From: a virus
Virus record (IMG/VR): IMGVR_UViG_3300017938_000011
Span: 1 to 55,726 of that record
Direction: 5' to 3' (one strand)
Length of the DNA stretch: 55,726 nucleotides
This document shows, piece by piece, positions 1-55,726 of the stretch. Position numbers and translations under genes: made by a program. The notes beneath the pieces were generated by a model. That model saw only the letters and a list, made by a program, of their open reading frames with translations. It was not told the DNA's origin and ran no database searches. How positions within the stretch are numbered: position 1 is the first letter of the stretch; each line of letters begins with the position of its first letter.

Positions 1-203
1 ACGATCCCGATGACCTGTTGCACCTGCGGGTCGAGCATCGCCTTGACCTTGTCCATCGGCGCGTCGTTGCCTTCCGGGACTGGTTCGGCGAGCGCCTCGC
101 GGAGCTTGTTGACTTTGCCTTCGATCGCGGGACCGCCGAGCTGACCGTTGGCGCGTTGGTCAAAATCGGCGATTGAATCGCGTGGCTTTTCGTCTTCCGT
201 CAT
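1..203 (-). CDS. Partial hypothetical protein, N-terminal 67 residues
   Basis: This gene runs off the left edge. It starts at ATG 203-201 after an AGAAGAA-type ribosome binding site and begins MTEDEKPRDSIADFDQRANG. The visible part is hydrophilic with many Ala, Glu, Pro and Lys residues, and I see no domain. Its start overlaps the stop of the interrupted gene upstream (ATGA), so it belongs to the same minus-strand packaging operon. The place just after the large terminase would suit a portal or portal-associated gene, but the sequence does not show that. Confidence 0.6.
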   Translation of the reverse strand, partial: MTEDEKPRDSIADFDQRANGQLGGPAIEGKVNKLREALAEPVPEGNDAPMDKVKAMLDPQVQQVIGI

Positions 204-267
204 AGGAGTTCTTCTTTTGCTGTAAGCATCGCCTTTATGGCCTGAATTTTTGTTTCATCCCTTATAT

Positions 268-606
268 CATGCTTATCCGGTTTAGACACACAGCCCTACA
301 TCTTGTGGTCAGGTTCGCGCCCGTGAAAATCTTGGGCTTGGTCCCAGCGTTCGCCGGTCTCGCCGCCTTTGCTTACCGAGCAAACGATAGATGCCCATTC
401 CGCCGCTGGAATTACCAATGTGGTGCGGCCATCACCCGGCGCGCAGTTAGGATCGTGCTTTTCAAAGTCGCCGTGATTGCGAACTTCTACGCTGCCATCC
501 GGCAGCCGCGACCAGTACCATCCATTTTGCCAGTGAAAAGCCATCGTCATTTTCTCCTATATCTAGTGGGTTTCAGGGCTTGTGTGTGGCAACCGGATAA
601 GCAATG
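268..606. mobile_element. Cargo element A, IS1595-like ends
   Basis: A 339-bp unit bounded by inverted ends. The left end reads CATGCTTATCCGGTTTAGAC inward; the right end, on the other strand, reads CATTGCTTATCCGGTTGCCA and has one extra T compared with the other copies. It carries one gene on the minus strand and no transposase. The ends differ in the same way as those of elements B and D: GTTTAGAC at the stop-codon end, GTTGCCAC at the start-codon end. No 8-bp target repeat is seen (ccttatat against ttttcgtt), which suggests an old insertion, recombination between copies or a flanking deletion. Confidence 0.8.
296..550 (-). CDS. Cargo protein of element A, small conserved-type phage protein
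   Basis: 84 residues with ATG at 550 preceded by ATAGGAGAAA. It has an aromatic N-terminus (HWQNGWYWSRLPDGSVEV) and a C-terminal half with EWASIVCSVSKGGETGE and DFHG. From memory, small phage proteins with a GWYxxRLPDGSV start and an EWASIVxSVSxxGE segment are widespread in phages of soil bacteria; their function is unknown. The stop lies a few bases before the left inverted repeat and the start 55 bases inside the right one, so the gene fills the element. It reads in the same direction as the interrupted host gene. Confidence 0.75.
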   Translation of the reverse strand: MTMAFHWQNGWYWSRLPDGSVEVRNHGDFEKHDPNCAPGDGRTTLVIPAAEWASIVCSVSKGGETGERWDQAQDFHGREPDHKM

Positions 607-679
607 TTTTCGTTTTTAAGCGGCATATTCTGAAACGTTTGAAGACGCATCAGTAAGTTCGGATGGAATCGAAATTCGT

Positions 680-886
680 TCATCGTCGCCTCTCCTTAAT
701 AAAACAGCTTAAACCATAGATGAAAAACCAAGGCCAAAGAGAAATTCCTAAAAACGAATCTATAATTCCTTCGTGCCAACTTTTGCGGAAATGCGAAAAT
801 CTCTTGGTGATAAGGTCCATCGTTTGTAGAAATAAACCTATAAGCAAATATAAAGTTAACGCAATTAGTTCGAGATCGTCGCTCAT
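680..886 (-). CDS. Small membrane protein
   Basis: 68 residues starting at ATG 886 after GAGAGAACGACG. A strongly hydrophobic segment at about 6-24 (LIALTLYLLIGLFLQTMDLI) and a second at about 43-62 (SFLGISLWPWFFIYGLSCF) suggest two transmembrane helices, followed by a basic tail. Its stop overlaps the ATG of the next gene (ATGA). It lies between the large terminase and the gene interrupted by element A. Function is unknown; an inner-membrane accessory role is a guess. Confidence 0.6.
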   Translation of the reverse strand: MSDDLELIALTLYLLIGLFLQTMDLITKRFSHFRKSWHEGIIDSFLGISLWPWFFIYGLSCFIKERRR

Positions 887-901
887 CGTCGTTCTCTCTG
901 T

Positions 902-985
902 TTAGCGCCAGCAAAGTGAGCGATGCGCCACCATCGTAACGGCAGGCTGGACGCGCGTGGCACCGGCAATGTGTCCGATTTGCAT
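902..985 (-). CDS. Possible 27-residue peptide
   Basis: Short reading frame MQIGHIAGATRVQPAVTMVA followed by seven more residues. The start is preceded by AAAGGGTTCTGAA, nearly the same leader as the neighbouring 25-residue gene. There is no recognisable motif. It is kept because the spacing fits the tightly packed operon, but it could be chance. Confidence 0.3.
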   Translation of the reverse strand: MQIGHIAGATRVQPAVTMVAHRSLCWR

Positions 986-1006
986 TTCAGAACCCTTTCG
1001 CGTTGT

Positions 1007-1084
1007 TTATAGACGCCAAAGTAGCGCATAGATAGGAATCATTGCTACAGCGATACCGAGCACGATCCACCATTCCACCGGCAT
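1007..1084 (-). CDS. 25-residue single-span membrane peptide
   Basis: ATG at 1084 lies one base after the stop of the frameshifted terminase frame (TGA-G-ATG) and has AAAGGGATTC as ribosome binding site. The peptide MPVEWWIVLGIAVAMIPIYA continues LLWRL; almost the whole length is one hydrophobic helix. The frame is also open upstream to an ATG inside the end of the terminase gene, but the short start has the better leader. Function is unknown. Confidence 0.45.
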   Translation of the reverse strand: MPVEWWIVLGIAVAMIPIYALLWRL

Positions 1085-1085
1085 C

Positions 1086-2442
1086 TCAGAATCCCTTTGC
1101 GTTACCAAGGGCAATCGCCACGCCATAACAGAAGCAGTCAAAGCAAGTCGTCGGACCGAGTCGGCGTCTTGTCGCCGACTCGGAAGCCAACGACTTCCCC
1201 TAAGAGATGATTCCTGGTTGTGCCTTTGTAAATCGTCGTTTTGTCATAGGCGTGGCGGCTGATCTTGACGAAGCCGCGATAGACGTATCCAGAGACAGAG
1301 ATTGCGCGCTCGTCCTTGCCTAGAGCTGTCAGCTTAGAATCGATCGCATGCGCTGGCCAGCCGCGCCGCATGGCCTGTTGAATCAGGACCATGCCCGTCG
1401 CTTTATCCTCGATCATTGAACCGAGAGAGCCCATGCGAGCATGGCAAGTTTGCGCGAAATGTTGCAGATGCTGGAAGACAGTCGGGAGCCAAGTCTCCAA
1501 TAGCGCGCCTTCGATCTGCTGAATATCCCAATCGAGGATGATGAGATTGTATTGCGGGCCAACAACGCCTTCAGCGGAGACCGACCGAATAACGTTTCGG
1601 AGGAGCGCGTAATAGACCACCGCCGTTCCATCGTTTTCCTTCCCGGTCTTTACGGCCGTGTCGATAACGGCGAACACAGCTTCGCAGCGAATGGGATAAT
1701 CTACGGGCTGACCATTCACAAGCAAGCTGTCGCGCGTGAAAAAAGCCGACCCTGACCAATCCACAAATTCAGCAAGAAATTCTTGCTCATAAACGAGCGG
1801 GAGATTGTCTCGTTGTAATGCCTCGACCTCGGCGCGGGGAAGATACGGATTTGATCGTGTCGGGGCATGAAATTGAACAAAGCCGTATCTCGCCTCATTG
1901 CATAGCGCAAACAACATGTTGTCAGGATCGATGCCGTTTGTGTTCGACATCATCAGCGCGCGGCCGCCGTAATCGAGAAGCGTCGGTTTGATCGATTTCG
2001 TCCAGATGTCGATCGACTTCGGCTTGGTGAATGCGATTTCGTCGCCGATGACGCGATGGTATTTCCGGGACCGGCCGGCGTTCTCGTCCTCCATCGACCA
2101 GAACTCGACGCGGCCTCCGGTGATGGTCTCGATCATGCCGTGGGTCTTGTCGGATCGTTTCTTGATCGGATCCAGCGCCTCGACGATGACGTTGTAGCTC
2201 TCGGAGAGCCGCTTGTTCTCCGGGGCGAACCAGCCGACCCGCAGGCCGTGCGCGGCATCATCGCTGGCGACCGTCTCGCCGACGACGTTCTTGCCCCATC
2301 GCCGACCACAGCGGGCGACCACGAACCGGCACTGCGACATCAGCCAGCGAAGTTTCGCTTGGGCCGGGAAGAACGTCGGGAGATTGACGACCGCCGTCTC
2401 GGAGTTCTGCGGCGGCAGATCGAGAAGTGTGGCGTCGGACAT
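1086..2442 (-). CDS. terL: Terminase large subunit, end reached by a +1 frameshift
   Basis: ATPase and nuclease motor that packages phage DNA into the procapsid. The zero-frame product is 434 residues and ends at TGA 1140-1138. A Walker A-like ARCGRRWGKN lies at about 43-52, a Walker B-like HRVIGDEIAF at about 129-138, and acidic nuclease-type motifs are FAVIDTAVKTGKENDG and MIEDKATG in the C-terminal half. The zero frame stops at SDDLL, where large terminases usually continue DDLxDAxxY. The +1 frame continues exactly so: DCFCYGVAIALGNAKGF, stop at 1088-1086, one base before the next start codon. The junction is CTT TGA C. Full length would be 451 residues. A sequencing error or a real indel is the alternative. 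Confidence 0.85.
1137..1143 (-). other. Candidate +1 frameshift site CTT TGA C in terL
   Basis: The codons TTG CTT TGA C read Leu-Leu-stop in frame; slipping forward by one base at CTT reads Leu-Leu-Asp and enters the frame for DCFCYGVAIALG. The heptamer CTTTGAC is the one used in the bacterial prfB gene for its autoregulated +1 frameshift. I see no clear Shine-Dalgarno-like stimulator just upstream (the sequence there is CGGTCCGACGAC), which is the main weakness of the idea. Confidence 0.55.
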
Positions 2443-2456
2443 CGTCTATTACGATC

Positions 2457-2642
2457 CTACTTTTTGGGTAGTGTTGTCCCAAATGAAACGGTCGGCCGGG
2501 AAATCGCAGCAGTCATTGGCAGGCAAGCCGGCGCCTTGTCGCCGTCATCCCAAGCGAGGCCGCACCGTTCGCACTCCCAACCTGCCCAACCTGTGGCGAG
2601 CTGCTGGGCGACGCAGACGATGGCAGGTTTCTCTTCACTCAT
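2457..2642 (-). CDS. Small CxxC protein upstream of terL
   Basis: 61 residues from the ATG at 2642, chosen because it overlaps the stop of the upstream gene (ATGAGTGA); the open frame extends further upstream but into that gene. It contains WECERCGLAWDDGDKAPACL, which has one CxxC plus another Cys and may be half a zinc site. A Lys-Lys end follows SFGTTLPKK. It sits directly before the large terminase. Function is unknown. Confidence 0.6.
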   Translation of the reverse strand: MSEEKPAIVCVAQQLATGWAGWECERCGLAWDDGDKAPACLPMTAAISRPTVSFGTTLPKK

Positions 2643-2868
2643 ACGCGATTGCCCATCCGTAGATCTCTTGCGCGGCATTCTGATAGGCGGCAGCGCGAGC
2701 CTTGGCAGCACCATAATCTGCGCCAGGGAACTGCTCTGACTTCTCCTGTTTCTGACTCAGCCAATCGCCGGCGCGGTAAAAAGCTAGTCGGGTCGCGGCG
2801 TCGGCGATCTTGGCTTCTCGCTCAGAAAGGTTTTCAAGCAATGTGCGATCGTCATCTGCTCGGCTCAT
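2635..2868 (-). CDS. Hypothetical protein, 77 residues
   Basis: Begins MSRADDDRTLLENLSEREAK and is rich in Ala, Glu and Lys, probably all helical: LSEREAKIADAATRL then KARAAAYQNAAQEIYGWAIA. Start and stop each overlap the neighbouring genes by a few bases, which is the operon style here. It has no recognised domain. Confidence 0.6.
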   Translation of the reverse strand: MSRADDDRTLLENLSEREAKIADAATRLAFYRAGDWLSQKQEKSEQFPGADYGAAKARAAAYQNAAQEIYGWAIAYE

Positions 2869-3122
2869 GCGCTGCGCGCCTCTCTGGCATTGACACCCAT
2901 GCCGATACCATGAATTTCCTTTTGCCGGTCGACTCGGAGATCAAGCGACCCTTGCAAAGGACTGATTCTCTTAGGCCGCGTTGTCGCAGGTAAGTGCCTG
3001 ATTTTTCTGATCATTGCACCGATTCTCTTGTGAGGCCGTTCTGACGCTTTTGCCGCGACGATTTGCGCTTTTTTGATGATGTCGGCGACGGTGTCTGCAA
3101 TTAATTTGGCGCGTATTGTCAT
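2865..3122 (-). CDS. Basic hypothetical protein, 85 residues
   Basis: Starts at ATG 3122 behind GGCGGAGAGC, overlapping the stop of the preceding gene (ATGA). The frame remains open further upstream, but only as a shadow of the neighbour. The sequence is strongly basic, with MTIRAKLIADTVADIIKKAQ at the start and RIGAMIRKIRHLPATTRPKR in the middle, suggesting nucleic-acid contact. I recognise no family. Confidence 0.55.
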   Translation of the reverse strand: MTIRAKLIADTVADIIKKAQIVAAKASERPHKRIGAMIRKIRHLPATTRPKRISPLQGSLDLRVDRQKEIHGIGMGVNAREARSA

Positions 3123-3436
3123 GTTTTGCTCTCCGCCTTTCGACGCCACCAGGTTCGCTCCGAAATACCTTGGGCAACCCACGGCTTGCGTTGCGTGATC
3201 GTTTCCTGTTCGCTTCCGCGCCGCGGACGGCCACCAGTTCCCTTTGGCGGACCTTTCCGTTTCTTTGGCGGCTTGGACGTTATGCCAGTCAAGATCTTCA
3301 CCGCCGTAATAGTGGCCTTGGCTACTCCGATCATACCGCCAGAATGCTTCGTTGGTTTGTTCGGCGTTCCCATGAATTTGGGGCACGGCCCGATGCGATG
3401 CCGTTCGCCGCACGTCCTGCATTTCACTGCGTCCAT
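3119..3436 (-). CDS. Putative DNA-binding protein with a Cys-rich start and HTH-like end
   Basis: 105 residues. The N-terminus MDAVKCRTCGERHRIGPCPK has a CxxC and another Cys and His, a likely zinc-binding knuckle. The middle is basic and Pro/Gly-rich (KPPKKRKGPPKGTGGRPRRG), and the end, KPWVAQGISERTWWRRK, resembles the recognition helix region of small HTH proteins whose pattern is PW...GIS..TWYRR. It lies between the small-subunit-like gene and terL, so a role in DNA recognition for packaging or in regulation is plausible but unproven. Confidence 0.6.
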   Translation of the reverse strand: MDAVKCRTCGERHRIGPCPKFMGTPNKPTKHSGGMIGVAKATITAVKILTGITSKPPKKRKGPPKGTGGRPRRGSEQETITQRKPWVAQGISERTWWRRKAESKT

Positions 3437-3469
3437 GACATACTTAAAGGCATACTTTTGGCACGGTGT

Positions 3470-4150
3470 CTAGCTCGCCGCGGCTCTCGGCGGCGGCAAC
3501 GGCGCTGATTCTTCGCCTTCTGGCGGATCATCCTCGGCCGTGATCACCGTCAGCGCCGGCAACGCCGCGCCCTCTAGCTCCACTGAAGGCTTAAAATCAT
3601 TAGGCATTCCGCCTTCCACCTTGATCTTCGTCACCACGGTCGCCCCGACGACAACGGCCGAATAGCGGGGATCCTGGAACGGTGCCAACGCCTTGGCGGC
3701 ATCGACCGCCAGCGCGGCGTATTTGTCGAATTTCGCGTCGTCCGGCTTCCGACCCGGCGGCGGCACGGTCATCCCCGGAGGGAGCGGCTGAGACACCGCC
3801 GCCATCCCCGCGAACAATTCCATGAAGTTTTCCAATACCTTCTTGGCCCGCCTCGAATCCGGCATGCCCTTGCGTTCCAAGGCCTCGATCGCCGCGTCCT
3901 TCGCCACCGCCGCGGCCGCCGCCTCCCGGGCAACCCGCTTTAATCTCTCGATCTCGAGCGTCTTCTTGTTCTTGATGCCGGGCTTGCGGCCGCCTTTGCC
4001 CTTGGGTGGCCCGCGTTTCTTCTGCGGACGCCCGTCTTTCGTTAATTTGATGGGAGGTGGCTCACTACCGGCAATGTTGGTTCCGCCTTCCAGCGGCGTT
4101 TTCTGCGCGATTGCGGGGCCTTCTGGTGGCGATGGGAGATCGTCTGACAT
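3470..4150 (-). CDS. AT-hook-like basic protein, candidate terminase small subunit
   Basis: 226 residues starting at ATG 4150 after CAAGGC. It has a Pro-rich N-terminus, then a basic stretch (KKRGPPKGKGGRKPGIKNKK at about 44-63) resembling AT-hook DNA-binding segments, then an Ala/Lys helix, and a segment FDKYAALAVDAAKALAPFQD-PRYSAV. This last type of motif recurs next to large terminases in rhizobial phages as far as I remember. The acidic Pro-rich tail looks disordered. Position first in the packaging operon fits a small terminase subunit, but direct evidence is lacking. Confidence 0.45.
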   Translation of the reverse strand: MSDDLPSPPEGPAIAQKTPLEGGTNIAGSEPPPIKLTKDGRPQKKRGPPKGKGGRKPGIKNKKTLEIERLKRVAREAAAAAVAKDAAIEALERKGMPDSRRAKKVLENFMELFAGMAAVSQPLPPGMTVPPPGRKPDDAKFDKYAALAVDAAKALAPFQDPRYSAVVVGATVVTKIKVEGGMPNDFKPSVELEGAALPALTVITAEDDPPEGEESAPLPPPRAAAS

Positions 4151-4227
4151 GCCTTGAAAATAGTTTATGAAACTTAATTTTGGAAACTTTTTTGTTAAAC
4201 CATTGATTTCATATATGCTTATCCGGT

Positions 4228-4398
4228 TTAGACAGACAGCCTTACAGCTTGTGGTTCGTGGGTTAGCAACAGTTGCATGAGATGCTGATCTTTGCCGCTG
4301 CGAAGATCGTAAACGCCGATGCGGCTGAAATCGGCGCTGAGGCGGCTCAACCAGTCTCCGGAAAAGTCAACGGACAAATAATCCGGGCAATTGTCCAT
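4228..4398 (-). CDS. Cargo protein of element B, 56 residues
   Basis: Starts at ATG 4398 behind TTAGGAGCG and reads MDNCPDYLSVDFSGDWLSRL, then a second half with RIGVYDLRSGKDQHLMQLLL. The TAA stop (4230-4228) lies inside the inverted repeat, in the GTCTAAACC of the element end. No family recognised. Good leader and precise fit to the element end support it as a gene. Confidence 0.55.
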   Translation of the reverse strand: MDNCPDYLSVDFSGDWLSRLSADFSRIGVYDLRSGKDQHLMQLLLTHEPQAVRLSV

Positions 4399-4516
4399 CG
4401 CTCCTAATTGTACGTGCGCGTAGCGTCACGACCGTCCGCAAAGGTACGCGCAATATTAGGAGCGTCGCGGCTTCCTTGCCTTTGGCCGGTGCCCGCCGGC
4501 TGGTGACGGTGACCAT
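4367..4516 (-). CDS. Possible cargo protein of element B, 49 residues
   Basis: Basic frame MVTVTSRRAPAKGKEAATLL and on to an end LPGLFVR, with the leader GGGGAGAACCGAC. It overlaps the start of the 56-residue gene by 32 bases in another frame. A competing frame on the same strand (4643-4404, starting at TTG, 79 residues) covers the same DNA and has no good leader; at most one of the two is likely to be real. Confidence 0.35.
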   Translation of the reverse strand: MVTVTSRRAPAKGKEAATLLILRVPLRTVVTLRARTIRSDGQLPGLFVR

Positions 4517-4676
4517 GTCGGTTCTCCCCGACCGGAGAATCGCAGGCGAGGGTTAATGGTTCCTGACAAAAGCCGCCGCGAAGCACCTGGGGCGGCAGCG
4601 TTTCCGGGCGGTGTAGGGCCGCCAGCTTCACTTTTTGGATCAATAAATCGGTCGCAAAAATGAAGCCCAGACCGCG

Positions 4677-4910
4677 CTATGAGCTAGCATCCGCCCGGTT
4701 CCAAGACGCCAGCCCAGCTAAAACACGCCATATCATAACAATGGCATTGTTATTGGATAATTTGCAGTGGCGTAGGGCGTATGGCCAAGGCCCCTCTCGA
4801 AGGGCGAGATCGATTTCTTCATTGAGAAGCGGATCGTCCTCAAATGCCGCTCTAGCAACTGCCGCTACAGCTTCTTCTTCTCCGGGCACCATGAGATGAT
4901 ACGTCAACAT
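4677..4910 (-). CDS. Cargo protein of element B with element-supplied start
   Basis: 77 residues. The ATG, the next two codons and the sequence before them (ACTAGATGTTGACG) are identical to the start region of the cargo gene in element D, so the element end supplies Met-Leu-Thr. The N-terminal half is acidic and Ala-rich (GEEEAVAAVARAAFEDDPLL, EEIDLALREGPWPYALRHC); the rest is hydrophobic (NNNAIVMIWRVLAGL). No family recognised. GAGAGA before the start may act as ribosome binding site. Confidence 0.55.
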   Translation of the reverse strand: MLTYHLMVPGEEEAVAAVARAAFEDDPLLNEEIDLALREGPWPYALRHCKLSNNNAIVMIWRVLAGLASWNRADASS

Positions 4911-4955
4911 CTAGTATCTCTCAGAATTTGTGTGTGGCAACCGGATAAGCATGAT

Positions 4956-5177
4956 TCAGAGTGTCGGCCTTTTATAGCCCAGATACCGAAGCGTTGCGGC
5001 TTCCCAGTCGAGATCGTTCATGTTCTCGCGGAATGTCGCGTCGGCAGCACTAATGACAGCCTTGGCAACATCGGGATCGTCGTATTCGATGTAGTCCTGG
5101 CCGGTCCAGCGGGAGGCGGCTTGGGTGATGATGCGGGAGCGGCGGGCGAGGTGGTCAGTGGTGGAGCGGTGGTTCAT
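4956..5177 (-). CDS. Hypothetical protein, 73 residues
   Basis: Starts MNHRSTTDHLARRSRIITQA and contains GQDYIEYDDPDVAKAVISAA, a mixed helical protein ending LGYKRPTL. Its stop codon lies three bases from the right end of element B. It follows the gene interrupted by element C in the same direction. No domain recognised. Confidence 0.5.
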   Translation of the reverse strand: MNHRSTTDHLARRSRIITQAASRWTGQDYIEYDDPDVAKAVISAADATFRENMNDLDWEAATLRYLGYKRPTL

Positions 5178-5369
5178 CAGAGTGCGGTTGCTTTCTGCGT
5201 CGATCCATCATTGCGCGGCATCGGCGATCACGGCAAGTTCCGCCCGTTTTTCTAGTTCCTGATAACTCGGAAGTGGCAACTTTAGTTTCTCCGCGCGACC
5301 AATCCAGAAGCTATGACGATAACAGTGTGAACGGTTAGCCGAAGGCTCGGGCGCGTCGAGGTCGTAGCC

Positions 5370-5377
5370 ATCCATAT
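5370..5377. repeat. Target duplication left of element C (ATCCATAT)
   Basis: The 8-bp sequence ATCCATAT directly precedes the left end of element C and is repeated exactly after the right end. Eight base pairs is the duplication length known for the IS1595 family. Confidence 0.85.
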
Positions 5378-6052
5378 CATGCTTATCCGGTTGACACACA
5401 CAGGCCGAAAATGCCCCAACATGTAGTGGCTCCTTCATGGTCTACCTGTAGTGGGTTGCTTGATTTCGATGGCGTGCGTGATGTGCCACTTGCCGCTCGC
5501 GCGCGGATATTGCGAGATCAAGTGAGGGGCGATGACGCGCGTCCAATCCTGCAAAGAGCACCATCCGGTGCCGTTATTCATGCAGTTGATGTCAAAAACC
5601 CCGTAGGAAGATCGGCCACCCTGACCGCCAACCCAATGGGTATAGCGATAGCGGGCGCGCATCGGCACCTCGGGGCGCGTCCATGGCCCCTCCCATTGAA
5701 TGCGAACAAGCCCATAGCGGGGCCAACCGATAAAATCGTCCGGCGTAAGGGCGTAGCCGAGCGCCGCAGAGCGATATTTTGCGCCGATGCTTTTCAGCGC
5801 ATCAAACATCATCGTTGGGTTCGTGTAGCGCTTGTAATCAAAGCCGATCAGGTGCGGTCGTACTTCATCCAGCGTCATGCCCATGATCGCGGCGAGCGCG
5901 CCGGGGCCGCAATTTGCGCCCCATTCATCGTGAGCGCGGTCGGCGTCGGCCAACGTGAAACGCGGCGCTATAGGTTGTGTTGCGCTCGCCGCCGGGTCTT
6001 TCGTCTGTGTCGTCAACATTTAGTACCTGTGTGTGTCAACCGGATAAGCATG
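5378..6052. mobile_element. Cargo element C, perfect 27-bp inverted ends
   Basis: A 675-bp unit. Both ends begin CATGCTTATCCGGTTGACAC and match for 27 bases before diverging. It is flanked by exact 8-bp direct repeats and carries a single 194-residue gene, with no transposase. It looks like the most recent insertion, since ends and target copies are intact. It splits a small phage gene after codon 14. Confidence 0.9.
5435..6019 (-). CDS. Cargo of element C: papain/C39-like cysteine peptidase fold protein
   Basis: 194 residues starting ATG TTG ACG (MLTTQTKD), the same three codons that open the cargo genes of B and D. A candidate catalytic Cys sits in DEWGANCGPGALAAIMGMT at about residue 37, a His in YTHWVGGQGG near 128 and an Asp/Asn in YGVFDINCMNNGTGW near 143. 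This Cys-His-Asp order and the NCGPxALA context are typical of papain-like and C39-like peptidases and inactive relatives. Activity, cleavage target and benefit to the phage are unknown. The gene fills the element. Confidence 0.6.
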   Translation of the reverse strand: MLTTQTKDPAASATQPIAPRFTLADADRAHDEWGANCGPGALAAIMGMTLDEVRPHLIGFDYKRYTNPTMMFDALKSIGAKYRSAALGYALTPDDFIGWPRYGLVRIQWEGPWTRPEVPMRARYRYTHWVGGQGGRSSYGVFDINCMNNGTGWCSLQDWTRVIAPHLISQYPRASGKWHITHAIEIKQPTTGRP

Positions 6053-6060
6053 ATCCATAT
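6053..6060. repeat. Target duplication right of element C (ATCCATAT)
   Basis: Exact copy of the 8 bp at 5370-5377, immediately after the right inverted end of element C. Confidence 0.85.
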
Positions 6061-6203
6061 AGCCTTCGATCATTTCAGCGTTCGCTTGTTTCATGGTACA
6101 CCCGATTGATTCGCAGGATAGAGAAATATTTACCTATTGTCTAGACGGGCGCGGCCCCAATGCGCTAACGTATCGGCCCGGAGTAAAGTTGTGGAGAGTT
6201 CCG

Positions 6204-6611
6204 ATGCCGAACTTGAGGCCGCGGGCGCGCGACTTGCTGATCGAGTATCTCGACGGGCGACACGTCCCGATCATCCGCCAGCAACGCAACGGGCATTTCT
6301 CGAACTGCGATCCCGACGTTTCCCGCCGGAACCAGTCTATCGGCGCGTTGCTCAAGCAAGGCTGGATCAAGCCCGTCACCGTGGCCGGGAAGGCCGGGCC
6401 CATCGCCACCGTCATCACCGAGGCCGGGCGGCAGGTCATATCCGAAGCCCTCGCGGATTGGGCCGACGCGCTCGACAGGGCCAGGATCGCCAGCGATTTT
6501 GCGCTGGACAACGCCGCCGATTCACGGCTTAATGATCGGGCGCCGGTGCAGGGAAACGTTTACCTTCCGCTCAAACCCTCTCCCTCCGCCGCCGATAGGA
6601 GCGACCCATGA
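6204..6611 (+). CDS. Putative winged-helix-like hypothetical protein
   Basis: 135 residues from ATG 6204, chosen because GGAGAG lies at the right distance; an earlier ATG at 6093 has no leader. The middle, SNCDPDVSRRNQSIGALLKQ then GWIKPV and TVITEAGRQVISEAL, resembles the helix-turn-wing arrangement of small phage regulators or replication-accessory proteins, in which a Leu-rich recognition helix is followed by TxAGRxxL. The stop overlaps the next start (ATGA). It is the first gene of a short plus-strand operon. Confidence 0.55.
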   Translation: MPNLRPRARDLLIEYLDGRHVPIIRQQRNGHFSNCDPDVSRRNQSIGALLKQGWIKPVTVAGKAGPIATVITEAGRQVISEALADWADALDRARIASDFALDNAADSRLNDRAPVQGNVYLPLKPSPSAADRSDP

Positions 6612-7030
6612 GATACGACTACATCACCGAATCCGGCAAGACGATCACGCAGGACACGCGCGATGTCTGGCCAACGCGCGCTTTCACCGCGACTGGGCAA
6701 GGCGTCACCGTTCACAAATCGACCGGACGCCTATTCGTCGCAACCGGCGAGGATGAGATCGTTCCGCTGGTCAGGCGAACCGCCCCGGTTCGCAACATCA
6801 TCGAAGCCGCCGCCCGTTGCGACGATCTCTTCCTCGCCATGCGGACGATCTCCGACGCGCTGGAGTTGGAACGGCTGCGGCTCGCCGAGGCGAACCTGAG
6901 CAATGCCGCCCGCTGGCGCCGTCTTCCCCATTCCGCGAGGCTGAAGGAGATCGCGGGGTGGCTCACTGCGGAGTGCTTCGAACTCATGGATCTCATCGAA
7001 GTCGATCACGTCAGCACCATCGGAGATTGA
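6608..7030 (+). CDS. Hypothetical protein, 140 residues
   Basis: Starts MRYDYITESGKTITQDTRDV by a four-base overlap with the previous gene. The second half is helical (ISDALELERLRLAEANLSNA, then ARLKEIAGWLTAECFELMDL). No family is recognised. It is followed after two bases by the gene interrupted by element D. Confidence 0.55.
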   Translation: MRYDYITESGKTITQDTRDVWPTRAFTATGQGVTVHKSTGRLFVATGEDEIVPLVRRTAPVRNIIEAAARCDDLFLAMRTISDALELERLRLAEANLSNAARWRRLPHSARLKEIAGWLTAECFELMDLIEVDHVSTIGD

Positions 7031-7242
7031 CCATGAGCGCGCGCATGACGCCCATCGTCAAACTCGCTCGCGAGATTTGGTGGTGGGACTTCTCGCCGAG
7101 AGGACGGCGGAAATACCGCAAGGCATCGCAGTGGCAAGCGATCAAAGAGGATAAGCGTCAGATGTACCTCTCTGAGGCTCGCCGCTTCGCCTACCTGCTC
7201 AAGCGAATCGATGTGAATGTCCTCAATGACAATCTTGAGATC

Positions 7243-7250
7243 ATCCAAAT
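7243..7250. repeat. Target duplication left of element D (ATCCAAAT)
   Basis: ATCCAAAT before the left end of D pairs with ATCCAAAC after its right end, seven of eight bases identical. The last-base change probably arose after insertion. Confidence 0.7.
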
Positions 7251-7756
7251 CATGTTTATCCGGTTGCCACACACAAACGCGGAGAGCCACTAGATGTTGA
7301 CGGAGGTGAAAATGGAGCGGCCGTTGATGAAATGCGGATGCGTCGCGCAAGGCGTTCTTCGCGCCAGAGGCGGCGAGACTTTGGACCCGCCGATCCCGGC
7401 TTATGTTGTCCATGAGTGCTACGATGTTGCGGACGATAAGCCCGATTTGACTGGCCGCATCGCACAATGTGCCTATTTGCCAAAAGGACATGCGCCCAAG
7501 CCGTCGTCCTATGATCTGGCGTTTTTTGAATATCTTGGTCCCGGCTCCCGAGAGTCGTCTGACCTGTGCAAATGCGGCTTCTCAAAAAAGCCCCACGATG
7601 AAAATGGCGGTCGTATTCCGCCGAAAAAGTACGCCGCCAACATGAAAGGTTGTGCAGCTTTCACGCCGAAAGGTCCCGCCGAGTTTGACCGCTACTATTG
7701 TGGTTGCCACGGATGGGACTAGGGGTAGGGCTGTGTGTCTAAACCGGATAAGCATG
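7251..7756. mobile_element. Cargo element D, IS1595-like ends
   Basis: A 506-bp unit. The left (start-codon) end reads CATGTTTATCCGGTTGCCAC and the right (stop-codon) end, on the minus strand, CATGCTTATCCGGTTTAGAC. It contains one plus-strand cargo gene and no transposase. It is flanked by a 7/8 target duplication and lies inside the DUF3489-like gene, in the same orientation. Confidence 0.88.
7294..7722 (+). CDS. Cargo of element D: Cys-rich, probably zinc-binding protein
   Basis: 142 residues. The start region ACTAGATGTTGACG is shared with element B, giving MLTEVKMERP; a second ATG (7312) follows GGAGGTGAAA and may be used as well. Cysteines cluster at the start (MKCGCVAQG), middle (HECYDV, IAQCAYL, DLCKCGF) and end (MKGCAAF, RYYCGCHGWD), which suggests one or more zinc sites. 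No family is recognised. The stop (TAG) lies 8 bases before the conserved GGCTGTGTGTC of the element end, so nearly the entire element is coding. Confidence 0.65.
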   Translation: MLTEVKMERPLMKCGCVAQGVLRARGGETLDPPIPAYVVHECYDVADDKPDLTGRIAQCAYLPKGHAPKPSSYDLAFFEYLGPGSRESSDLCKCGFSKKPHDENGGRIPPKKYAANMKGCAAFTPKGPAEFDRYYCGCHGWD

Positions 7757-7764
7757 ATCCAAAC
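7757..7764. repeat. Target duplication right of element D (ATCCAAAC)
   Basis: Partner of 7243-7250 with one mismatch, directly after the right end of D. Confidence 0.7.
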
Positions 7765-8287
7765 AGCCGAGAGAATCCGCGACTGCGGATTCCCCGATTT
7801 CCTTAACCGCTGGCTGATGATGCTGGAGGAGGAGAACATGGTTGCGATCGGACCAAAAGAACAAGCCCTGCGCGATGCGCGGAGAATTACTGCCCGCTCG
7901 GCAAAGCCAGCAGAATCAGCCGCGAAAGCGGCCCAACAGGAGGTCCCAATGGAGACCCAAACCACGGAGAGTGTCGTGAGCAAGACGAAGAAAACAGCGA
8001 AGTCGAAAAAGCCCGCCCGCGCGAAATCCCGCACGACGGTGAAGCCTGAAGCCAAGACGAATGGCATCCGGGCAGGATCGAAGCTGGAGATCATCGTTGG
8101 CCTCCTGAAGCGGCCAGAAGGCTGCACGATGGCTGAAGTAACCGAGGCTGTCGGCTGGAAAACCATGAGTTTCCCGCAGCAGGCCAAAGCCGCAGGGTTG
8201 ACGCTGAAGAAAGAAAAGGACGGATCGGTGACCCGCTATCGGGCCGCCTGAGCCAATACGCGCGCCGCTGGTGCGGCCATGCCGGGG

Positions 8288-8315
8288 AGAGCGCCATCAG
8301 GGCGCTCTTTCTCGT
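8288..8315 (+). terminator. Rho-independent terminator after the plus-strand operon
   Basis: Perfect 8-bp stem AGAGCGCC / GGCGCTCT with a five-base loop, followed by TTTCTCGTTT. It lies 36 bases after the stop of the DUF3489-like gene and before the convergent methyltransferase gene. Confidence 0.8.
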
Positions 8316-8479
8316 TTAAGCGCCTACGGGCGCCCTGTGGCTCGGCGGCAGGGCATCCGCAGGGCTAGGCCATATGGACTGACCATTGGTCATGATGCGT
8401 CCCCCGGAGGCTCGGGAGCGGTATCCAGCCGAGCAGGACGTAATCCATCGCCAGAGCGAAGGGCGCGAAGCGGTGCAGG
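8316..8479. other. Short region with two doubtful peptides and a palindrome
   Basis: On the minus strand after the methyltransferase stop there are two small frames: 8448-8365 (27 residues, MDYVLLGWIPLPSLRGTHHD and seven more) and 8393-8316 (25 residues, MTNGQSIWPSPADALPPSHR and five more, with a CCGGGGGAC leader). Neither has a recognised relative. TGACCATTGGTCA at 8380-8392 is a perfect 13-base palindrome and could be an operator. Confidence 0.3.
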
Positions 8480-9886
8480 CTAACTGAGCTTTTCCAATCT
8501 GGCGCGCAATTTGTCGCCTGAGATGAGTTGTTCGGGATGCTCTTTGATTTCAGCGAGTCGCTTGCGGGCAATTCGGACATCGCGCTCATCCTCTGTTTCT
8601 CGTTTCGCCTTCCCCTTGCGGCGCGCGGCCGCGACTTGGTCTAGCGTCTTTCCGTCAAGCGTCGCTAGCCGATTCGTAAAACGCTGCCAACGCACGATGC
8701 TGACTTCGACAAAACGAGGATCAACGTCCATTGCTGCGGCTTTCCGGCTGTTCATCTCGCAGGCAATAATCGAGCCGCCAGCGCCGACGAAAGGATCAAA
8801 AACGATTTGGCTGACCTTACTGCTATTCGCTATTGCCTCGGCCGCGAGCGCAACCGGTTTCTGGGTCGGATGCTCGTAGTCGGATTTTTGGGCATCGCGA
8901 TTTAGCGTCCAAACAGTCGTCTTAGTTCGATCCCCATAGAAGCGGTGCTTGCCCTTTCCTGGCTTCCATCCGTAGAGCATCGGCTCATGTTGCGAGCGAT
9001 AGTCCTGCCAGCCCATCCCGGCCGCTTGCTTCACCCAGATGATCGTCGCTGACTTCGTAAAGAACTCAGCGAAAGCGCGCTCGAAGGCGAGTTTCGGACC
9101 AGATGCAGCGTCGGGATGGCAAACATAGATCGAGGCCAAGTTCTTCATATTCGCCGCGATCACTTCGAACGATGATCGCAGGAAAGCGGCAAAGTCCTTC
9201 TCGCTCATGTCGTCATTCTTGATCGTACCGAGCCTATTCTGGCCGAGGCCAGAATAGGCTAGGTTGTAGGGCGGATCGGTGAAGACGAGGTCGGCTTGTG
9301 CGCCCCCGCCCATGCACATTGCCACGTCAGATTCGGACGTAGCATCGCCGCAGACTAAGATGTGGTCCCCTAAGACCCAGCGATCACCGCGACGCACTAC
9401 CGGCTTCTTCGGCGGCTCCGGTGTGGCTTCTGGATCGGCTTGGCCTTCGGTGCCCATTTGGACGCCCCAGCCGCGAAGCTGAGATTCGGGGAAGCCGAGC
9501 AAGGGAACGTCGTAGCCAGCGAGTTTGAGATCCTTAAGTTCGGCGGTGATCAGCTCGACTCCCCACGTCGAAAGTTCGGCATAGGAATTATCTTTGATCC
9601 TGACGGCGCGCTTCTTCTCTTCGGACCAGCCAATCGCTACGGCGACTGGATAGCGCGTATACCCATTCTGAAGAGCCGCAAGTCGCCGACCGTGTCCGTA
9701 AATGATCACGCCTGCTTCATCGACGAGGATCGGAGCGGTGACTCCATCATCCTTCATTGAGGAGGCAATGAGATCAATCTGAGCCTGAGAATGTTGGCGT
9801 GGATTTTTCTCATAAGGCCGGATTTTTTCTATCGGCCACAGCGCGACCTTTGATGCTGGCCATGTCTCTTCAAGTCGCTTCGCCAT
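8480..9886 (-). CDS. ParB-like domain fused to a DNA methyltransferase
   Basis: 468 residues. Residues 10-115 form a ParB/Srx-type domain (IRPYEKNPRQHSQAQIDLIA, IIYGHGRRLAALQ). The rest is an N6-adenine or N4-cytosine DNA methyltransferase: catalytic DPPY at 204-207, HPTQKP at 339-344 and the cofactor-binding FDPFVGAGG at 363-371. The motif order (DPPY before FxGxG) is that of beta-class enzymes. No restriction partner is visible, so it is probably an orphan modification enzyme that protects phage DNA or alters expression. The basic, Arg/Lys-rich tail may bind DNA. It is transcribed convergently with the plus-strand operon. Confidence 0.9.
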   Translation of the reverse strand: MAKRLEETWPASKVALWPIEKIRPYEKNPRQHSQAQIDLIASSMKDDGVTAPILVDEAGVIIYGHGRRLAALQNGYTRYPVAVAIGWSEEKKRAVRIKDNSYAELSTWGVELITAELKDLKLAGYDVPLLGFPESQLRGWGVQMGTEGQADPEATPEPPKKPVVRRGDRWVLGDHILVCGDATSESDVAMCMGGGAQADLVFTDPPYNLAYSGLGQNRLGTIKNDDMSEKDFAAFLRSSFEVIAANMKNLASIYVCHPDAASGPKLAFERAFAEFFTKSATIIWVKQAAGMGWQDYRSQHEPMLYGWKPGKGKHRFYGDRTKTTVWTLNRDAQKSDYEHPTQKPVALAAEAIANSSKVSQIVFDPFVGAGGSIIACEMNSRKAAAMDVDPRFVEVSIVRWQRFTNRLATLDGKTLDQVAAARRKGKAKRETEDERDVRIARKRLAEIKEHPEQLISGDKLRARLEKLS

Positions 9887-10095
9887 CAGGCCACCTTCGG
9901 CCGCGCGCCGGGGAGCGGCTCTTTTGGGTCATCGTACCACCGGACCGCCTTCAGCGGCCACGGCCCTTTTCCTCCCGGCATGTCGACGTCGAGATCGACG
10001 AGCTTGCCATCGAGCCGGACGTTCGTCACCATGGCGCTCCAAATATCGCCGGCAAAGCTCCGATAGGTTACACGCTCGTTGATGGCAGGCATCAT
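9886..10095 (-). CDS. Hypothetical protein, 69 residues
   Basis: Starts MMPAINERVTYRSFAGDIWS and continues with a predicted all-beta pattern (AMVTNVRLDGKLVDLDVDMP, WPLKAVRWYD). A small SH3-like or OB-like barrel is possible but unproven. Its start overlaps the stop of the gene interrupted by element E, and its stop overlaps the methyltransferase start. Confidence 0.55.
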   Translation of the reverse strand: MMPAINERVTYRSFAGDIWSAMVTNVRLDGKLVDLDVDMPGGKGPWPLKAVRWYDDPKEPLPGARPKVA

Positions 10096-10322
10096 GGTTC
10101 CTTCGGCTTGTTCGTGTGCCCTTTGAAAAACTCTGGCATCGCTTCCGCGACGGTGCGGTTGAGGAATGGCTCTGGATCGTTAGTCGAGATTGCGACGCGG
10201 CTTCTCGCCATCCCAGCTTCGAACGCGCCAAATAGCTTCAGCGCGGCCGCAGCGATTCGGTAGTCGCGCGGGATGCGGAGCGAGGTCGAGTTCTCGATGA
10301 TCTGTTTTATGCTTATCGGGTT

Positions 10323-11396
10323 TCAACATGCAGTGTCTAGCGGTTGATCGTCATCATGACTGACCTTTTGATGCTGCCACTTGCCGCTGTAGAGGCCGTC
10401 ATAGGTCGGGCTTTCACCGTTCGCGCCGATGCCCAAGAGGGAGCGGAAGGCGTTGAACGGGTAGAAGCGGCGATTGAAGCGGAAGGCAAATTCGTTGAGG
10501 TAGGCTTGAAGGTGCTTTGGCTCGACGCGCCCGTGATGGGTGCTTTGCAGCCATGCTTTGAGGTTGCTGAAAACAAGGTGGACGATGGGCAGGTATTCTT
10601 CCGCGACTTCGGGATTGCCACCTTCGACCACCGGCAGATGGGCATAGCCGCGTTTTTCGAGCGAATTATACGCGGGAGCCGCGTCGGTGATGACGATTGC
10701 GCCAATGGCGACGGCGGCTTCCACAAACCCGCAAAGAGCCTTTTCGGTACGATCTGGCACAATCTCGATACGAAGCCGCCCCGCGTATCGGCCGCCTCTC
10801 CGCATGGGCTTGTCGCCTTTCTTAGCTGCCCGCTGGCGGACTTCGACGGCAGCAATAATCAGGCATTTTTCATCGGCGTGGGGGCCTTTGCCCTTCCCGC
10901 GCGTCTTGCCGCCGATGTAGCACTCGTCAACCTCGACGTGATCGCTACGCGCCAGATTGCCGCCGATGGGATCGCGGTTAGGTCGCACCATGCCCGCCCG
11001 CAGCTTGTGCAGGATTTGGAAGGCGGTTTCGTAGCAGCCGACACCGACTTGCCGATGCAATTGCACCGCCGAAATGCCGGGTGTCATGCTCGAAACAAGA
11101 TAAGCGGACCAAAACCATGCCGTCAGGGACGTGTGGGTTCCTTCCATGACGGTTCCGACCGTGATGGAAGTTTGCTTTCGGCAGGCGCGGCAGGCCAGCA
11201 CCTTCGGCCGACTCGCCAAGCGCACCGGCTCGCCCTTTTCGTGGCAGTGCGGGCATTCAAAGCCCTTCAACCATTTCGCGCCTTCAAGCCAACGGGCACA
11301 CGCGGCATCGTCAGGAAAGAGCCGCTGGAAGTCTTTGAGAGATTTCGGGAAGGGCAGGTGTTCCCATTGATGAACGTCGGGGATGGCGGGCGACAT
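10323..11396 (-). CDS. IS1595-family transposase with ISXO2-like domain
   Basis: 357 residues. Residues 48-72 form a zinc ribbon (CPHC ... CRAC), followed by helical HTH-like sequence, then the ISXO2-like DDE-type domain: D157 in HVEVDECYIGGK, D238 in IVITDAAPAY and an Asn (N278) in LVFSNLKAWLQ, the DD(N/E/H) arrangement of IS1595 enzymes. THHGRVEPKHLQAYLNEF and FRFNRR follow as usual in this family. It cuts and joins the element ends. It seems complete, and because its ends resemble those of A-D it is the obvious candidate for moving them in trans, though the CCGG/CGGG difference suggests a closer relative might be the true partner. Confidence 0.93.
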   Translation of the reverse strand: MSPAIPDVHQWEHLPFPKSLKDFQRLFPDDAACARWLEGAKWLKGFECPHCHEKGEPVRLASRPKVLACRACRKQTSITVGTVMEGTHTSLTAWFWSAYLVSSMTPGISAVQLHRQVGVGCYETAFQILHKLRAGMVRPNRDPIGGNLARSDHVEVDECYIGGKTRGKGKGPHADEKCLIIAAVEVRQRAAKKGDKPMRRGGRYAGRLRIEIVPDRTEKALCGFVEAAVAIGAIVITDAAPAYNSLEKRGYAHLPVVEGGNPEVAEEYLPIVHLVFSNLKAWLQSTHHGRVEPKHLQAYLNEFAFRFNRRFYPFNAFRSLLGIGANGESPTYDGLYSGKWQHQKVSHDDDQPLDTAC

Positions 11397-11666
11397 CTAT
11401 CCGCTCACTTTTTGCCCTTCGGCTTCCGCAGTCGCACATGCATCGCAATAATCCCCAACAAGATCAGCGCCGCAGCACTCGCAAATTCCTTCTACTGGCG
11501 CATCCCACGCGCCGCGTGGCGACGGACAGCCCGCACCTTCACATTCTGGACACTTTCCAATATCGGTTTCGAGGCTAGGATCGTCCGGTTGCGGGTCGTG
11601 CCGCATGAGGCGACCGTCTATGCACCGGGTCTGGGTAGTATGGAAACTACGGTTTCGGCGGCTCAT
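11397..11666 (-). CDS. Passenger of element E: Cys-rich zinc-ribbon-like protein
   Basis: 89 residues, ending immediately before the transposase start. Cysteine pairs occur at GKCPECEGAGC (about 38-47) and GICECCGADLVGDYCDAC (about 60-77), consistent with one or two zinc ribbons. The N-terminus is basic. No named family. The gene is translationally coupled to its neighbours. Confidence 0.6.
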   Translation of the reverse strand: MSRRNRSFHTTQTRCIDGRLMRHDPQPDDPSLETDIGKCPECEGAGCPSPRGAWDAPVEGICECCGADLVGDYCDACATAEAEGQKVSG

Positions 11667-11669
11667 AAT

Positions 11670-11918
11670 TTAGGCCCCCGCGTGGATCGGATGACGAATG
11701 TCGTGACCACAGATCGCGCATTCGTCGATGGATTTGCCGACCATCGTCCCGGCAGCATGGCAATGGTCACGCTGTTCGGCGACGATCAGGGTCTTTTTCG
11801 TGGCTTCGTATGCCGCCTCAATGTGATCCATGATGATTTTGTCATCGGATGGCGCACGTTGCCGAATAGCCGCCCCAAGGTGGCCAAGGATGTTTTCAAG
11901 GTGCTGGACTTTCATCAT
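11670..11918 (-). CDS. Passenger of element E: small CxxC/His protein
   Basis: 82 residues starting MMKVQHLENILGHLGAAIRQ. The first two thirds look helical; the end ECAICGHDIRHPIHAG has CxxC followed by two His, a possible zinc finger. It starts three bases after the preceding stop. Function unknown. Confidence 0.55.
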   Translation of the reverse strand: MMKVQHLENILGHLGAAIRQRAPSDDKIIMDHIEAAYEATKKTLIVAEQRDHCHAAGTMVGKSIDECAICGHDIRHPIHAGA

Positions 11919-11921
11919 GGC

Positions 11922-12347
11922 TCAGGCTCCAACACCGAATTGCCCATTATCGGCTCGGATTTGTTCGGCCTGTTTCTGGCGATCAGAGCACCAACCCCGC
12001 AGACCGTTGTCGATGATCCCGCCCCTTCCGATCAGCGACTCGACGTTGATCGAAGTGCTCGGGGCGTTGTTGGCATCGAAATGGAGCCAAGTTCCATCGC
12101 GACCGCAGTTAATCGACAGTCCGCAATCATCTATCGGGATAGTCGTGGCTTGTTCGATTTTGGCGGGACTGGCGGGCAGCGGCATCCAATGTGTCGGTTG
12201 CTCGTCAGCCGGGTAGGGCGAATAAGCCGGACCATTTGTGGCCCAACACCCTTGCTGCCGGTGCCAATGGCAAACGGTCATCCATTGGCCTGTGCAAGCA
12301 AGGAAACTGGACCCGTCTTTCGGTGCGCTCTCAATCAGTTTCCACAT
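11922..12347 (-). CDS. Passenger of element E: DUF551-like protein
   Basis: 141 residues from ATG 12347 behind ACAGGAGACTAAG. It begins MWKLIESAPKDGSSFLACTG and has PTHWMPLPASP at about 52-62, the hallmark of DUF551-type small proteins found in phages and prophages (WxxIxSAPKDG ... THWMPLP). A beta-rich C-terminal part follows. It is the first gene of the element's operon, after a good internal promoter. Molecular role unknown. Confidence 0.65.
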   Translation of the reverse strand: MWKLIESAPKDGSSFLACTGQWMTVCHWHRQQGCWATNGPAYSPYPADEQPTHWMPLPASPAKIEQATTIPIDDCGLSINCGRDGTWLHFDANNAPSTSINVESLIGRGGIIDNGLRGWCSDRQKQAEQIRADNGQFGVGA

Positions 12348-12389
12348 CTTAGTCTCCTGTTAACTAAGGCCGTCCATCGGCCTAACCAT

Positions 12390-12418
12390 TATCTAGCACA
12401 GGTAGGTGCATGTGTCAA
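12390..12418 (-). promoter_or_regulatory. Sigma70-like promoter overlapping the end of element E
   Basis: On the minus strand TTGACA (12418-12413) is followed by a 17-base spacer and TAGATA (12395-12390). The -35 box lies inside the inverted repeat, so the element end carries its own inward promoter for the passenger-transposase operon. The leader then runs about 40 bases to the DUF551-like start. Confidence 0.6.
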
Positions 12419-12498
12419 CCCGATAAGCATGAAACGAAATGCCTTGTCGGTCTCCCCGCGCTTCTCGGCGGCAATATCGACCACTTCCCGATGTCTAC

Positions 12499-13161
12499 TC
12501 ACGGCGCGATTTCCTCGCTCGGCTTTGAGCGTCCTGATACTTCTCGCTCCTCGCTCGCATATTTCTCCCGCAGCGCGCTGTCCGTCAGCGGCGCCTTCCA
12601 GGTCCGCGCCATCCGCGTCCCGCCTTGCGAGTAGAACGCCGTTAGCGTGACCCAGATGCCGTGCCGGCCACCGAAGTCGCCCCATTTCCACTCGCGGGGG
12701 TCGACGTCCCTCCCGGCCGCCCATTCCTTCATCGCCTCGTAGGACGGCGAATCGTCGCCGATGAAGACGTTCGCGAAGCATCCCGGCTCCCGCGGCGGCG
12801 GCTCGTAGTACCGCTCAGCCGGGCGGCGCGGCGCCTGCGCGAGGTTCCGCATCGTCTGCGTGGCCTCGTGGCACGCGCTCCTGACTTCGGCCAAGTTCGG
12901 TACCCACTTGACCCGGCTCTGGACGCCGGTCCGGGCGTCGGTGACGAAGTCGACGACGGCGCGCGCGAACTCGCTGAGCACCGCGGCGACGCCGGAAACG
13001 TAGATTTCAGGGTTGTTCACTTCGTCCTTTCGATAAGAGCCGAACATCAGTTCCGCCCGGCTCAGGCAATAGACTAGGTCGGGGCGCGAGTCTGAGCTCC
13101 CCGCGTTCGGCTTGCTCGGCAAGACGCCCGGCAGCGCGGCTTGCGCTTTTGTCATGTCCAT
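12499..13161 (-). CDS. Conserved-type phage protein, possibly linked to replication
   Basis: 220 residues. Start ATG 13161 was chosen for its GGAGGATCGA leader, though an ATG at 13173 is in frame. The core FGSYRKDEVNNPEIYVSGVA, then VTDARTGVQSRVKWVPNLAE, resembles a protein usual in rhizobial phages next to replication genes, from memory. A Pro-rich linker and EWKWGDFGGRHGIWVT follow. It overlaps the upstream gene by about 155 bases. I cannot assign an activity. Confidence 0.55.
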   Translation of the reverse strand: MDMTKAQAALPGVLPSKPNAGSSDSRPDLVYCLSRAELMFGSYRKDEVNNPEIYVSGVAAVLSEFARAVVDFVTDARTGVQSRVKWVPNLAEVRSACHEATQTMRNLAQAPRRPAERYYEPPPREPGCFANVFIGDDSPSYEAMKEWAAGRDVDPREWKWGDFGGRHGIWVTLTAFYSQGGTRMARTWKAPLTDSALREKYASEEREVSGRSKPSEEIAP

Positions 13162-13387
13162 TCGATCCTCCATTTTGTTTTGCTACTCGACGCATCCAGC
13201 CCTTGAAGGCCATAGACCAGTTCGCTTTGCAGGCGACCTGCCGGTTACCGTTCGCCCCGGCCCAAAGGCGCATGTCCTCCGCCATGTCGTCGATCTGCGC
13301 GTCCGATAGATGCAAGACGCGATGACCATAGTCGCGATCATCGTTCGATGGCGACCACTCATCCGATAGCGTTGTTCCTCGCGCCAT
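13007..13387 (-). CDS. Replication-protein-tail-like hypothetical protein
   Basis: 126 residues from ATG 13387, which overlaps the RNase H stop (TGATG). The segment LSDAQIDDMAEDMRLWAGAN followed by KANWSMAFKGWMRR is like the C-terminal end of phage replication-initiation proteins of the DUF1376 kind (xxWxxxFRxWxxR). The last 50 residues are shared DNA with the next gene in another frame and look less natural, so this could be a broken or shortened remnant. Confidence 0.5.
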   Translation of the reverse strand: MARGTTLSDEWSPSNDDRDYGHRVLHLSDAQIDDMAEDMRLWAGANGNRQVACKANWSMAFKGWMRRVAKQNGGSNGHDKSASRAAGRLAEQAERGELRLAPRPSLLPEPGGTDVRLLSKGRSEQP

Positions 13388-13899
13388 CACGCCGCCTCTG
13401 GCTGGATCTTAAATTCGACGCCGTTTTTGCGTAGCTCGGCTTTCGATAGTTCGTCGGCAAGCGAATTAAGGTCCCGACTAATCCACGTCCCGCGAAGCGC
13501 GCGGAACTTTTTGATCTTCTCGCGTGCAGCCTTCGCGTGCTCGGCATAGAAGCCGCCCTTGATTCTCCATTTTCCGAAACATTGTTGGATCACGAGGTTC
13601 GAATCGCCTTTGACCAAGATCAATTCCTTTGTCAACCCTTGCTCGATGAACCAATCAAGGACGGCATTGAAGGCGAGGTACTCGGCGACGTTGTTCGATG
13701 TCTGAGGCGAGGCCGGGATCATTCCCGAAGTTTGCCAAACGCGCGCGTTATTTTTGAAAATGACCGCTCCGTATCCCGCGGTCCCGCCAGGATTGCGCGG
13801 CTCGCAGCACCCGTCGAAAAAAGCAATATAGGCACCCATTGATTCGGCATACCGGACCGCATTTTCGTCTGTTCGTACTCGCGCCCGCCTTCGCTTCAT
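13387..13899 (-). CDS. RNase HI-like protein
   Basis: 170 residues. Acidic residues fit the RNase H active site: D29 in AFFDGCCEPRNPGG, E73 in TSNNVAEYLAF, D99 in LVKGDSNLVI and D149 in NSLADELSK. The family cuts RNA in RNA-DNA hybrids, for example primers during phage DNA replication. A start at MGAYIAFF (codon 21) would give a more usual N-terminus. Its start overlaps the upstream nuclease-like gene (ATGA). Confidence 0.85.
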   Translation of the reverse strand: MKRRRARVRTDENAVRYAESMGAYIAFFDGCCEPRNPGGTAGYGAVIFKNNARVWQTSGMIPASPQTSNNVAEYLAFNAVLDWFIEQGLTKELILVKGDSNLVIQQCFGKWRIKGGFYAEHAKAAREKIKKFRALRGTWISRDLNSLADELSKAELRKNGVEFKIQPEAA

Positions 13900-14228
13900 T
13901 TAGCTCCCCTATCAGATAGCCGAGTCTTCAATGCGTCGATAGCAAAGTGCATCGTATGTTCAGTCAAGAGAATGCATGGCTTGTTTGTCGCCCTGAAATA
14001 ACGGTTGATCTGTTTGTGGTTTTTACGCATACCGCCGCGTCTTTTGATCTCGACCGTGCAGACTAAATCTCGGCTGTCTGAACGGAATACTGCAATATCA
14101 AACCGACAGTTGCGATACGAATACTCGCCTCGCACGATGTAATCTTCACCAAGAGCTTCCTTGAGAAGAGAGATTGCCTCAGCTTGAACTTCAAACTCTG
14201 ATTTTGGCTTGTTTTTGGCTATTTTCAT
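13896..14228 (-). CDS. PD-(D/E)XK-like nuclease
   Basis: 110 residues starting MKIAKNKPKSEFEVQAEAIS. The motif NCRFDIAVF ... VCTVEIKRRGG matches the PD-(D/E)XK fold (Asp in FDIAVF, Glu-x-Lys in VEIKRR), and the N-terminal Glu in SEFEVQAEA suits its helix. Size and layout resemble small VRR-NUC or Vsr-like nucleases. It may process branched DNA together with the RusA-like resolvase, but that is inference from the neighbourhood. Confidence 0.65.
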   Translation of the reverse strand: MKIAKNKPKSEFEVQAEAISLLKEALGEDYIVRGEYSYRNCRFDIAVFRSDSRDLVCTVEIKRRGGMRKNHKQINRYFRATNKPCILLTEHTMHFAIDALKTRLSDRGAK

Positions 14229-14307
14229 CACGTCCCCGCGCGCTTAGAGAGGCAACCTCGGACTCTAGTTTCTTAACCCTTCCTCGCCTACAAAAACTTA
14301 AAGGCAG

Positions 14308-14339
14308 GAAAGAAAAACCAAGGGAGGTCGGAACCTCCC
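14308..14339 (-). terminator. Rho-independent terminator, minus strand
   Basis: On the minus strand GGGAGGT-TCCG-ACCTCCC forms a 7-bp stem with a four-base loop followed by TTGGTTTTTC. It would end transcripts coming from the genes at 14.7-17.2 kb, before the nuclease gene. Confidence 0.65.
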
Positions 14340-14567
14340 ACAATCAACCGAGGGCGTAAGCCTTTGCCGGTCATCCATGTTTGTCGCGCCCGACACCATC
14401 CGACGCCCATTCTACGGCTGGGCCAGACCGTACTCCTTTGTGGGCCGCCCGCAGGGTCATCCCTGCTGCGGTGTAATCCCGTTCGGTTTCCCTGCCGCGC
14501 ATGAACCCGCGAGCAGGCAGGCCCTTGGGACCTGACGTGCGCGATGGCGGCATGTGGTGGAATTGAC

Positions 14568-14670
14568 GGGCGTTACGAAAAATCGTACATACGCCCTCGA
14601 TCGCAACCCGCCGCCAAGCTAGATTGCGATCCGCCCGGCACGGAACCATCCCGGCCGGGCATTCTTTTTC
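14568..14670 (+). ncRNA. Structured non-coding region: three hairpins ending in a terminator
   Basis: The stretch 14229-14667 holds no convincing gene. Within it, three hairpins follow each other on the plus strand: GGGCGT-TACGA-AAAA-TCGTA-(cat)-ACGCCC at 14568-14596; GATCGCAA / TTGCGATC at 14599-14631 with a 17-base loop; and GCCCGGC / GCCGGGC at 14633-14660, followed by ATTCTTTTTC like a terminator. No plus-strand gene precedes it, so a short antisense or regulatory RNA is possible; alternatively this is only a terminator with neighbouring inverted repeats. Confidence 0.4.
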
Positions 14671-14930
14671 TAAGCCGATTCGCTGCCATCGTTCCAGCCG
14701 CTAGACCTAGAGCTATTTTCCAAACCGTCGCTAGGGATAGATCTCCGCGCCAGTTCGGCGTCGATCATGGCGCGAATCAGTGAGTCTTCGGCCTTCACCG
14801 GGAACGAGGTCAGTCCCACCGGCGCCGTCCGCGGCTCGGAAGGGGAGCGGAACTCGAGGCGTTCCAGCGCCAGATCCCGCTTCGCCTTCGCCTTGCGAGC
14901 GGATTCTTTGGGGGAATAGCGACGAGTCAC
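14670..14930 (-). CDS. Hypothetical basic protein, GTG start
   Basis: 86 residues. GTG 14930 overlaps the stop of the upstream gene (GTGA), so the longer upstream frame is rejected. The start TRRYSPKESARKAKAKRDLA is basic and helical; AEDSLIRAMIDAELARRSIP follows. Function unknown. Confidence 0.5.
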   Translation of the reverse strand: MTRRYSPKESARKAKAKRDLALERLEFRSPSEPRTAPVGLTSFPVKAEDSLIRAMIDAELARRSIPSDGLENSSRSSGWNDGSESA

Positions 14931-15163
14931 TTCTTTGCCTCCAGCTTCATCCGCTTCGTGCGGCTCGGGTTCGGATTGTTCGGCGTTATCGTCACCACCG
15001 CGTTGTTCTCGATCTCGAACATGTGGCCTTTGGCCTTCACCGTGCCGCTGGTGACGCCGGCGCAGATTGCTTGAATTTCCTTGCGGTCGCGGTCGAAGTT
15101 GAAGCCGCGGACGCGCTCGAGCCAGCGGATCAGGCAATGATCGGTGACGCGGAGCAGCTTCAT
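14927..15163 (-). CDS. Conserved-type phage protein, 78 residues
   Basis: Begins MKLLRVTDHCLIRWLERVRG and has HMFEIENNAVVTITP in the second half. The VTDHxLxRWLERV opening followed by a beta-rich end recurs in small phage proteins of unknown role, from memory. It overlaps the methyltransferase stop by four bases and shares its operon. Confidence 0.55.
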   Translation of the reverse strand: MKLLRVTDHCLIRWLERVRGFNFDRDRKEIQAICAGVTSGTVKAKGHMFEIENNAVVTITPNNPNPSRTKRMKLEAKK

Positions 15164-15753
15164 GCGGCGATCCCGAATTTGTCGGCTTCATCACCCCTGA
15201 CGACCCAGCCGACACGTTGCTGGCGACCGAAGAGTTCAAGGCGCGGCCCGTCGCAATATCGTTCGACGCGCTCATAGAAACTCTCTGGTTTCCGGCTGTG
15301 CTCGCGCCGTGGCTCGATGATGACTTCGTGGACGCCGGCGTCGCGACGGACCGAGCGGCCGCGCTTGCCGATAAGGCAAAATTCCGCATTCTTGCGAGTC
15401 GTGAAACCTCCGCCGATCGATAGATCCGTCTTCAGGATGAAAAGCGACGCCGCGCGTGGGTTTAGCTTGATCCAGACGAATCCCATTCCGGATGGTTTGA
15501 AGCCCCAGGCCCTCATGATCGGCAGGTGGGCCCCGACGGCGAGCAGCGGCCCGGTGATCCAAAGGAAGAGCGCGGCGTTGTCCGCCGCATAGTCGCCGAC
15601 CGGGAGCCCCGCGATCTCTTCGATCATCATGCAGCGGTAATGCCGCCTGGCGTTCCTTCCCGGTTTCGCCTCACTGTTACTCTTGAAAAGGTAAGGTGGA
15701 TCAATGGCTAGGCAAGCGAACTGACTGCGTTGAAGTCCGTCGAACATTTGCAT
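15160..15753 (-). CDS. MT-A70 family adenine methyltransferase
   Basis: 197 residues. The catalytic DPPY motif is in CLAIDPPYLFKS at about 18-21. The fold is supported by DNAALFLWITGPLL, the long central beta-strand/loop region and the end REHSRKPESFYERVERYCDG-PRLELFGRQ typical of MT-A70 DNA N6-adenine methyltransferases. It is the second modification enzyme in the window, again with no restriction partner, and may protect phage DNA. Confidence 0.9.
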   Translation of the reverse strand: MQMFDGLQRSQFACLAIDPPYLFKSNSEAKPGRNARRHYRCMMIEEIAGLPVGDYAADNAALFLWITGPLLAVGAHLPIMRAWGFKPSGMGFVWIKLNPRAASLFILKTDLSIGGGFTTRKNAEFCLIGKRGRSVRRDAGVHEVIIEPRREHSRKPESFYERVERYCDGPRLELFGRQQRVGWVVRGDEADKFGIAA

Positions 15754-15833
15754 GGGGAAGCCCGCCCGAATCGTCCGCCAAGGAAGGCCGAGTCCCGCGC
15801 CGGTGTCCAGCCTTGGCGGGAAAACTGTTCCCG

Positions 15834-16286
15834 TTAATCCCGCTGTTCGCTCTCGAAAACCTCAATTTGCGAGATTTCGACGCGGAGGCGCGGGTTTTCG
15901 GCGTACAATTTCACTGCCCGGCCATCTACGACCTGGACGTCGTCGGTCCACACTATGCCCTTCAAGGCGTCCATCTGCTTGATTATGTTGTCATAATCAG
16001 GCTTTACCGTCGGCCTTAGCGTTCCGGCCAGGGCGGCGTCTCGTTTCCGGCCGGACCAAGATGCGGGGACGGGCATGAAGGCTATCACTAACAGCCTCAG
16101 CGGCCCCGCCAGCGGGCCTTGCCCCTTCATGGCTACCTTGGCTGCCAAGGCAACCGCGCGCTGATAGGCGCGCGTCTCTGCGGGAGTGTAAATGGTTGCA
16201 AAAGGCTTCTTGCCCTTCGGGGTCACGACGCGGAGTCCGGTCCGCTGCCAGCCGACCGGCTCGCCATGAAGTTCGAAGGAAATCAT
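15834..16286 (-). CDS. RusA-like Holliday junction resolvase
   Basis: 150 residues. The N-terminal strand SFELHGEPVGWQRTGLR, the segment FMPVPASWSGRKRDAALAG, the conserved KPDYDNIIKQMDALKGIVWT and DDVQVV with paired aspartates are typical of the RusA endodeoxyribonuclease family, which resolves four-way junctions during recombination or before packaging. It fits the RecE/RecT-like recombination genes at 17.7-19.8 kb. Confidence 0.9.
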   Translation of the reverse strand: MISFELHGEPVGWQRTGLRVVTPKGKKPFATIYTPAETRAYQRAVALAAKVAMKGQGPLAGPLRLLVIAFMPVPASWSGRKRDAALAGTLRPTVKPDYDNIIKQMDALKGIVWTDDVQVVDGRAVKLYAENPRLRVEISQIEVFESEQRD

Positions 16287-16678
16287 GCCGATGGCGTGGC
16301 GGCCCCGGGCTGGCGCAGGTTGCTTGGCCGCAAGTCCTCTTCCGCAGTATTGCCTTCGACCTCAGTCCCGGCGACCAGGGACAGCCGCGGGGCGGAATTG
16401 GCACGGTCGATCAGGCCGAGGACATCCCGGTAGTAGTCCTGGGCGTCGTAGAAGTCGGCGAGCTTGTCCGGCTCCATGCGATCCTCGGCCAATACGGCCC
16501 GGAACGCCTTGCGGTGAAGGTGCTTGTTCTCGACGGCGTTCGCGATGGCCTCGCCGAGGCGGCCGGCCATCTCGCTGACGTCGTTCTTCGTTGACCGCGT
16601 CAGTTTCACCAAGTCTTTCAATGCATTGACGCCGATCTGCTTCGCCTTCTCCGTCCCGGTCTCTGACTTCTTCGCCAT
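16283..16678 (-). CDS. Helical conserved-type phage protein, 131 residues
   Basis: MAKKSETGTEKAKQIGVNAL leads to a long helical stretch (SEMAGRLGEAIANAVENKHL, HRKAFRAVLAEDRMEPDKLA, FYDAQDYYRDVLGLID). A similar pattern occurs in conserved hypothetical proteins of rhizobial phages; the organisation faintly recalls GapR-type DNA-associated proteins, but this is not established. The low-complexity tail looks disordered. Confidence 0.5.
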   Translation of the reverse strand: MAKKSETGTEKAKQIGVNALKDLVKLTRSTKNDVSEMAGRLGEAIANAVENKHLHRKAFRAVLAEDRMEPDKLADFYDAQDYYRDVLGLIDRANSAPRLSLVAGTEVEGNTAEEDLRPSNLRQPGAATPSA

Positions 16679-16697
16679 TTTCCGTCCTCCGTTGGGG

Positions 16698-16883
16698 TCA
16701 ATGAATCTGCCGGTGGGCAGCCTCGTCGTCCACGCGAATGTCTCGCAACATCGACGCGACGATCGCCGCCGCCCTTTCGTCGCAGCCGCCCGCCAGCGCC
16801 GCCAGCCATGCCAGCGTCGCCCGGTCCAAGGGGAGGGCCAGGGGAACGACTTCGACCTCGTGCTCTTCGGCGTGCGAACTCAT
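16698..16883 (-). CDS. Small acidic hypothetical protein
   Basis: 61 residues from the ATG at 16883 (MSSHAEEHEVEVVPLALPLD); the frame extends further upstream but without a leader. The second half, GCDERAAAIVASMLRDIRVD, is helical and may form a dimer. Function unknown. Confidence 0.4.
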   Translation of the reverse strand: MSSHAEEHEVEVVPLALPLDRATLAWLAALAGGCDERAAAIVASMLRDIRVDDEAAHRQIH

Positions 16884-16946
16884 GGGCGCGCTAGATACAC
16901 GATTCGGGAATCCCAAACCGGGAAAAATTAAAAATCGGGGAAAACT

Positions 16947-17225
16947 TTACCCGCGCTCGTGAGGGCCCCGGATGATGACGGCGGGGCCTAAAGGCCAGTC
17001 GCCGTCCTTGGGCCAATCAGCGCGGATTTTCGTAAGGAGTTCATCGTATTTAGAGGCCGTGATCGACGACTTCCCGGACAGATAGGTCTGGAGCGCCGAG
17101 GGGTGGCCGTAGAACTTACTGCTGATGGTCGCTATCGCTAGGCCGGTAGCCTTCCGGTACGCGGCGACGATCATCGCCATGTTTTCCCGGAGGAGGCGAT
17201 CAACATATCCTTTCCTTTTAGCCAT
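16947..17225 (-). CDS. Cro-like HTH regulator
   Basis: 92 residues from ATG 17225 (MAKRKGYVDRLLRENMAMIV). The core YRKATGLAIATISSKFYG then HPSALQTYLSGKSSITASKY matches a helix-turn-helix of small phage regulators, and WPLGPAV closes it. It is the first gene of the minus-strand DNA-metabolism operon and faces the early plus-strand operon across a control region, the position of a Cro-type switch protein. No partner repressor is seen. Confidence 0.65.
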   Translation of the reverse strand: MAKRKGYVDRLLRENMAMIVAAYRKATGLAIATISSKFYGHPSALQTYLSGKSSITASKYDELLTKIRADWPKDGDWPLGPAVIIRGPHERG

Positions 17226-17339
17226 GCGGCAAGGAATTACCACGCAATTAGGCCGTGACGCAAGATGCCTATAGACTTAGGTAAATGATTAGGCTATTCT
17301 CCGACTCGCGACGCATCCGAAACGCTGCGGACGAGGACC
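17226..17339. promoter_or_regulatory. Divergent control region with repeated TTAGG motifs
   Basis: The region lies between the HTH regulator and the early operon. A weak plus-strand promoter can be drawn as TAGACT (17272-17277), 17 bases, TATTCT (17295-17300). TTAGGC, CTTAGG and TTAGGC occur within about 50 bases, and CCTATAGACTTAGG has matching ends; these are candidate operators for the HTH protein. Confidence 0.4.
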
Positions 17340-17444
17340 ATGAACGCCCAAATCCACATCAACGTCGGCAACGTCTTGATCGCCGCCTTTCTCGCGGTGA
17401 CGGTCATCGCGAATCTTTTTGAGATCGCGCGCGTGGTGCTATAG
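17340..17444 (+). CDS. 34-residue membrane peptide
   Basis: ATG at 17340 follows GAGGACC. The peptide MNAQIHINVGNVLIAAFLAV continues TVIANLFEIARVVL, a single hydrophobic helix. It is the first gene of the early plus-strand operon. Function unknown. Confidence 0.45.
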   Translation: MNAQIHINVGNVLIAAFLAVTVIANLFEIARVVL

Positions 17445-17461
17445 CCGTAAAAGAGGGTCTG

Positions 17462-17746
17462 ATGCGAAAGCATGACTGGGCCGACGAACTGGCGCAACAG
17501 ATCGCACGCGACTTCGATGTACCAGGTCAGCCGAGAGAACGACTTGACCTCGTCGCAGCGCGGCTCCGCGTCGTCCGCCAGGAAGGCATCGGGATCGGAA
17601 TCGATCAAGCAAAGATAGAGGCACTCAAGGCAATTTCGAGGGACTTCATTGGTTTCCTGGCTACCGATTCATCCAGGAGACGAGAAAAAGACGAGACGCT
17701 GCTGTTGCCGTTGAAAGAAAGCGATTTTGAAGGAGAAACTAAGTGA
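17462..17746 (+). CDS. Hypothetical early protein, 94 residues
   Basis: Starts MRKHDWADELAQQIARDFDV and continues with helical charged sequence (KIEALKAISRDFIGFLATDS). The stop overlaps the exonuclease start by four bases (GTGA), so the two are probably translated together. No recognised domain. Confidence 0.55.
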   Translation: MRKHDWADELAQQIARDFDVPGQPRERLDLVAARLRVVRQEGIGIGIDQAKIEALKAISRDFIGFLATDSSRRREKDETLLLPLKESDFEGETK

Positions 17747-18699
17747 CCAAGCCGAGTTTGAAAACGATTGCTTGGGAAGGCGTGCCAATCAACAAACCGG
17801 GCATGTACGGCGGCATGGACATTGATATTTATCACGCCTCTGGCGTTTGTGAGGGTCCTTCGATTTCATCAAGCGGGCTGCGTCAAATCTTTAACGAATC
17901 GCCGGCGCACTTCTTCGCGCAGTGGCGCGGCAATCCCAAGCGAGTCGACAAGCCGGAGAGCCGCCATTTCATCATCGGCCGAGCGGCGCATCACTTGCAT
18001 TTAGGACAACAGAACTTCTCTTCCATGTTCGCGGTTCAGCCGACTGAATACGAGGATGAGAAGACCGGCGAAGTAAAGCCGTGGAACAACAATGCTAATG
18101 CCTGCAAACGATGGCATGCTGCGCGGAAAGAAGAAGGCAAGACAGTTCTCAACGCCAAGGAAGCCGAGCAGATCATCGGCATGGCCGAAGAGCTCGGCCG
18201 GCATCCAATCGTGGCGCACGGCGCGCTGAACGGCCTGGTCGAGCGGTCGATGTTCTGGAAGGACGAAAAAACCGGAATCTGGCTCAAAAGCCGTCCCGAT
18301 GCGATCCCCGGCGACAGCGGCGATTTCGTCGACTACAAAACCACGACCAGCGTCGAATGGACCGCCTTGGTCCGGTCGATCTACGATTTCGGCTACAATC
18401 AGCAAGGCGCCTTGGTGCGGCAGGCCGCGCGCGCGGTTCTGAAAATTCCAAACCCATCTTTCTCTTTGGTGTTTCAAGAAAAAGAGCCGCCCCATTGCGT
18501 TCGTGTCGTCACGCTGAAAGACAACGATCTGGAGCTCGGCGACAAGCAGAACCGCGCCGCGCTTGATCTCTTCGCGAAGTGTCTGAAAGAAAATCATTGG
18601 CCCGGCCCTGGCGGCGACCAGCGCGACGCTGACCCGATCGAAATGAGCGAGGCGGCGCACAAGTGGGTCGATGATCGACTTGCTCTCATGGGGGTCTGA
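17743..18699 (+). CDS. RecE-like PD-(D/E)XK exonuclease
   Basis: 318 residues, GTG start at 17743 overlapping the previous stop. N-terminal SISSSGLRQIFNESPAHFF and the later nuclease core with D186 in SRPDAIPGD and D197-x-K199 in FVDYKTT are the pattern of RecE/DUF3799-type exonucleases. These enzymes chew the 5' strand of double-stranded DNA ends to produce single strands for annealing by RecT, encoded next. Together they form a phage homologous recombination pair. Confidence 0.88.
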   Translation: MTKPSLKTIAWEGVPINKPGMYGGMDIDIYHASGVCEGPSISSSGLRQIFNESPAHFFAQWRGNPKRVDKPESRHFIIGRAAHHLHLGQQNFSSMFAVQPTEYEDEKTGEVKPWNNNANACKRWHAARKEEGKTVLNAKEAEQIIGMAEELGRHPIVAHGALNGLVERSMFWKDEKTGIWLKSRPDAIPGDSGDFVDYKTTTSVEWTALVRSIYDFGYNQQGALVRQAARAVLKIPNPSFSLVFQEKEPPHCVRVVTLKDNDLELGDKQNRAALDLFAKCLKENHWPGPGGDQRDADPIEMSEAAHKWVDDRLALMGV

Positions 18700-18701
18700 C
18701 G

Positions 18702-19832
18702 ATGAACGATGTTATCGACAACGAAGCGGTAGACAACGCGCCATCAAGCGCGAAAGACGCCATCCGGCAATCCCGCGAACTAGTTTCCGTCACGTCGACG
18801 GGCGTGCAGATCCACGACCTCGCTCAACAGGTCGATTACGCGCAGACGATGGCGAAGGCGAAGGCGGCCATCCCTAAATTCCTGCAGGAGAACGTCGGCG
18901 ACTGTTTGGCGATCATCGACATTTCCTCCCGCGCCGGGCTGTCGCCGTACATGGTCGCTCAACATTGCTACGTTCAGAACAATCGGCTTTGTTTCGAGAG
19001 CCAACTGTTTCACGCTTTCCTGCAGGCGTCGCATTTGCTGAAAGGCGATCTCGAAGTCGAGTACGAAGGCGAAGGCGGCGAGATGGTTTGCGTCGTCACT
19101 GGCCATCTGCGCGCCGACCCGACGAAGGCGCGCGTTCATCGATCGCCTCCACTGAAAGAGCGGCATCCCGGCTTCGTCCTCAAAAAGGCATACGACGACG
19201 GCAGCACGGCGAAAAAATATCTGTCCTACTTGGACGGCGAAAAGCTGCGCCAGGAAGGCAAGATCGAGGAAGGCATGAAATTGTTCTCTCAGGGTTCGCC
19301 GCTCTGGGTGACGAAACCGCTGGTTCAGTTCTTCTATGATACATCGCGGGACTGGACCCGCATGTTCGCTCCGCGTGCCACGCTCGGCATCTACACGCCG
19401 GACGAGATCGCCGAGTTCAGCCCCGAGATGGCGCGCGACGTGACGCCCGTTGGATCTGGCCTATCTGAACGGCTCCGTTCCAATGCGGTCGATAAGACCG
19501 AAGGCCACAAGGACGGTCAAGCCGCGACCGAAATGGGCAAGGCGAAAAACGGCGAGGCGGCGGCGCCGAAGACGCGCGCAAAGAACAAGAAATCCGCAGA
19601 AAAGCAGACCGAAGCGGCGGCACCGAAGAAAGAAGACATCAAAACCGCCGCGCAGTGGAAGCAATACTGTCTCGCCTGGATCAAGGCCGAATCGAGTTTT
19701 GAGGCAATCCGTCAGAGATGGAACGATGAAAGGCAGCTTCGCAACAACTGCGGTGTGACCTCCGATGAGCGCGATCCCGTTCAGACACAGATGGTCGAGC
19801 GATGCAAAGAATTAGGAGAACCGGCAGCATGA
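18702..19832 (+). CDS. recT: RecT family single-strand annealing protein
   Basis: 376 residues. The RecT core runs from about 40 to 240: AAIPKFLQENVGDCLAIIDI, RAGLSPYMVAQHCYVQNNRL, FHAFLQASHLLKGDLEVEYE, then LWVTKPLVQFFYDTSRDWTR and MFAPRATLGIYTPDE. It anneals complementary single strands made by the exonuclease. The tail from about 250 is Ala/Lys-rich and looks disordered, with a short helical end. Located two bases after the exonuclease gene. Confidence 0.92.
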   Translation: MNDVIDNEAVDNAPSSAKDAIRQSRELVSVTSTGVQIHDLAQQVDYAQTMAKAKAAIPKFLQENVGDCLAIIDISSRAGLSPYMVAQHCYVQNNRLCFESQLFHAFLQASHLLKGDLEVEYEGEGGEMVCVVTGHLRADPTKARVHRSPPLKERHPGFVLKKAYDDGSTAKKYLSYLDGEKLRQEGKIEEGMKLFSQGSPLWVTKPLVQFFYDTSRDWTRMFAPRATLGIYTPDEIAEFSPEMARDVTPVGSGLSERLRSNAVDKTEGHKDGQAATEMGKAKNGEAAAPKTRAKNKKSAEKQTEAAAPKKEDIKTAAQWKQYCLAWIKAESSFEAIRQRWNDERQLRNNCGVTSDERDPVQTQMVERCKELGEPAA

Positions 19833-20005
19833 GGCGCTTCGCCTTCTTCTGCGCTTCTATCGCCTGCTTCTGCGCGATCATCAGGATCGCGGGCTTCGAT
19901 TCGGATGGTTCGATCGGCTCGATCACCATCACCGCCTCAGAAGTCGTTGGCACGTCGTTCGCTGGTTGGCTCGGAATCGAATGTTTAGGGAAGGCAATGC
20001 GATGA
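19829..20005 (+). CDS. Small membrane protein, 58 residues
   Basis: ATG 19829 overlaps the RecT stop (ATGA). The first 21 residues, MRRFAFFCASIACFCAIIRI and A, form a basic-then-hydrophobic segment like a signal anchor; a second weak hydrophobic part is VVGTSFAGWLGIECLG. Function unknown. Confidence 0.5.
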   Translation: MRRFAFFCASIACFCAIIRIAGFDSDGSIGSITITASEVVGTSFAGWLGIECLGKAMR

Positions 20006-20331
20006 GCCGCATCGCAGAATCCGCCTATGGCGACCGTCCGCTGGCTTATCCTACCGAAAGAGCATGGAAAGAGTCGGGAACGTCGAAAGACGCAGCCAAG
20101 GCTATTGTCGGTGATGCCTCGATCCTTCGGGAAAGAGCCTATGCCGCCCTTGCGGCGGCCGGTAGTGCGGGCCTAACGGCAGACCAGGTTGCCCTAGCCC
20201 TCGGGCGCGATCGCCTTTCAGTGAGGCCCAGAATTACCGAGCTTGCCAAAATAGGTCGCGTAATCCGAACGGGAGAACGGCGCCAGAACGAATCCGGTCT
20301 TTCTGCCGCCGCGTGGAGGATCGTTCCATGA
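20002..20331 (+). CDS. Winged-helix DNA-binding-like protein
   Basis: 109 residues starting in an ATGA overlap. RERAYAALAAAGSAGLTADQ, VALALGRDRLSVRPRITELA and GRVIRTGERR give helix-turn-helix-wing, typical of small MarR/ArsR-like or phage host-range domains (HxxALGxxxxxVRPRxxEL). The start lacks a signal. A regulatory or DNA-repair accessory role is possible. Confidence 0.65.
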   Translation: MSRIAESAYGDRPLAYPTERAWKESGTSKDAAKAIVGDASILRERAYAALAAAGSAGLTADQVALALGRDRLSVRPRITELAKIGRVIRTGERRQNESGLSAAAWRIVP

Positions 20332-20684
20332 GCGATCGCATCTTCACCACCGAAGAGAAGCTGGCCGAAGTAGAGCAACTCGTGGAAAACTTTAGATGGT
20401 CCCGTCGTTACCCAGAAGATCCTGAATATCAGACCTACCTGGTTCTGAAAGCTATCGCCGAAGATCTCCGCGCTCCGCTGCCGGCGACTCAGAACAAGGC
20501 ACTCGAAGTCGTTGGCTTCGTCGTCAACGCGGCGATGCGGTCCAAGGCGCAGCTCGGCTATCTCGAGGTCGGTCACCAGCAAGCAATCGCGGATCGTGTG
20601 ATGAAATACTGGGGAACGATCAGAAGCGCGCTCGAGCAATGCGGTGGCAAGGAGAAGGTTTCAGCAGGGGAGTACCAACGATGA
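20328..20684 (+). CDS. Hypothetical early protein, 118 residues
   Basis: Starts MSDRIFTTEEKLAEVEQLVE in an ATGA overlap. An all-helical protein with KALEVVGFVVNAAMRSKAQL and ADRVMKYWGTIRSALEQ. No recognised family. Confidence 0.55.
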   Translation: MSDRIFTTEEKLAEVEQLVENFRWSRRYPEDPEYQTYLVLKAIAEDLRAPLPATQNKALEVVGFVVNAAMRSKAQLGYLEVGHQQAIADRVMKYWGTIRSALEQCGGKEKVSAGEYQR

Positions 20685-21064
20685 CGCCTGACGTGGAAGT
20701 GTTCAACGGTCTATTGGATCGGATCGAGGCGCTGGCGAACAAGGCCGGGCGCTTGGAGGGCGAGCGCGAGCAGTTCCGCCTCGCCATCGAGGACGCGAAG
20801 CGCGAGATCGTCGCGCTCCAAAGCGAGAAAAAGTCGCTCGCACTCATGAACGCTGAGTATGTTCAGAACCGCGACCGAGCAATCACAGCATGCGAGCGAG
20901 CGGAGAAGATTGAACGCGAGGCGATCAACATCATACGCGATCTCTCGGCCGCCGCGCGCGCTTATTGCAATAATCGCGGTCGACGAAGAGCGAGGGCATT
21001 TGCGAGTCTTCAATCCGCGATCCTTGTCGCAGACGCGAAAGTCGAGGCTTTTAGGCCGTTCTGA
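20681..21064 (+). CDS. Coiled-coil hypothetical protein, 127 residues
   Basis: ATG 20681 overlaps the previous stop; the frame is open further upstream without a leader. Residues 10-60 (LDRIEALANKAGRLEGEREQ, FRLAIEDAKREIVALQSEKK) have heptad patterning for a coiled coil. The end is Ala/Arg-rich. Function unknown. Confidence 0.5.
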   Translation: MTPDVEVFNGLLDRIEALANKAGRLEGEREQFRLAIEDAKREIVALQSEKKSLALMNAEYVQNRDRAITACERAEKIEREAINIIRDLSAAARAYCNNRGRRRARAFASLQSAILVADAKVEAFRPF

Positions 21065-21507
21065 TGCGTCTATACAGACCATATGTTCCGATTGCCGTTC
21101 GCATCAAGGTCGCGGAGCGGCAGTTGCTAACATGGAAAACTCACGATCAAGTGTTTGTTGCCTCACTGCAAAAGCTATCGCCGTCGCGCTATCTTGAAGC
21201 ATTGCTCGCGTATATGTTTTATTCCTTCGTTTTTCATCTTGATCACGATCCGGCGCTAGAGAACCGACCGTTCAACAAGCGGACCAAGAAATACACTCCC
21301 GACGCGAACGATCCGGAGTTCCTGATCTATCGTACGAAGGAAGATCATCGAATCAAGACATTAGTGCGAGGAGATGGCGCGCAACTCTCCGACGCGGCGA
21401 TTGCCAGGAAGCGGAAACGCAAAGAACGAAAGATGCGACGACCGAAGACGCGATGGCCTTCTCGACCGCTGCGCTCGCGTAGTTTTGTGAAGGTCGCACC
21501 AATTTGA
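21064..21507 (+). CDS. HNH-like endonuclease family candidate
   Basis: 147 residues. The centre has FHLDHDPALENRPF, then KYTPDANDPEFLIYRTKEDH and IKTLVRGDGAQLSDAAIARK, which matches a family of small phage proteins with a DHDPAL ... YTPxANDP ... H pattern regarded as HNH-like. The basic tail (RKRKRKERKMRRPKTRW) would bind DNA. Nuclease activity is inferred only from the His/Asp spacing. Confidence 0.55.
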   Translation: MRLYRPYVPIAVRIKVAERQLLTWKTHDQVFVASLQKLSPSRYLEALLAYMFYSFVFHLDHDPALENRPFNKRTKKYTPDANDPEFLIYRTKEDHRIKTLVRGDGAQLSDAAIARKRKRKERKMRRPKTRWPSRPLRSRSFVKVAPI

Positions 21508-21519
21508 AGAAAGAAAACG

Positions 21520-21879
21520 ATGATGAGCAACGATAAACCTTTGTCACTGGTTAAAGTCGAAACGAGCGATGATCCCGATGTCGCGCGTGTCCTGGAAAAC
21601 ATCTCCGGCATCCGCCACGAACGCGACGTCCTGAAGCTCGATCTGGAAAAATCGATGCGTGATCTCGCGGTCGCTGACGGTAAGATCGCCTATCTGCAAA
21701 GACGCCTCGATGAAATGCAACGCCAGCGCGATCACTTCATGGGTAAGTTGATTGAAGTGATGACTAACTTCCAGACCATCAAGGGTGCCGTCGAAGCGAT
21801 CGAAAGGGCCGCCAACTCATCGGTCCAAGTCGGCAAGATAGCCGCCGACGCGGCGCGGGATCTGAAACGGTCTTCGTGA
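21520..21879 (+). CDS. Coiled-coil hypothetical protein, 119 residues
   Basis: Begins MMSNDKPLSLVKVETSDDPD; two ATGs in tandem, leader AAGAAAG. Residues 35-75 (RDVLKLDLEKSMRDLAVADG, KIAYLQRRLDEMQRQRDHF) have heptads and suggest a coiled coil. It is the last gene of the early operon; its stop touches the A/T run of the convergent terminator. Confidence 0.55.
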   Translation: MMSNDKPLSLVKVETSDDPDVARVLENISGIRHERDVLKLDLEKSMRDLAVADGKIAYLQRRLDEMQRQRDHFMGKLIEVMTNFQTIKGAVEAIERAANSSVQVGKIAADAARDLKRSS

Positions 21880-21905
21880 AAAAAGGCCCGGCAGCGGGCC
21901 GGGCC
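21879..21905 (-). terminator. Rho-independent terminator ending the late minus-strand operon
   Basis: On the minus strand GGCCCGGC / GCCGGGCC forms an 8-bp GC stem with a five-base loop followed by six T. It lies about 75 bases after the last late gene and directly abuts the end of the convergent early operon. Confidence 0.8.
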
Positions 21906-21978
21906 GAGTCGGGAGGAAACGCCTCCAAGGAGCTGACGGCAGCGATGAATATAGCACGATTCGATTTCTGATGCGATT

Positions 21979-22329
21979 TCAGAATGAGCGTCGTCGTATG
22001 TCGCGCCTGCTATTGTTGTCTTCGGCACGCATGAAAAAGTCCTGCGTCATGTAGCCGAGCGCCCGTAATAGCGGAAAGACGATGATTCCGAACAACAGTA
22101 AGAGTTGCCAGCCACATTCTTTCCAGTCCGCAGAATAATCGTCATTCAATCGACCGATGCCGAGAGCGAACAGTGCCAATGCCATGAGTGCGTAGATCGC
22201 GCGGCGGAAAAGCACCCATCGAGTTTGGCTCGTTAAAAAACCGGCCCTTGACGTGATCTTTTGCATCGCTGCGAGCATCACGATGCCGCAGATTGTGTCC
22301 GAGATGCCGAGCACGTAATCGGGGGTCAT
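21979..22329 (-). CDS. Multi-span membrane protein, holin candidate
   Basis: 116 residues with hydrophobic segments at about 7-22 (LGISDTICGIVMLAAM), 44-60 (AIYALMALALFALGIG) and 73-92 (WQLLLLFGIIVFPLLRALGY), and a charged tail rich in Arg. It overlaps the previous gene by four bases. Three spans and the setting downstream of lipase and endolysin suit a class I-type holin or holin-antiholin partner, but no family is recognised. Confidence 0.55.
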   Translation of the reverse strand: MTPDYVLGISDTICGIVMLAAMQKITSRAGFLTSQTRWVLFRRAIYALMALALFALGIGRLNDDYSADWKECGWQLLLLFGIIVFPLLRALGYMTQDFFMRAEDNNSRRDIRRRSF

Positions 22330-22634
22330 GAATGTGGCTCCTTTGGCCCCGGTCCGTTGTGGGCGCTGAGGTATTTTCGCACTAGGACTTCAATTCCCTG
22401 CATGATCAAAATCGCAAAATATCCGACGATGAATGCGGCACCGTAATCCCCGACCCAGGACGGCACGACGTGTTGCGCGGCCGGACCGAGAAAATTCGCC
22501 ACCAAGATGCCAACGATGATCGAACCAGCGACCACGCCAGTACTGAAATCTCTTACCGTAAAGACATGAGCAATACCGCCGGCGAAGCCGCCGATCAATC
22601 TGGCCGCGTTCAGTCCTAAATCTTCCAAAGTCAT
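22326..22634 (-). CDS. Membrane protein, holin or spanin-like candidate
   Basis: 102 residues. Hydrophobic segments at about 31-52 (STGVVAGSIIVGILVANFLG) and 66-84 (GAAFIVGYFAILIMQGIEVL) with a hydrophilic end. It overlaps both neighbours in ATGA style. Probably part of the lysis cassette; which protein times lysis cannot be told. Confidence 0.5.
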   Translation of the reverse strand: MTLEDLGLNAARLIGGFAGGIAHVFTVRDFSTGVVAGSIIVGILVANFLGPAAQHVVPSWVGDYGAAFIVGYFAILIMQGIEVLVRKYLSAHNGPGPKEPHS

Positions 22635-23323
22635 CCCCCGCTCCCGGCCGCTTGAACTGCATGCACTGTGCTGACGTAGTTTTTGATGTAGTGATCCTGG
22701 ATTTTGACGTGCAGGTTGTCGAGCCAGTTGTCGTCGAGCGTCGCGTCGGGACCGACGTGGTCGAGCGGGACCTGTTCATAGGGCCATAGCGGCTCCCAGT
22801 GGAACGGGACGCGGGGCACCGGATCGTCGCCATACCACGGCGCGCAGAGTGGGATAGACGTCAGCACCCTCACGAACTGGGCGCCGCCGACCCGCGGCAA
22901 CGCGAACGCGCCGATCTTCATCGGCGCCAAGCCGTCGTTGACTTTAAGGCGGGCGCCCAGCAGCGCGCCGACGGCGGCGCCAAGACTGTGGGCGCCGATC
23001 GCGAACGGCTTCCCCCGCCTCTCCAGTTCTGCGAGGATGCGGCCATAGATCCTGTCGACGATGAGGTTGAAGCCGGCGTGAACGAAGCCGAGGCTCGGAT
23101 GGTCGATGCCGCCGTGATCCTTGATGCTCAGCGCGCAGAAGTCGAGCGCCCAATCAATAGCGTCGTGAGATCCTTGCGGGGATACGATGATGAAGCCGTC
23201 ATCGCGCGTCGTTAGGAATACCCGGATGGCCGAATCGACATCATCAATGAAGGGCACCGCATCTGGATCATTAGTCCGTGCGGCAGCATCGACCAGATCG
23301 GCATCTGAAGGCGGCGCGATCAT
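22631..23323 (-). CDS. Lipase class 3-like esterase
   Basis: 230 residues from ATG 23323, which overlaps the preceding stop. The nucleophile elbow is FAIGAHSLGAAVGA with Ser113, and an Asp and His for the triad are available downstream (YGDDPVPRVP; LDHVGP and HVKIQDHYI). The order GxSxG-Asp-His with an alpha/beta-hydrolase pattern fits lipase class 3. A phage lipase in the lysis module could attack outer membrane lipids or cell-surface esters. No signal peptide is seen. Confidence 0.75.
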   Translation of the reverse strand: MIAPPSDADLVDAAARTNDPDAVPFIDDVDSAIRVFLTTRDDGFIIVSPQGSHDAIDWALDFCALSIKDHGGIDHPSLGFVHAGFNLIVDRIYGRILAELERRGKPFAIGAHSLGAAVGALLGARLKVNDGLAPMKIGAFALPRVGGAQFVRVLTSIPLCAPWYGDDPVPRVPFHWEPLWPYEQVPLDHVGPDATLDDNWLDNLHVKIQDHYIKNYVSTVHAVQAAGSGG

Positions 23324-23544
23324 GTCGGCTTCCCGAACACCCTCTCGGCCTCGGTGAGCTGGCGCTCCCGGAGCTCCTTGACCTGATTCAGGGCAACGTC
23401 GAAGCCCTTCATGAGCTCGTCGACCGAGTTGACCTTGCCGGAAAGCTTGAACCACTCCGACATCGCGGCGTTCTTCACATTCTCGTCGAAGGCGTCCTCG
23501 ATCGTCGATCGGACACGGTTCGCGAGCGAAACATCATCAGCCAT
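23320..23544 (-). CDS. Hypothetical helical protein, 74 residues
   Basis: MADDVSLANRVRSTIEDAFD followed by FKLSGKVNSVDELMKGFDVA and a charged helix ending ERVFGKPT. It lies between the signal-peptide protein and the lipase. No family recognised; a chaperone or regulator for the lipase is only a guess. Confidence 0.5.
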   Translation of the reverse strand: MADDVSLANRVRSTIEDAFDENVKNAAMSEWFKLSGKVNSVDELMKGFDVALNQVKELRERQLTEAERVFGKPT

Positions 23545-23586
23545 GTCAGGCCGCCTCTGATGATTTTTGGGGATGAGCCACTAGAA

Positions 23587-24135
23587 TCAACTCCCAGCCT
23601 TGGCCGTTGGTGATGCCGCAATTATCGCAGCGCCCGCAGTACTTTGAGGTATGAAATCTACGATTCTCTTGGCAACGCTCTCCGGCGTTAGCCCGAAGCG
23701 CGCCGCAGCGTCGGGGGCGGCGGCGAGCGCGGCATTTGCAGCCTCAGCAAGAGCCTCATTATCGACGGTGATCGTCTTGCCCTGTAGTGCCACCTTGCCA
23801 TCGGCGATGAGTGATGCCGCTTGCCGCTGCGCTGCCGCCGTGATTGAGGCGCGGTGCTCGGCATCAATGTTTATGTTGAGTTTGGTCCGCAGCAGCCAGA
23901 ACAGCCAAGTTAGCCCGGCCATAATCAGCGAGTTGACGGCGGCGTTGATATAGGGCTCGGCAATCTCGCCGAAGGCTTGGCCGACGTTGATGACGCCGCC
24001 CTGCTTCTGAGGCACGACGATCATCGGCGAACCTCCGACGGCCGTGGCGAGAAAGGTTGCGTATGTCGGAACTTGAGCATGAGCTGAGACGATGAGCATC
24101 GCGATCAGCGCGGCTGCGGCGAACAATCGCTTCAT
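23587..24135 (-). CDS. Secreted or membrane-anchored protein, LLH-holin-like
   Basis: 182 residues. Sec signal peptide MKRLFAAAALIAMLIVSAHA followed by Gln-Val; a transmembrane segment at about 62-85 (YINAAVNSLIMAGLTWLFWL); then a charged helix (ASITAAAQRQAASLIADGKV) and an Ala-rich end. The single span plus long cytoplasmic helix is similar to LLH-type phage holins, although an N-terminal signal is unusual for these. It lies downstream of a terminator shared with the OMP gene. Confidence 0.55.
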   Translation of the reverse strand: MKRLFAAAALIAMLIVSAHAQVPTYATFLATAVGGSPMIVVPQKQGGVINVGQAFGEIAEPYINAAVNSLIMAGLTWLFWLLRTKLNINIDAEHRASITAAAQRQAASLIADGKVALQGKTITVDNEALAEAANAALAAAPDAAARFGLTPESVAKRIVDFIPQSTAGAAIIAASPTAKAGS

Positions 24136-24152
24136 GGGAAAGTCTCCCCAGA

Positions 24153-24187
24153 AATGAAAAAGACCGCCTCCGAATCCAGAGGCGGTC
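24153..24187 (-). terminator. Rho-independent terminator after the OMP gene
   Basis: On the minus strand GACCGCCTC / GAGGCGGTC, a 9-bp stem with an 8-base loop, followed by TTTTTCATTTC. It separates the outer-membrane protein gene from the downstream lysis genes. Confidence 0.8.
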
Positions 24188-24225
24188 CCGATATATCACG
24201 GATGCGCGATCAACACATCTGGCGT

Positions 24226-25029
24226 TTATAGGCCGAATAATACGTGCAGCCCGAGCCAATACTGCGTGCCGAGCGAGACGCTGGCGCCGGTCGTCAGCGG
24301 CGCTCCGTTCGCGGCAAACACGTTGTTCAACGTCAGCCCGTTGACCGGGAAAGCGACGCCAGCAAAAGCCTCGATCGCTCCGCCGTTCGGTTTGCCGTTA
24401 CTGCCCAAGGTCGGCCAGACGAAGCCGGACGTGAGCATCGGCTCGACCAACCATTGCGATCCAGACGCGGCACCAATAGTGCCGCTGAGGCCGACCTCCT
24501 TGACGCCCACACCGACATATTGCTGCGGAGCGCCGACCGTAATGTTGCTAGGCAGCGTCGGAGTGAAGGTGGGGAAGTTGATGTTGGCGTTGACCACCGA
24601 CAACACCGGCGTCAGCAGGGTCTGGAACACGTTCAGCCCGATGTCGGCTTCCTGGGACGCCGACCAACGCGCGGCGAGGCTGGCACCGCCGCCGAGCGGC
24701 GTGCCGGCGGTGACGTTCTCGTAGCTCCCCGTGGCCTGAAAGCGCGCCCAGAAGCCCTGGCGTGCCCAGATGTAGCCCCAGACGGCGTCGACGGTGGCGC
24801 CGTCAGCGGTCAAGTTGCCGTTGACCAAGCTGGTCGCGAACACGTTGTTGCCGGAGACGCTGGATTGAGCGACCGAGGCGCTGGAACCAACGCCGACATA
24901 CCAGCCGGAACCGTTCTGGATGAGGAACGGGTTTTGAGACGCCGCTTTCGTCGGCAATAGGTCACCGGCAAATGCTGCCGTTGACGCGAGAATGGCCGCA
25001 GCGATCGCGGCCAGAAGCAATCTGCGCAT
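24226..25029 (-). CDS. Outer-membrane beta-barrel protein with signal peptide
   Basis: 267 residues. MRRLLLAAIAAAILASTAAF-AG is a Sec signal peptide. The mature part alternates hydrophobic and polar residues as in beta-barrels (GWYVGVGSSASVAQSS, GFWARFQATGSYENVTAG, WLVEPMLTSGFVWP, QYWLGLHVLFGL) and ends in a hydrophobic residue. Phage-borne outer-membrane proteins can change host surface receptors, as known for lambda Lom. It has its own terminator and an upstream non-coding gap, so it may be expressed separately from the virion genes, possibly during infection or lysogeny. Confidence 0.7.
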   Translation of the reverse strand: MRRLLLAAIAAAILASTAAFAGDLLPTKAASQNPFLIQNGSGWYVGVGSSASVAQSSVSGNNVFATSLVNGNLTADGATVDAVWGYIWARQGFWARFQATGSYENVTAGTPLGGGASLAARWSASQEADIGLNVFQTLLTPVLSVVNANINFPTFTPTLPSNITVGAPQQYVGVGVKEVGLSGTIGAASGSQWLVEPMLTSGFVWPTLGSNGKPNGGAIEAFAGVAFPVNGLTLNNVFAANGAPLTTGASVSLGTQYWLGLHVLFGL

Positions 25030-25110
25030 TTGGGTCTCCCCTGTTGATGGAATTTACAGTGGCAGCTTATCAGCGATAACTGTGACTTTTACGCCACATT
25101 CGAGAAATCT

Positions 25111-25458
25111 TTATCGTCCGATCACGTCGAGGCGGACCGACGCCAATCCGGAGAAGCCAAGAGCGCGCGCCGCGGCCGGCGAGAGATCGATAACTCTTCC
25201 GCGCCGGAACGGCCCCCTATCCGCGATACGGACGATCGTGGTGCGCCCGTTCCGGAGATTGGTCACTTTCACCCTCTCGCCAAAACGAAGCGACCTGTGA
25301 GCTGCGGAGAGGCTTTGGCAGTCCAGCGGGCGACCACTAGCCGTTCGGTGGCCACAGAGTGCCGCGCTGTAAATCGAGGCGATACCGGTCTGCTGGGCGG
25401 CCGCGGGGCCGCAGACCAGCAGGATCGCGGTCAGAGCCGCGCGAACAGGCGCTGCCAA
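25111..25458 (-). CDS. RlpA-like double-psi beta-barrel protein
   Basis: About 115 residues if started at TTG 25458, which gives a signal peptide (AAPVRAALTAILLVCGPAAA). Longer in-frame starts exist further upstream but overlap the endolysin gene more. The mature domain GIASIYSAALCGHRTASGRP, then GERVKVTNLRNGRTTIVRIA, DRGPFRRGRVIDLSPAAARA matches the RlpA/DPBB fold, which cuts or binds denuded peptidoglycan. The start lies inside the end of the endolysin gene. It may help wall degradation or penetration. Confidence 0.75.
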   Translation of the reverse strand: MAAPVRAALTAILLVCGPAAAQQTGIASIYSAALCGHRTASGRPLDCQSLSAAHRSLRFGERVKVTNLRNGRTTIVRIADRGPFRRGRVIDLSPAAARALGFSGLASVRLDVIGR

Positions 25459-26252
25459 ATGCTTCCGCCGGATGTCGCGGGCGAGACTGCCGCCGTTGCT
25501 GGGACCGATTTGCCAGGGGTTCCCCAGGCGGCGGCCAATTTGGCGACGGTCATCGGACCGATCACCGTGGAATTGTCGCACAATGTCGTGATGCCGGGGA
25601 TGCGGTGCGGGCCGGGTCCATATGTGTCGCCATCGTCCTGATGCAGAATCGGGTAGCCGACCGCCTGCCAAGGTCGCGGCAACTCCTTCGGATTGAACGG
25701 CCCATATTGGCAGAACCATAGCGCGCGCGCGGCGAAGGCTTCCAGCATTGCGTCGGGGATGTTCGCGAACGAGAGTTGCTCGCGTGGCACATTGCCACCG
25801 TAGACCCAGCACGGGCGACCGATGGCGTCCTCAACGGTCTTGCAGAAGGCGTCGGCGCAGGCCGCGGGCGGCGAGTAACTCTTGCCGACGGTTTCCCAAT
25901 CGGCGAACGGCTCGTCGCCAGGCTCGAGCGCAGCGGTGGTGATGAAATGCTTGGCCTCCTGAATCGCTGACGCCTCGCTGGCACCGTGTAGAAATTGATA
26001 TGCACCCCATTTACGCGCGACGGTGATCGTCGTGCCGTCGACGTCGACCAGCGTCACCGCGCCGCCGGCCATCCACTTCGCCCGACGCGCGGCGTAGCGC
26101 GAATCGGTCTCGGTCAAACCTTCGCTGGCCTTATGGATCAGGAACGGGATGCCATCGCCAGCAACAAGATCGAGGCCGGCGAGCGGCGTCGGGTCATCGC
26201 TGACGGCGTCGCCTTGATAGAGATCGATGCAATAGGGCTTGTTCACCATCAT
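25431..26252 (-). CDS. GH25 lysozyme-type endolysin
   Basis: 273 residues. GH25 signatures: the first strand with an Asp (PYCIDLYQGD), IPFLIHKASEGLTETDSRYA with the acidic pair, WGAYQFLHGAS, FADWETVGKS, CWVYGGNVP and ALWFCQYGP. Cuts the N-acetylmuramic acid-glucosamine bond of peptidoglycan. The C-terminal 60 residues (IGPMTVAKLAAAWG ... GGSIWQRLFARL) may be a binding or anchoring tail. No signal peptide, so export probably needs a holin. Confidence 0.88.
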   Translation of the reverse strand: MMVNKPYCIDLYQGDAVSDDPTPLAGLDLVAGDGIPFLIHKASEGLTETDSRYAARRAKWMAGGAVTLVDVDGTTITVARKWGAYQFLHGASEASAIQEAKHFITTAALEPGDEPFADWETVGKSYSPPAACADAFCKTVEDAIGRPCWVYGGNVPREQLSFANIPDAMLEAFAARALWFCQYGPFNPKELPRPWQAVGYPILHQDDGDTYGPGPHRIPGITTLCDNSTVIGPMTVAKLAAAWGTPGKSVPATAAVSPATSGGSIWQRLFARL

Positions 26253-26254
26253 TC

Positions 26255-26767
26255 TTACTCCAGGATTGGCGCGAGCGGCGGAATCAGATTGCCGGGGACG
26301 TGGTTCTCGCGTGGTTTGAGCGCCGACTTTTTGATGCGGAACAATTTCGGAATCTCTCGCTCGCTGTCAAGCAGTTCCTGGACTCGATCATTGAGCGCCT
26401 TCTGCGCGTCGGCATTATCCGGCGTGAGCGGGCCACCGTTCTTGCTCTCCGCCTCGGCGACGATGCTCTTGCGGACCTTCTCCGCAGTGTCGAGGAACTT
26501 TTGCAAGATCTGAATGTCGTCGACCATCGCCCAAGTCGTGTCGTCGTCGAAGGCGTAAGGTATCTGAACCGTTCTCTGATTCGATCCTTGGCCGATGATC
26601 TCGTCATGCGTTCCGGTTAGATGATCAAGCGCGTTGCGAAGATCCATCGCCTTGCGGACTTGGATCGTTTCTGTTGGTCCGGATGGCGGTTTGTCGGAGA
26701 TCTGAGCGGCGGTGACGATAGAAGCGGATAGCGCGAATGCAGTGAAGGCTGCGATGAAACGTTTCAT
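26255..26767 (-). CDS. Secreted hypothetical protein in the lysis region
   Basis: 170 residues from ATG 26767. A signal peptide MKRFIAAFTAFALSASIVTA is followed by a charged helical body (NALDHLTGTHDEIIGQGSNQ, FLDTAEKVRKSIVAEAESKN, LNDRVQELLDSEREIPKLFR). Probably periplasmic. It is close to the endolysin gene and could be an outer-membrane or spanin-like partner, though no lipobox Cys is visible. Confidence 0.6.
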   Translation of the reverse strand: MKRFIAAFTAFALSASIVTAAQISDKPPSGPTETIQVRKAMDLRNALDHLTGTHDEIIGQGSNQRTVQIPYAFDDDTTWAMVDDIQILQKFLDTAEKVRKSIVAEAESKNGGPLTPDNADAQKALNDRVQELLDSEREIPKLFRIKKSALKPRENHVPGNLIPPLAPILE

Positions 26768-26799
26768 GGGAACCCTATTAAGAGATTGTGGAGAAACGA

Positions 26800-27042
26800 T
26801 CATTGGATCTTTCCTTGATTTGGAGTGCAGCTGACCTTGATGACCTCGCCGGGCCGCAGCGCATAGTTGAACGCCCGCACGAGATAGTTCTCGACCCCGC
26901 CATGCTGCGCATTGGTTTCTTGCTGATATAACAGACACGCCCGCAGCGTGATCCGCGTCTGCGTGAACGTGTGCAGCGCGTTTCCGGCCACACAGTTCGC
27001 CAGCGAAGCACAGATCAGCACCGTCATCGTCGCCATGTCCAT
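26800..27042 (-). CDS. Small exported-type protein, 80 residues
   Basis: ATG 27042 after GGAGAACGAGCAAC. MDMATMTVLICASLANCVAG is hydrophobic enough for a signal or anchor; a second part has TQTRITLRACLLYQQETNAQ and PGEVIKVSCTPNQG. Four Cys might form disulfides in the periplasm. Function unknown. Confidence 0.5.
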   Translation of the reverse strand: MDMATMTVLICASLANCVAGNALHTFTQTRITLRACLLYQQETNAQHGGVENYLVRAFNYALRPGEVIKVSCTPNQGKIQ

Positions 27043-27055
27043 GTTGCTCGTTCTC

Positions 27056-29638
27056 CTAGCACGCAGTATTCGACGAAGCATTGGAGCCGATGTTGCCGTT
27101 GCACCGGCTGATCACGGCGCCGATGCTGTCGTTGTTGGTGTTAGATGTTATCAGATTGCCGTTGATGGCGATTGAGCCTAAGCCAGACGTTCCAATGCCG
27201 TAAGCGTTAGCGACGATTGTGCTACCCGAGATGACATAATTGCCGCCGCTGTCCGTCAGGCTTATTCCTGTACTAGAGTTGCTGGCAACGTGGGCGCCGA
27301 CGAACTTTGAATACGATCCGCCGGCTCCAGCACTGCCGGATTGTGTAGGGATACTAAATCCATTGCCTGTATTACCTGCCGACCAGCAACCAACACACTC
27401 CAAAAGGGCCATAGAATTGGTGCCGACGACCACTCCACCAGACGTGTTGCTATCAACATCGCTATTCGTGTTCATAAAGATTTCGCGGTTAGCAATCCCG
27501 CCAAGTGACGTTTCAATGGTTATTCCGTATGCGTTCAGAATTGAGCCAGCGGCAATACGGACGCCGCCCATACCGCCGCCGATTATAATCCCGCTATAAG
27601 CGCATCCCAAAATGATGCTGGCAGGATCAATATAAAATTCGGCGTTAGGAGCCGAGCTGTAGACGACAATCCCATTTCCGAGACAGTTATTGACATGCCA
27701 ATTACGAAGGCTGATTTCGCCAAGGCCGGCGCTGGAATTACCCGAAAACTGCGCGCCGCTCCAGATGTTGCTGTCCATCCAGATATTGCTAGACGTGAAA
27801 GGGCTGACACCTTGAGCAGTTAACATGTTGCCGCCGGTCGGCGTCCCGGAGTGAGTAAACCTCATATTATTTAATTGAAAATTTGTTATTGTATTTGTGC
27901 CATCGCCAATGCTCAGAATGCAATTGGTCGCTCCGGTCGCCTGCATATTGGTGCTGTATCCGCCACCATCAATCATGCCACCTGTGACCGCGCCAGTGAT
28001 CGTCGCGCAAGTGCCGATCGAATAGGTTCCCGCAGGCACGTGGCACCGCCCCCCAGCTGCAGCGGTATTGACGCAATCTTGCCAAGCCGTCGAACAATCG
28101 TGCCCAGACGTACCGCAGCCAGGGTCATGCACCTGCGGCGTATCGTATTGCGACTTGCCGCCGATTGAGAGAGTTCCAACCGCGAGATTGAGATTAGCAA
28201 TGTCGAATGTGCCATAAGTCGAAGTGCTGTAATTATACTCCTGGGCGTAACCAATGCCGTTGATGGAATCTATGTTCAAATAAGTGCCGCTATTCGGACT
28301 TGTAGGCAAGCTCACAGTATCGGCAATAAGAAACTCGCCGCTGCCGATGCCAACATAGCCGGAATTGTTGCTGGTGATGTTGACGCCACTGTAACTCCAC
28401 GGCGTGTTGATCGCACCACCACTCACCGAGAATCCGGTGCCGAGCGAGACTTGACTCAACGTGCCACTGTTGTTGGAGAGCAAATCGCCCGATGTGCCGC
28501 CGCCGATCGAGGTCACGCCGATCGTGATGCTTGATGCGGCCGCTCCGATCACCGTCAGCTTGCCGCTGACGACGACGATCGTCGAGTTGTCGGGATAGCC
28601 GCACCCGATCTGCGACGCCGTCATTGTTGTGCAGGAAATCACGCCGGTCGATATTGTCAGCGTCGAGCCGTCACCTTGTACGATGCCTTGCGCGGCCGAA
28701 GTGGCGATGGGGAGATATGCGGCACCGACCGTGCCGGAATTGATCTCGGAACCCGCGATCGACTTATTGGTCAGAGATTGCGTGTCGGTCGTGCCGACCA
28801 AAAGGCCGCTTGCCGGAAAAGTTTCGGCCTGCCCGCCGATCTCGAACGTGCCGGTAAAGTTCGCCGTGCCCGACACGGTTTCCCCGGCGATGGTAGGTGC
28901 GGTGGCAAGCACGACACTGCCGCTGCCGGTGACCGCGATCTGCGTCAGGCTCGGCCCGCTTCCCACGGCAAGAATATCGCCGGGCGTGCCGTTGATGACG
29001 CCGGTCGGAGAGCCGCCGCCGACGGTGACATTCGCCGCCGTCGCCGTAATCGAGCAACCGGGAGATGCGACGCCGAGCGTGCACGGCACGCCATTCACGT
29101 AAACGTAATCGAAGGCGAGGTCGGTGTTCGTAATGAGACCGGCCGCCGAGACAGAGCCAGTGAAGGTCGGGTTGGCGATCGTCGATCCGGAAGAAAGCAC
29201 CATCGCCCCGGTGCCGGTGACCGAGTTCGACAGCGTTACGCCGCCGTAAGTAATCGCGGCGGAAAAAGTTGCACCGTCGGAAAAAGTTTGTGGTGCTAAC
29301 CAACTATTCGCGTGCGACAGGTTGATGCCGAGATTGTTGCTACCGTCGACGGTGAGGCTGCTGTTGATGTTGAGCGAGAGTGTCCCGGCGCTGTAGTTGA
29401 GCGGCGCGTCCGTCGCCGTGACCGATTGAACCAGCGAGTTGTTGAGATAGTAACCGTCGCTCGCATTGAACGTGCCGGCGCCGGTGTTGTTCAATGATGA
29501 TGTTCCGGCGTTCACGCTGCCGTTCGGGTAGTAGATCAACGGCCCGTTCTGAACCCAAGGCTGCGTCGGTCCCGGTCCCGGCTGCGCCGAGGCGGCGGTT
29601 GCGAGCAGAGAAAAGATCAGCGCGAGGATCGTTCTCAT
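27056..29638 (-). CDS. Tail fibre or tailspike-like protein with a signal peptide
   Basis: 860 residues. The N-terminus MRTILALIFSLLATAASAQ looks like a Sec signal, unusual for a virion fibre. Then come repetitive fibre segments (VQSVTATDAPLNYSAGTLSL, SGLLVGTTDTQSLTNKSIAG, AYLPIATSAAQGIVQGDGST), followed from about 500 by a right-handed beta-helix region (CHVPAGTYSIGTCATITGAV, GGMIDGGGYSTNM, MRFTHSGTPTGGNML), as in pectate-lyase-like tailspikes. It probably binds or cuts host polysaccharide. Catalytic residues cannot be named. It is downstream of the collar and adaptor genes. Confidence 0.7.
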   Translation of the reverse strand: MRTILALIFSLLATAASAQPGPGPTQPWVQNGPLIYYPNGSVNAGTSSLNNTGAGTFNASDGYYLNNSLVQSVTATDAPLNYSAGTLSLNINSSLTVDGSNNLGINLSHANSWLAPQTFSDGATFSAAITYGGVTLSNSVTGTGAMVLSSGSTIANPTFTGSVSAAGLITNTDLAFDYVYVNGVPCTLGVASPGCSITATAANVTVGGGSPTGVINGTPGDILAVGSGPSLTQIAVTGSGSVVLATAPTIAGETVSGTANFTGTFEIGGQAETFPASGLLVGTTDTQSLTNKSIAGSEINSGTVGAAYLPIATSAAQGIVQGDGSTLTISTGVISCTTMTASQIGCGYPDNSTIVVVSGKLTVIGAAASSITIGVTSIGGGTSGDLLSNNSGTLSQVSLGTGFSVSGGAINTPWSYSGVNITSNNSGYVGIGSGEFLIADTVSLPTSPNSGTYLNIDSINGIGYAQEYNYSTSTYGTFDIANLNLAVGTLSIGGKSQYDTPQVHDPGCGTSGHDCSTAWQDCVNTAAAGGRCHVPAGTYSIGTCATITGAVTGGMIDGGGYSTNMQATGATNCILSIGDGTNTITNFQLNNMRFTHSGTPTGGNMLTAQGVSPFTSSNIWMDSNIWSGAQFSGNSSAGLGEISLRNWHVNNCLGNGIVVYSSAPNAEFYIDPASIILGCAYSGIIIGGGMGGVRIAAGSILNAYGITIETSLGGIANREIFMNTNSDVDSNTSGGVVVGTNSMALLECVGCWSAGNTGNGFSIPTQSGSAGAGGSYSKFVGAHVASNSSTGISLTDSGGNYVISGSTIVANAYGIGTSGLGSIAINGNLITSNTNNDSIGAVISRCNGNIGSNASSNTAC

Positions 29639-29643
29639 CCGAT

Positions 29644-29934
29644 TCACCAATAGATCGCAGAAAAGCCATGCCCACTAGACGCGGCATTGCATGTAGTTGC
29701 GGTCGTCTGGCCAGGAATGACGGTCCAAGTCTGCCCCGGCGCGAGACCGAACGTAGTCCCGCCAGCGGCGAGTTCCGCCTCGGTGACTGGGCTCACGAAT
29801 AGCATCTCCGTCGCCGTGGCCGGATTGGTGATGAATCCGCCGTTCGGATTGGCGGGAATCACTTCAACGGGATTGCCTCCCGTCGCGATCTGGGAGACGA
29901 GACCGGGACCTGGGGTGACGGGAGTCACTGTCAT
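29644..29934 (-). CDS. Small beta-domain protein paralogous to the N-terminus at 32.7 kb
   Basis: 96 residues: MTVTPVTPGPGLVSQIATGG, NPNGGFITNPATATEMLFVS, GQTWTVIPGQTTATTCNAAS and SGHGFSAIYW. The same order of motifs (GGxITNPA ... hxPGxxhxhxPxQTTxhxxNAAxxGHxFSxh) forms the N-terminal 105 residues of the baseplate protein at 31629-32726, so the two are duplicates of one domain. Likely a fibre or adaptor subunit. Confidence 0.6.
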   Translation of the reverse strand: MTVTPVTPGPGLVSQIATGGNPVEVIPANPNGGFITNPATATEMLFVSPVTEAELAAGGTTFGLAPGQTWTVIPGQTTATTCNAASSGHGFSAIYW

Positions 29935-29935
29935 A

Positions 29936-30967
29936 TCAGTACTTCACGAGCATGATGACGGTGGAGGTCGGTTGGACCGTGGGCACGGCAATCTGAGTGA
30001 CGCCGCCGTTGATAGAGTTCGTCGTTATCGAGCCAGAATCCTGTGACCACGTTGGTTCCGTCGAGAGTGCCTGGTTTCCCGATGGTGCGTTCGCGCCAGG
30101 ACCGGCGTTCCAGGGTTGACCACCGAACGCGCCGCCTTGACCAATGCCGACTGCGCCGTCCGAGTTGTGGCCCGTTATGGTGGCGGAACCGCCGAGAGTG
30201 ACATTCGGGAGAGAACTCTGCGCCAGCGTGCGGTTCTGCGCGCCGCAGTTCACCCCCGGCCCCGTCGCGGCGCAGCCGCTCCCAGAGTTCGTCAAGATAT
30301 TCGCCGTCACGCCGCCTTGGGTGTCCGCAGCGACCGAGGCGCGACCATTGGCGAACTTGATGTGGAATTGCCCGCCAGGACAAGCGCCGCCGGTCGATCC
30401 CGGCGAATAGAGGTCCGTGCTGCCGTAACTCGCGTACAGCGCGGGATAGGTAGTTTGAGACATACAGATGCCGTTCTCGACGAGATAGCCAGACGGGAGG
30501 GCGGCGGCTGCCCCACTGAACAGTTTTTCCGTTCCTACCGGATCTGTGCCGGTCGCCGGATTTGTCTGTGTGAACTGCGTGCCATCCCAGATGATCTCGG
30601 CGCGGACCCCAGAACCGAAGTCGCCGCCAGCGATCGGGACCAACGCGCCGCCCGATACTCGATAGACAGTCTGCGTCGTCAGAACATTCGAGAAGCCGTT
30701 GTAAATCGTGACCGTCGTTGCGCCGGCGGAATTGGAAGAAGCCGGCAGAAAGCGGAGAGGTACGCCGAGTAGATCACTTGATGATGTGACGTTGGGAATC
30801 GTCAAAATCACCGCGTTCGACGTGCCGCCGACGTTTGCGCTGGTGACCCAAGTCTGGACCGCGTCAAGCTGCGCGCGCGCCTTGCCGACGTATTGCGAGA
30901 GAAATGATCCGGCGGCGACCGCAGCGAGAAGTGCAACACCAATGAAAAATTTTCCGTTTAGCCTCAT
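29936..30967 (-). CDS. Tail collar domain fibre protein with signal-like N-terminus
   Basis: 343 residues from ATG 30967, overlapping the preceding stop. MRLNGKFFIGVALLAAVAAG-SFLSQYVGKARAQ is signal-like. The middle resembles tail-fibre shaft sequence (TSSSDLLGVPLRFLPASSNS); a tail collar domain follows (GYLVENGICMSQTTYPALYA ... CPGGQFHIKFANGRASVAAD), ending in a Gly/Ser-rich region. Probably part of the distal tail fibre. Confidence 0.7.
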   Translation of the reverse strand: MRLNGKFFIGVALLAAVAAGSFLSQYVGKARAQLDAVQTWVTSANVGGTSNAVILTIPNVTSSSDLLGVPLRFLPASSNSAGATTVTIYNGFSNVLTTQTVYRVSGGALVPIAGGDFGSGVRAEIIWDGTQFTQTNPATGTDPVGTEKLFSGAAAALPSGYLVENGICMSQTTYPALYASYGSTDLYSPGSTGGACPGGQFHIKFANGRASVAADTQGGVTANILTNSGSGCAATGPGVNCGAQNRTLAQSSLPNVTLGGSATITGHNSDGAVGIGQGGAFGGQPWNAGPGANAPSGNQALSTEPTWSQDSGSITTNSINGGVTQIAVPTVQPTSTVIMLVKY

Positions 30968-31608
30968 AATTTGACGCTCCAGATGTTGTTGCCGTAGTAG
31001 ACGAAGCGTGCGCATTGCCGATTGTAATTGAGCACGACGGCGGCCTCGCCAGCGATAGTCTGTCCGGCCGGCGCGTTCACCGTCACTGGATAAGTCGAGA
31101 AGTTCCCCGCCAAGTCCTCGATGCCGTATTCCTGTCCATCTTCCGCGTTCGGCGGCAGCGTCGTCGAGGAAGCCGCAACCGAAACCGTCCTGTTCAAGCC
31201 GACATGCCCGTTCGCATCCGCAGTCGTCATCGCGAAGACGCCGCTCGCCGTCACGATCCTCGACGGATAGAGCGTCGAGACTTGAAGCATCGCCTCCATC
31301 TGTCCGGCGGTAAGTAAGTTAGCGGCGAGATCGCCTGCAAGCCACGCCTGCGCCGTCGTGCCTTCCTGGCCGCGGAGGAGCGGAAGCGAAACCGAGCCAA
31401 ATGTGTCACCGGAAACCGTCTGAACGTAGATGATTTCCGTCAGCAGCCCGGTCGCGGCGTCGTTCATCGTCAGCGAGAACTGCTGATTCGAACTCGGAAC
31501 GGGAAAGAGCGCGCCGGTGCCGGACGCCAGCGTCAGCGTCGTCGCCGTGCTCGAGATCGGGGCGGCCAGTGTCGAGCTGGCGTCATTGCTGAAGATAAAC
31601 ACGGCCAT
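30964..31608 (-). CDS. Tail fibre or adaptor protein
   Basis: 214 residues. The N-terminal MAVFIFSNDASSTLAAPISS, FSLTMNDAATGLLTEIIYVQ and LLRGQEGTTAQAWLAGDLAA are a typical virion-proximal module of tail fibres; the C-terminal half (VTVNAPAGQTIAGEAAVVLN, FVYYGNNIWSV) is a beta-sandwich-like tip. It connects the baseplate genes to the fibre genes. Confidence 0.7.
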   Translation of the reverse strand: MAVFIFSNDASSTLAAPISSTATTLTLASGTGALFPVPSSNQQFSLTMNDAATGLLTEIIYVQTVSGDTFGSVSLPLLRGQEGTTAQAWLAGDLAANLLTAGQMEAMLQVSTLYPSRIVTASGVFAMTTADANGHVGLNRTVSVAASSTTLPPNAEDGQEYGIEDLAGNFSTYPVTVNAPAGQTIAGEAAVVLNYNRQCARFVYYGNNIWSVKL

Positions 31609-31628
31609 CTATCAGTCCCTCTCCCGGA

Positions 31629-32726
31629 TCAGATGCTTATCACGACCTGATTCTGAAATGGCAGGATCAGCACGCCCGATTCGACCGCTTCAGCCAGAAC
31701 ATTAGCATACATCGGTGGACTCGATCCGCTGGAGAATATCGTCCGCAGCGCGTTGAACGGCATCCTGTTGTAGCCGAAACGGTTGTAGAGCGCACCCCCA
31801 GTGATGGTCCGCGTTCCGTAAGAAAGCCGGACGGCAATGATCCCTGGTCCGTAAGTGACGCTGATCTGGTAGGTCTGATCGACGTTCGGCGCCATTCCAT
31901 TAGGCCCGATCAGGAACCGCATGATCCGCCGCTTCAGCCAGCGAACATTGAAGACATTGCCGTCGCCCTTGTAGAAGTTCCAGGTCATGATCCGCTTGAA
32001 GACGTCGTCGGACGTGACCGTGATGTTCCTGGGCCCGACGAGCTTCCGGACGTTGAATCCTAGTTTATTGTAGCCCCAGGTATTCAGCGGGCCGATATCG
32101 AGGTTCTTCCCGGAGGAGAGCGCGGGGCGCGTCATCCCGTAGATGCCTTCCGCCACCCAATCGAGCAGCGCGCCGACGATCAATGGATTCGTGTAAACCG
32201 GCAGCATGATCGTGGCGAAGAAGGCGACGAACTCGTTGGCGATCGAATTGAACGCCGCGACGAAGGCCTGCAAATTGTCGTCGTCCGCGTATTCTTGATA
32301 GAGGTAAGAGCCCATCCAGACGGTCTCGCCAGGGGCACCGAGCGACGTCAACGTGGTCGGCCCCGGCGGTGGGAACGTCCCGACCTGTGGCACCGGCGGA
32401 TAGGGTGTCGGCGTCTGAGTGACGAAGCCGGAGAATCTATGTCCAGCCGTCGCCGCGTTGACGCTGATGCTTGTCGTCTGATCCGGCGTGAAGAAGTAGG
32501 ATGCGCCGGGCTGGATCGCGATCGTCGTCTCCGTGACCGCAAGTCCTGCGGGAGCGCCGGTCGGGTCGACGTAGATGACTTCCGCCGTCCCGATTCCTTG
32601 CTGTTCCGTCGATGCCGGATTCGTGATGATGCCGCCAAGGAACGGTCCATAGGCAACCGTGACCGCCCTGCCGCCGACGGCAATAGCCGAATTTGCAAGC
32701 GGATAAAGCGATATGGGCGCCGTCAT
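31629..32726 (-). CDS. Baseplate protein, DUF2612-like, with N-terminal beta domain
   Basis: 365 residues. The first 105 residues are a beta domain shared with the 96-residue protein at 29644 (GGIITNPAST ... GHRFSGFV). The main part (YADDDNLQAFVAAFNSIANE, LLDWVAEGIYGMTRPALSSG, TVTSDDVFKRIMTWNFYKGD, NVRWLKRRIMRFLIGPNG) fits DUF2612-like proteins found after baseplate J in myoviruses. Likely connects the wedge to the fibres. Confidence 0.7.
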   Translation of the reverse strand: MTAPISLYPLANSAIAVGGRAVTVAYGPFLGGIITNPASTEQQGIGTAEVIYVDPTGAPAGLAVTETTIAIQPGASYFFTPDQTTSISVNAATAGHRFSGFVTQTPTPYPPVPQVGTFPPPGPTTLTSLGAPGETVWMGSYLYQEYADDDNLQAFVAAFNSIANEFVAFFATIMLPVYTNPLIVGALLDWVAEGIYGMTRPALSSGKNLDIGPLNTWGYNKLGFNVRKLVGPRNITVTSDDVFKRIMTWNFYKGDGNVFNVRWLKRRIMRFLIGPNGMAPNVDQTYQISVTYGPGIIAVRLSYGTRTITGGALYNRFGYNRMPFNALRTIFSSGSSPPMYANVLAEAVESGVLILPFQNQVVISI

Positions 32727-32730
32727 CGGT

Positions 32731-34185
32731 TCATCCCTGAACGAAAGTTATTCCAGCGACCGTGGCCTCGAAATACGATTCCGGGTCCCCGAAATAGAGC
32801 TTCGTCCCGCTCTGCGGCGGCGTCGACACGCCGTTGATCGAGACCGCGTAGGTCAGGACCGAGATCTGCGATTCCAGAAGCACGCTGGCGACCGCTTCGA
32901 TGAATGCGTCGTCGAGCTCCAGCGCATTGATCGGCTGTCCGACCGGAATCGAGTTGACGTAGGCCGCGATCGCCGGGCCGGCGAGTTGCTCGATCGCGCT
33001 CTGGGAGACGAAGTTCGGCCCGGTCGTGTTCCAGGTCACCGCGATGGTCACGGTTTGTTGCGGCGGATTGACGAACGTGATCGCGTACTGATCTGGGTAA
33101 TCGTAGATGCTGACGGTGACGTTCCGTAGGTTCGGCGACAGCACGCCGCCGCTGACGTAGGCCGGGAAGCCGGTCGTGTTGACGTTGATGGTGAAGTTCT
33201 TCTCGTCAATGATCGTTTCGACGGTGAAGAGGATGCCGTTGAGATTAGTCATCCCGACGATGCCGGTCGCCGTCGCCTGCTGTCCGGCGCTATAGCCGTG
33301 ATTGATGTCGGTCGTGATCTGCGCGCTCACGGCTTGGGTGACGGCGGTGATCGCGAGCGTCGATCCGGTGACTCCCTGAATGTTGATCCCGGAATCGCAG
33401 ATTGCGTTCGCTACTTCGTAAGGATCGCCGCCGCCGACGATGATCTCCCAGTTCCCGTTTTCCGCTTGAACGACGGAGATCAATCGCTGCTGGACGCCGG
33501 GGACTTGGCCCAGCAGCGTCTTCAATTGCTGCGGCGCCCCGGTGGATATGGCTTGCCCGGCCTGAACGACGCGCGCGCGGTACTGCGCCTGCGTCTCCGC
33601 AGGGCCGCCGGAAGTCCCCGGCGTCGGATTCGTGCAAGTGAGCGTGATGGTCCCTGGAACGGAAGTCACGATCTGCGAGACGGAGTTCGTCGGCACCGCC
33701 CAGGTGCCGGGGATCGTCGCTTGGCAGAAGATCGGCGAGGAATAGCCGCTCGACGTCGTGACGCCGCCGTTCTGGATGATGTACTGGTACGTTCCGTCGG
33801 AAACCGTGAATCCGACCGGGATGACATAGCCCGGCAATGGGTTTGAGCTGGCGTCCTCCGCGTAGAAGACGACGTAGACCGACGTGTTCGTCGGCACCGC
33901 CGGCGCAGAGCCCGGCCCGAGATAAACCTGCCCAAGTTGGGACAACATGAACGGGTTCGCGGTCGATGGTGAGATCGAGTTGATCGTCTCGACCGCCGCA
34001 GTGTCGCACATCACCAGTGCGCCGACTTCGGTGGACGAGATGTCCTCGATCAAACTCGCTGGCAACGTGAAAGTTATCCCGGGAACGACGGCCGTGACCG
34101 AAGCGATGAGGTCCGCGAGCAGCGCCGCCGGCGGCGTCGGCTGCGCGCCAGATGGGCCTATCGTGAAGTCGTAGATGTTCGACAT
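32731..34185 (-). CDS. Baseplate J-like wedge protein with inserted beta domain
   Basis: 484 residues. LAGPAIAAYVNSIPVGQPIN and the pattern GTSGGPAETQAQYRARVVQA are the J/gp47 signature; VVFYAEDASSNPLPG and IPVGFTVSDG are in the first half. Residues about 277-348 (INHGYSAGQQATATGIVGMT, NLNGILFTVETIIDEKNFTI) are an E1-FCCH-like beta insert seen also in the plug and sheath proteins. J-like proteins form the wedges around the baseplate hub. Confidence 0.9.
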   Translation of the reverse strand: MSNIYDFTIGPSGAQPTPPAALLADLIASVTAVVPGITFTLPASLIEDISSTEVGALVMCDTAAVETINSISPSTANPFMLSQLGQVYLGPGSAPAVPTNTSVYVVFYAEDASSNPLPGYVIPVGFTVSDGTYQYIIQNGGVTTSSGYSSPIFCQATIPGTWAVPTNSVSQIVTSVPGTITLTCTNPTPGTSGGPAETQAQYRARVVQAGQAISTGAPQQLKTLLGQVPGVQQRLISVVQAENGNWEIIVGGGDPYEVANAICDSGINIQGVTGSTLAITAVTQAVSAQITTDINHGYSAGQQATATGIVGMTNLNGILFTVETIIDEKNFTINVNTTGFPAYVSGGVLSPNLRNVTVSIYDYPDQYAITFVNPPQQTVTIAVTWNTTGPNFVSQSAIEQLAGPAIAAYVNSIPVGQPINALELDDAFIEAVASVLLESQISVLTYAVSINGVSTPPQSGTKLYFGDPESYFEATVAGITFVQG

Positions 34186-34192
34186 CGCGCTC

Positions 34193-34558
34193 TCATTCCG
34201 GAATTTGTTGCGTGATTTTTACACCAGTGTTCGTTGTAACATTTATCTGATAGGTCGGCTTCGTCGCCCCAGGCACGCGCGAGACGATCAACGCAGCGAA
34301 GTATTGCGCGAACAGTTGTTGCGTCCGCGCGACGTAGTAATCGGGCCAGACCTGTTGGATGACGGACTGTTCGGCGGGTAAGCCGAAAGAAGCATAAAAA
34401 GGACTTTCACCCAAATTAAGTAAAAGAACCTGACAAAGAGTCACGAGCCATACCAAGTCATTCGACCCAGTTACTGGATCGGTCTCAATGGCTTCCCAGT
34501 ACGGATACCCGGGCGGCTGCGGCTTCGCCCGCGTCCCGTCCGGATTGAGATAAAACAC
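34193..34558 (-). CDS. Baseplate protein between spike and J
   Basis: 121 residues from ATG 34558 behind GGGGAAGGGTG. The signature NDLVWLVTLCQVLLLNLGES, PFYASFGLPAEQSVIQQVWP, DYYVARTQQLFAQYFAALI recurs between spike and baseplate J genes in many myoviruses, from memory; a gp25-like role is possible by position. No enzymatic motif. Confidence 0.65.
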   Translation of the reverse strand: MFYLNPDGTRAKPQPPGYPYWEAIETDPVTGSNDLVWLVTLCQVLLLNLGESPFYASFGLPAEQSVIQQVWPDYYVARTQQLFAQYFAALIVSRVPGATKPTYQINVTTNTGVKITQQIPE

Positions 34559-34593
34559 CCTTCCCCACGTCCTAATGGCGGCCTCCCGATTCC

Positions 34594-35235
34594 CTACTGC
34601 GCCGTGAGGATAGTCGTTAGCTGCGCGGAGGTCATCTGCTGAGTTGGAGGCGAGCCGTTCGAGGGATGCGTGTGATTATTGAACAGGGCCTCAAACGCGG
34701 CGGTGACCAGACGACTGACTTTCTCCGTCGCGGCAGTGCCCGCGATGACCACTCCACCGGATTCATTCAGCGTGAGGGTGACCGTCTTCGCGATGTTGCG
34801 GAGGATGGTTCCGTTCGGCCCGTAGATCACGACCGCGTTCGGATCGTCCGTCGCGCTGAAGTTCTTGTTCCCGATTGAGAGGAAGATCAGCGACGAGAGA
34901 TTCGCTTGGAGGGAAAGATCGGCGGTCCCGCCACCGAGCCCGGAAACGCCGCCGAGATAGACGTCCGACGGAATCACGACCCCCTTGTCGCCGATTTGCG
35001 TCGGCATCCGGACGTATTCCGGCCCGGCGATAGGGACCGTGACGTTCGGCAGCGTGTAGGGCGAGTTCGTCGTCGCGGCGAGCAGGAACTTGACCGTGAC
35101 GATCGAGTTGGAGACCGAGACGACCTGGGCGGGCAAGACGTTCCCAAGTAGCGCCATCGCGCCGCGAATCTTCTTCTCCGCGAATTGATTGAGCGACCGT
35201 GCGAGCGGAATCTTTTGCCAGTTTCCAGCGTCCAT
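34594..35235 (-). CDS. gp138-like membrane-puncturing spike protein
   Basis: 213 residues from ATG 35235 after AGGAACCATC; an upstream in-frame start overlaps the hub gene. IRGAMALLGNVLPAQVVSVS then GPEYVRMPTQIGDKGVVIPS and DVYLGGVSGLGGGTADLSLQ match gp138-type spike proteins (OB-fold and a narrow beta-helix tip), trimers that pierce the outer membrane during contraction. The C-terminal FNNHTHPSNGSPPTQQM could hold the tip metal-binding His residues. Confidence 0.8.
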   Translation of the reverse strand: MDAGNWQKIPLARSLNQFAEKKIRGAMALLGNVLPAQVVSVSNSIVTVKFLLAATTNSPYTLPNVTVPIAGPEYVRMPTQIGDKGVVIPSDVYLGGVSGLGGGTADLSLQANLSSLIFLSIGNKNFSATDDPNAVVIYGPNGTILRNIAKTVTLTLNESGGVVIAGTAATEKVSRLVTAAFEALFNNHTHPSNGSPPTQQMTSAQLTTILTAQ

Positions 35236-35243
35236 GATGGTTC

Positions 35244-36305
35244 CTATAACGGCGGATTGCTTGCTAATACTTGCTGATTCGGCGCAAGCGTAAACACGGT
35301 TACCCACGCATCAGCACTTGGTTGTCGGAAGTCTCCGTAATGATGAATGTCATGAATCCAGAATCCTCCTTGAAAAGTCGCCTTCAAATTCACCAACGAT
35401 GAATTAGCCGCTTGCGTGTTCTTGATCAAATACGGAGGCAAGGTTACTTGCTGGAAAACCGTCAGATCGCCCCGCATGACGGTCTTCATGGAAATCATCC
35501 CTGCCTCGATCCATGTCGGCTGCCCGATGAGGTCTTGAAATGCGATCTGCTTGGCGTTGCCTGTCTGCGGATTGCTGTTGTCGGAAATCAAAAAACCACC
35601 TTGCGAAGTGACTACGATCATGACGCCCGGATAGCCTTGCGTGCCATTGGGGTCGATCGAGTTCTTGCTTAGTTGTTGAACGATCCAGCCGAACTCTTCG
35701 ATCGTCGGATATTTGCCGAATTGACCTGGCGCTGGCGTGGCGATGTTGGGATTAATGTTGCCGAGCGTGATCTGCGCGCCGGGATACGCCGTCTGCAAGG
35801 CGTTCTGAATCGCTTGGCCGAATGGCGTTCCGGCTTTCCAATTCAGGACGATATTCTTCGGCTTTCCGAGTGTTCCAACACCACCCGTATTGGACGATGT
35901 CGCGAATGGTCCCGGCATGACGACGAGGTCCAACGTCATCGCCGTTCCAATCCAATTTCCAAACGCCTGAAATATCTTGCCTTGGCAGATGAGACCTTGT
36001 TCGGCCGGATTTGCTAACGGAAGTCCTTTTGCCATCCCCGCAAAAACTTTGATGTTCTTGCCAGCGAGATTGTTTGCTTGGCTGATTTCCTGAAGGCTGA
36101 TTCCCCAGATGCGAACGGTGCCGAAATTCGCTGGCGTGGCGGCGTTGATGATCGCGATGTCGATTTCGACGTTCCAAGCCGACGGCAACGTCTGTCCGTT
36201 CGCGTAGCTTCCGTAGCTTTGATTTCCGAGCAAATTGCCAAAACCCGGAGGGGTGTAAAGCGCGCCTGTTTTGGCGTCGGTGATGATGATCGAATAGAAT
36301 CTCAT
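35244..36305 (-). CDS. Baseplate hub protein (gp27/gpD-like)
   Basis: 353 residues. SYANGQTLPSAWNVEIDIAI, INAATPANFGTVRIWGISLQ, EISQANNLAGKNIKVFAGMA, LICQGKIFQAFGNWIGTAMT are typical of hub proteins that crown the tail tube and hold the spike, like T4 gp27 and P2 gpD. Position before the spike gene supports this. The four-base overlap with the plug gene indicates coupled translation. Confidence 0.75.
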   Translation of the reverse strand: MRFYSIIITDAKTGALYTPPGFGNLLGNQSYGSYANGQTLPSAWNVEIDIAIINAATPANFGTVRIWGISLQEISQANNLAGKNIKVFAGMAKGLPLANPAEQGLICQGKIFQAFGNWIGTAMTLDLVVMPGPFATSSNTGGVGTLGKPKNIVLNWKAGTPFGQAIQNALQTAYPGAQITLGNINPNIATPAPGQFGKYPTIEEFGWIVQQLSKNSIDPNGTQGYPGVMIVVTSQGGFLISDNSNPQTGNAKQIAFQDLIGQPTWIEAGMISMKTVMRGDLTVFQQVTLPPYLIKNTQAANSSLVNLKATFQGGFWIHDIHHYGDFRQPSADAWVTVFTLAPNQQVLASNPPL

Positions 36306-36814
36306 GGCGAGACTTCAAATTGCGAACTGGATTCGCGAAACACGAGTGATGACGTGAACGGAGTTCCGTTCTCATCGCTGAACCCGCCGACCAAATTCAG
36401 ATTAAAATTCGCGACGCCGAAACTTGTCGCGGCGCCTGGATCGGGAGCAAGATCGTATTGAAATTTGGTAGGGCTGATTATCAAGCAATCAAACAATCCG
36501 CTGTACGCGCTCGGCGTCGCTCCAGAGATTGTCAGCGCGACAACGCTGCCGATTGTATAGCCGTGCGGCGCTTCTGTGGTCGCCGTCACGATTCCGATCG
36601 TTGACCAAGACAGAGATTCGATGATGATGCCGCTCGGAGAGGCGATCAACGGTTGCGAGACGATCAACGCGCCATTGAGCGAATAAAGATTCAGATACCA
36701 TCGTTGCCCGAAGACATTCCAAGTCACCGTCGCGTTATAGGTCTGCCCGTCCAAAACTGGTTGAAAGGAGAATGCTTGTGACGTGCTCGGGACGAAGTTC
36801 GTAAACGTGGTCAT
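36302..36814 (-). CDS. Baseplate plug family protein with inserted beta domain
   Basis: 170 residues. FVPSTSQAFSFQPVLDGQTY, NATVTWNVFGQRWYLNLYSL matches the Pam3-type baseplate plug family. Residues about 70-135 (VTATTEAPHGYTIGSVVALT, ISGATPSAYSGLFDCLIISP) form the E1-FCCH-like beta module seen in the J and sheath proteins, here interrupting the plug domain. The end, FTSSLVFRESSSQFEVSP, resumes the plug pattern. Confidence 0.75.
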   Translation of the reverse strand: MTTFTNFVPSTSQAFSFQPVLDGQTYNATVTWNVFGQRWYLNLYSLNGALIVSQPLIASPSGIIIESLSWSTIGIVTATTEAPHGYTIGSVVALTISGATPSAYSGLFDCLIISPTKFQYDLAPDPGAATSFGVANFNLNLVGGFSDENGTPFTSSLVFRESSSQFEVSP

Positions 36815-37548
36815 GGCTGAGGTGCCACAGTGCCGCCGCCGGCCGGGTTAGCGAGAGCGGGAACGGTGGCCGGTCCAGCATCGCTTACTGTCGTGCCGAC
36901 GTTCGTCGAGAGACCGTATGGTGATGCCGATGTCACGGCCGTTCCGTTAGTAATTTGGCTCATGAGACCGTTAAGTGATTGCTGCGCCCCGACCGCATCG
37001 GAGAGTGTCAGCAGTGGTTGTTCAAAGTCCCACTGCCAAGTGTTTTGCGCTTGTTTGTCGTTCGTGTTCGACGTGTCGAACAGCCGCTTGAAGACGCAGC
37101 TCGTGAAGAAGAACGACGGCGTCGCACAGATGTAGGTTCCGCCCTGTGCGTTGTGCTGCGAGAGCGCGGCCCGGAGCGCGAGCATTGTCGCCAGCTTCAC
37201 CGCGTAGCCCGCTTCACCGCTTGCCGGGCAGATCATCCGGTAAGAAACCGGAAGCGATTGCCGAATGACCGCGTTCGCCGCGGTCGCTTGGTTGGCGAAC
37301 GGATACTTGCCGAGTTCCTGCGCGAGCATCTCCGTTCCTGGCAGCGGGTGGAAATTCGCGAAAAAGTCGTCGAGATTGGCCAGTTCGCTGCCGCCAGAAA
37401 GCAAACCTTCAGTGAAATTCGCCGCTTCGGTCAAACTGACTATGGGTAGCATATTGCCGGGCATCCCCGTCGCGATGCCGTTTTGCAAAATGATCGGCGA
37501 AAGCTGGAAGCTCAAGCGATATGCGGCAAGACCAGGAGAGATACCCAT
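36811..37548 (-). CDS. Tail or baseplate protein, 245 residues
   Basis: MGISPGLAAYRLSFQLSPII begins a protein with PVSYRMICPASGEAGYAVKL and SSFFFTSCVFKRLFDTSNT-like segments. A Gly/Ala/Pro-rich tail (TVPALANPAGGGTVAPQP) closes it. The same genomic location holds tail-tube-to-hub connector proteins in related myoviruses. No clear family recognised. Confidence 0.6.
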   Translation of the reverse strand: MGISPGLAAYRLSFQLSPIILQNGIATGMPGNMLPIVSLTEAANFTEGLLSGGSELANLDDFFANFHPLPGTEMLAQELGKYPFANQATAANAVIRQSLPVSYRMICPASGEAGYAVKLATMLALRAALSQHNAQGGTYICATPSFFFTSCVFKRLFDTSNTNDKQAQNTWQWDFEQPLLTLSDAVGAQQSLNGLMSQITNGTAVTSASPYGLSTNVGTTVSDAGPATVPALANPAGGGTVAPQP

Positions 37549-37551
37549 CGG

Positions 37552-37710
37552 CTATTTCCTTCGGAGTGGTTTTCTCATCCTGATCGTTCGAGAGGCTTCT
37601 TCGAGCGTTCTCCGTCGGCGGTTATGAAACATCAGAGAACCAGGAAAACGGCGCTTGATAATGTCGTACAAGCATGATGCGAAAGTAAGTTCCTTACGAT
37701 AAACCGCCAT
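37552..37710 (-). CDS. Small basic protein, 52 residues
   Basis: ATG 37710 lies two bases after the tape-measure stop (TAA-AG-ATG). It reads MAVYRKELTFASCLYDIIKR, then FPGSLMFHN and a strongly basic end (RRRRTLEEASRTIRMRKPLR). The stop lies three bases before the start of the next gene. Too short for earlier lists; spacing and frame support a true gene. Function unknown. Confidence 0.5.
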   Translation of the reverse strand: MAVYRKELTFASCLYDIIKRRFPGSLMFHNRRRRTLEEASRTIRMRKPLRRK

Positions 37711-37712
37711 CT

Positions 37713-39362
37713 TTAGTTTCCTGTTTTCAGTCCGTTGACGATGGTGGCGACATTCGCGCCGGTCGTGTTGTGAATTTCGACCTTGACCGAACTGTCTCGA
37801 TATTGATTGTAGCTGGCCGCGCGTTCCAGATAACGCTGCGTCTCCGCCGGCAGCACGGCGGGATTGTCGCCAGCCCTTTTGAATCGGTTCGCGGCGCCGG
37901 GACCGGCGTTGTAAGCGGCGAGAACTTCGGCGATGTTGCCACCATATTGCCGGTAAAGATCGTTCAAAATCGCTTGGGCAACTTTCTCGTTATAGGCCGG
38001 ATCAGTTAGCCGCGAGGGATCGTACCCGTATTGCCGCGCGGTGCCCGGCATGATCTGGTAACGCCCGATCGCACCTTTCGGACTGATGGCGGTGTCACCG
38101 CTACCTTCCAATTTACGAACCAAACCTAGAAGATCAGATGATGTATGGAGCGCGCGATCGAGAAAACTGCCTTTTTCAATAGTCGGATCAAAGGTGCCGA
38201 GTGGTCCCAGATCGAGCAATGGCTTATCGGAGAAGATGCGACGGCCTCCGGCATCCTCAGTCTTGGGAAGCTTCCCGGTGATCCATGTAGAAAAGTCGTC
38301 GATAACAGTCCCAAATTTTTTGACCGTTTGCTTGAAGTCGTCGCCACCGATATAGCCTGCGAAAGCCTTCAAAGCGTCTCCCGATTCATCGACCCATTTC
38401 TTGAGTTCTGGGACACCAAACAAAGAACTGATGAGTTCCTGGATGCCTTCCGAAAGTTTTTTCAGACCAGGAGCGAGCGGAACGAGACCTTGGATGAACG
38501 TGTTTTTGATGCTCTTGCCGGAGAAATCTATGTACATCGTCAAATCTTGCCACTTCATCAACGTGTCGTCGTCGATTTTCAGCTTCCGCGCGTAGTCGGC
38601 TTGCGTCGCCAGAGTCCTTTCAAATTCCGCGGGCCTAGTCCGTTTCAATCGTTCGAGATCGAACTCCGAGACGCCTTGCAGACGATAGGCTTGGATCGTC
38701 TGAGCGAACAATCTCGGATCGGTCCTGTCGGCGAGTTCCTTTAATTTGCGAAGATAGGAGATGCCGAGTTCTGCGGTATCGCCACCCGGCCGCACACCGA
38801 GACTGAGCAGTCCGACGCTTTTGGTGATGTCGAATCTCGCTCCCGCCACGGCTTCTAAAAAGCCGGGACCGACGAAACGTTCGGTGCCGGTCTGGAACGC
38901 CTCTTGGCCGCCAAATGTCGTTCCCAAGCCAAGCGCGGAGCGGCGGCCAGCAGCGGCGCTGGCGGCGAGGCGGTCGATCCCGAATAAGCCGCCCGCACCG
39001 ATTAAGCCGGAAACTATCCCGGTGATTCCGCTCCAACGAATCAGCGAAATCGTCGCTTCCTTGATGTTCGTCGAGAAATTCTTGGTGTACGTGGACATCT
39101 CGCGCCAGAACCGGGACGACCGTTCCAGATGCGCGTTTGTGGCGTTTTGCTCGGCCGCCGCGATGCGCGCGAGGTCGTTCTGCGCCAGGATGGCGGCGGC
39201 GATCGCCTCGAAGCCCTTCCGCTGCGCCTGGATCTCCTTGGTCGCGGCGGCCCAAGCGCCAGGAGCTTTCTCTAAAGTTTTTTGATATTTTTCATAGAGA
39301 TTTGCAAAATTTTTGAACGCCGCGTCATCGACCTGAACGTCTATTATACTTTTGACGGCCAT
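37713..39362 (-). CDS. Tape measure protein with lytic transglycosylase domain
   Basis: 549 residues, short for a tape measure. Helical N-terminal half (FKNFANLYEKYQKTLEKAPG, AAIAAAILAQNDLARI), a hydrophobic part (ISLIRWSGITGIVSGLIGAG) and a C-terminal SLT domain at about 412-525: LVRKLEGSGDTAISPKGAIG with catalytic Glu, RYQIMPGTARQYGYDPSRL, EVLAAYNAGPGAANRFKRAG. Tape measures set the tail length, and the SLT domain opens peptidoglycan for DNA entry. It follows the chaperone genes, as in other tails. Confidence 0.88.
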   Translation of the reverse strand: MAVKSIIDVQVDDAAFKNFANLYEKYQKTLEKAPGAWAAATKEIQAQRKGFEAIAAAILAQNDLARIAAAEQNATNAHLERSSRFWREMSTYTKNFSTNIKEATISLIRWSGITGIVSGLIGAGGLFGIDRLAASAAAGRRSALGLGTTFGGQEAFQTGTERFVGPGFLEAVAGARFDITKSVGLLSLGVRPGGDTAELGISYLRKLKELADRTDPRLFAQTIQAYRLQGVSEFDLERLKRTRPAEFERTLATQADYARKLKIDDDTLMKWQDLTMYIDFSGKSIKNTFIQGLVPLAPGLKKLSEGIQELISSLFGVPELKKWVDESGDALKAFAGYIGGDDFKQTVKKFGTVIDDFSTWITGKLPKTEDAGGRRIFSDKPLLDLGPLGTFDPTIEKGSFLDRALHTSSDLLGLVRKLEGSGDTAISPKGAIGRYQIMPGTARQYGYDPSRLTDPAYNEKVAQAILNDLYRQYGGNIAEVLAAYNAGPGAANRFKRAGDNPAVLPAETQRYLERAASYNQYRDSSVKVEIHNTTGANVATIVNGLKTGN

Positions 39363-40159
39363 CTAAAGCCCCCGCGCATAACGTTGCCGGAATTGATGGG
39401 CGTCGTCGAAGTCCAGCCCGATCTGCTTGGCGAACTCGCCGAAGCCTTCGTTCGCCACCCAACTCAATGCGGCAGCAATGCAGGTCTGCCTTCCGCGGGC
39501 GCATTCGCAGGATCCGGTTTGTGCGCCGCAGACGCAGACGCCGGTTCGCCAGAACTGGCGGTCGCGGTCGACGTCCCCAAGGAACTCGCGAAGGCCGTAG
39601 CGTTCAATGGCGAGAGTCGCGCGTCCCAAAGGTCCGCCACCGCCTCGAGCATCTGCTTGCGCGGCTCGCGGGGCAATGTGGCAGAAGTCGCAATAAAAAA
39701 AAGGACGGCGTTCTCGACCTCCGCCTTGTCTTCCGAATCGAGCTTCTTCTGCGCGACTGCGACTTCGAGCGGGATGGCGTGCCAGCCTTTTTCTGTTGGA
39801 ACAATCACGTTCGTCAAACGCCTGATTTCCTCGACGAGTCCTTTGTCGACGCCGTCGTCTCCGTCCCAAGCGTTCGACGCCATCGCGATGTTTTTCAAGA
39901 TGCGCATGGCTTTCGCCGGTCCAGCGGTAACGCCGAGACCGAGGCCAAAGCATCCGGAATATGTCTGCGCGAGGATGATCTCGTACTTTTCCAGAACCTC
40001 GCCAGCGAGCGGGACGGAGTGAACCCATGCGATGACCGTCCGCGTCATGACCGGCTTACCGTTCTTCGTTTCTGGCTTTCCGTCAGAGCCGAACTTGGCG
40101 ATTTCCTCACCGTAAATAGGGACTACAAAATTCAGATGCCGGTTGATCTTCAGCCCCAC
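39363..40159 (-). CDS. Candidate frameshift form of the tail assembly chaperone (G-T)
   Basis: A minus-one slip on T TTT TTT (39701-39695) would carry the 231-residue chaperone into the second frame, reading FFYCDFCHIAPRAAQ onward to a long end: TLAIERYGLREFLGD, TGVCVCGAQTGSCECARGRQ, LSWVANEGFGEFAKQIGLDF, AHQFRQRYARGL, stop at 39363 just before the tape-measure ATG. The second frame is open across the entire gene and has no ribosome binding site of its own. G/G-T fusions by frameshift before the tape measure are a general feature of long-tailed phages. Product not proven. Confidence 0.6.
39464..40159 (-). CDS. Tail assembly chaperone, zero-frame form
   Basis: 231 residues from GTG 40159 behind GGGAGAGCGCGC. 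KINRHLNFVVPIYGEEIAKF, MTRTVIAWVHSVPLAGEVLE, ILAQTYSGCFGLGLGVTAGP, NAVLFFIATSATLPREPRKQ. The position between tube and tape measure is the usual chaperone place. The Ala/Pro/Ser-rich end (ASSGEPASASAAHKPDPANA) is low complexity. It overlaps the second frame, as in G/G-T pairs. Confidence 0.65.
   Translation of the reverse strand: MGLKINRHLNFVVPIYGEEIAKFGSDGKPETKNGKPVMTRTVIAWVHSVPLAGEVLEKYEIILAQTYSGCFGLGLGVTAGPAKAMRILKNIAMASNAWDGDDGVDKGLVEEIRRLTNVIVPTEKGWHAIPLEVAVAQKKLDSEDKAEVENAVLFFIATSATLPREPRKQMLEAVADLWDARLSPLNATAFASSLGTSTATASSGEPASASAAHKPDPANAPAEGRPALLPH
39695..39701 (-). other. Candidate -1 slippery site T TTT TTT
   Basis: The zero frame reads GTC CTT TTT TTT ATT, Val-Leu-Phe-Phe-Ile. The seven T form a perfect slippery heptamer; after slipping back the next codon is TAT and the second frame begins YCDFCHIAP. 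I have not folded the RNA, so a stimulating structure is unknown. Confidence 0.55.
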
Positions 40160-40172
40160 GCGCGCTCTCCCG

Positions 40173-40613
40173 TCAGTTGAAGGCGTTGGCGTTGACGTAG
40201 TAGACGCCGCGCAAAGTAATTCCCCACAATGGCGTCGTGCCATTGAAGGTCATTTCGCCGACGCCTTGAATCGCCATGCGATTTAATTGGTAAGGACCAA
40301 GCCCAGATGAGACATCTGGCCATGCCGTCCCATCGCCGATGATCGAGTTGGATTCCATCTGAGACTTATAGGCATCGGAAAGTGATTGAGTCTTCAGCAG
40401 CGAGATGAGGAGGCTCACCGGCATGTATGGCTGCGGCGACTGAACAATATTAGTCATCGTCTCGTGCTGAATCGTCGTCGATCCTTCCAAACGAAGCAGC
40501 AAACCAGCTTTGTCCATGAAGGAAGCCGTGACATTCAGACCAGAGAAATTCGCCCAATTAACTGACGCCTTTAGCAGGTTCAGTTGGCCCTGGTCGATGA
40601 GCGGATTGCCCAT
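40173..40613 (-). CDS. Tail tube protein
   Basis: 146 residues. MGNPLIDQGQLNLLKASVNW, GLNVTASFMDKAGLLLRLEG, TTIQHETMTNIVQSPQPYMP, LWGITLRGVYYVNANAFN. Directly downstream of the sheath gene and upstream of the chaperone, the standard place and size for a myovirus tube subunit. Its family is not certain by sequence alone. Confidence 0.65.
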   Translation of the reverse strand: MGNPLIDQGQLNLLKASVNWANFSGLNVTASFMDKAGLLLRLEGSTTIQHETMTNIVQSPQPYMPVSLLISLLKTQSLSDAYKSQMESNSIIGDGTAWPDVSSGLGPYQLNRMAIQGVGEMTFNGTTPLWGITLRGVYYVNANAFN

Positions 40614-40624
40614 GCTTCAGCTCC

Positions 40625-42265
40625 TCACGTCGTGAAGGACGATACGCTGATGTTCACCGTGATCGATTCGAACCCGATCAGCGGCGTGTAGTCGATCGAG
40701 ATGCCATCGTAGGTCCCGGGCGCGTAGTCGTTCGGGTTCTCCGTGACGTAGCTCGCGAACGGATCGGCGTTGACCACCGTGAAGCCGTCGTAGGTCCCGT
40801 TGTCCAACGCGGCGACGAAGTCCGCGGCGTCGAGCGTCGTCATCTTTACGTTGTTGAGCACGAGTCCATCCGTGATGCCGGTATTCATCGTCGAAACGGC
40901 GACTTGTTGCAGTGTGTTGATCCCGGCTTGATTGTAGTAGATCGGATTCTGCGGATTGTTCGCCGCCTCGATCAGCGCAGCGGTGATGTTCACCGCGAGG
41001 TTAGTCTGCACCCAATCGATCGAATACCAATAGTTGAACGGATTGCCATCGAGCGTATTGCCGCCGATCAGGATGTTCGCCGAGATTCCGCCCGCCGCGC
41101 CGGTGCCGACGAAGTTGACGTTGCCGACGTTGAGTTCTGTGAGCAACGCCGCATTGCCCTCGGTCGGAAACGGTGTCACGCCGACAAGGTAGGACAAGTT
41201 GAGCGGCGTGACTTTGTTGGTCGATGACGGCTTGTAATTCAGCGTCACGCGGAAATCGGAGGCGTGGCTGAACTCAGTCGGCGGGATGCCAGCGGAGGCG
41301 TATTGGCTCTGAACGAGCGTGCCGAGCTGCGTCTCCGCCCCGGTCGCTGCCGGGACGTTGAAGACGATCGCGTCGGTGGCGGTGCCGGGAAGCGCGAGGA
41401 ACCAGCCGTTGTATGCGGCCGGAAGATTGCCGGAGAGCTGGAAATACTCACCCGGAGAGACGCCGTGGTTCGTCGTCGTCACCGCCGTCGCCGTCCCAGA
41501 AGTCTGTGTCAGTCCGGTCAGCGCGTTCGCCGGCCAGACGCCGTAAGCCGGACATTCGATCATGAGATCGACGCACTTGTCCGTGTCGGGATAAAGCTGC
41601 CAATTCTGCAGCGTCGTCGTGACGAAGAAGTAAATCTTCGACGTCGTCGCGTTGAAGTTCGCCAGGAAGGCGAGGAACGAGGCGTTGCCGTCCCAGGATC
41701 GCGGCACGAGGTACGAGTAGAACGTGTTCGGGTTCGCCGCGATCCATGTCGTCAAGAATGCGACGCCAGCACTCGGTTCCCCCGGACCCAACTCGAGGAC
41801 GGTAACGCTCTGTGCGGTGCCTTGCGCGAAGAAGGTCGTCGCCATCGCGACGAGCTCGGCCTGGTTCCGCGGCGTATAGGTGATCGTTCCCGTCGCGGGC
41901 GACGTGCCGCCGTCGGAGGCCAGCTCGTAAGTGAACTGCGACACCGTCGTGGCAGTGGCAAGGACCGTGCCGTTGTAAACCGCCGGAATCGCCCCGGCGA
42001 TCATGGTAAGGAATTGGTCGCCGACCGCGACGCCGTGGTTGACCGACGCCGTTGCCGTCGCGACGCCTCCTGACCACGACAGGTTGGAGATGGCTAGCGG
42101 AGCCGCCAGGATCGGCGTCAGGTCGGAAGGCTGCGTCAGGAGAGACTTCGTGCCCGGGCTCGTGTTCGTCCCGCCTTGCGAGATGAAGGCTCCGGTCTTC
42201 TGCAGCGTCGGTGGTGCCGGGGCAACGAGAACGCTTACGTTGACGGAAACTATCGGATTGCTCAT
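40625..42265 (-). CDS. Tail sheath protein (DUF3383-like) with two inserted beta modules
   Basis: 546 residues. PPTLQKTGAFISQGGTNTSP, NTFYSYLVPRSWDGNASFLA, SKIYFFVTTTLQNW and the end YAPGTYDGISIDYTPLIGFE, SITVNISVSSF match DUF3383-type sheath proteins. Two E1-FCCH-like modules are inserted: residues about 58-130 (VNHGVAVGDQFLTMIAGAIP, AVYNGTVLATATTVSQFTYE) and about 248-318 (TTTNHGVSPGEYFQLSGNLP, AAYNGWFLALPGTATDAIVF). The sheath contracts to drive the tube through the envelope; the inserts should stick out from it. Confidence 0.85.
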   Translation of the reverse strand: MSNPIVSVNVSVLVAPAPPTLQKTGAFISQGGTNTSPGTKSLLTQPSDLTPILAAPLAISNLSWSGGVATATASVNHGVAVGDQFLTMIAGAIPAVYNGTVLATATTVSQFTYELASDGGTSPATGTITYTPRNQAELVAMATTFFAQGTAQSVTVLELGPGEPSAGVAFLTTWIAANPNTFYSYLVPRSWDGNASFLAFLANFNATTSKIYFFVTTTLQNWQLYPDTDKCVDLMIECPAYGVWPANALTGLTQTSGTATAVTTTNHGVSPGEYFQLSGNLPAAYNGWFLALPGTATDAIVFNVPAATGAETQLGTLVQSQYASAGIPPTEFSHASDFRVTLNYKPSSTNKVTPLNLSYLVGVTPFPTEGNAALLTELNVGNVNFVGTGAAGGISANILIGGNTLDGNPFNYWYSIDWVQTNLAVNITAALIEAANNPQNPIYYNQAGINTLQQVAVSTMNTGITDGLVLNNVKMTTLDAADFVAALDNGTYDGFTVVNADPFASYVTENPNDYAPGTYDGISIDYTPLIGFESITVNISVSSFTT

Positions 42266-42280
42266 ACGGCGATTTCCTTC

Positions 42281-42481
42281 TCAGTGACCGCCGACTACGC
42301 TGCGCGGGATGCTGCCGCAGAGCGCGGGAACGATGAATTGGCCGAAATTGGCGAACACGACTGGACCACCGGGATTGCCGACCGCGACCACACTCCCGGC
42401 TCCCAAGTTGATCTGCTCTTGAAATCCGGACGGATTGACCGGCCGGGCCGGGATGGCCAATGGGACGAGACCCTGCGGCAT
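42281..42481 (-). CDS. Small protein before the sheath
   Basis: 66 residues starting MPQGLVPLAIPARPVNPSGF and ending ALCGSIPRSVVGGH, with a beta-type middle (AGSVVAVGNPGGPVVFANFG). It shares the MPQG start and a similar beginning with the next gene upstream, suggesting distant relation. Perhaps a virion decoration or assembly factor. Confidence 0.5.
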   Translation of the reverse strand: MPQGLVPLAIPARPVNPSGFQEQINLGAGSVVAVGNPGGPVVFANFGQFIVPALCGSIPRSVVGGH

Positions 42482-42499
42482 GACGTTTTCCTTCTAAGA

Positions 42500-43438
42500 T
42501 CAACTGGCCGGGATGCCGATGTTGTTCGTGGTCGGCGCTGCGGTCGACAACTGGCCGACCCAGATTTGCGACGAAGACGCCGCGATGGAGTTGGCGCCGA
42601 TCGAGATGCAATTCGGGCTGAGGATGACGTCGCCGTTCGGTGAGCCGAGCGCGTTGGAGATCGCGGCCGTCATCGCCGTGCCAAAGCTGTGAAGCAGACA
42701 ATCATCCAGCCAAAGATAACGATCCATGCCGCCGGATTGGACGAGGACATGGACGTTGCCGGCAAGTCCGTTCCAACACTGGAACGCGCTGGATCGGATG
42801 ATGTTGCGCGGCGATCCGCCGACGATCTCGATCGTGGCGTTCGCGTTGTTGATCCGTTCGATGGTGTCGAGGCCGAAGGTGCAGCCGACGAACAGGTTTT
42901 CGCCCGCGCCGCCGATGGTGAGAGAGCGCATCGCCGCCGCCGCTGCGACGTTGGCGTCGCCGCCGCCGAGGAACTGGACGTTCGAGTAGAAGTTCCGACC
43001 GCCGGCCTCCTCCCAACAAATCGGCGTGGTCGGTGCCGTCAGACTCGACGCGCCGTAACCGTAGAAGGTGCCGAGATTGACGAATGAACAACCCTCCGCT
43101 GTGACGTTGACCAGCGGGCCGAACGCGGTCCATTGAATCTGCGTGAGGCTGTCGGCGACAGAAATTCTGCCTCTGTCGTTGTCGGAGGGAGCGGATAGAC
43201 CGACCAGGGAGACGCCGTTCTTGGCCCAGTTCAGCGTAGCGGATTGGTGCGACGTCCCCATCAGATAGACGACGTCATTATTGTTCGCCACTGCGGCGTT
43301 TTGAGCGGCGGGGAGCGTCGCGAAAGGGAGCTGCGCATTGCCAGGATAGTTGTCGTTCCCGGTCGACTCATTGACGAACCACGAGTTTCCGATGGCGGCA
43401 CTGTTGGTGACCCGGACGGCGATCGGCCCCTGCGGCAT
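42500..43438 (-). CDS. Right-handed beta-helix virion protein
   Basis: 312 residues from ATG 43438 after CAGGAGGGG; a much longer upstream frame is rejected. NDNYPGNAQLPFATLPAAQN, AAVANNNDVVYLMGTSHQSA and later repetitive beta sequence (GGAGENLFVGCTFGLDTIER, NIIRSSAFQCWNGLAGNVHV, LWLDDCLLHSFGTAMTAAIS) give a pectin-lyase-like beta-helix pattern, as in surface virion or spike proteins. Unusual to sit between neck-type genes and the sheath. Confidence 0.65.
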   Translation of the reverse strand: MPQGPIAVRVTNSAAIGNSWFVNESTGNDNYPGNAQLPFATLPAAQNAAVANNNDVVYLMGTSHQSATLNWAKNGVSLVGLSAPSDNDRGRISVADSLTQIQWTAFGPLVNVTAEGCSFVNLGTFYGYGASSLTAPTTPICWEEAGGRNFYSNVQFLGGGDANVAAAAAMRSLTIGGAGENLFVGCTFGLDTIERINNANATIEIVGGSPRNIIRSSAFQCWNGLAGNVHVLVQSGGMDRYLWLDDCLLHSFGTAMTAAISNALGSPNGDVILSPNCISIGANSIAASSSQIWVGQLSTAAPTTNNIGIPAS

Positions 43439-43533
43439 GGTAGCCCCTCCTGATGGCGGCCGGCGGAATTGAGGCCGCGTCGAAGTTCCGATTCCACCTT
43501 CTACAGCAGAACGAGCCTCCGCACTAGCGGGTT

Positions 43534-44565
43534 TCAGGCCGCCTCGTCCGCTTGGCCGTTGATGTAGTAAGTCGGGATCGCGGTCTTGATGATCTTCTGC
43601 GCGACGTCGCGGATGCGACTCTGGTGATACGAGATTTCCCAGGTGAGCGACTTCTTCATGGCGATGGTGCCGAGCTCGGCCTGCGTCCGCTTCTCGTCCT
43701 GCGGAGCAGGCGAGGCGCTCATCAAGCCGAAAATGCCGACATCGGTGCTGTATTGATTGACGCAATCGACGAAATCCATCGCTTCGTCGTTCCTGGTCCC
43801 CCAGAGCGTGATCTTCACCCGTTCGGCGCAAAGCTGATAATGGCTTGATCTCGACCCGATGCGCGGCGCCAGCGCCAGCGGCCGCGTGCTTTCCGGGAAG
43901 ATGTGCACCGCGGCGAACGGCGGCACGATGTTCGGCGGCACGAGGAACGACGGGTAGAGCGTGATCCCGGGGTTGCCGAATCCGTAGGGCGGATCATAGC
44001 CGTTCAGCGCCAGCCAAGCCGGCAGGCTGTTCGAGACGACGACGCTGGAATCATCGAAATCAGAAACGTCGTCGACGAGCTGGTTCTCCATGTCGGGGTA
44101 GACGGCGTTGCCGAAGTAATGAAATAGCGACGCCTGCCGGTAGAAGTTCTTCCGGTTCGAGAACGCGAACCGCTGGCCCTCGAACTCGGCGACGTAGAGC
44201 AGCGTGGGGCCGACCTTGTTAAGGTCCTGGACCTCCTCGAGCGACGTGAAGGTGACCGCGTTCACCGCCAGCGTCTCTGCCTCTTCCTGGCGGACGTCGA
44301 TGGCATAGTGGAGCGATCCGAGCGCCTTGATCTTAGGCAGCGGCATATCGGCGCTGGAAAGCTGCGCCGCGGCGACGATGTTGGCGAGCGTCACGGCGCT
44401 GAGCAGGTCGGCTCTTATCCAAAAAACCCAAGAATCGAGAGGCAGAACGATTTTGGCGTAGAGCGTGAACTCGACGCGCTGCGTCAGTGATATGGTCTCG
44501 ACGCCAGCGGCGAGGTCGCTGGCGAGCGGCGTCTTGGCGGCTGCGGCTTCCTTGGCTGAACTCAT
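43534..44565 (-). CDS. Virion protein upstream of the sheath, 343 residues
   Basis: MSSAKEAAAAKTPLASDLAA begins the protein. LTQRVEFTLYAKIVLPLDSW, PDMENQLVDDVSDFDDSSVV, YGFGNPGITLYPSFLVPPNI, PFAAVHIFPESTRPLALAPR, and the end SLTWEISYHQSRIRDVAQKI with NGQADEAA suggest a structural tail-terminator or connector, but I recognise no family. It is directly upstream of the beta-helix and sheath genes. Confidence 0.55.
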   Translation of the reverse strand: MSSAKEAAAAKTPLASDLAAGVETISLTQRVEFTLYAKIVLPLDSWVFWIRADLLSAVTLANIVAAAQLSSADMPLPKIKALGSLHYAIDVRQEEAETLAVNAVTFTSLEEVQDLNKVGPTLLYVAEFEGQRFAFSNRKNFYRQASLFHYFGNAVYPDMENQLVDDVSDFDDSSVVVSNSLPAWLALNGYDPPYGFGNPGITLYPSFLVPPNIVPPFAAVHIFPESTRPLALAPRIGSRSSHYQLCAERVKITLWGTRNDEAMDFVDCVNQYSTDVGIFGLMSASPAPQDEKRTQAELGTIAMKKSLTWEISYHQSRIRDVAQKIIKTAIPTYYINGQADEAA

Positions 44566-44575
44566 TTTCCGTTCC

Positions 44576-44875
44576 TCATGCCGCGATCAGGTCAGAAGCC
44601 TTGACGAAGAACTTGGTAGCCGGGGACGTCGCGATCACCGCCCCCGTTCCCTGCCATTGATACGTCCATTCCCCAGGGCCGGAAGGCACGAACAGCATGT
44701 AGTAAACGCCGACGCTGGTCCGCACGATGGGAGTGCCGGGACCGTATTCCGTCACGTTGCCCGACGGATCCTCGACGTACAAGATCGTCGTCGTCGGATC
44801 GGCCGGGATGTTGGCGGCCACGTTGTAGAATTTCCCGTTGAGCTGGATCTGCGTGTCGATCTGATACATGTTCAT
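44576..44875 (-). CDS. Small beta-sandwich protein
   Basis: 99 residues from ATG 44875, overlapping the repeat-protein stop (ATGA). MNMYQIDTQIQLNGKFYNVA, PTTTILYVEDPSGNVTEYGP, VRTSVGVYYMLFVPSGPGEW, TYQWQGTGAVIATSPATKFF. The all-beta, Ig-like pattern, with a conserved Gly-Glu-Trp turn, is common in phage virion proteins. Partner of the proline-rich protein by genetic linkage. Confidence 0.55.
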   Translation of the reverse strand: MNMYQIDTQIQLNGKFYNVAANIPADPTTTILYVEDPSGNVTEYGPGTPIVRTSVGVYYMLFVPSGPGEWTYQWQGTGAVIATSPATKFFVKASDLIAA

Positions 44876-47800
44876 GACCGAGGAGCCTTTCCGATGTCGC
44901 TCGCGAATACCACGAAGGACGCGAAATCGCTGGCGACGCAAGTGTCTGGCGCCACCGGCGTGATGTTCGCTGGGTCGAGGTTGACGGCGACTTGATAGGC
45001 CGGATCGGGCGGAACCCACCCGATCAGGACTGTGAGCGGCACGCTCGATCCTAGGAACGGCGGGTTCTGCGGCTGCGGCGCGCTGACGGGGATGGGCAAC
45101 CGCAGCGGTTGATCGGGCTGGTATCCATATCCGAGCCAAGCGATCTCGATCTCCAGCGGCTCTTTTGCGCCAGCGAAGGGAAACGGACCGGATGGAACCG
45201 CCAAGATGCGCTGCTGGATCGGTTCCGGCGCGAGCCAATTCACCAAGACTTCGACGGGAACCTTGGCTCCGACCAGCGGCGGAATGGACACCAGCAGCCC
45301 TGGCGCGGTCGCCCGTCGCGTTTGGACGTCCGGGGCTGGAACGGCCCACCAGGAAAGAACGTCTTGTCCCACGCCCACGCCACGCGGAACGAAGGCCGTC
45401 CTGGGAACGATCTTCGCGGTGATGACTTGGTCCGGCGCGAGAGCCACCCACCAAGACAGGACATCCTGACCAATGGCGGTGCCGCGCGGCAGGAAGGCCG
45501 TTTGCGGGACCACCTTGGGGATGAAGACCTGGTCAGGCGGCGGTATCTGCCACCAAGCCAGGACCGGCAGCGGTACGCTCGACCCGATCGGCGTCTTTTG
45601 CGGCGCGCTCGGCGGCGTCCGTAGCTTCGCCGTCTGCGCCGCAGGCGGCTCAATGGATTGCCACCACACCATGACAGGCGCGGGAACTTGCGACCCGAAC
45701 GGTTGAACGTGAGCACTCGGCGGCGTCAGCGACGGTGCGGTCTGTGGTTGCGGTGATATTGGCGACCACAACGCTTGGATAATCTCCAACGGAGCGCGGG
45801 AACCGGGGAATGGCGGGTTCTGCGGCGTCGGGCCGTTGGGTGGCGTTAATGGTGGCGCTACGATTGGCTGCGGGTCAGGCGGCAGCCAGTTGAGTTGCAC
45901 TTCGTCGGGCAATCTTGCGCCAACCAGATGGGTTGTCGGCGCTGGCCCACTCGGCTCCGTCAGCGACGCACCCACGATTGGTGCCGGATCTGGCGGTAGC
46001 CATGTCAGTAGAACCGGCAACGGCACCTGAGCGCCGCCAGCAAACGGCGGGTTTTGCGGGATCGGCGGCGGGACAGTCTGTACTCTTGCCGGCAAAGGCA
46101 AAATCGGAGGCAACCACGCCAGCAGTTCCGCCTCGCGGAAGTTCGATCCGATCAGCGGCGGGTTCTGCGGCACCGACCGCGGCGGAGAAAGCAATCGCGC
46201 CGCTTGGAACGCGGGAGCGGGCGGCAGCCACGAGGCCAAGATCTCGGTCGAGACTTTCGTCCCGATGGGCGTCGGCGGCGGTGCCGAGCGCGGCGTCAAC
46301 CGTGCCCCGATTTGGAATGGCGGATCCGGCGCGATCCAGGCGTCGAGGACCGCTATCTGCGACGCTGGGGCGAGGACGTAGGCGGGCCCCCTGAGTACGG
46401 CGGACTCTGGCAATTCCACAAAAATCGGCGGTGCATACCAAGAGAGAACTTCTAACGACACCTTGGTGCCAGGGAACGGGATCGGCACTGCCGGTCCCGG
46501 CTGCGGAGGCGTCAATCGCGCGCCAGTTTGTGGCTGCGGGGCGTGAGGCAGCCAAGCAATCTGAATCTCCACCGGAACCTTGGTCCCGGGGAACGGCGGA
46601 TTTTGCACTGCGGGCCCGCTCGGCTCCGTCAGCGAAGCTCCGATTTGGAACATCGGATCGGGCGGCAACCAAGAAATCAAAACTTCGACCGGCACCTTCG
46701 CTCCGACTGGCGGCGGCGGTTGTCCCGCTGGCCCGCTCGGTGGAAGACGCGGCTGGGTTCTGATTGGTTGAGGCGGCGGCGGAATCCAGCCGACGAGAAC
46801 CTCGATCGGAACCTTGGTCCCGATAACGGGCGGGTTCTGCGGAATATTGCTGCTGAGGACGCCGGAAGGCGCCAAATCAATGATGGCTGGCGGCTTCGCC
46901 CATGAGATCAAGATCGGCAACGGGACGCCGATCGACATAACGGCTGGCGGGTTTTGCGGGGCACTTACCGGCGGAGAAAGATTCCGAACCGTCTGGAAGG
47001 CCGGGTCTGGCGGTAGCCACGTTTCCAGGACCGCGCCGAATTGCTGCGATGTTGCCCCCGGGAAGGGCGGGTTCTGCGGCGTGGGTCCGCTCGGCGGTAT
47101 GAGATTGCGCGCGACTTGGAACGCAAAATCGACGCTGGCCGGCGGCGTCTGCCACGAGAAGTTTTCGACCAGCGGCCTCGTGAACGGCGTCACCGGGGCT
47201 TCGATGGGAGGCGATAGCAGCCGAGTAGTTTGGAAAACCGGGTCGGTCGGAAGCCATGAAATCAGGACCGGCAACGGCACGGCGGTCCCGATCGACTGGA
47301 ACGTGGACAACGTCAGATTGGGGCCGGTTTGGAACTGAGGATCGGGCGGAATCCAGTTGATCTGGACCTCAAGCGGAACCCGCGACCCGACCGGAGTAGG
47401 CTGCGGCGCCGACCGCGGGGGCACCAACAAGCGAACGGTTTGGAACGGCGGGTCTGGCGGCAGCCAGGCGTTCTGCACCACGACTTGTTGCGATACGAGA
47501 GGCAGCACGAAGCCCGGAGCCGCCGCCGACGGCGGCAACCCGTTGATCGGGATCGAGACGACCGTGGTCGCCGACCAAGAGTTCAATACCGACTGCGGTA
47601 CTTTGGTCCCGGGAAACGGCGGGTTCTGAGCAAGAGGCGCAGAGATCGGAGGATTGAGAAGCCGCGCTGTTTGGAAGGCCGGATCGGGCGGAATCCAGGC
47701 GACTAAGACGGGCAGCGGCACGCTGCTTCCGATTACGGGCGGATTTTGCGGGGCCGAGATCGGCGGCGTCAGCAGTTCTTGGCAGTACGGCTGCTGGTTG

Positions 47801-48093
47801 CCTTCGTAGATCGGCGGCGGGGGTGGCAGCCAAGCATTGAGGATTTCGACCGGGACGCGGCCGCCAATCACAGGAGGATTCTGCGGCTGCGAGAGCGGCG
47901 GGTTGAGATTGGTCGCGACGATGGGCTGCGGCGGCGCAGGCGTCCACGCGCCAAGCACGACCGCCAACGCCATCGCGGCGGCGCCCATGAATGGCGGGTT
48001 TTGAGGTTGGGATTGCGGCGGAACCAGCAGCTTCTCTTGAAGCGGCTGCTGGTTGCCGACATTGTAAAGGGGCGGGTGGTAGAAGATGCCCAT
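44872..48093 (-). CDS. Proline-rich protein of about 27 tryptophan-centred repeats
   Basis: 1073 residues with no recognised family. Degenerate units of about 40 residues run nearly the whole length, with the plan QNPPF(P/I)G(T/S)xVPxxVLxxW(L/I)PPDPxFQ then xRxLxPPxSAP. I count about 27 units by their central Trp (for example EILNAWLPPPPP, VLVAWIPPDPAF, VLISWLPPDPMF, VLIGWVPPDPAY). Proline is extremely frequent, so an extended rod or fibre is likely. No signal peptide or transmembrane segment. Flanked by virion-type genes and two genes from a glycosyltransferase. Could be a fibre, a whisker or a tail-surface protein. Confidence 0.7.
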   Translation of the reverse strand: MGIFYHPPLYNVGNQQPLQEKLLVPPQSQPQNPPFMGAAAMALAVVLGAWTPAPPQPIVATNLNPPLSQPQNPPVIGGRVPVEILNAWLPPPPPIYEGNQQPYCQELLTPPISAPQNPPVIGSSVPLPVLVAWIPPDPAFQTARLLNPPISAPLAQNPPFPGTKVPQSVLNSWSATTVVSIPINGLPPSAAAPGFVLPLVSQQVVVQNAWLPPDPPFQTVRLLVPPRSAPQPTPVGSRVPLEVQINWIPPDPQFQTGPNLTLSTFQSIGTAVPLPVLISWLPTDPVFQTTRLLSPPIEAPVTPFTRPLVENFSWQTPPASVDFAFQVARNLIPPSGPTPQNPPFPGATSQQFGAVLETWLPPDPAFQTVRNLSPPVSAPQNPPAVMSIGVPLPILISWAKPPAIIDLAPSGVLSSNIPQNPPVIGTKVPIEVLVGWIPPPPQPIRTQPRLPPSGPAGQPPPPVGAKVPVEVLISWLPPDPMFQIGASLTEPSGPAVQNPPFPGTKVPVEIQIAWLPHAPQPQTGARLTPPQPGPAVPIPFPGTKVSLEVLSWYAPPIFVELPESAVLRGPAYVLAPASQIAVLDAWIAPDPPFQIGARLTPRSAPPPTPIGTKVSTEILASWLPPAPAFQAARLLSPPRSVPQNPPLIGSNFREAELLAWLPPILPLPARVQTVPPPIPQNPPFAGGAQVPLPVLLTWLPPDPAPIVGASLTEPSGPAPTTHLVGARLPDEVQLNWLPPDPQPIVAPPLTPPNGPTPQNPPFPGSRAPLEIIQALWSPISPQPQTAPSLTPPSAHVQPFGSQVPAPVMVWWQSIEPPAAQTAKLRTPPSAPQKTPIGSSVPLPVLAWWQIPPPDQVFIPKVVPQTAFLPRGTAIGQDVLSWWVALAPDQVITAKIVPRTAFVPRGVGVGQDVLSWWAVPAPDVQTRRATAPGLLVSIPPLVGAKVPVEVLVNWLAPEPIQQRILAVPSGPFPFAGAKEPLEIEIAWLGYGYQPDQPLRLPIPVSAPQPQNPPFLGSSVPLTVLIGWVPPDPAYQVAVNLDPANITPVAPDTCVASDFASFVVFASDIGKAPRS

Positions 48094-48136
48094 GCCGCCC
48101 CTCTAAGCGCGGCTTACGAAAGCCTCGTCAGTTGGC

Positions 48137-48634
48137 TTAGACGCCCTCGGCGTAATTGATCCCAACTGCCCAGTTCGACAGCGAAGCCGCCGCCGCTGGC
48201 AGGAAGAGGCCGAAACCGGAGCCGAACGCCGGCGGCAGGTCGATCTGCTCGCGCGGGGTCGCGACCCAGAGATAGCCGTTGAGAACGTTGAAGTTGTCGC
48301 CGAACATAATGGTCTTGGAGCCGGCGTTCTCGGCCGAGGCGTTGATGCCGCAGGTGCCAACCGCGCCGGTCGTCGCGCCGGAGACGATCGAGGCCGTGGT
48401 GTCGCCGAGCTTCAAGTGCTTTGGCGTGGCGCTGACCAACGTCGGGAAGGCCGAAGCCTGGGTCTCCGCCTCGATGCGTTGCTGCGCGGAAGTCGCGGAG
48501 CCCTGCTGCGACGCCCACATGCGGAGGACCAGGATGTCGACCGACGGCGCCGCGGGCGGATTGATGTAATCGAGCGTGATGGCTGAGTTCGCGAGCGTGA
48601 GGCCGTCGCCGCCAACCGTAAATTCACGAGACAT
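48137..48634 (-). CDS. Virion structural protein, decoration-like
   Basis: 165 residues. MSREFTVGGDGLTLANSAIT, NPPAAPSVDILVLRMWASQQ, GSATSAQQRIEAETQASAFP, GINASAENAGSKTIMFGDNF, LSNWAVGINYAEGV. The order of motifs resembles small phage structural proteins with a beta-sandwich fold that I remember from several tailed phages. Its start overlaps the end of the glycosyltransferase gene. Confidence 0.6.
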   Translation of the reverse strand: MSREFTVGGDGLTLANSAITLDYINPPAAPSVDILVLRMWASQQGSATSAQQRIEAETQASAFPTLVSATPKHLKLGDTTASIVSGATTGAVGTCGINASAENAGSKTIMFGDNFNVLNGYLWVATPREQIDLPPAFGSGFGLFLPAAAASLSNWAVGINYAEGV

Positions 48635-49943
48635 GGTGCATGGTCTCCGCTGATGTTGTCTTAGCCGATTGCGACCTGCCCTGTTGCACCAAGTCGCTGA
48701 GTCTTGCTCTTAGCACGGCGACCACGGATTTCCAATCCCCGTCGTGAGGTTGCCGAAAGCACGTCGCCGACGGATACCAGGGATTGTCAGTGCGGCCGCG
48801 AATCCAGAGCCAATATGTTCGATACGATGTCAGCATCACCCATGTTTTGACGCCGACCGTGCCGGCCAAATGAGCGACCGACGTGTCGACCGTGATCACG
48901 AGATCAAGGCCGGCGATGACGCAGGCGGTGTCGAGGAAATTCTTCACCTTCGAGCCGACGTCGAAGATGTCCATTTCGTCGAACGCGGCCTTGTCGGTGT
49001 CCCTGATGTCGAGTTGCAGGCTGTAGAACTCGACGCCGGGAATCTCGAACAGCGGCGCGAGTTCACGCAGCGGGATGTTGCGGACGCGGTCGTACTGGCT
49101 CTCGCGCGATCCGGACCAGCACAGGCCAACGCGCAAACGCGGCTCGCCCATCAACATCCCGGATTTCCACTTCGCCTTGAGTTGGAGCGGCAGTTGATAC
49201 GGAGCTGGTGGCGGGCAGGTATCGACATCGGTGCCGAAGCAATGGGCCAAGCTCATCATACGAACCCAGTAATCGTGCTTCGGCGTCTCATCCTTGATCT
49301 GGAGCATCAACCCCGGCAGCGTGGCGGCGAGTGGCTGCATGACCGAGGGGACGGCAGCGATCACTTTAGCTCCGCACTTCCGCAGCATCGGCACGTAGCG
49401 CAGGAACATGATGTTGTCGCCGTGACCCATCTCGCCGACGATGAGGATGGTCTTGCCGTCGAGCGGCTGCTTGCCGGTCCACTCTGGCGTCGAGCGCGGT
49501 GGCAGTTTCATTTTCTTGCGATACTCAAAATCCACGAAGCCGTCGCGCAAATTGCCGAGCACGAGATTGCAGAAGCCGCGCCCGAAGCGCGCCGCGTGCT
49601 CATAAGGCTTTTCCACATCAGGATTGTCGATCAGCATGTCGTAGTTGGTGATCGCGTCCTCGTGGCGCTGCACCTGCATGAGCAGGTGGCCAAGGTTGAG
49701 CCGCGCGACGTGGTAGAGTGGGTCATTGCGGAGAATGGCGTAGAGGATTGACAGCGCCTCGTCAGCACGTCCTAGTTCTCCAAGCGCAACGGCCCGATTG
49801 CATAGCGCGGCGCGCATATCCTCCTGCATCTGGGCAATGGCTTGGTCGAGCCACGGCAATGCCTCCTCAAAATATCTTTTCTGAACTAATTCGAGGCCAA
49901 TCATAAGCCTGCCGTGAGCGTTTAAATCCGGCATAGAGTTCAT
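48624..49943 (-). CDS. TPR-glycosyltransferase (GT9/OGT-like)
   Basis: 439 residues. TPR-like helices at about 10-140 (KRYFEEALPWLDQAIAQMQE, ALGELGRADEALSILYAILR). The enzyme part has ILIVGEMGHGDNIMFLRYVP, RVGLCWSGSRESQYDRVRNI, VEFYSLQLDIRD, VITVDTSVAHLAGTVGVKTW and a late LWIRGRTDNPWYP, the usual elements of TPR-linked GT-B enzymes related to heptosyltransferases and OGT. Such enzymes use a nucleotide sugar. In a virion gene cluster the target is probably a phage structural protein or host surface sugar. Confidence 0.78.
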   Translation of the reverse strand: MNSMPDLNAHGRLMIGLELVQKRYFEEALPWLDQAIAQMQEDMRAALCNRAVALGELGRADEALSILYAILRNDPLYHVARLNLGHLLMQVQRHEDAITNYDMLIDNPDVEKPYEHAARFGRGFCNLVLGNLRDGFVDFEYRKKMKLPPRSTPEWTGKQPLDGKTILIVGEMGHGDNIMFLRYVPMLRKCGAKVIAAVPSVMQPLAATLPGLMLQIKDETPKHDYWVRMMSLAHCFGTDVDTCPPPAPYQLPLQLKAKWKSGMLMGEPRLRVGLCWSGSRESQYDRVRNIPLRELAPLFEIPGVEFYSLQLDIRDTDKAAFDEMDIFDVGSKVKNFLDTACVIAGLDLVITVDTSVAHLAGTVGVKTWVMLTSYRTYWLWIRGRTDNPWYPSATCFRQPHDGDWKSVVAVLRARLSDLVQQGRSQSAKTTSAETMHHVS

Positions 49944-50134
49944 CGGCTTCCTACTCCTGGAAAATGCAGCACCATCATTTTGCCTGGGTTCTGCGGGGGC
50001 GACGATGGAGGCGGCGCTGTCGATACCGTTTCGTTGACGTAGACCGGACCTGCTGCGATGGCCTGCCGCGTCCCGGTCTCGTTGATGTAGAGCGGGAAGG
50101 GGAATCCGGCGACGATAGCTTGTCTGCCTGCCAT
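49940..50134 (-). CDS. Small protein with NET-type repeat
   Basis: 64 residues with two similar units: GRQAIVAGFPFPLYINET and TRQAIAAGPVYVNET, then a Pro-rich linker and an end MMVLHFPGVGSR. Repeated (L/V)Y(I/V)NET units are frequent in small phage proteins of unknown role located near fibre genes, from memory. The stop overlaps the glycosyltransferase start. Confidence 0.5.
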   Translation of the reverse strand: MAGRQAIVAGFPFPLYINETGTRQAIAAGPVYVNETVSTAPPPSSPPQNPGKMMVLHFPGVGSR

Positions 50135-50141
50135 GTCAGCC

Positions 50142-52061
50142 TCAACTGAAATTCATCAGAGGGTCTACAAAAAACGTCGTGCTTGCCTCGGCAGCCTTCA
50201 CCGTGCCGTAGATGTAGCCAACCATCTGCGCCGTCAGCGTCACCACCATCGAGAACCGACACCCGGCGCGGAACGTGGCACCGCCGTCAGTGACGGAGCC
50301 TCCGTCCACGGCACTCGCGTATCCGGCAGGCTCGCTGCTGGCGCTGGTCCCCGCCGACGTGCAGAAGAACACGCGGCCCGCGTTGTCCGGCACGCTAATC
50401 GTGTTGCCGAGCGAATAAGACGTGCTGTTGGCTCGCGCCGTCGCGTTCCATTGCGACGTTGAGTCGGCGGTGAGCGCGGTGCCGGTAGCGAGATTGTTGG
50501 CTTTGGTATCATTGGCGAAGCTGGCCATCGGCGAACTCGCCGAGCCGAAGTATTCGCACTCCAGCCATATCTGATCGTTGTTAGGAACTGCGGCGGCGTT
50601 GACGAGACCGTAAACCGTGACATTGCGGGACGATCCGGTAAGTGTGTTCCACTCTGGAATCTGGAAAGCATTGAATGGATTGATCCACTTGCTGTTCGCT
50701 GTCGTGACGATGTTCCAGCTAATCGGCGTCGTGCCGTCCGATGCGCCGCCACTGCGGTAAACCGATGTCGATTGCGTCAAAACACCGGAGTAGTGGTATC
50801 GTGCCTGCCGGTAATTTGTCGCCGCGCTATCGCTAGTGATGAAATCTACGTTACATCCTGGGTAAGTTTGCGCGATGCAAGGCGTCACGCCAGACCCCAA
50901 CAGACAATCCCTGAATATCACGCCACCGTTGAGCGAAGTCGAATCAACAAGTGTCTTACCGGAGCCCAAGGCCGAAAGGTCAACGCCGTCTATCAATGCC
51001 AATCCGAGGACAATACCTTGGAATAGATTCGTCGGCAAAGTCGCGCCTTGGATTGCACTCGGCGTATTCTTCCAGATAAAATTAGAGGTATTAATCGATA
51101 CCCCATCGGCGGTGGTTCCGATTTGCAGCGTCGTGTTAACGAGTTCGACGTAGATGTTATACACTGTTGTAATAGAACCTGAGTTAGAAGATGTGCCCAA
51201 TTTTGCAATCGTGCAATTTTCTATCTTTTGCCAGTTCGCTCCAAAAGTAAAAGTAGCATAAGAGCTTGAACCGCTGCCCGCGTTGAACGTGAGGCCATTG
51301 CAATAAACGGCGGTGCCAGCAAGACTAAGGTTACTAATCAGAGTCGTAGAAATTGATGCGCCAGTGATTATGTCGCCGGTGCCAGGCGGAACGCTGCCTG
51401 GGGATTGTGCCACGCAGTAGCAATATGCCGGAGCGGCAAAAGTGCCAGGTGAAGTCAGCGTGTTTGCTGATGCTTGCGTCTCGGCATGAATGGCGCTGAT
51501 GAAGAAAGAGTTCCCGGCCTGTCCCCAAGTTGAAGCGAAGGCGTTACCTAGCCGCGCGTGCGGCGCGCTCCAGATTGAAAAGCCACTTGCCAGCCCGAGC
51601 GAAGTCCAGGTCGCGCTGGCGTCCGACGCGGTGACGCCAGCCGTCGCCGAGAACGTTGGAGAACCGGAGGTCTTGCCTGCTCCGCCGACCGTGCAAATCT
51701 GGATCGAGGTCGTGCCAGGATCGTAGATGTGCTGACCAAGCACCCAAGTCTTGCTCAGTGACCACTGCGGCGTGTTGGTGATGTCGCCGTTGAGGCCGCT
51801 GAGTCCGGTACATTCCTGGAAGACCGCCGTACCGCTGGTGTTCAGCGCGCCGCGCGTCACCGTCCATGTCGGTTCCGTCGTGGTCGAGCCCGCCGTTGTA
51901 ACGATGAAGCAGCGTTCGCTGCCAACCGCTGGCGTCGTGAGCTGCCGATAAAGCGCGCCAGCCGCAACAACGGTCAAGCCAGGGAATGTCGGGATGGCGT
52001 AATAGCCTGTCGAGGAGCCGTTGCCGAAGTTGACATACCAAGCATTATCGACGAGGGCCAT
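50142..52061 (-). CDS. Large beta-rich virion or fibre protein
   Basis: 639 residues: MALVDNAWYVNFGNGSSTGY, SERCFIVTTAGSTTTEPTWT, and repeated SGSPTFSATAGVTASDASAT type modules, Gly/Ser/Thr-rich, followed by a beta-helix-like middle (LTFNAGSGSSSYATFTFGAN, WQKIENCTIAKLGTSSNSGS) and VFFCTSAGTSASSEPAGYAS. Carbohydrate-binding or surface-exposed fibre is the likely role. No catalytic motif. No signal peptide. Confidence 0.6.
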   Translation of the reverse strand: MALVDNAWYVNFGNGSSTGYYAIPTFPGLTVVAAGALYRQLTTPAVGSERCFIVTTAGSTTTEPTWTVTRGALNTSGTAVFQECTGLSGLNGDITNTPQWSLSKTWVLGQHIYDPGTTSIQICTVGGAGKTSGSPTFSATAGVTASDASATWTSLGLASGFSIWSAPHARLGNAFASTWGQAGNSFFISAIHAETQASANTLTSPGTFAAPAYCYCVAQSPGSVPPGTGDIITGASISTTLISNLSLAGTAVYCNGLTFNAGSGSSSYATFTFGANWQKIENCTIAKLGTSSNSGSITTVYNIYVELVNTTLQIGTTADGVSINTSNFIWKNTPSAIQGATLPTNLFQGIVLGLALIDGVDLSALGSGKTLVDSTSLNGGVIFRDCLLGSGVTPCIAQTYPGCNVDFITSDSAATNYRQARYHYSGVLTQSTSVYRSGGASDGTTPISWNIVTTANSKWINPFNAFQIPEWNTLTGSSRNVTVYGLVNAAAVPNNDQIWLECEYFGSASSPMASFANDTKANNLATGTALTADSTSQWNATARANSTSYSLGNTISVPDNAGRVFFCTSAGTSASSEPAGYASAVDGGSVTDGGATFRAGCRFSMVVTLTAQMVGYIYGTVKAAEASTTFFVDPLMNFS

Positions 52062-52372
52062 CAGACGAAGCCTCTCCTAGACCGGCTGAATGACTTCCAG
52101 CCGTAATGCCCGAAAATCTTCACCACGCCGCGCTGGTACACGATCTTGCGCGCGACCTCCCCGGTATCAACATCGTTCCGCATCACCGTCCACTCGAACT
52201 CGCCGCTGTGGACCTCGTACTGCGTCCCGATGGTCCAGGCCGCACCGTCGGAATCGGTGATGATGAAGGCTGGCGGTATCTCGACATAACTCTCCGTCTT
52301 GTTCGCGCGCTCGTAGCGGGCACCGTTGATGATGCCGACGAGCATGTCTTTGTCAAAAAGAAAATCCGTCAT
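52061..52372 (-). CDS. Small virion-type protein, 103 residues
   Basis: MTDFLFDKDMLVGIINGARY, then ESYVEIPPAFIITDSDGAAW, TIGTQYEVHSGEFEWTVMRN and a basic end FSRSRRGFV. Probably all-beta. Start and stop abut neighbours in the same operon. No family recognised. Confidence 0.5.
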   Translation of the reverse strand: MTDFLFDKDMLVGIINGARYERANKTESYVEIPPAFIITDSDGAAWTIGTQYEVHSGEFEWTVMRNDVDTGEVARKIVYQRGVVKIFGHYGWKSFSRSRRGFV

Positions 52373-52373
52373 G

Positions 52374-53300
52374 TCATGCTGCTTTCTTCGGCAGGATCAG
52401 GCCACGATTCGGCACTAGCAAGCCAGACTTTCTATGCCGCTGGTAGCGTGGCGGTAACCAACCCACAGATTTCCGCCGCTGCGCCAGGATAGGCCCTTGC
52501 TGCGGCCAAGGATTATAAGGATTGAGGCCGGTAGCGCCGCCGGTCTGCGATAGTGCGTCCACCATGATGCCCCAGCCGCCCGCCGTCGCGGCAGAGGCGA
52601 ATGCGGCAGAGGCGGAGGAAATAGTGGCGGCCAGAACCCGATATTCTACTTGGAGACCAGCCGCATTGCTTCCAGAGTTTTCAAGCGCGACATCCGGCGT
52701 GACCGAAGTTCCTGTTGTACCAGCGAGTGGTCCAGGCTGGACACTTTCAAAAAATGGGACAGTAGCGCCGTTGTCCGAGCTACCGCCGAACGCAAAGGTT
52801 AACGTCGCGGCATTCGCGGTTGAGACGTTAGCCCCGGACGTCAACTGTGTCCGCGTAGCGCCGTTGTTGGTGACCGCAAACCCGAGTGCCGTCGTTGCCG
52901 ACTGATCCCACGGATTTGTCCGATAGGATGTTCCCGTGAACCCGGTGACCGAGAAGCTCATGAACGCGCCGTTGTCCAAGGCACCGCCAGCGGTGGTGAT
53001 CGAAATAGAACTCGAGACTGTTAATGCCGTGGCAATGTAGGTCCACCAGATCTCCAAATCGGTCAATCCGCTGCCAAACGCCGAATTAGACGTGTACTGA
53101 ATGCCGTTGCGTTTTTGATAGATGTTGCTGGTTCCGTCAGATGGCGGAGTAGAAGTCGATATCGTTGGGTACGATGCGCTGACACTGTCCATGACGGAAC
53201 AAATGATGACGACGTCACCCACGCTCGCGAGCATCCCAGTTTCCGCGATGGGCGAGGTCGTCGAGATTCCCGAGGCATAGTCTCGTATGCTTAGAGCCAT
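52374..53300 (-). CDS. Beta-rich surface-type protein, 308 residues
   Basis: MALSIRDYASGISTTSPIAE, then a Gly/Ser/Thr-rich middle (LTVSSSISITTAGGALDNGA, FMSFSVTGFTGTSYRTNPWD), ATLTFAFGGSSDNGATVPFF and YRVLAATISSASAAFASAAT, then a proline-rich hydrophilic tail (GLNPYNPWPQQGPILAQRRK). It resembles phage head or tail fibre-surface beta-sandwich proteins. No named family. Confidence 0.55.
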   Translation of the reverse strand: MALSIRDYASGISTTSPIAETGMLASVGDVVIICSVMDSVSASYPTISTSTPPSDGTSNIYQKRNGIQYTSNSAFGSGLTDLEIWWTYIATALTVSSSISITTAGGALDNGAFMSFSVTGFTGTSYRTNPWDQSATTALGFAVTNNGATRTQLTSGANVSTANAATLTFAFGGSSDNGATVPFFESVQPGPLAGTTGTSVTPDVALENSGSNAAGLQVEYRVLAATISSASAAFASAATAGGWGIMVDALSQTGGATGLNPYNPWPQQGPILAQRRKSVGWLPPRYQRHRKSGLLVPNRGLILPKKAA

Positions 53301-53301
53301 C

Positions 53302-54780
53302 TCATCCGCCTAAGTTGGCGCCAGTCTTCAGGTTCGTGTTGCCGGAATAAGTGATTGTTGGATTGTAAGTCCCTTCGCCTTCGTTAGCCACAGAGAACAC
53401 TCCGTAGTCCGTTCCGGTCGGATCGACAAAATTATTCTCATAGGTCATCGAGGTCTTAATGTTGCTCGTATCGACGTACCAATCATAGCTGACGGTATTC
53501 GTCCCGAGCGTCACCATTGTATTATTATTCGTAACGACAACGGTTGCGCTGCCGCTGTTGCCAGCCGCACTGACGATGCTTAAACCTTGTGTCGCGGCTC
53601 CGGCATAAGTTCCCGTCAAGCCCGGTTGGCGCCAAAGATTGAAGTTCGTGGTGATAGTCTGAATGTTGCTGGCGGAAATGTTGAAAACCTGCAACCAGTC
53701 ACCATGAGAACCGTCGATTGGAAAACCAGCTCCAGCGACTTCAACTAGATTGTATTGAATTGTCAGCGTCACTCCGGTTTGTGCCGGAGTATCCTGACCA
53801 TAGACAACATCTTCGTTCCAGAAATTCTTGATCCAATTATATTGGATTAGATTAGTGCCATACCCATTGCCCTCAATCCCTCCGGCATTATTGTTGGTGT
53901 AACCCTGCAACGCACCCCCGTCCACGATGTTGTACGCGACCGTTACGTTGGATGCCACAAGACTCGCGGAACCTACTGTTTCAATTCCCGGTACAGTAAT
54001 CTGGCCAGACCCATAAGTCGTGCCGCCGCCGCCTTCATGCCAATAGTTATCGCGGATAGTGAACCCGGAACAATTAGCCACGATGATGCCAATGCCAGTA
54101 TGCAGCGAGAAGTCATAGCCCCACAACACGGCATTATTGGCCGATGATCCTGAGAACTGAATAGCTTGACCATTGCCGCTATAAGAGCCGGGGTAAGTGC
54201 CGCCAATCGCTGTCAGTATAGAGACGAGCGTTCCGACCGTGTTGCTTGTGTAGCTAGAGAACGGATCGCGCAGGAAATAAAAGTTGTTCCCCGACATACC
54301 AGAAGTCGAGGCGTTGATCGCCGATCCGCCGCTAGTTGTCGAGACTTGGAATTGCGTTTCCGTCAATCCAGTCGAAATGACATAGTACGGTACGCCCTGC
54401 GTCAGCGCGCTAGGCAAAACGTTCGTGCTGGTCAGTGGTAGACCGCTGGTGGGAGAAATGTTGTCCTGTTGTGCATAGAAGGTGATGATCTGGCCAGCGG
54501 AAAGACCATGCGTCGACGGTAACCCGGGCGGTGCGACATAGGTAAACAAGATCGTCGAACCAAAGTTTGACATCGTCAAGTTGGCATTGATGCCGACGGC
54601 GTAATCCCAACCGCTTACCTTCCATGCCGGTGGATGAGCATAGTTGGCCCGCTCGTTCGGCCACTGCGCCGAGCCAATCGCAGCGTTCGGCGAGCCATCC
54701 ACTCCCGCATATGGATCGGTGGACGAACCGGACGATGGCGGCGACAATTTCGGCTTTGTCTGAATGAGAACGTAATCCAT
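53302..54780 (-). CDS. Beta-helix protein, candidate polysaccharide-binding spike
   Basis: 492 residues. The first part has DPYAGVDGSPNAAIGSAQWP and a module STHGLSAGQIITFYAQ ... VPYYVISTGLTETQFQVSTT like fibre domains. From about 200 on there is right-handed beta-helix sequence (GIIVANCSGFTIRDNYWHEG, VAYNIVDGGALQGYTNNNAG, GYGTNLIQYNWIKNFWNEDV). Position next to a glycoside hydrolase supports polysaccharide binding or cleavage, but catalytic residues are not clear. Confidence 0.6.
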   Translation of the reverse strand: MDYVLIQTKPKLSPPSSGSSTDPYAGVDGSPNAAIGSAQWPNERANYAHPPAWKVSGWDYAVGINANLTMSNFGSTILFTYVAPPGLPSTHGLSAGQIITFYAQQDNISPTSGLPLTSTNVLPSALTQGVPYYVISTGLTETQFQVSTTSGGSAINASTSGMSGNNFYFLRDPFSSYTSNTVGTLVSILTAIGGTYPGSYSGNGQAIQFSGSSANNAVLWGYDFSLHTGIGIIVANCSGFTIRDNYWHEGGGGTTYGSGQITVPGIETVGSASLVASNVTVAYNIVDGGALQGYTNNNAGGIEGNGYGTNLIQYNWIKNFWNEDVVYGQDTPAQTGVTLTIQYNLVEVAGAGFPIDGSHGDWLQVFNISASNIQTITTNFNLWRQPGLTGTYAGAATQGLSIVSAAGNSGSATVVVTNNNTMVTLGTNTVSYDWYVDTSNIKTSMTYENNFVDPTGTDYGVFSVANEGEGTYNPTITYSGNTNLKTGANLGG

Positions 54781-54789
54781 CGTCGCCCT

Positions 54790-55726
54790 CTATGGTGCCG
54801 TCAGCACCAAGACCCAGTCCGGGTCGCCGTTGGCGTTGTTGGATGTCGGAACAAAGTTATGCGTGCCGGTATTGGAAAACGGCGAACCAGAGATGGCCGT
54901 AAATGCTCCGTTAGTCGGGTCGAGCCATCGTGCCGTCACGCTGCCAGCAAAGTGTGACATGGCAACCGTGAGCGTGCCTGTCTGACCATAGATGAAATAC
55001 GCGAGGGCCAGCGTACCATCCGGCGTCGCCGACACCGTGATGTAGTTGGTTGCTGCGAAGCCAGTGGCAGCAGTCGGGTTTGAACCATAACCAGCAGTGC
55101 CTACGGTGTGGGCGTTATCTGGAACTAGGTTCTGCCACGCGATAGTGGAAAGGAAATTTCTTTGTACGGTAAGATCCGCGACGCCCGGCGTCGCCATGTT
55201 GTTCTTCCATCGCGGCGACGTGTTGTTGTAACCAGTCACCTGAATGTTAGAACCGACGTTGACCTCAAATCCGGTACTGAGAAAGCCATTACCGTATTGC
55301 TGCCCGAATACCCCAGAGCACAGCGTCCACCATGCCTGCTGCCGCAGATTCAGACGGTTGCCGGGGTTGCCGACGTTGTTCTCATATTCGTAATTGGCTT
55401 CAAGCATCGTTGACGGGCACGGCGTCGGCGTCTTATTGGTGCCGGTCACGCCGGCGAACGCGGCTGGCGACTGCAAATAAGACACGAGCGAATACCAAAA
55501 GGTCACATAGTAGGAATAATTGCCCGTCCAGTTGACGTAAGACCTGAAGTTCGCATCGTCGAGCGCGGTACTGTCTGATGGAGTATAATTCATCTCCATC
55601 GTGATCAGCGTGCCAGCAGGAGCAGTTTCCTGGACGCCTAACATCATGGCGGCGACCTGCGCGTCGAAAGAGCCGCCGTAGTCGTTGCCGAACTGATAGG
55701 CGACGTGCTTGTAGCTCTTGTAGCGG
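54790..55726 (-). CDS. DUF4038-like glycoside hydrolase, C-terminal part
   Basis: The frame is open to the right edge, so only the last 312 residues or so are seen. AGTLITMEMNYTPSDSTALD belongs to the TIM-barrel part; then QQAWWTLCSGVFGQQYGNGF. The end DGTLALAYFIYGQTGTLTVA, GSVTARWLDPTNGAFTAISG, GDPDWVLVLTAP resembles the C-terminal beta domain of DUF4038/collagen-binding-type hydrolases (GH140-like). A virion-linked depolymerase for host surface glycans is plausible. The catalytic centre cannot be fully read. Confidence 0.7.
   Translation of the reverse strand, partial: RYKSYKHVAYQFGNDYGGSFDAQVAAMMLGVQETAPAGTLITMEMNYTPSDSTALDDANFRSYVNWTGNYSYYVTFWYSLVSYLQSPAAFAGVTGTNKTPTPCPSTMLEANYEYENNVGNPGNRLNLRQQAWWTLCSGVFGQQYGNGFLSTGFEVNVGSNIQVTGYNNTSPRWKNNMATPGVADLTVQRNFLSTIAWQNLVPDNAHTVGTAGYGSNPTAATGFAATNYITVSATPDGTLALAYFIYGQTGTLTVAMSHFAGSVTARWLDPTNGAFTAISGSPFSNTGTHNFVPTSNNANGDPDWVLVLTAP

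Follow-up and report, generated by a model that had tools for sequence, protein, structure and literature searches.

In phage lambda, the gene preceding the tape measure gene gives rise to two products, G and GT, through a -1 shift located near the 3' end of g (PMC5009743, in the part available). The chaperones of Mooglevirus and Vandenendeviridae are myovirus examples in which the -1 shift takes place on a poly-T site with the motif GTTTTT, and the stretch downstream of this site is often annotated as a separate hypothetical gene (available part of PMC12846349). The mean distance from slip to stop is quoted as 26 nt for the SEA-PHAGES chaperones and as 36 nt for the Xu et al. phage set, and the predictor PRFect, which takes the stop distance as one of its features, is reported by its authors to have poor recall at long distances (PMC10885494, as far as its available text goes); loci of the kind described here are therefore easily missed.

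Here we analyse such a locus in a viral DNA of 55,726 nt (IMG/VR record IMGVR_UViG_3300017938_000011), the whole of which is called the window. A first-pass annotation had pointed to a -1 frameshift candidate at a run of T before the tape measure, and this proposal is supported, since the heptamer, the -1 open reading frame (ORF) and its end recur across the sampled relatives. Our main reading, to which we give a probability of roughly 0.86, is that the gene undergoes programmed -1 ribosomal frameshifting and that the resulting pair is most likely the tail assembly chaperone of a contractile-tailed phage. Comparison of the relatives shows a conserved slip site, a conserved -1 frame with no shared independent start, and selection acting on both frames. 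It is probably a known kind of tail-assembly trick, but with an unusually long stretch that codes for two proteins at once.

Locus and gene neighborhood

The candidate pair is found directly upstream of the tape-measure position and downstream of the tail sheath and the tube position. The features of the locus are as follows.

37713..39362, minus strand: downstream ORF at the tape-measure position, 549 aa, with an SLT transglycosylase domain (PF01464, E 5.9e-17)
39363..39695, minus strand: -1 frame after the slip, 110 codons and TAG (phrog_14324, E 4.1e-7)
39464..39694, minus strand: dual-coded overlap from the slip site to the zero-frame TGA; 228 nt separate the heptamer from the stop
39480..39539 (approximate), minus strand: insertion rich in Cys within the -1 domain, limited to the loci closest to the window
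39566..39622, minus strand: central part of the overlap (roughly codons +26 to +44), with selection on both frames according to shuffle tests
39695..39701, minus strand: slippery heptamer T_TTT_TTT at codons Phe154-Phe155, followed by A
39464..40159, minus strand: zero-frame gene ORF1, 231 aa, GTG start (inferred); short product, putative G-like component
40173..40613, minus strand: upstream protein at the tube position (phrog_6566, a family with no function assigned)
40625..42265, minus strand: tail sheath protein (phrog_205 tail sheath, E 5.4e-24)

The tube and tape-measure assignments were made by position, and the tape-measure candidate has the SLT domain in addition. The GTG start of ORF1 at 40159 was inferred by aligning with relatives, and ORF1 matches phrog_11810 at E 2.5e-38 when the query start is extended upstream. 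Codons 153-156 of ORF1 are CTT TTT TTT ATT, and the phase of the heptamer is right for a -1 shift; the T TTT TTT site read from CTT TTT TTT at first pass is thus present, at 39701-39695 of the minus strand, and its placement in the last half of the gene is about right, the slip falling on codons 154-155 of 231. The predicted fusion consists of 155 + 110 = 265 aa. The TAG of the -1 frame at 39365-39363 directly abuts the downstream ATG at 39362, as expected from the earlier description of a stop just before the tape measure; the same description had the second frame open over the entire gene, which is too generous, for the opening begins at 40055, leaving 118 open codons ahead of the slip, and the gene starts at 40159.

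Elsewhere in the window, a 1073-aa proline-rich ORF at 44872-48093 (minus strand) shows by eye many degenerate repeats of the form PP.SAPQNPP..G.KVPVEVL..WLPPDP. This ORF has no PHROG match, and a search for a DNA tandem array found none.

Relatives and sampling

A tblastn search against annotated phages matched 9 records with the first part of the pair and 12 with the second, and eight records were opened. The two parts are adjacent in Klebsiella phages RothC, RothD and Chronis and in Pantoea phage PdC23 (second part at E about 2e-4 to 3e-4). For Actinobacillus pPE4 and E. coli Rac-SA53, tblastn reached the second part at E 0.2-0.3 only. The second part of Rac-SA53 matches phrog_14324, the same family as matched by the window, at 5.9e-62. 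For the Yersinia phages the second part was found by tblastn, and the first part appears once the locus is translated. Among viral contigs, 258 encode a relative (with A1 as query), and the best 80 of these 258 were used together with 9 genome contigs that carry such a relative. In total 98 loci were examined, near-duplicates included, and one representative per 85% protein identity gave 53 dereplicated loci. One locus with a disrupted ORF1 (L105) was left out of the 53; it belongs to Kluyvera genomosp. 3, where the ORF1 frame is broken before the slip site and the prophage copy looks decayed. The contig search patterns partly required Phe-Phe, and the conservation of this pair is biased in consequence, while neither the use of TTT instead of TTC nor the T ahead of the pair is subject to this bias.

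The same locus, consisting of ORF1, slip site and -1 domain, is carried by Felixviridae (RothD, Chronis, PdC23; PMC12451628, PMC12629751) and by E. coli prophages similar to Rac-SA53. Most of the queried stretch is held by 88 of 5426 complete E. coli genomes, and the laboratory strain E. coli W carries a copy of the locus. In the 8 phage records and 7 E. coli genomes inspected the -1 domain has no CDS, the sole exception being a fragment in RothD, and thus those annotations, among them a phage family named recently and the prophages of these 88 E. coli genomes, lack an entire domain. The main text of PMC12629751, on Felixviridae, does not contain the word frameshift. The RothD fragment, at 3145-3249 of that record (L012), is an annotated CDS of 35 aa in the -1 frame, a piece of the domain that the frameshift would express.

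Conservation of the slip site

The window has no second run of eight T, and about 1.5 such runs are expected by chance. By itself the run is not significant and proves nothing; the case rests on the relatives. Looking for the same T run in relatives had been proposed at first pass, and T_TTT_TTT is found in the zero-frame phase, at the same codon pair, in 92 of the 98 loci; the others have T_TTT_TTC (L092), A, C, G and G before TTT TTT (L033, L053, L098 and L099, respectively), or the disrupted ORF1 mentioned above. After dereplication the exact heptamer is present in 49 of 53 loci, where about 5.5% would be expected from codon usage given Phe-Phe, and the four that deviate have A_TTT_TTT (L033), C_TTT_TTT (L053), G_TTT_TTT (L098) and T_TTT_TTC (L092). 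Taken separately, TTT TTT occurs in 52/53, the T before it in 50/53 and the A after it in 52/53, and elsewhere in these genes Phe is encoded 101 times by TTT and 163 times by TTC. F154-F155 are the only invariant columns across the 53 proteins. All eight opened phage records, which were found by tblastn with no Phe-Phe pattern, have the heptamer. From these alignments we conclude that the slip site is under selection and that the feature kept is the phased heptamer, the eighth T being variable (runs of 8 in 40, of 7 in 10 and of 6 in 3 of the 53 loci).

Slippage of the RNA polymerase on the T run would produce mRNAs with one extra U and an identical fusion protein, and the eight T of the window could be read in this manner. 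Efficient polymerase slippage needs longer T runs, however, and a run of 9 or more occurs in none of the 53 loci. What is conserved is moreover a phased heptamer, with the last base of the preceding codon fixed as T to the extent given above and the middle base of that codon varying. We regard polymerase slippage as very unlikely.

The second reading frame

The -1 frame is open beyond the zero-frame stop in all 53 loci, and its own stop lies at most 14 nt from the start of a long downstream ORF in 46 of them (under a mechanical rule, it is further off in 4 and no such ORF start was found in 3). Upstream of the slip, 34 of the 53 loci have a -1 stop within 12 codons, and the long upstream opening in the window is therefore incidental. 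The frame encodes a conserved domain, LYGVxxFLADVDxGRxFWR ... LDWAAxEGF ... SAxEFRQR, which corresponds to PHROG family 14324. A Cys-rich stretch had been described as the end of the second product; it is actually an insertion in the middle of the -1 domain, with its C.C...C.C motif in 9/53 loci, all among those closest to the window, and it possibly binds metal.

A reading in which the -1 frame forms an independent gene, initiated internally and simply overlapping ORF1, draws on several observations: PHROG 14324 treats the -1 part as a protein of 97 aa, the E. coli clade has an ATG just past the slip, and the -1 frame of the window has start-like codons at -110 and -85 (ATG) and at -57 and +23 (TTG). 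Yet 14 of the 53 loci have no ATG, GTG or TTG anywhere between the upstream stop and the zero-frame stop, and the start-like codon that recurs at +23 overlaps a common zero-frame Trp codon. A separate gene would also leave the conservation of the phased heptamer with no reason, and we consider it extremely unlikely. The relatives thus answer both questions raised at first pass, since the second frame is conserved and no separate start is shared. Judged by this comparison, the second frame is a coding frame that is reached from the first; overall the first-pass annotation holds for the most part, and the sequences give strong support to the frameshift reading.

Dual coding in the overlap

In the shuffle tests the protein of one frame was held and codons were redrawn according to each gene's own usage; five of the 53 loci have another spacing and were excluded (n=48). 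Over codons +26 to +44 the -1 frame reaches an identity of 0.398 versus 0.157 in shuffles holding the zero-frame protein, and the zero frame one of 0.437 versus 0.218 in shuffles holding the -1 protein. The result is similar for 9 sequences dereplicated at 42% identity (-1 frame 0.377 versus 0.142, zero frame 0.393 versus 0.198). On either side of this core the constraint is divided between the frames: at codons +2 to +25 the zero frame bears most of it (0.247 versus 0.147, with 0.208 versus 0.172 for the -1 frame), and from codon +45 onward it is mostly borne by the -1 frame (0.420 versus 0.174, with 0.247 versus 0.215 for the zero frame). Two controls were included. The -1 reading before the slip gives 0.178 versus 0.162 with 92 stops, a small excess of 0.016 (z 4.5 with the 48 loci, absent with the 9) that we put down to relatedness, and the zero-frame reading past its stop gives 0.179 versus 0.173 with 5 stops (n=25).

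The distribution of variable sites was followed in the E. coli prophage clade, using 26 distinct sequences. Before the slip, 112/118 sites vary at zero-frame position 3 versus 46/119 and 30/119 at the other positions; in the overlap, 29, 43 and 35 of 76 sites vary at positions 1, 2 and 3; after the zero-frame stop, 15/20 vary at the -1 third position versus 7/20 and 9/20. Comparison of relatives thus shows, as far as sequence evidence goes, simultaneous selection on the two frames over about 19 codons. The locus provides a resolved natural example of one piece of DNA in which two protein parts are under selection.

Distance to the stop and predicted structure

The distance from the heptamer to the zero-frame stop is 156-267 nt (median 186, n=53), with 228 nt in the window. 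The remark that the slip comes earlier than is typical proved correct, since the mean distances given for known tail-chaperone frameshifts are 26 and 36 nt. A slip close to the end of the gene is a usual trait of G/GT pairs, not a strictly defining one. In the AlphaFold2 model of ORF1 (pLDDT 87) the chain is ordered to about residue 197, and the slip falls inside helix 142-161. The -1 part modelled alone is predicted to be helical with its first 21 residues loose (pLDDT 70). As ORF1 is predicted to remain ordered for about 40 residues past the slip, the shift would exchange the C-terminus rather than merely extend it, and in the long form a different end would stand in place of about 40 residues that are folded in the short form.

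We consider the odds roughly even that the locus is an isoform switch. The zero frame would then complete a folded chaperone domain (about 40 residues and a tail), and the -1 frame would substitute a different helical domain, the first conserved helix of which shares its DNA, by overprinting, with the last part of the chaperone domain. The short and long products would be conformers of a single tail chaperone that exclude each other, and a new domain would have arisen by overprinting inside an essential tail gene. No description of a chaperone frameshift with so long an overlap was found in the literature surveyed, which includes the available parts of PMC10885494, PMC5009743, PMC3711429, PMC12629751, PMC12451628, PMC12846349 and PMC8008677; priority is not claimed. 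Which features of the short form are required by the long form of a tail chaperone is a question that can be put directly to this locus, because the two forms do not have the whole domain in common.

Evidence for a chaperone role

Assignment as a tail chaperone follows from position together with weak fold matches. The gene order of sheath, tube position, ORF1 and tape measure is that of annotated chaperone loci. Chaperone families diverge fast. No Pfam or NCBIfam family was found for the window protein, and searches with 12 family members likewise returned nothing usable; PDB sequence profiles gave nothing above chance level for either part. Among PDB folds there was no convincing match by Foldseek (ORF1) or by VIA-align (both parts), which is no proof that the fold is new. 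In the fold search against BFVD, ORF1 has one significant match, an uncharacterised protein (E 5.7e-5), and the -1 domain has none. Named chaperone or tail assembly proteins do occur among the Foldseek/BFVD rows of ORF1, at probabilities of 0.14-0.54 and each below significance: 'tail assembly chaperone' of Myoviridae ctxpQ22 and ct9dX1 and of Arthrobacter phage Kitkat, 'putative tail assembly protein' of POR1 and 'tape measure chaperone' of Moogle. AB1gp01, which belongs to the chaperone family phrog_1932, is a further row below significance. This family was looked for in the window and is absent, and hhalign of ORF1 against AB1-type chaperones was not significant, with the best alignment just before the slip. 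Viral contigs contain one locus with a relative of AB1gp01, and it is 100% identical.

A real frameshift may also serve products other than tail chaperones, which might for example be built into the virion or regulate the tape-measure protein with its lytic transglycosylase. Such a role agrees with the fact that no sequence family or solved fold with a chaperone function was matched, and with a slip that is atypically distant from the stop. On the other hand, the site lies between the tube-position gene and the tape measure, which is the order in phages with annotated chaperones, and several named chaperones are found among the weak fold matches; we therefore think a non-chaperone role unlikely. 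The term tail chaperone used at first pass accordingly stands as a probable reading of gene order and of fold matches that are weak and individually non-significant, and it goes further than the families do, as Pfam and NCBIfam offer none and the PHROG family has no assigned function. Our analysis suggests that the locus most likely works like a G/GT pair, and membership is not claimed as proven.

Proposed mechanism

Slippage of tandem tRNA-Phe is the simplest reading of the mechanism. Most ribosomes would end at the own stop of ORF1 and release the 231-aa protein, and a fraction would slip back by one base, with tRNA-Phe on both UUU codons of U_UUU_UUU, and read on in the -1 frame to give a 265-aa protein, the first 155 residues being common to both. 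The short form would coat the tape-measure protein and the rarer long form would recruit the tube or sheath subunit, as do lambda G and GT. With the shift well inside the folded part of the short protein, the products would have alternative C-terminal parts. That the slippage is ribosomal, its efficiency, the ratio of products and the chaperone function are all predicted properties.

Downstream RNA structure is a candidate stimulator that is only suggestive: folding just after the slip is modestly stronger than in synonymous shuffles (mean z -0.84, p 1e-4), but an upstream control position deviates as well (z -0.56, p 1e-5), and against dinucleotide shuffles z is -0.57. No Rfam family was matched. 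A Shine-Dalgarno stimulator was considered and dropped, since the GGAGG-like stretch upstream follows from the protein and is no stronger than the amino acids dictate (synonymous control, p 0.10).

Comparison with known systems

The chaperones of Obolenskvirus type (phrog_1932; AB1gp01, phiAC-1, Highwayman and Pantoea PA-1), together with Aeromonas vB_AsaM-56, resemble the present locus in having an upstream sheath (phrog_205 in AB1) and a tube-position protein, an in-frame poly-T heptamer (T_TTT_TTA or T_TTT_TTC in 4/5), and a small -1 ORF before the tape measure. They differ in that the slip of phiAC-1, Highwayman and PA-1, at T_TTT_TTA or T_TTT_TTC, is only 15 nt before the stop, that vB_AsaM-56 has G_GGT_TTT at 24 nt before the stop, and that the Obolenskvirus-type chaperones have no significant profile similarity to ORF1. 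In Acinetobacter phage AB1 (L107, 45151-44933 and 441-16), AB1gp01 and AB1gp85 are annotated as separate genes but have the look of a usual G/GT pair, in which T_TTT_TTA precedes the stop by a few codons.

With the Mooglevirus/Vandenendeviridae chaperones the locus shares a myovirus setting, a -1 shift on a poly-T site and a downstream stretch that tends to be left to a separate hypothetical gene (PMC12846349, available part). Moogle itself slips at T_TTT_TTC, 14 codons before the stop, and matches Pfam Phage_TAC_15, whereas the predicted slip in the window gene comes far earlier and its protein matches no Pfam family.

The slip sequence here, T_TTT_TTT, is unlike that of lambda, which is G_GGA_AAG. 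The likeness to lambda G/GT is found in the -1 shift in the gene before the tape measure, in the two products from one gene and in a -1 frame with no start shared across relatives (available part of PMC5009743). The lambda shift occurs near the 3' end of g, whereas here 156-267 nt are left to the stop (same source for lambda). Unlike in lambda, the overlap here is partly selected in both frames, and the short product is predicted to be ordered for about 40 residues past the slip.

Follow-up and report, generated by a model that had tools for sequence, protein, structure and literature searches.

A 1073-residue proline-rich repeat protein encoded by an uncultivated tailed phage is probably (at about 0.6) an accessory arm or tether of the virion, extended, for the most part non-globular and anchored close to the tail or the head-tail junction. 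On sequence grounds it is a member of a family, not an oddity, with relatives in dozens of other uncultivated phages, and the family is placed among virion appendages because in relatives a fibre-anchoring domain, Gp77 or BppU_N, is encoded by the next gene or, for Gp77, fused to the repeats. The window, the whole 55,726-nucleotide stretch analysed (IMG/VR record IMGVR_UViG_3300017938_000011), has a second contig from the same phage, with 99.99% identity across 20.8 kb.

A regular proline-rich repeat

44872..48093, minus strand: repeat protein gene, 1073 aa; N-terminal MGIFYHPPLYNVGNQQPL motif, 27 Trp/PPxP/NPPF units and a short non-repeat C-terminus

The gene begins with ATG, closely preceded by a purine-rich GAGGGG stretch, and its TGA overlaps the ATG of a 99-aa gene (ATGA). 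A preliminary description had read this frame as 27 Trp-anchored units, and both the count and the regularity hold. There are 27 Trp blocks, and the BLOSUM autocorrelation peaks at -0.35 at a shift of 38. Since this peak lies above the best value reached at any shift by 200 shuffles (-0.41; mean -0.55), the periodicity exceeds chance. The units had been put at about 40 residues and characterized by PPDP; they are indeed regular, but the Trp blocks are spaced 33-45 residues apart with a mean of (1026-50)/26 = 37.5 residues, the dominant period is 37-39 residues, and PPDP is one part only of the unit motif, its Asp being conserved in 43% of units. The consensus of 369 family units is W-[QLI]-P-P-[DP]-P-x-P ... 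L-x-P ... [DQ]-N-P-P-F ... G ... [LV][LI][LIV]A-W, where G denotes a Gly/Arg stretch between NPPF and [LV]-[LI]-[LIV]-A. Across these units the Trp is invariant and both prolines of NPP are conserved at 93-95%. A unit HMM finds 28 domains in the protein, with an E-value that is inflated because the HMM was made from the same units.

The protein is 22% Pro, 2.9% Trp (31 Trp) and 5% Gly. A collagen-like (Gly-X-Y) or other short-period proline repeat does not fit the period of 37-39 residues and the low glycine content. The highest 19-residue hydropathy is 1.75, and the segment that reaches it contains three prolines, leaving no convincing membrane segment, in agreement with the earlier reading.

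AlphaFold2 was run on a four-unit segment as a single chain, guided by 16 segments aligned in register. The model has one short helix, 6-7 residues long, at each Trp or just before it, otherwise no regular structure and no strands. Confidence is low (pLDDT 59, pTM 0.16), and the model is compatible with an extended chain without proving one. The proposed role, an extended appendage at the head-tail junction or tail, resembles that of phage tail fibres and neck whiskers such as T7 gp17 and T4 fibritin, but neither a coiled coil nor a trimeric beta fibre is predicted; in their place are proline-rich units with a short helix. A trimeric tail fibre was rejected on the lack of any fibre family in Pfam or PHROG and on the short helices and missing strands of the low-confidence, single-chain model. 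A T4-type neck whisker, with its coiled-coil rod and foldon, was rejected on the 22% proline and the lack of a long helix in the modelled segment.

The preliminary description took the regularity as a sign of growth by internal duplication, and for recent growth this finds no support. Mean unit-to-unit identity is 0.38 for protein, against 0.26 for shuffled units, and 0.56 for DNA; adjacent units (0.41 and 0.57, respectively) are barely above these all-unit values. A single adjacent pair (Trp 847/881) attains 0.62. TRF detected no tandem DNA repeat in the gene. Recent growth by tandem DNA duplication is thus rejected as unsupported, and the flat identities together with the empty TRF result suggest that the array is old or kept by selection.

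A family in uncultivated phages

Searches of Pfam, PHROG and PDB sequences gave no match across the repeats of the window protein, as expected from the earlier statement that no known domain could be seen, and a curated-family search of three relatives (L007, L008 and L012) likewise found no family across the repeats. A tblastn search of 50,697 cultured-phage records also returned no match to the repeat protein, although tblastn can miss diverged repeats. Contigs beyond the window's own phage were retrieved with a degenerate DNA pattern of two consecutive units. A unit profile search identified 44 ORFs, all on uncultivated-phage contigs, that together contain 369 units, with 2 to 28 per protein. 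The window protein carries the features that define this family, multiple units of the form W-x-P-P-[DP]-P ... NPPF ... [LI]-x-x-W. One DNA pattern scanned over genome contigs gave three bacterial hits; in none of the three did any ORF pass the unit HMM, so they are taken as chance, and on this single pattern bacterial occurrence was rejected. A search of the literature on proline-rich phage appendages found nothing relevant.

Genome setting

The repeat gene lies between the capsid and tail-sheath genes, which bears out the virion-type surroundings described earlier. The neighbouring features are as follows.

40625..42265, minus strand: tail sheath (phrog_205), homologue of PdC23 pdc12
43534..44565, minus strand: phrog_6359 protein, homologue of PdC23 pdc11, bounding the island on the right
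44576..44875, minus strand: 99-aa gene, Ig-like by eye; in some relatives this slot holds Gp77 or BppU_N adaptor domains
48137..48634, minus strand: co-conserved partner gene, 165 aa, single jelly-roll predicted by AlphaFold2; a 43-nt gap separates it from the repeat gene downstream
48624..49943, minus strand: TPR protein with a weak, below-cut-off heptosyltransferase-like match (PF01075); relatives in about 7 partner loci, among the matches listed
50142..52061, minus strand: 639-aa island protein; its C-terminal stretch matches head-decoration family phrog_20658 (E 1.2e-6)
52061..52372, minus strand: 103-aa protein; relatives immediately precede the partner in about 23 loci, among the matches listed
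52374..53300, minus strand: 308-aa island protein, no family match in Pfam or PHROG; one GWLPPRYQ stretch in the C-terminus
53302..54780, minus strand: 492-aa island protein, no Pfam or PHROG match; repetitive beta-type sequence by eye
54790..55726, minus strand: apiosidase-like glycoside hydrolase with Collagen_bind_2, incomplete at the window end; a longer contig gives 488 aa

The sheath gene indicates that the phage has a contractile tail. Its capsid, phrog_6359, sheath and neighbouring genes are homologous to those of Certevirus PdC23 and related enterobacterial phages (OL396571). The repeat gene belongs to a 12.3-kb island, with all genes on one strand, between homologues of pdc10 and pdc11; its right border is at 44565 and its left border about 1.2 kb past the window end. 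It takes in every gene listed above from the apiosidase-like hydrolase to the 99-aa gene. PdC23 and its relatives do not have this island, and in PdC23 pdc10 and pdc11 overlap. Since the gene sits in an island missing from cultured relatives, the repeat protein is accessory in this lineage, outside the basic virion plan. The 103-aa protein had no match in a tblastn search of cultured phages. In relatives, the cassette follows the capsid gene, and what comes after it differs: a head-tail adaptor gene in L043, head closure Hc3 in L101, the tape measure in L083 and other structural genes elsewhere. The accessory island, the wider family and the co-conserved jelly-roll partner described next go beyond the preliminary description.

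A co-conserved, predicted jelly-roll partner

The gene just upstream of the repeat gene encodes a predicted jelly-roll virion protein. AlphaFold2, with 66 sequences, gave a confident all-beta model (pLDDT 91.8, pTM 0.86). The best Foldseek matches of this model were uncharacterised phage proteins of BFVD (best E 1.5e-13); viral jelly-roll coat proteins in the PDB matched weakly (best E 4.8e-3, low TM-score). The partner therefore has a predicted fold like that of known single jelly-roll virion proteins but no sequence relation to them, and Pfam, PHROG and cultured-phage searches gave no match.

Linkage of the two genes is strong. All contigs retrieved by the repeat alone that extend far enough upstream carry the partner: L026 (the contig of L003), L020, L022, L021, L012, L023 and L024, of which L020 and L022 represent the same phage as the window; L007 and L008 end too early to show it. 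A partner profile search of IMG/VR found at least 117 relatives, and loci were counted for the best 80 of the 117, giving 79 once the window's own phage was left out. Among these matches, 38 of the 79 loci have a same-strand ORF passing the unit HMM downstream of the partner, and 22 more have a downstream ORF that starts with the N-terminal motif (e.g. MGLYYSPPQP). About 19 of the 79 listed loci have neither, several of them being contig ends. Unit-bearing and motif ORFs are enriched within 5 kb downstream of the partner relative to the remainder of the loci (Fisher p 4e-17 and 3e-19, respectively); the effective number of independent loci is lower than these counts because some contigs are near-identical. 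The window has the same arrangement, with the partner at 48137-48634 upstream of the repeat gene on the same strand. The partner also adjoins proteins without recognisable units (L030 and L044-L046). Binding between the two proteins is putative, and the partner may be merely a genomic neighbour of the repeat gene.

Adaptor and glycan-type domains in relatives

In lactococcal phages, the N-terminal domain of BppU anchors receptor-binding proteins. In L039, BppU_N (PF10651, the domain of baseplate upper proteins) is found above cut-off in the gene directly downstream of the repeat gene, as a neighbour and not a homologue of the repeat protein. Gp77 recurs in the same slot: in five relatives (L034, L043, L063, L071 and L090) the gene that follows the repeat or motif gene after 21-30 nt matches it above the curated cut-off, in L072 it forms the C-terminal part of the repeat protein by fusion, and in L031 a below-cut-off match has the C-terminal fused position. 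L044 has a fusion of Gp77 to the head-tail adaptor domain phrog_195. Of 50 contigs, only 7 have a Gp77 match above cut-off. Gp77 (PF23148) is the fibre-tail adaptor of Ralstonia podophage GP4 (PDB 8jou), and it too is a neighbouring adaptor, not a homologue, of the repeat protein. The Pfam name appears to derive from the tail-fibre structure of GP4 (PDB 8jou; Zheng et al. 2023, as cited in PMC11784390). The position of Gp77 next to, or fused to, repeat genes suggests that the repeat protein fills a fibre slot. The extended fibre or whisker suggested in the preliminary description thus finds its best reading, through these Gp77 and BppU_N joins, as an extended appendage probably located on the virion.

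The 99-aa gene downstream in the window has no match to Gp77, BppU_N or any other family in the family libraries. Homology of this gene to the downstream gene of L036 was unsupported (BLASTP E 0.12). The large protein downstream in L044 was considered as a known hub and set aside, having no PDB match and no convincing similarity to L040.

Other fusions carry glycan-type or tail-type domains. The L023 repeat protein is fused to a beta-helix related to lacto-N-biosidases, the L040 relative to Laminin_G_3 and the L091 relative to DUF2612. Some proteins keep little besides the N-terminal aromatic-PPxP motif and another domain. L093 has a protein with both the motif and FN3 repeats; the relatives of this protein in L044-L046 and L073 are without the motif. 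By eye, glycine-rich domains are fused to the relatives in L049 and L072. An EDR-type repeat was also seen by eye in proteins of cultured Lacusarx and Microcystis phages and in some relatives. A C-terminal EDR-type repeat before the adaptor is not claimed, as a loose regex found it in 11 of 45 proteins against 10.0 expected by shuffling.

Alternative interpretations

The co-conservation of the two genes allows a more specific model, in which each unit docks one copy of the jelly-roll partner and the proline-rich thread arrays the partners on the virion surface like beads on a string. The genes are tightly linked and adjoining, the W, PP and NPPF positions are strongly conserved, as in linear binding motifs, and the N-terminal motif is itself unit-like (aromatic-PPxP) and is retained by proteins that have little else besides another domain. 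However, the partner also sits beside unit-less proteins (see above), and jelly rolls are common in virions, leaving this model possible without being probable. It could coexist, as a sub-model, with an arm. That such a partner-docking arm, an unbranched thread, constitutes a new virion architecture, acquired by unrelated uncultivated phages as an accessory module and bearing interchangeable glycan-active tips, is rather doubtful. The units might instead be the adhesin, forming a multivalent Trp/proline brush on host glycans or environmental polymers, much as multi-Trp choline- or sugar-binding repeats do. One invariant Trp per unit and the glycan-active or decoration-like neighbours in the island fit such a brush, but the separate glycan-type domains on the same chain in relatives would then be redundant, and the Pfam search matched no known carbohydrate-binding repeat; units acting as the adhesin are therefore unlikely.

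The remaining readings differ over where the protein resides. An extended chain would also suit a capsid cement that bridges capsomers along the head surface and does not project outward, and both the position downstream of the capsid gene and the partner fold, shared with many decoration proteins, are in keeping with this. Yet in relatives domains of tail or neck type (DUF2612, Gp77 and tape measure neighbours) adjoin the cassette or are fused to it, and the entire island is missing from cultured relatives, making capsid lacing distinctly unlikely. Because the virion location is one that we infer, the protein could also be a late non-virion product, an assembly factor or other, that lies among structural genes by happenstance. 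Such a product is very improbable given that the gene is within the structural block and that relatives fuse the units to tail-type, adaptor and glycan domains.

Proposed role and significance

For the favored reading, a virion arm, the following organization is proposed. The cassette would run in the order 103-aa protein (in some loci), jelly-roll partner, repeat protein and small Ig-type adaptor, with the repeat protein as the central, length-variable piece of an accessory virion appendage in uncultivated tailed phages. In each unit a short helix is predicted to close at the Trp and give way to an extended segment rich in proline, and serial units would then produce a long, semi-flexible, mostly non-globular arm. 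A small adaptor-type domain, encoded after the repeats or fused to them, would anchor the arm near the head-tail junction or tail, while the N-terminal aromatic-PPxP motif and the units may make repeated contacts with the virion or the jelly-roll partner. The arm might carry or space glycan-binding or glycan-cleaving domains and so aid adsorption; glycan-type domains would be supplied as fusions to the repeat protein in relatives and by genes beside the repeat gene in the window's phage.

Together, the repeats and the partner make up a recurrent module in uncultivated phages; IMG/VR has at least 117 stretches bearing the partner. The module is unnamed in the family libraries used and unmatched in the cultured-phage records searched. 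The unit motif and the partner profile can serve as an annotation marker for structural genes currently called hypothetical. The best reading of the repeat protein is a phage appendage protein with an unusual repeat undescribed in the libraries searched. If it is indeed a virion arm, its architecture would differ from both the trimeric beta fibre and the coiled-coil whisker: the number of units would set its length, and its glycan-type domains would be interchangeable.

Unit-like stretches and an apparently shared domain in other proteins

Stretches resembling the Trp-anchored, proline-rich unit also occur singly outside the repeat arrays. At 14637-15476 of L020, a contig of the same phage, one unit-like stretch, WLPAPAPQQKGQLPPSL, is followed by a conserved structural-protein domain (phrog_399), an arrangement suggesting that the unit can serve singly as an N-terminal motif. 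Similarly, a 308-aa island protein (window 52374-53300) has at its C-terminal end GWLPPRYQRHRKS, an isolated unit-like WLPP stretch. L072, the locus of a relative, has a second unit-bearing ORF (1092-3488; 798 aa, 8 units) ∼9.4 kb upstream of the jelly-roll partner on the same contig.

EDRxxLP-type repeats form the C-termini of two cultured phage proteins (L109 4349-5980 and L111 1459-3963) whose genes lie upstream of genes resembling Gp77, a fibre-tail adaptor. Some repeat proteins have C-termini that these EDRxxLP-type repeats resemble, a likeness that was without support in a loose statistical test.

A phrog_9998 stretch is common to the tail sheath (window 40625-42265) and a 170-aa protein (window 36302-36814). 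A protein resembling pdc05 of the cultured Certevirus phage PdC23, encoded close to the capsid gene, matches the same regions. Apparently, several virion proteins make use of one domain.

The accessory island

In PdC23, pdc10 and pdc11 overlap, whereas their homologues in the window phage are split by a 12.3-kb island (window 44576-55726 plus its contig extension, L028). All island genes lie on the same strand, and their content is accessory, of glycan and decoration types. It includes:

48624-49943, TPR protein with a weakly heptosyltransferase-like C-terminus

Several partner-bearing phages also encode relatives of this protein, and in the L026 locus an MptE-like protein adjoins it. Glycan modification of the appendage by a phage-encoded step is possible.
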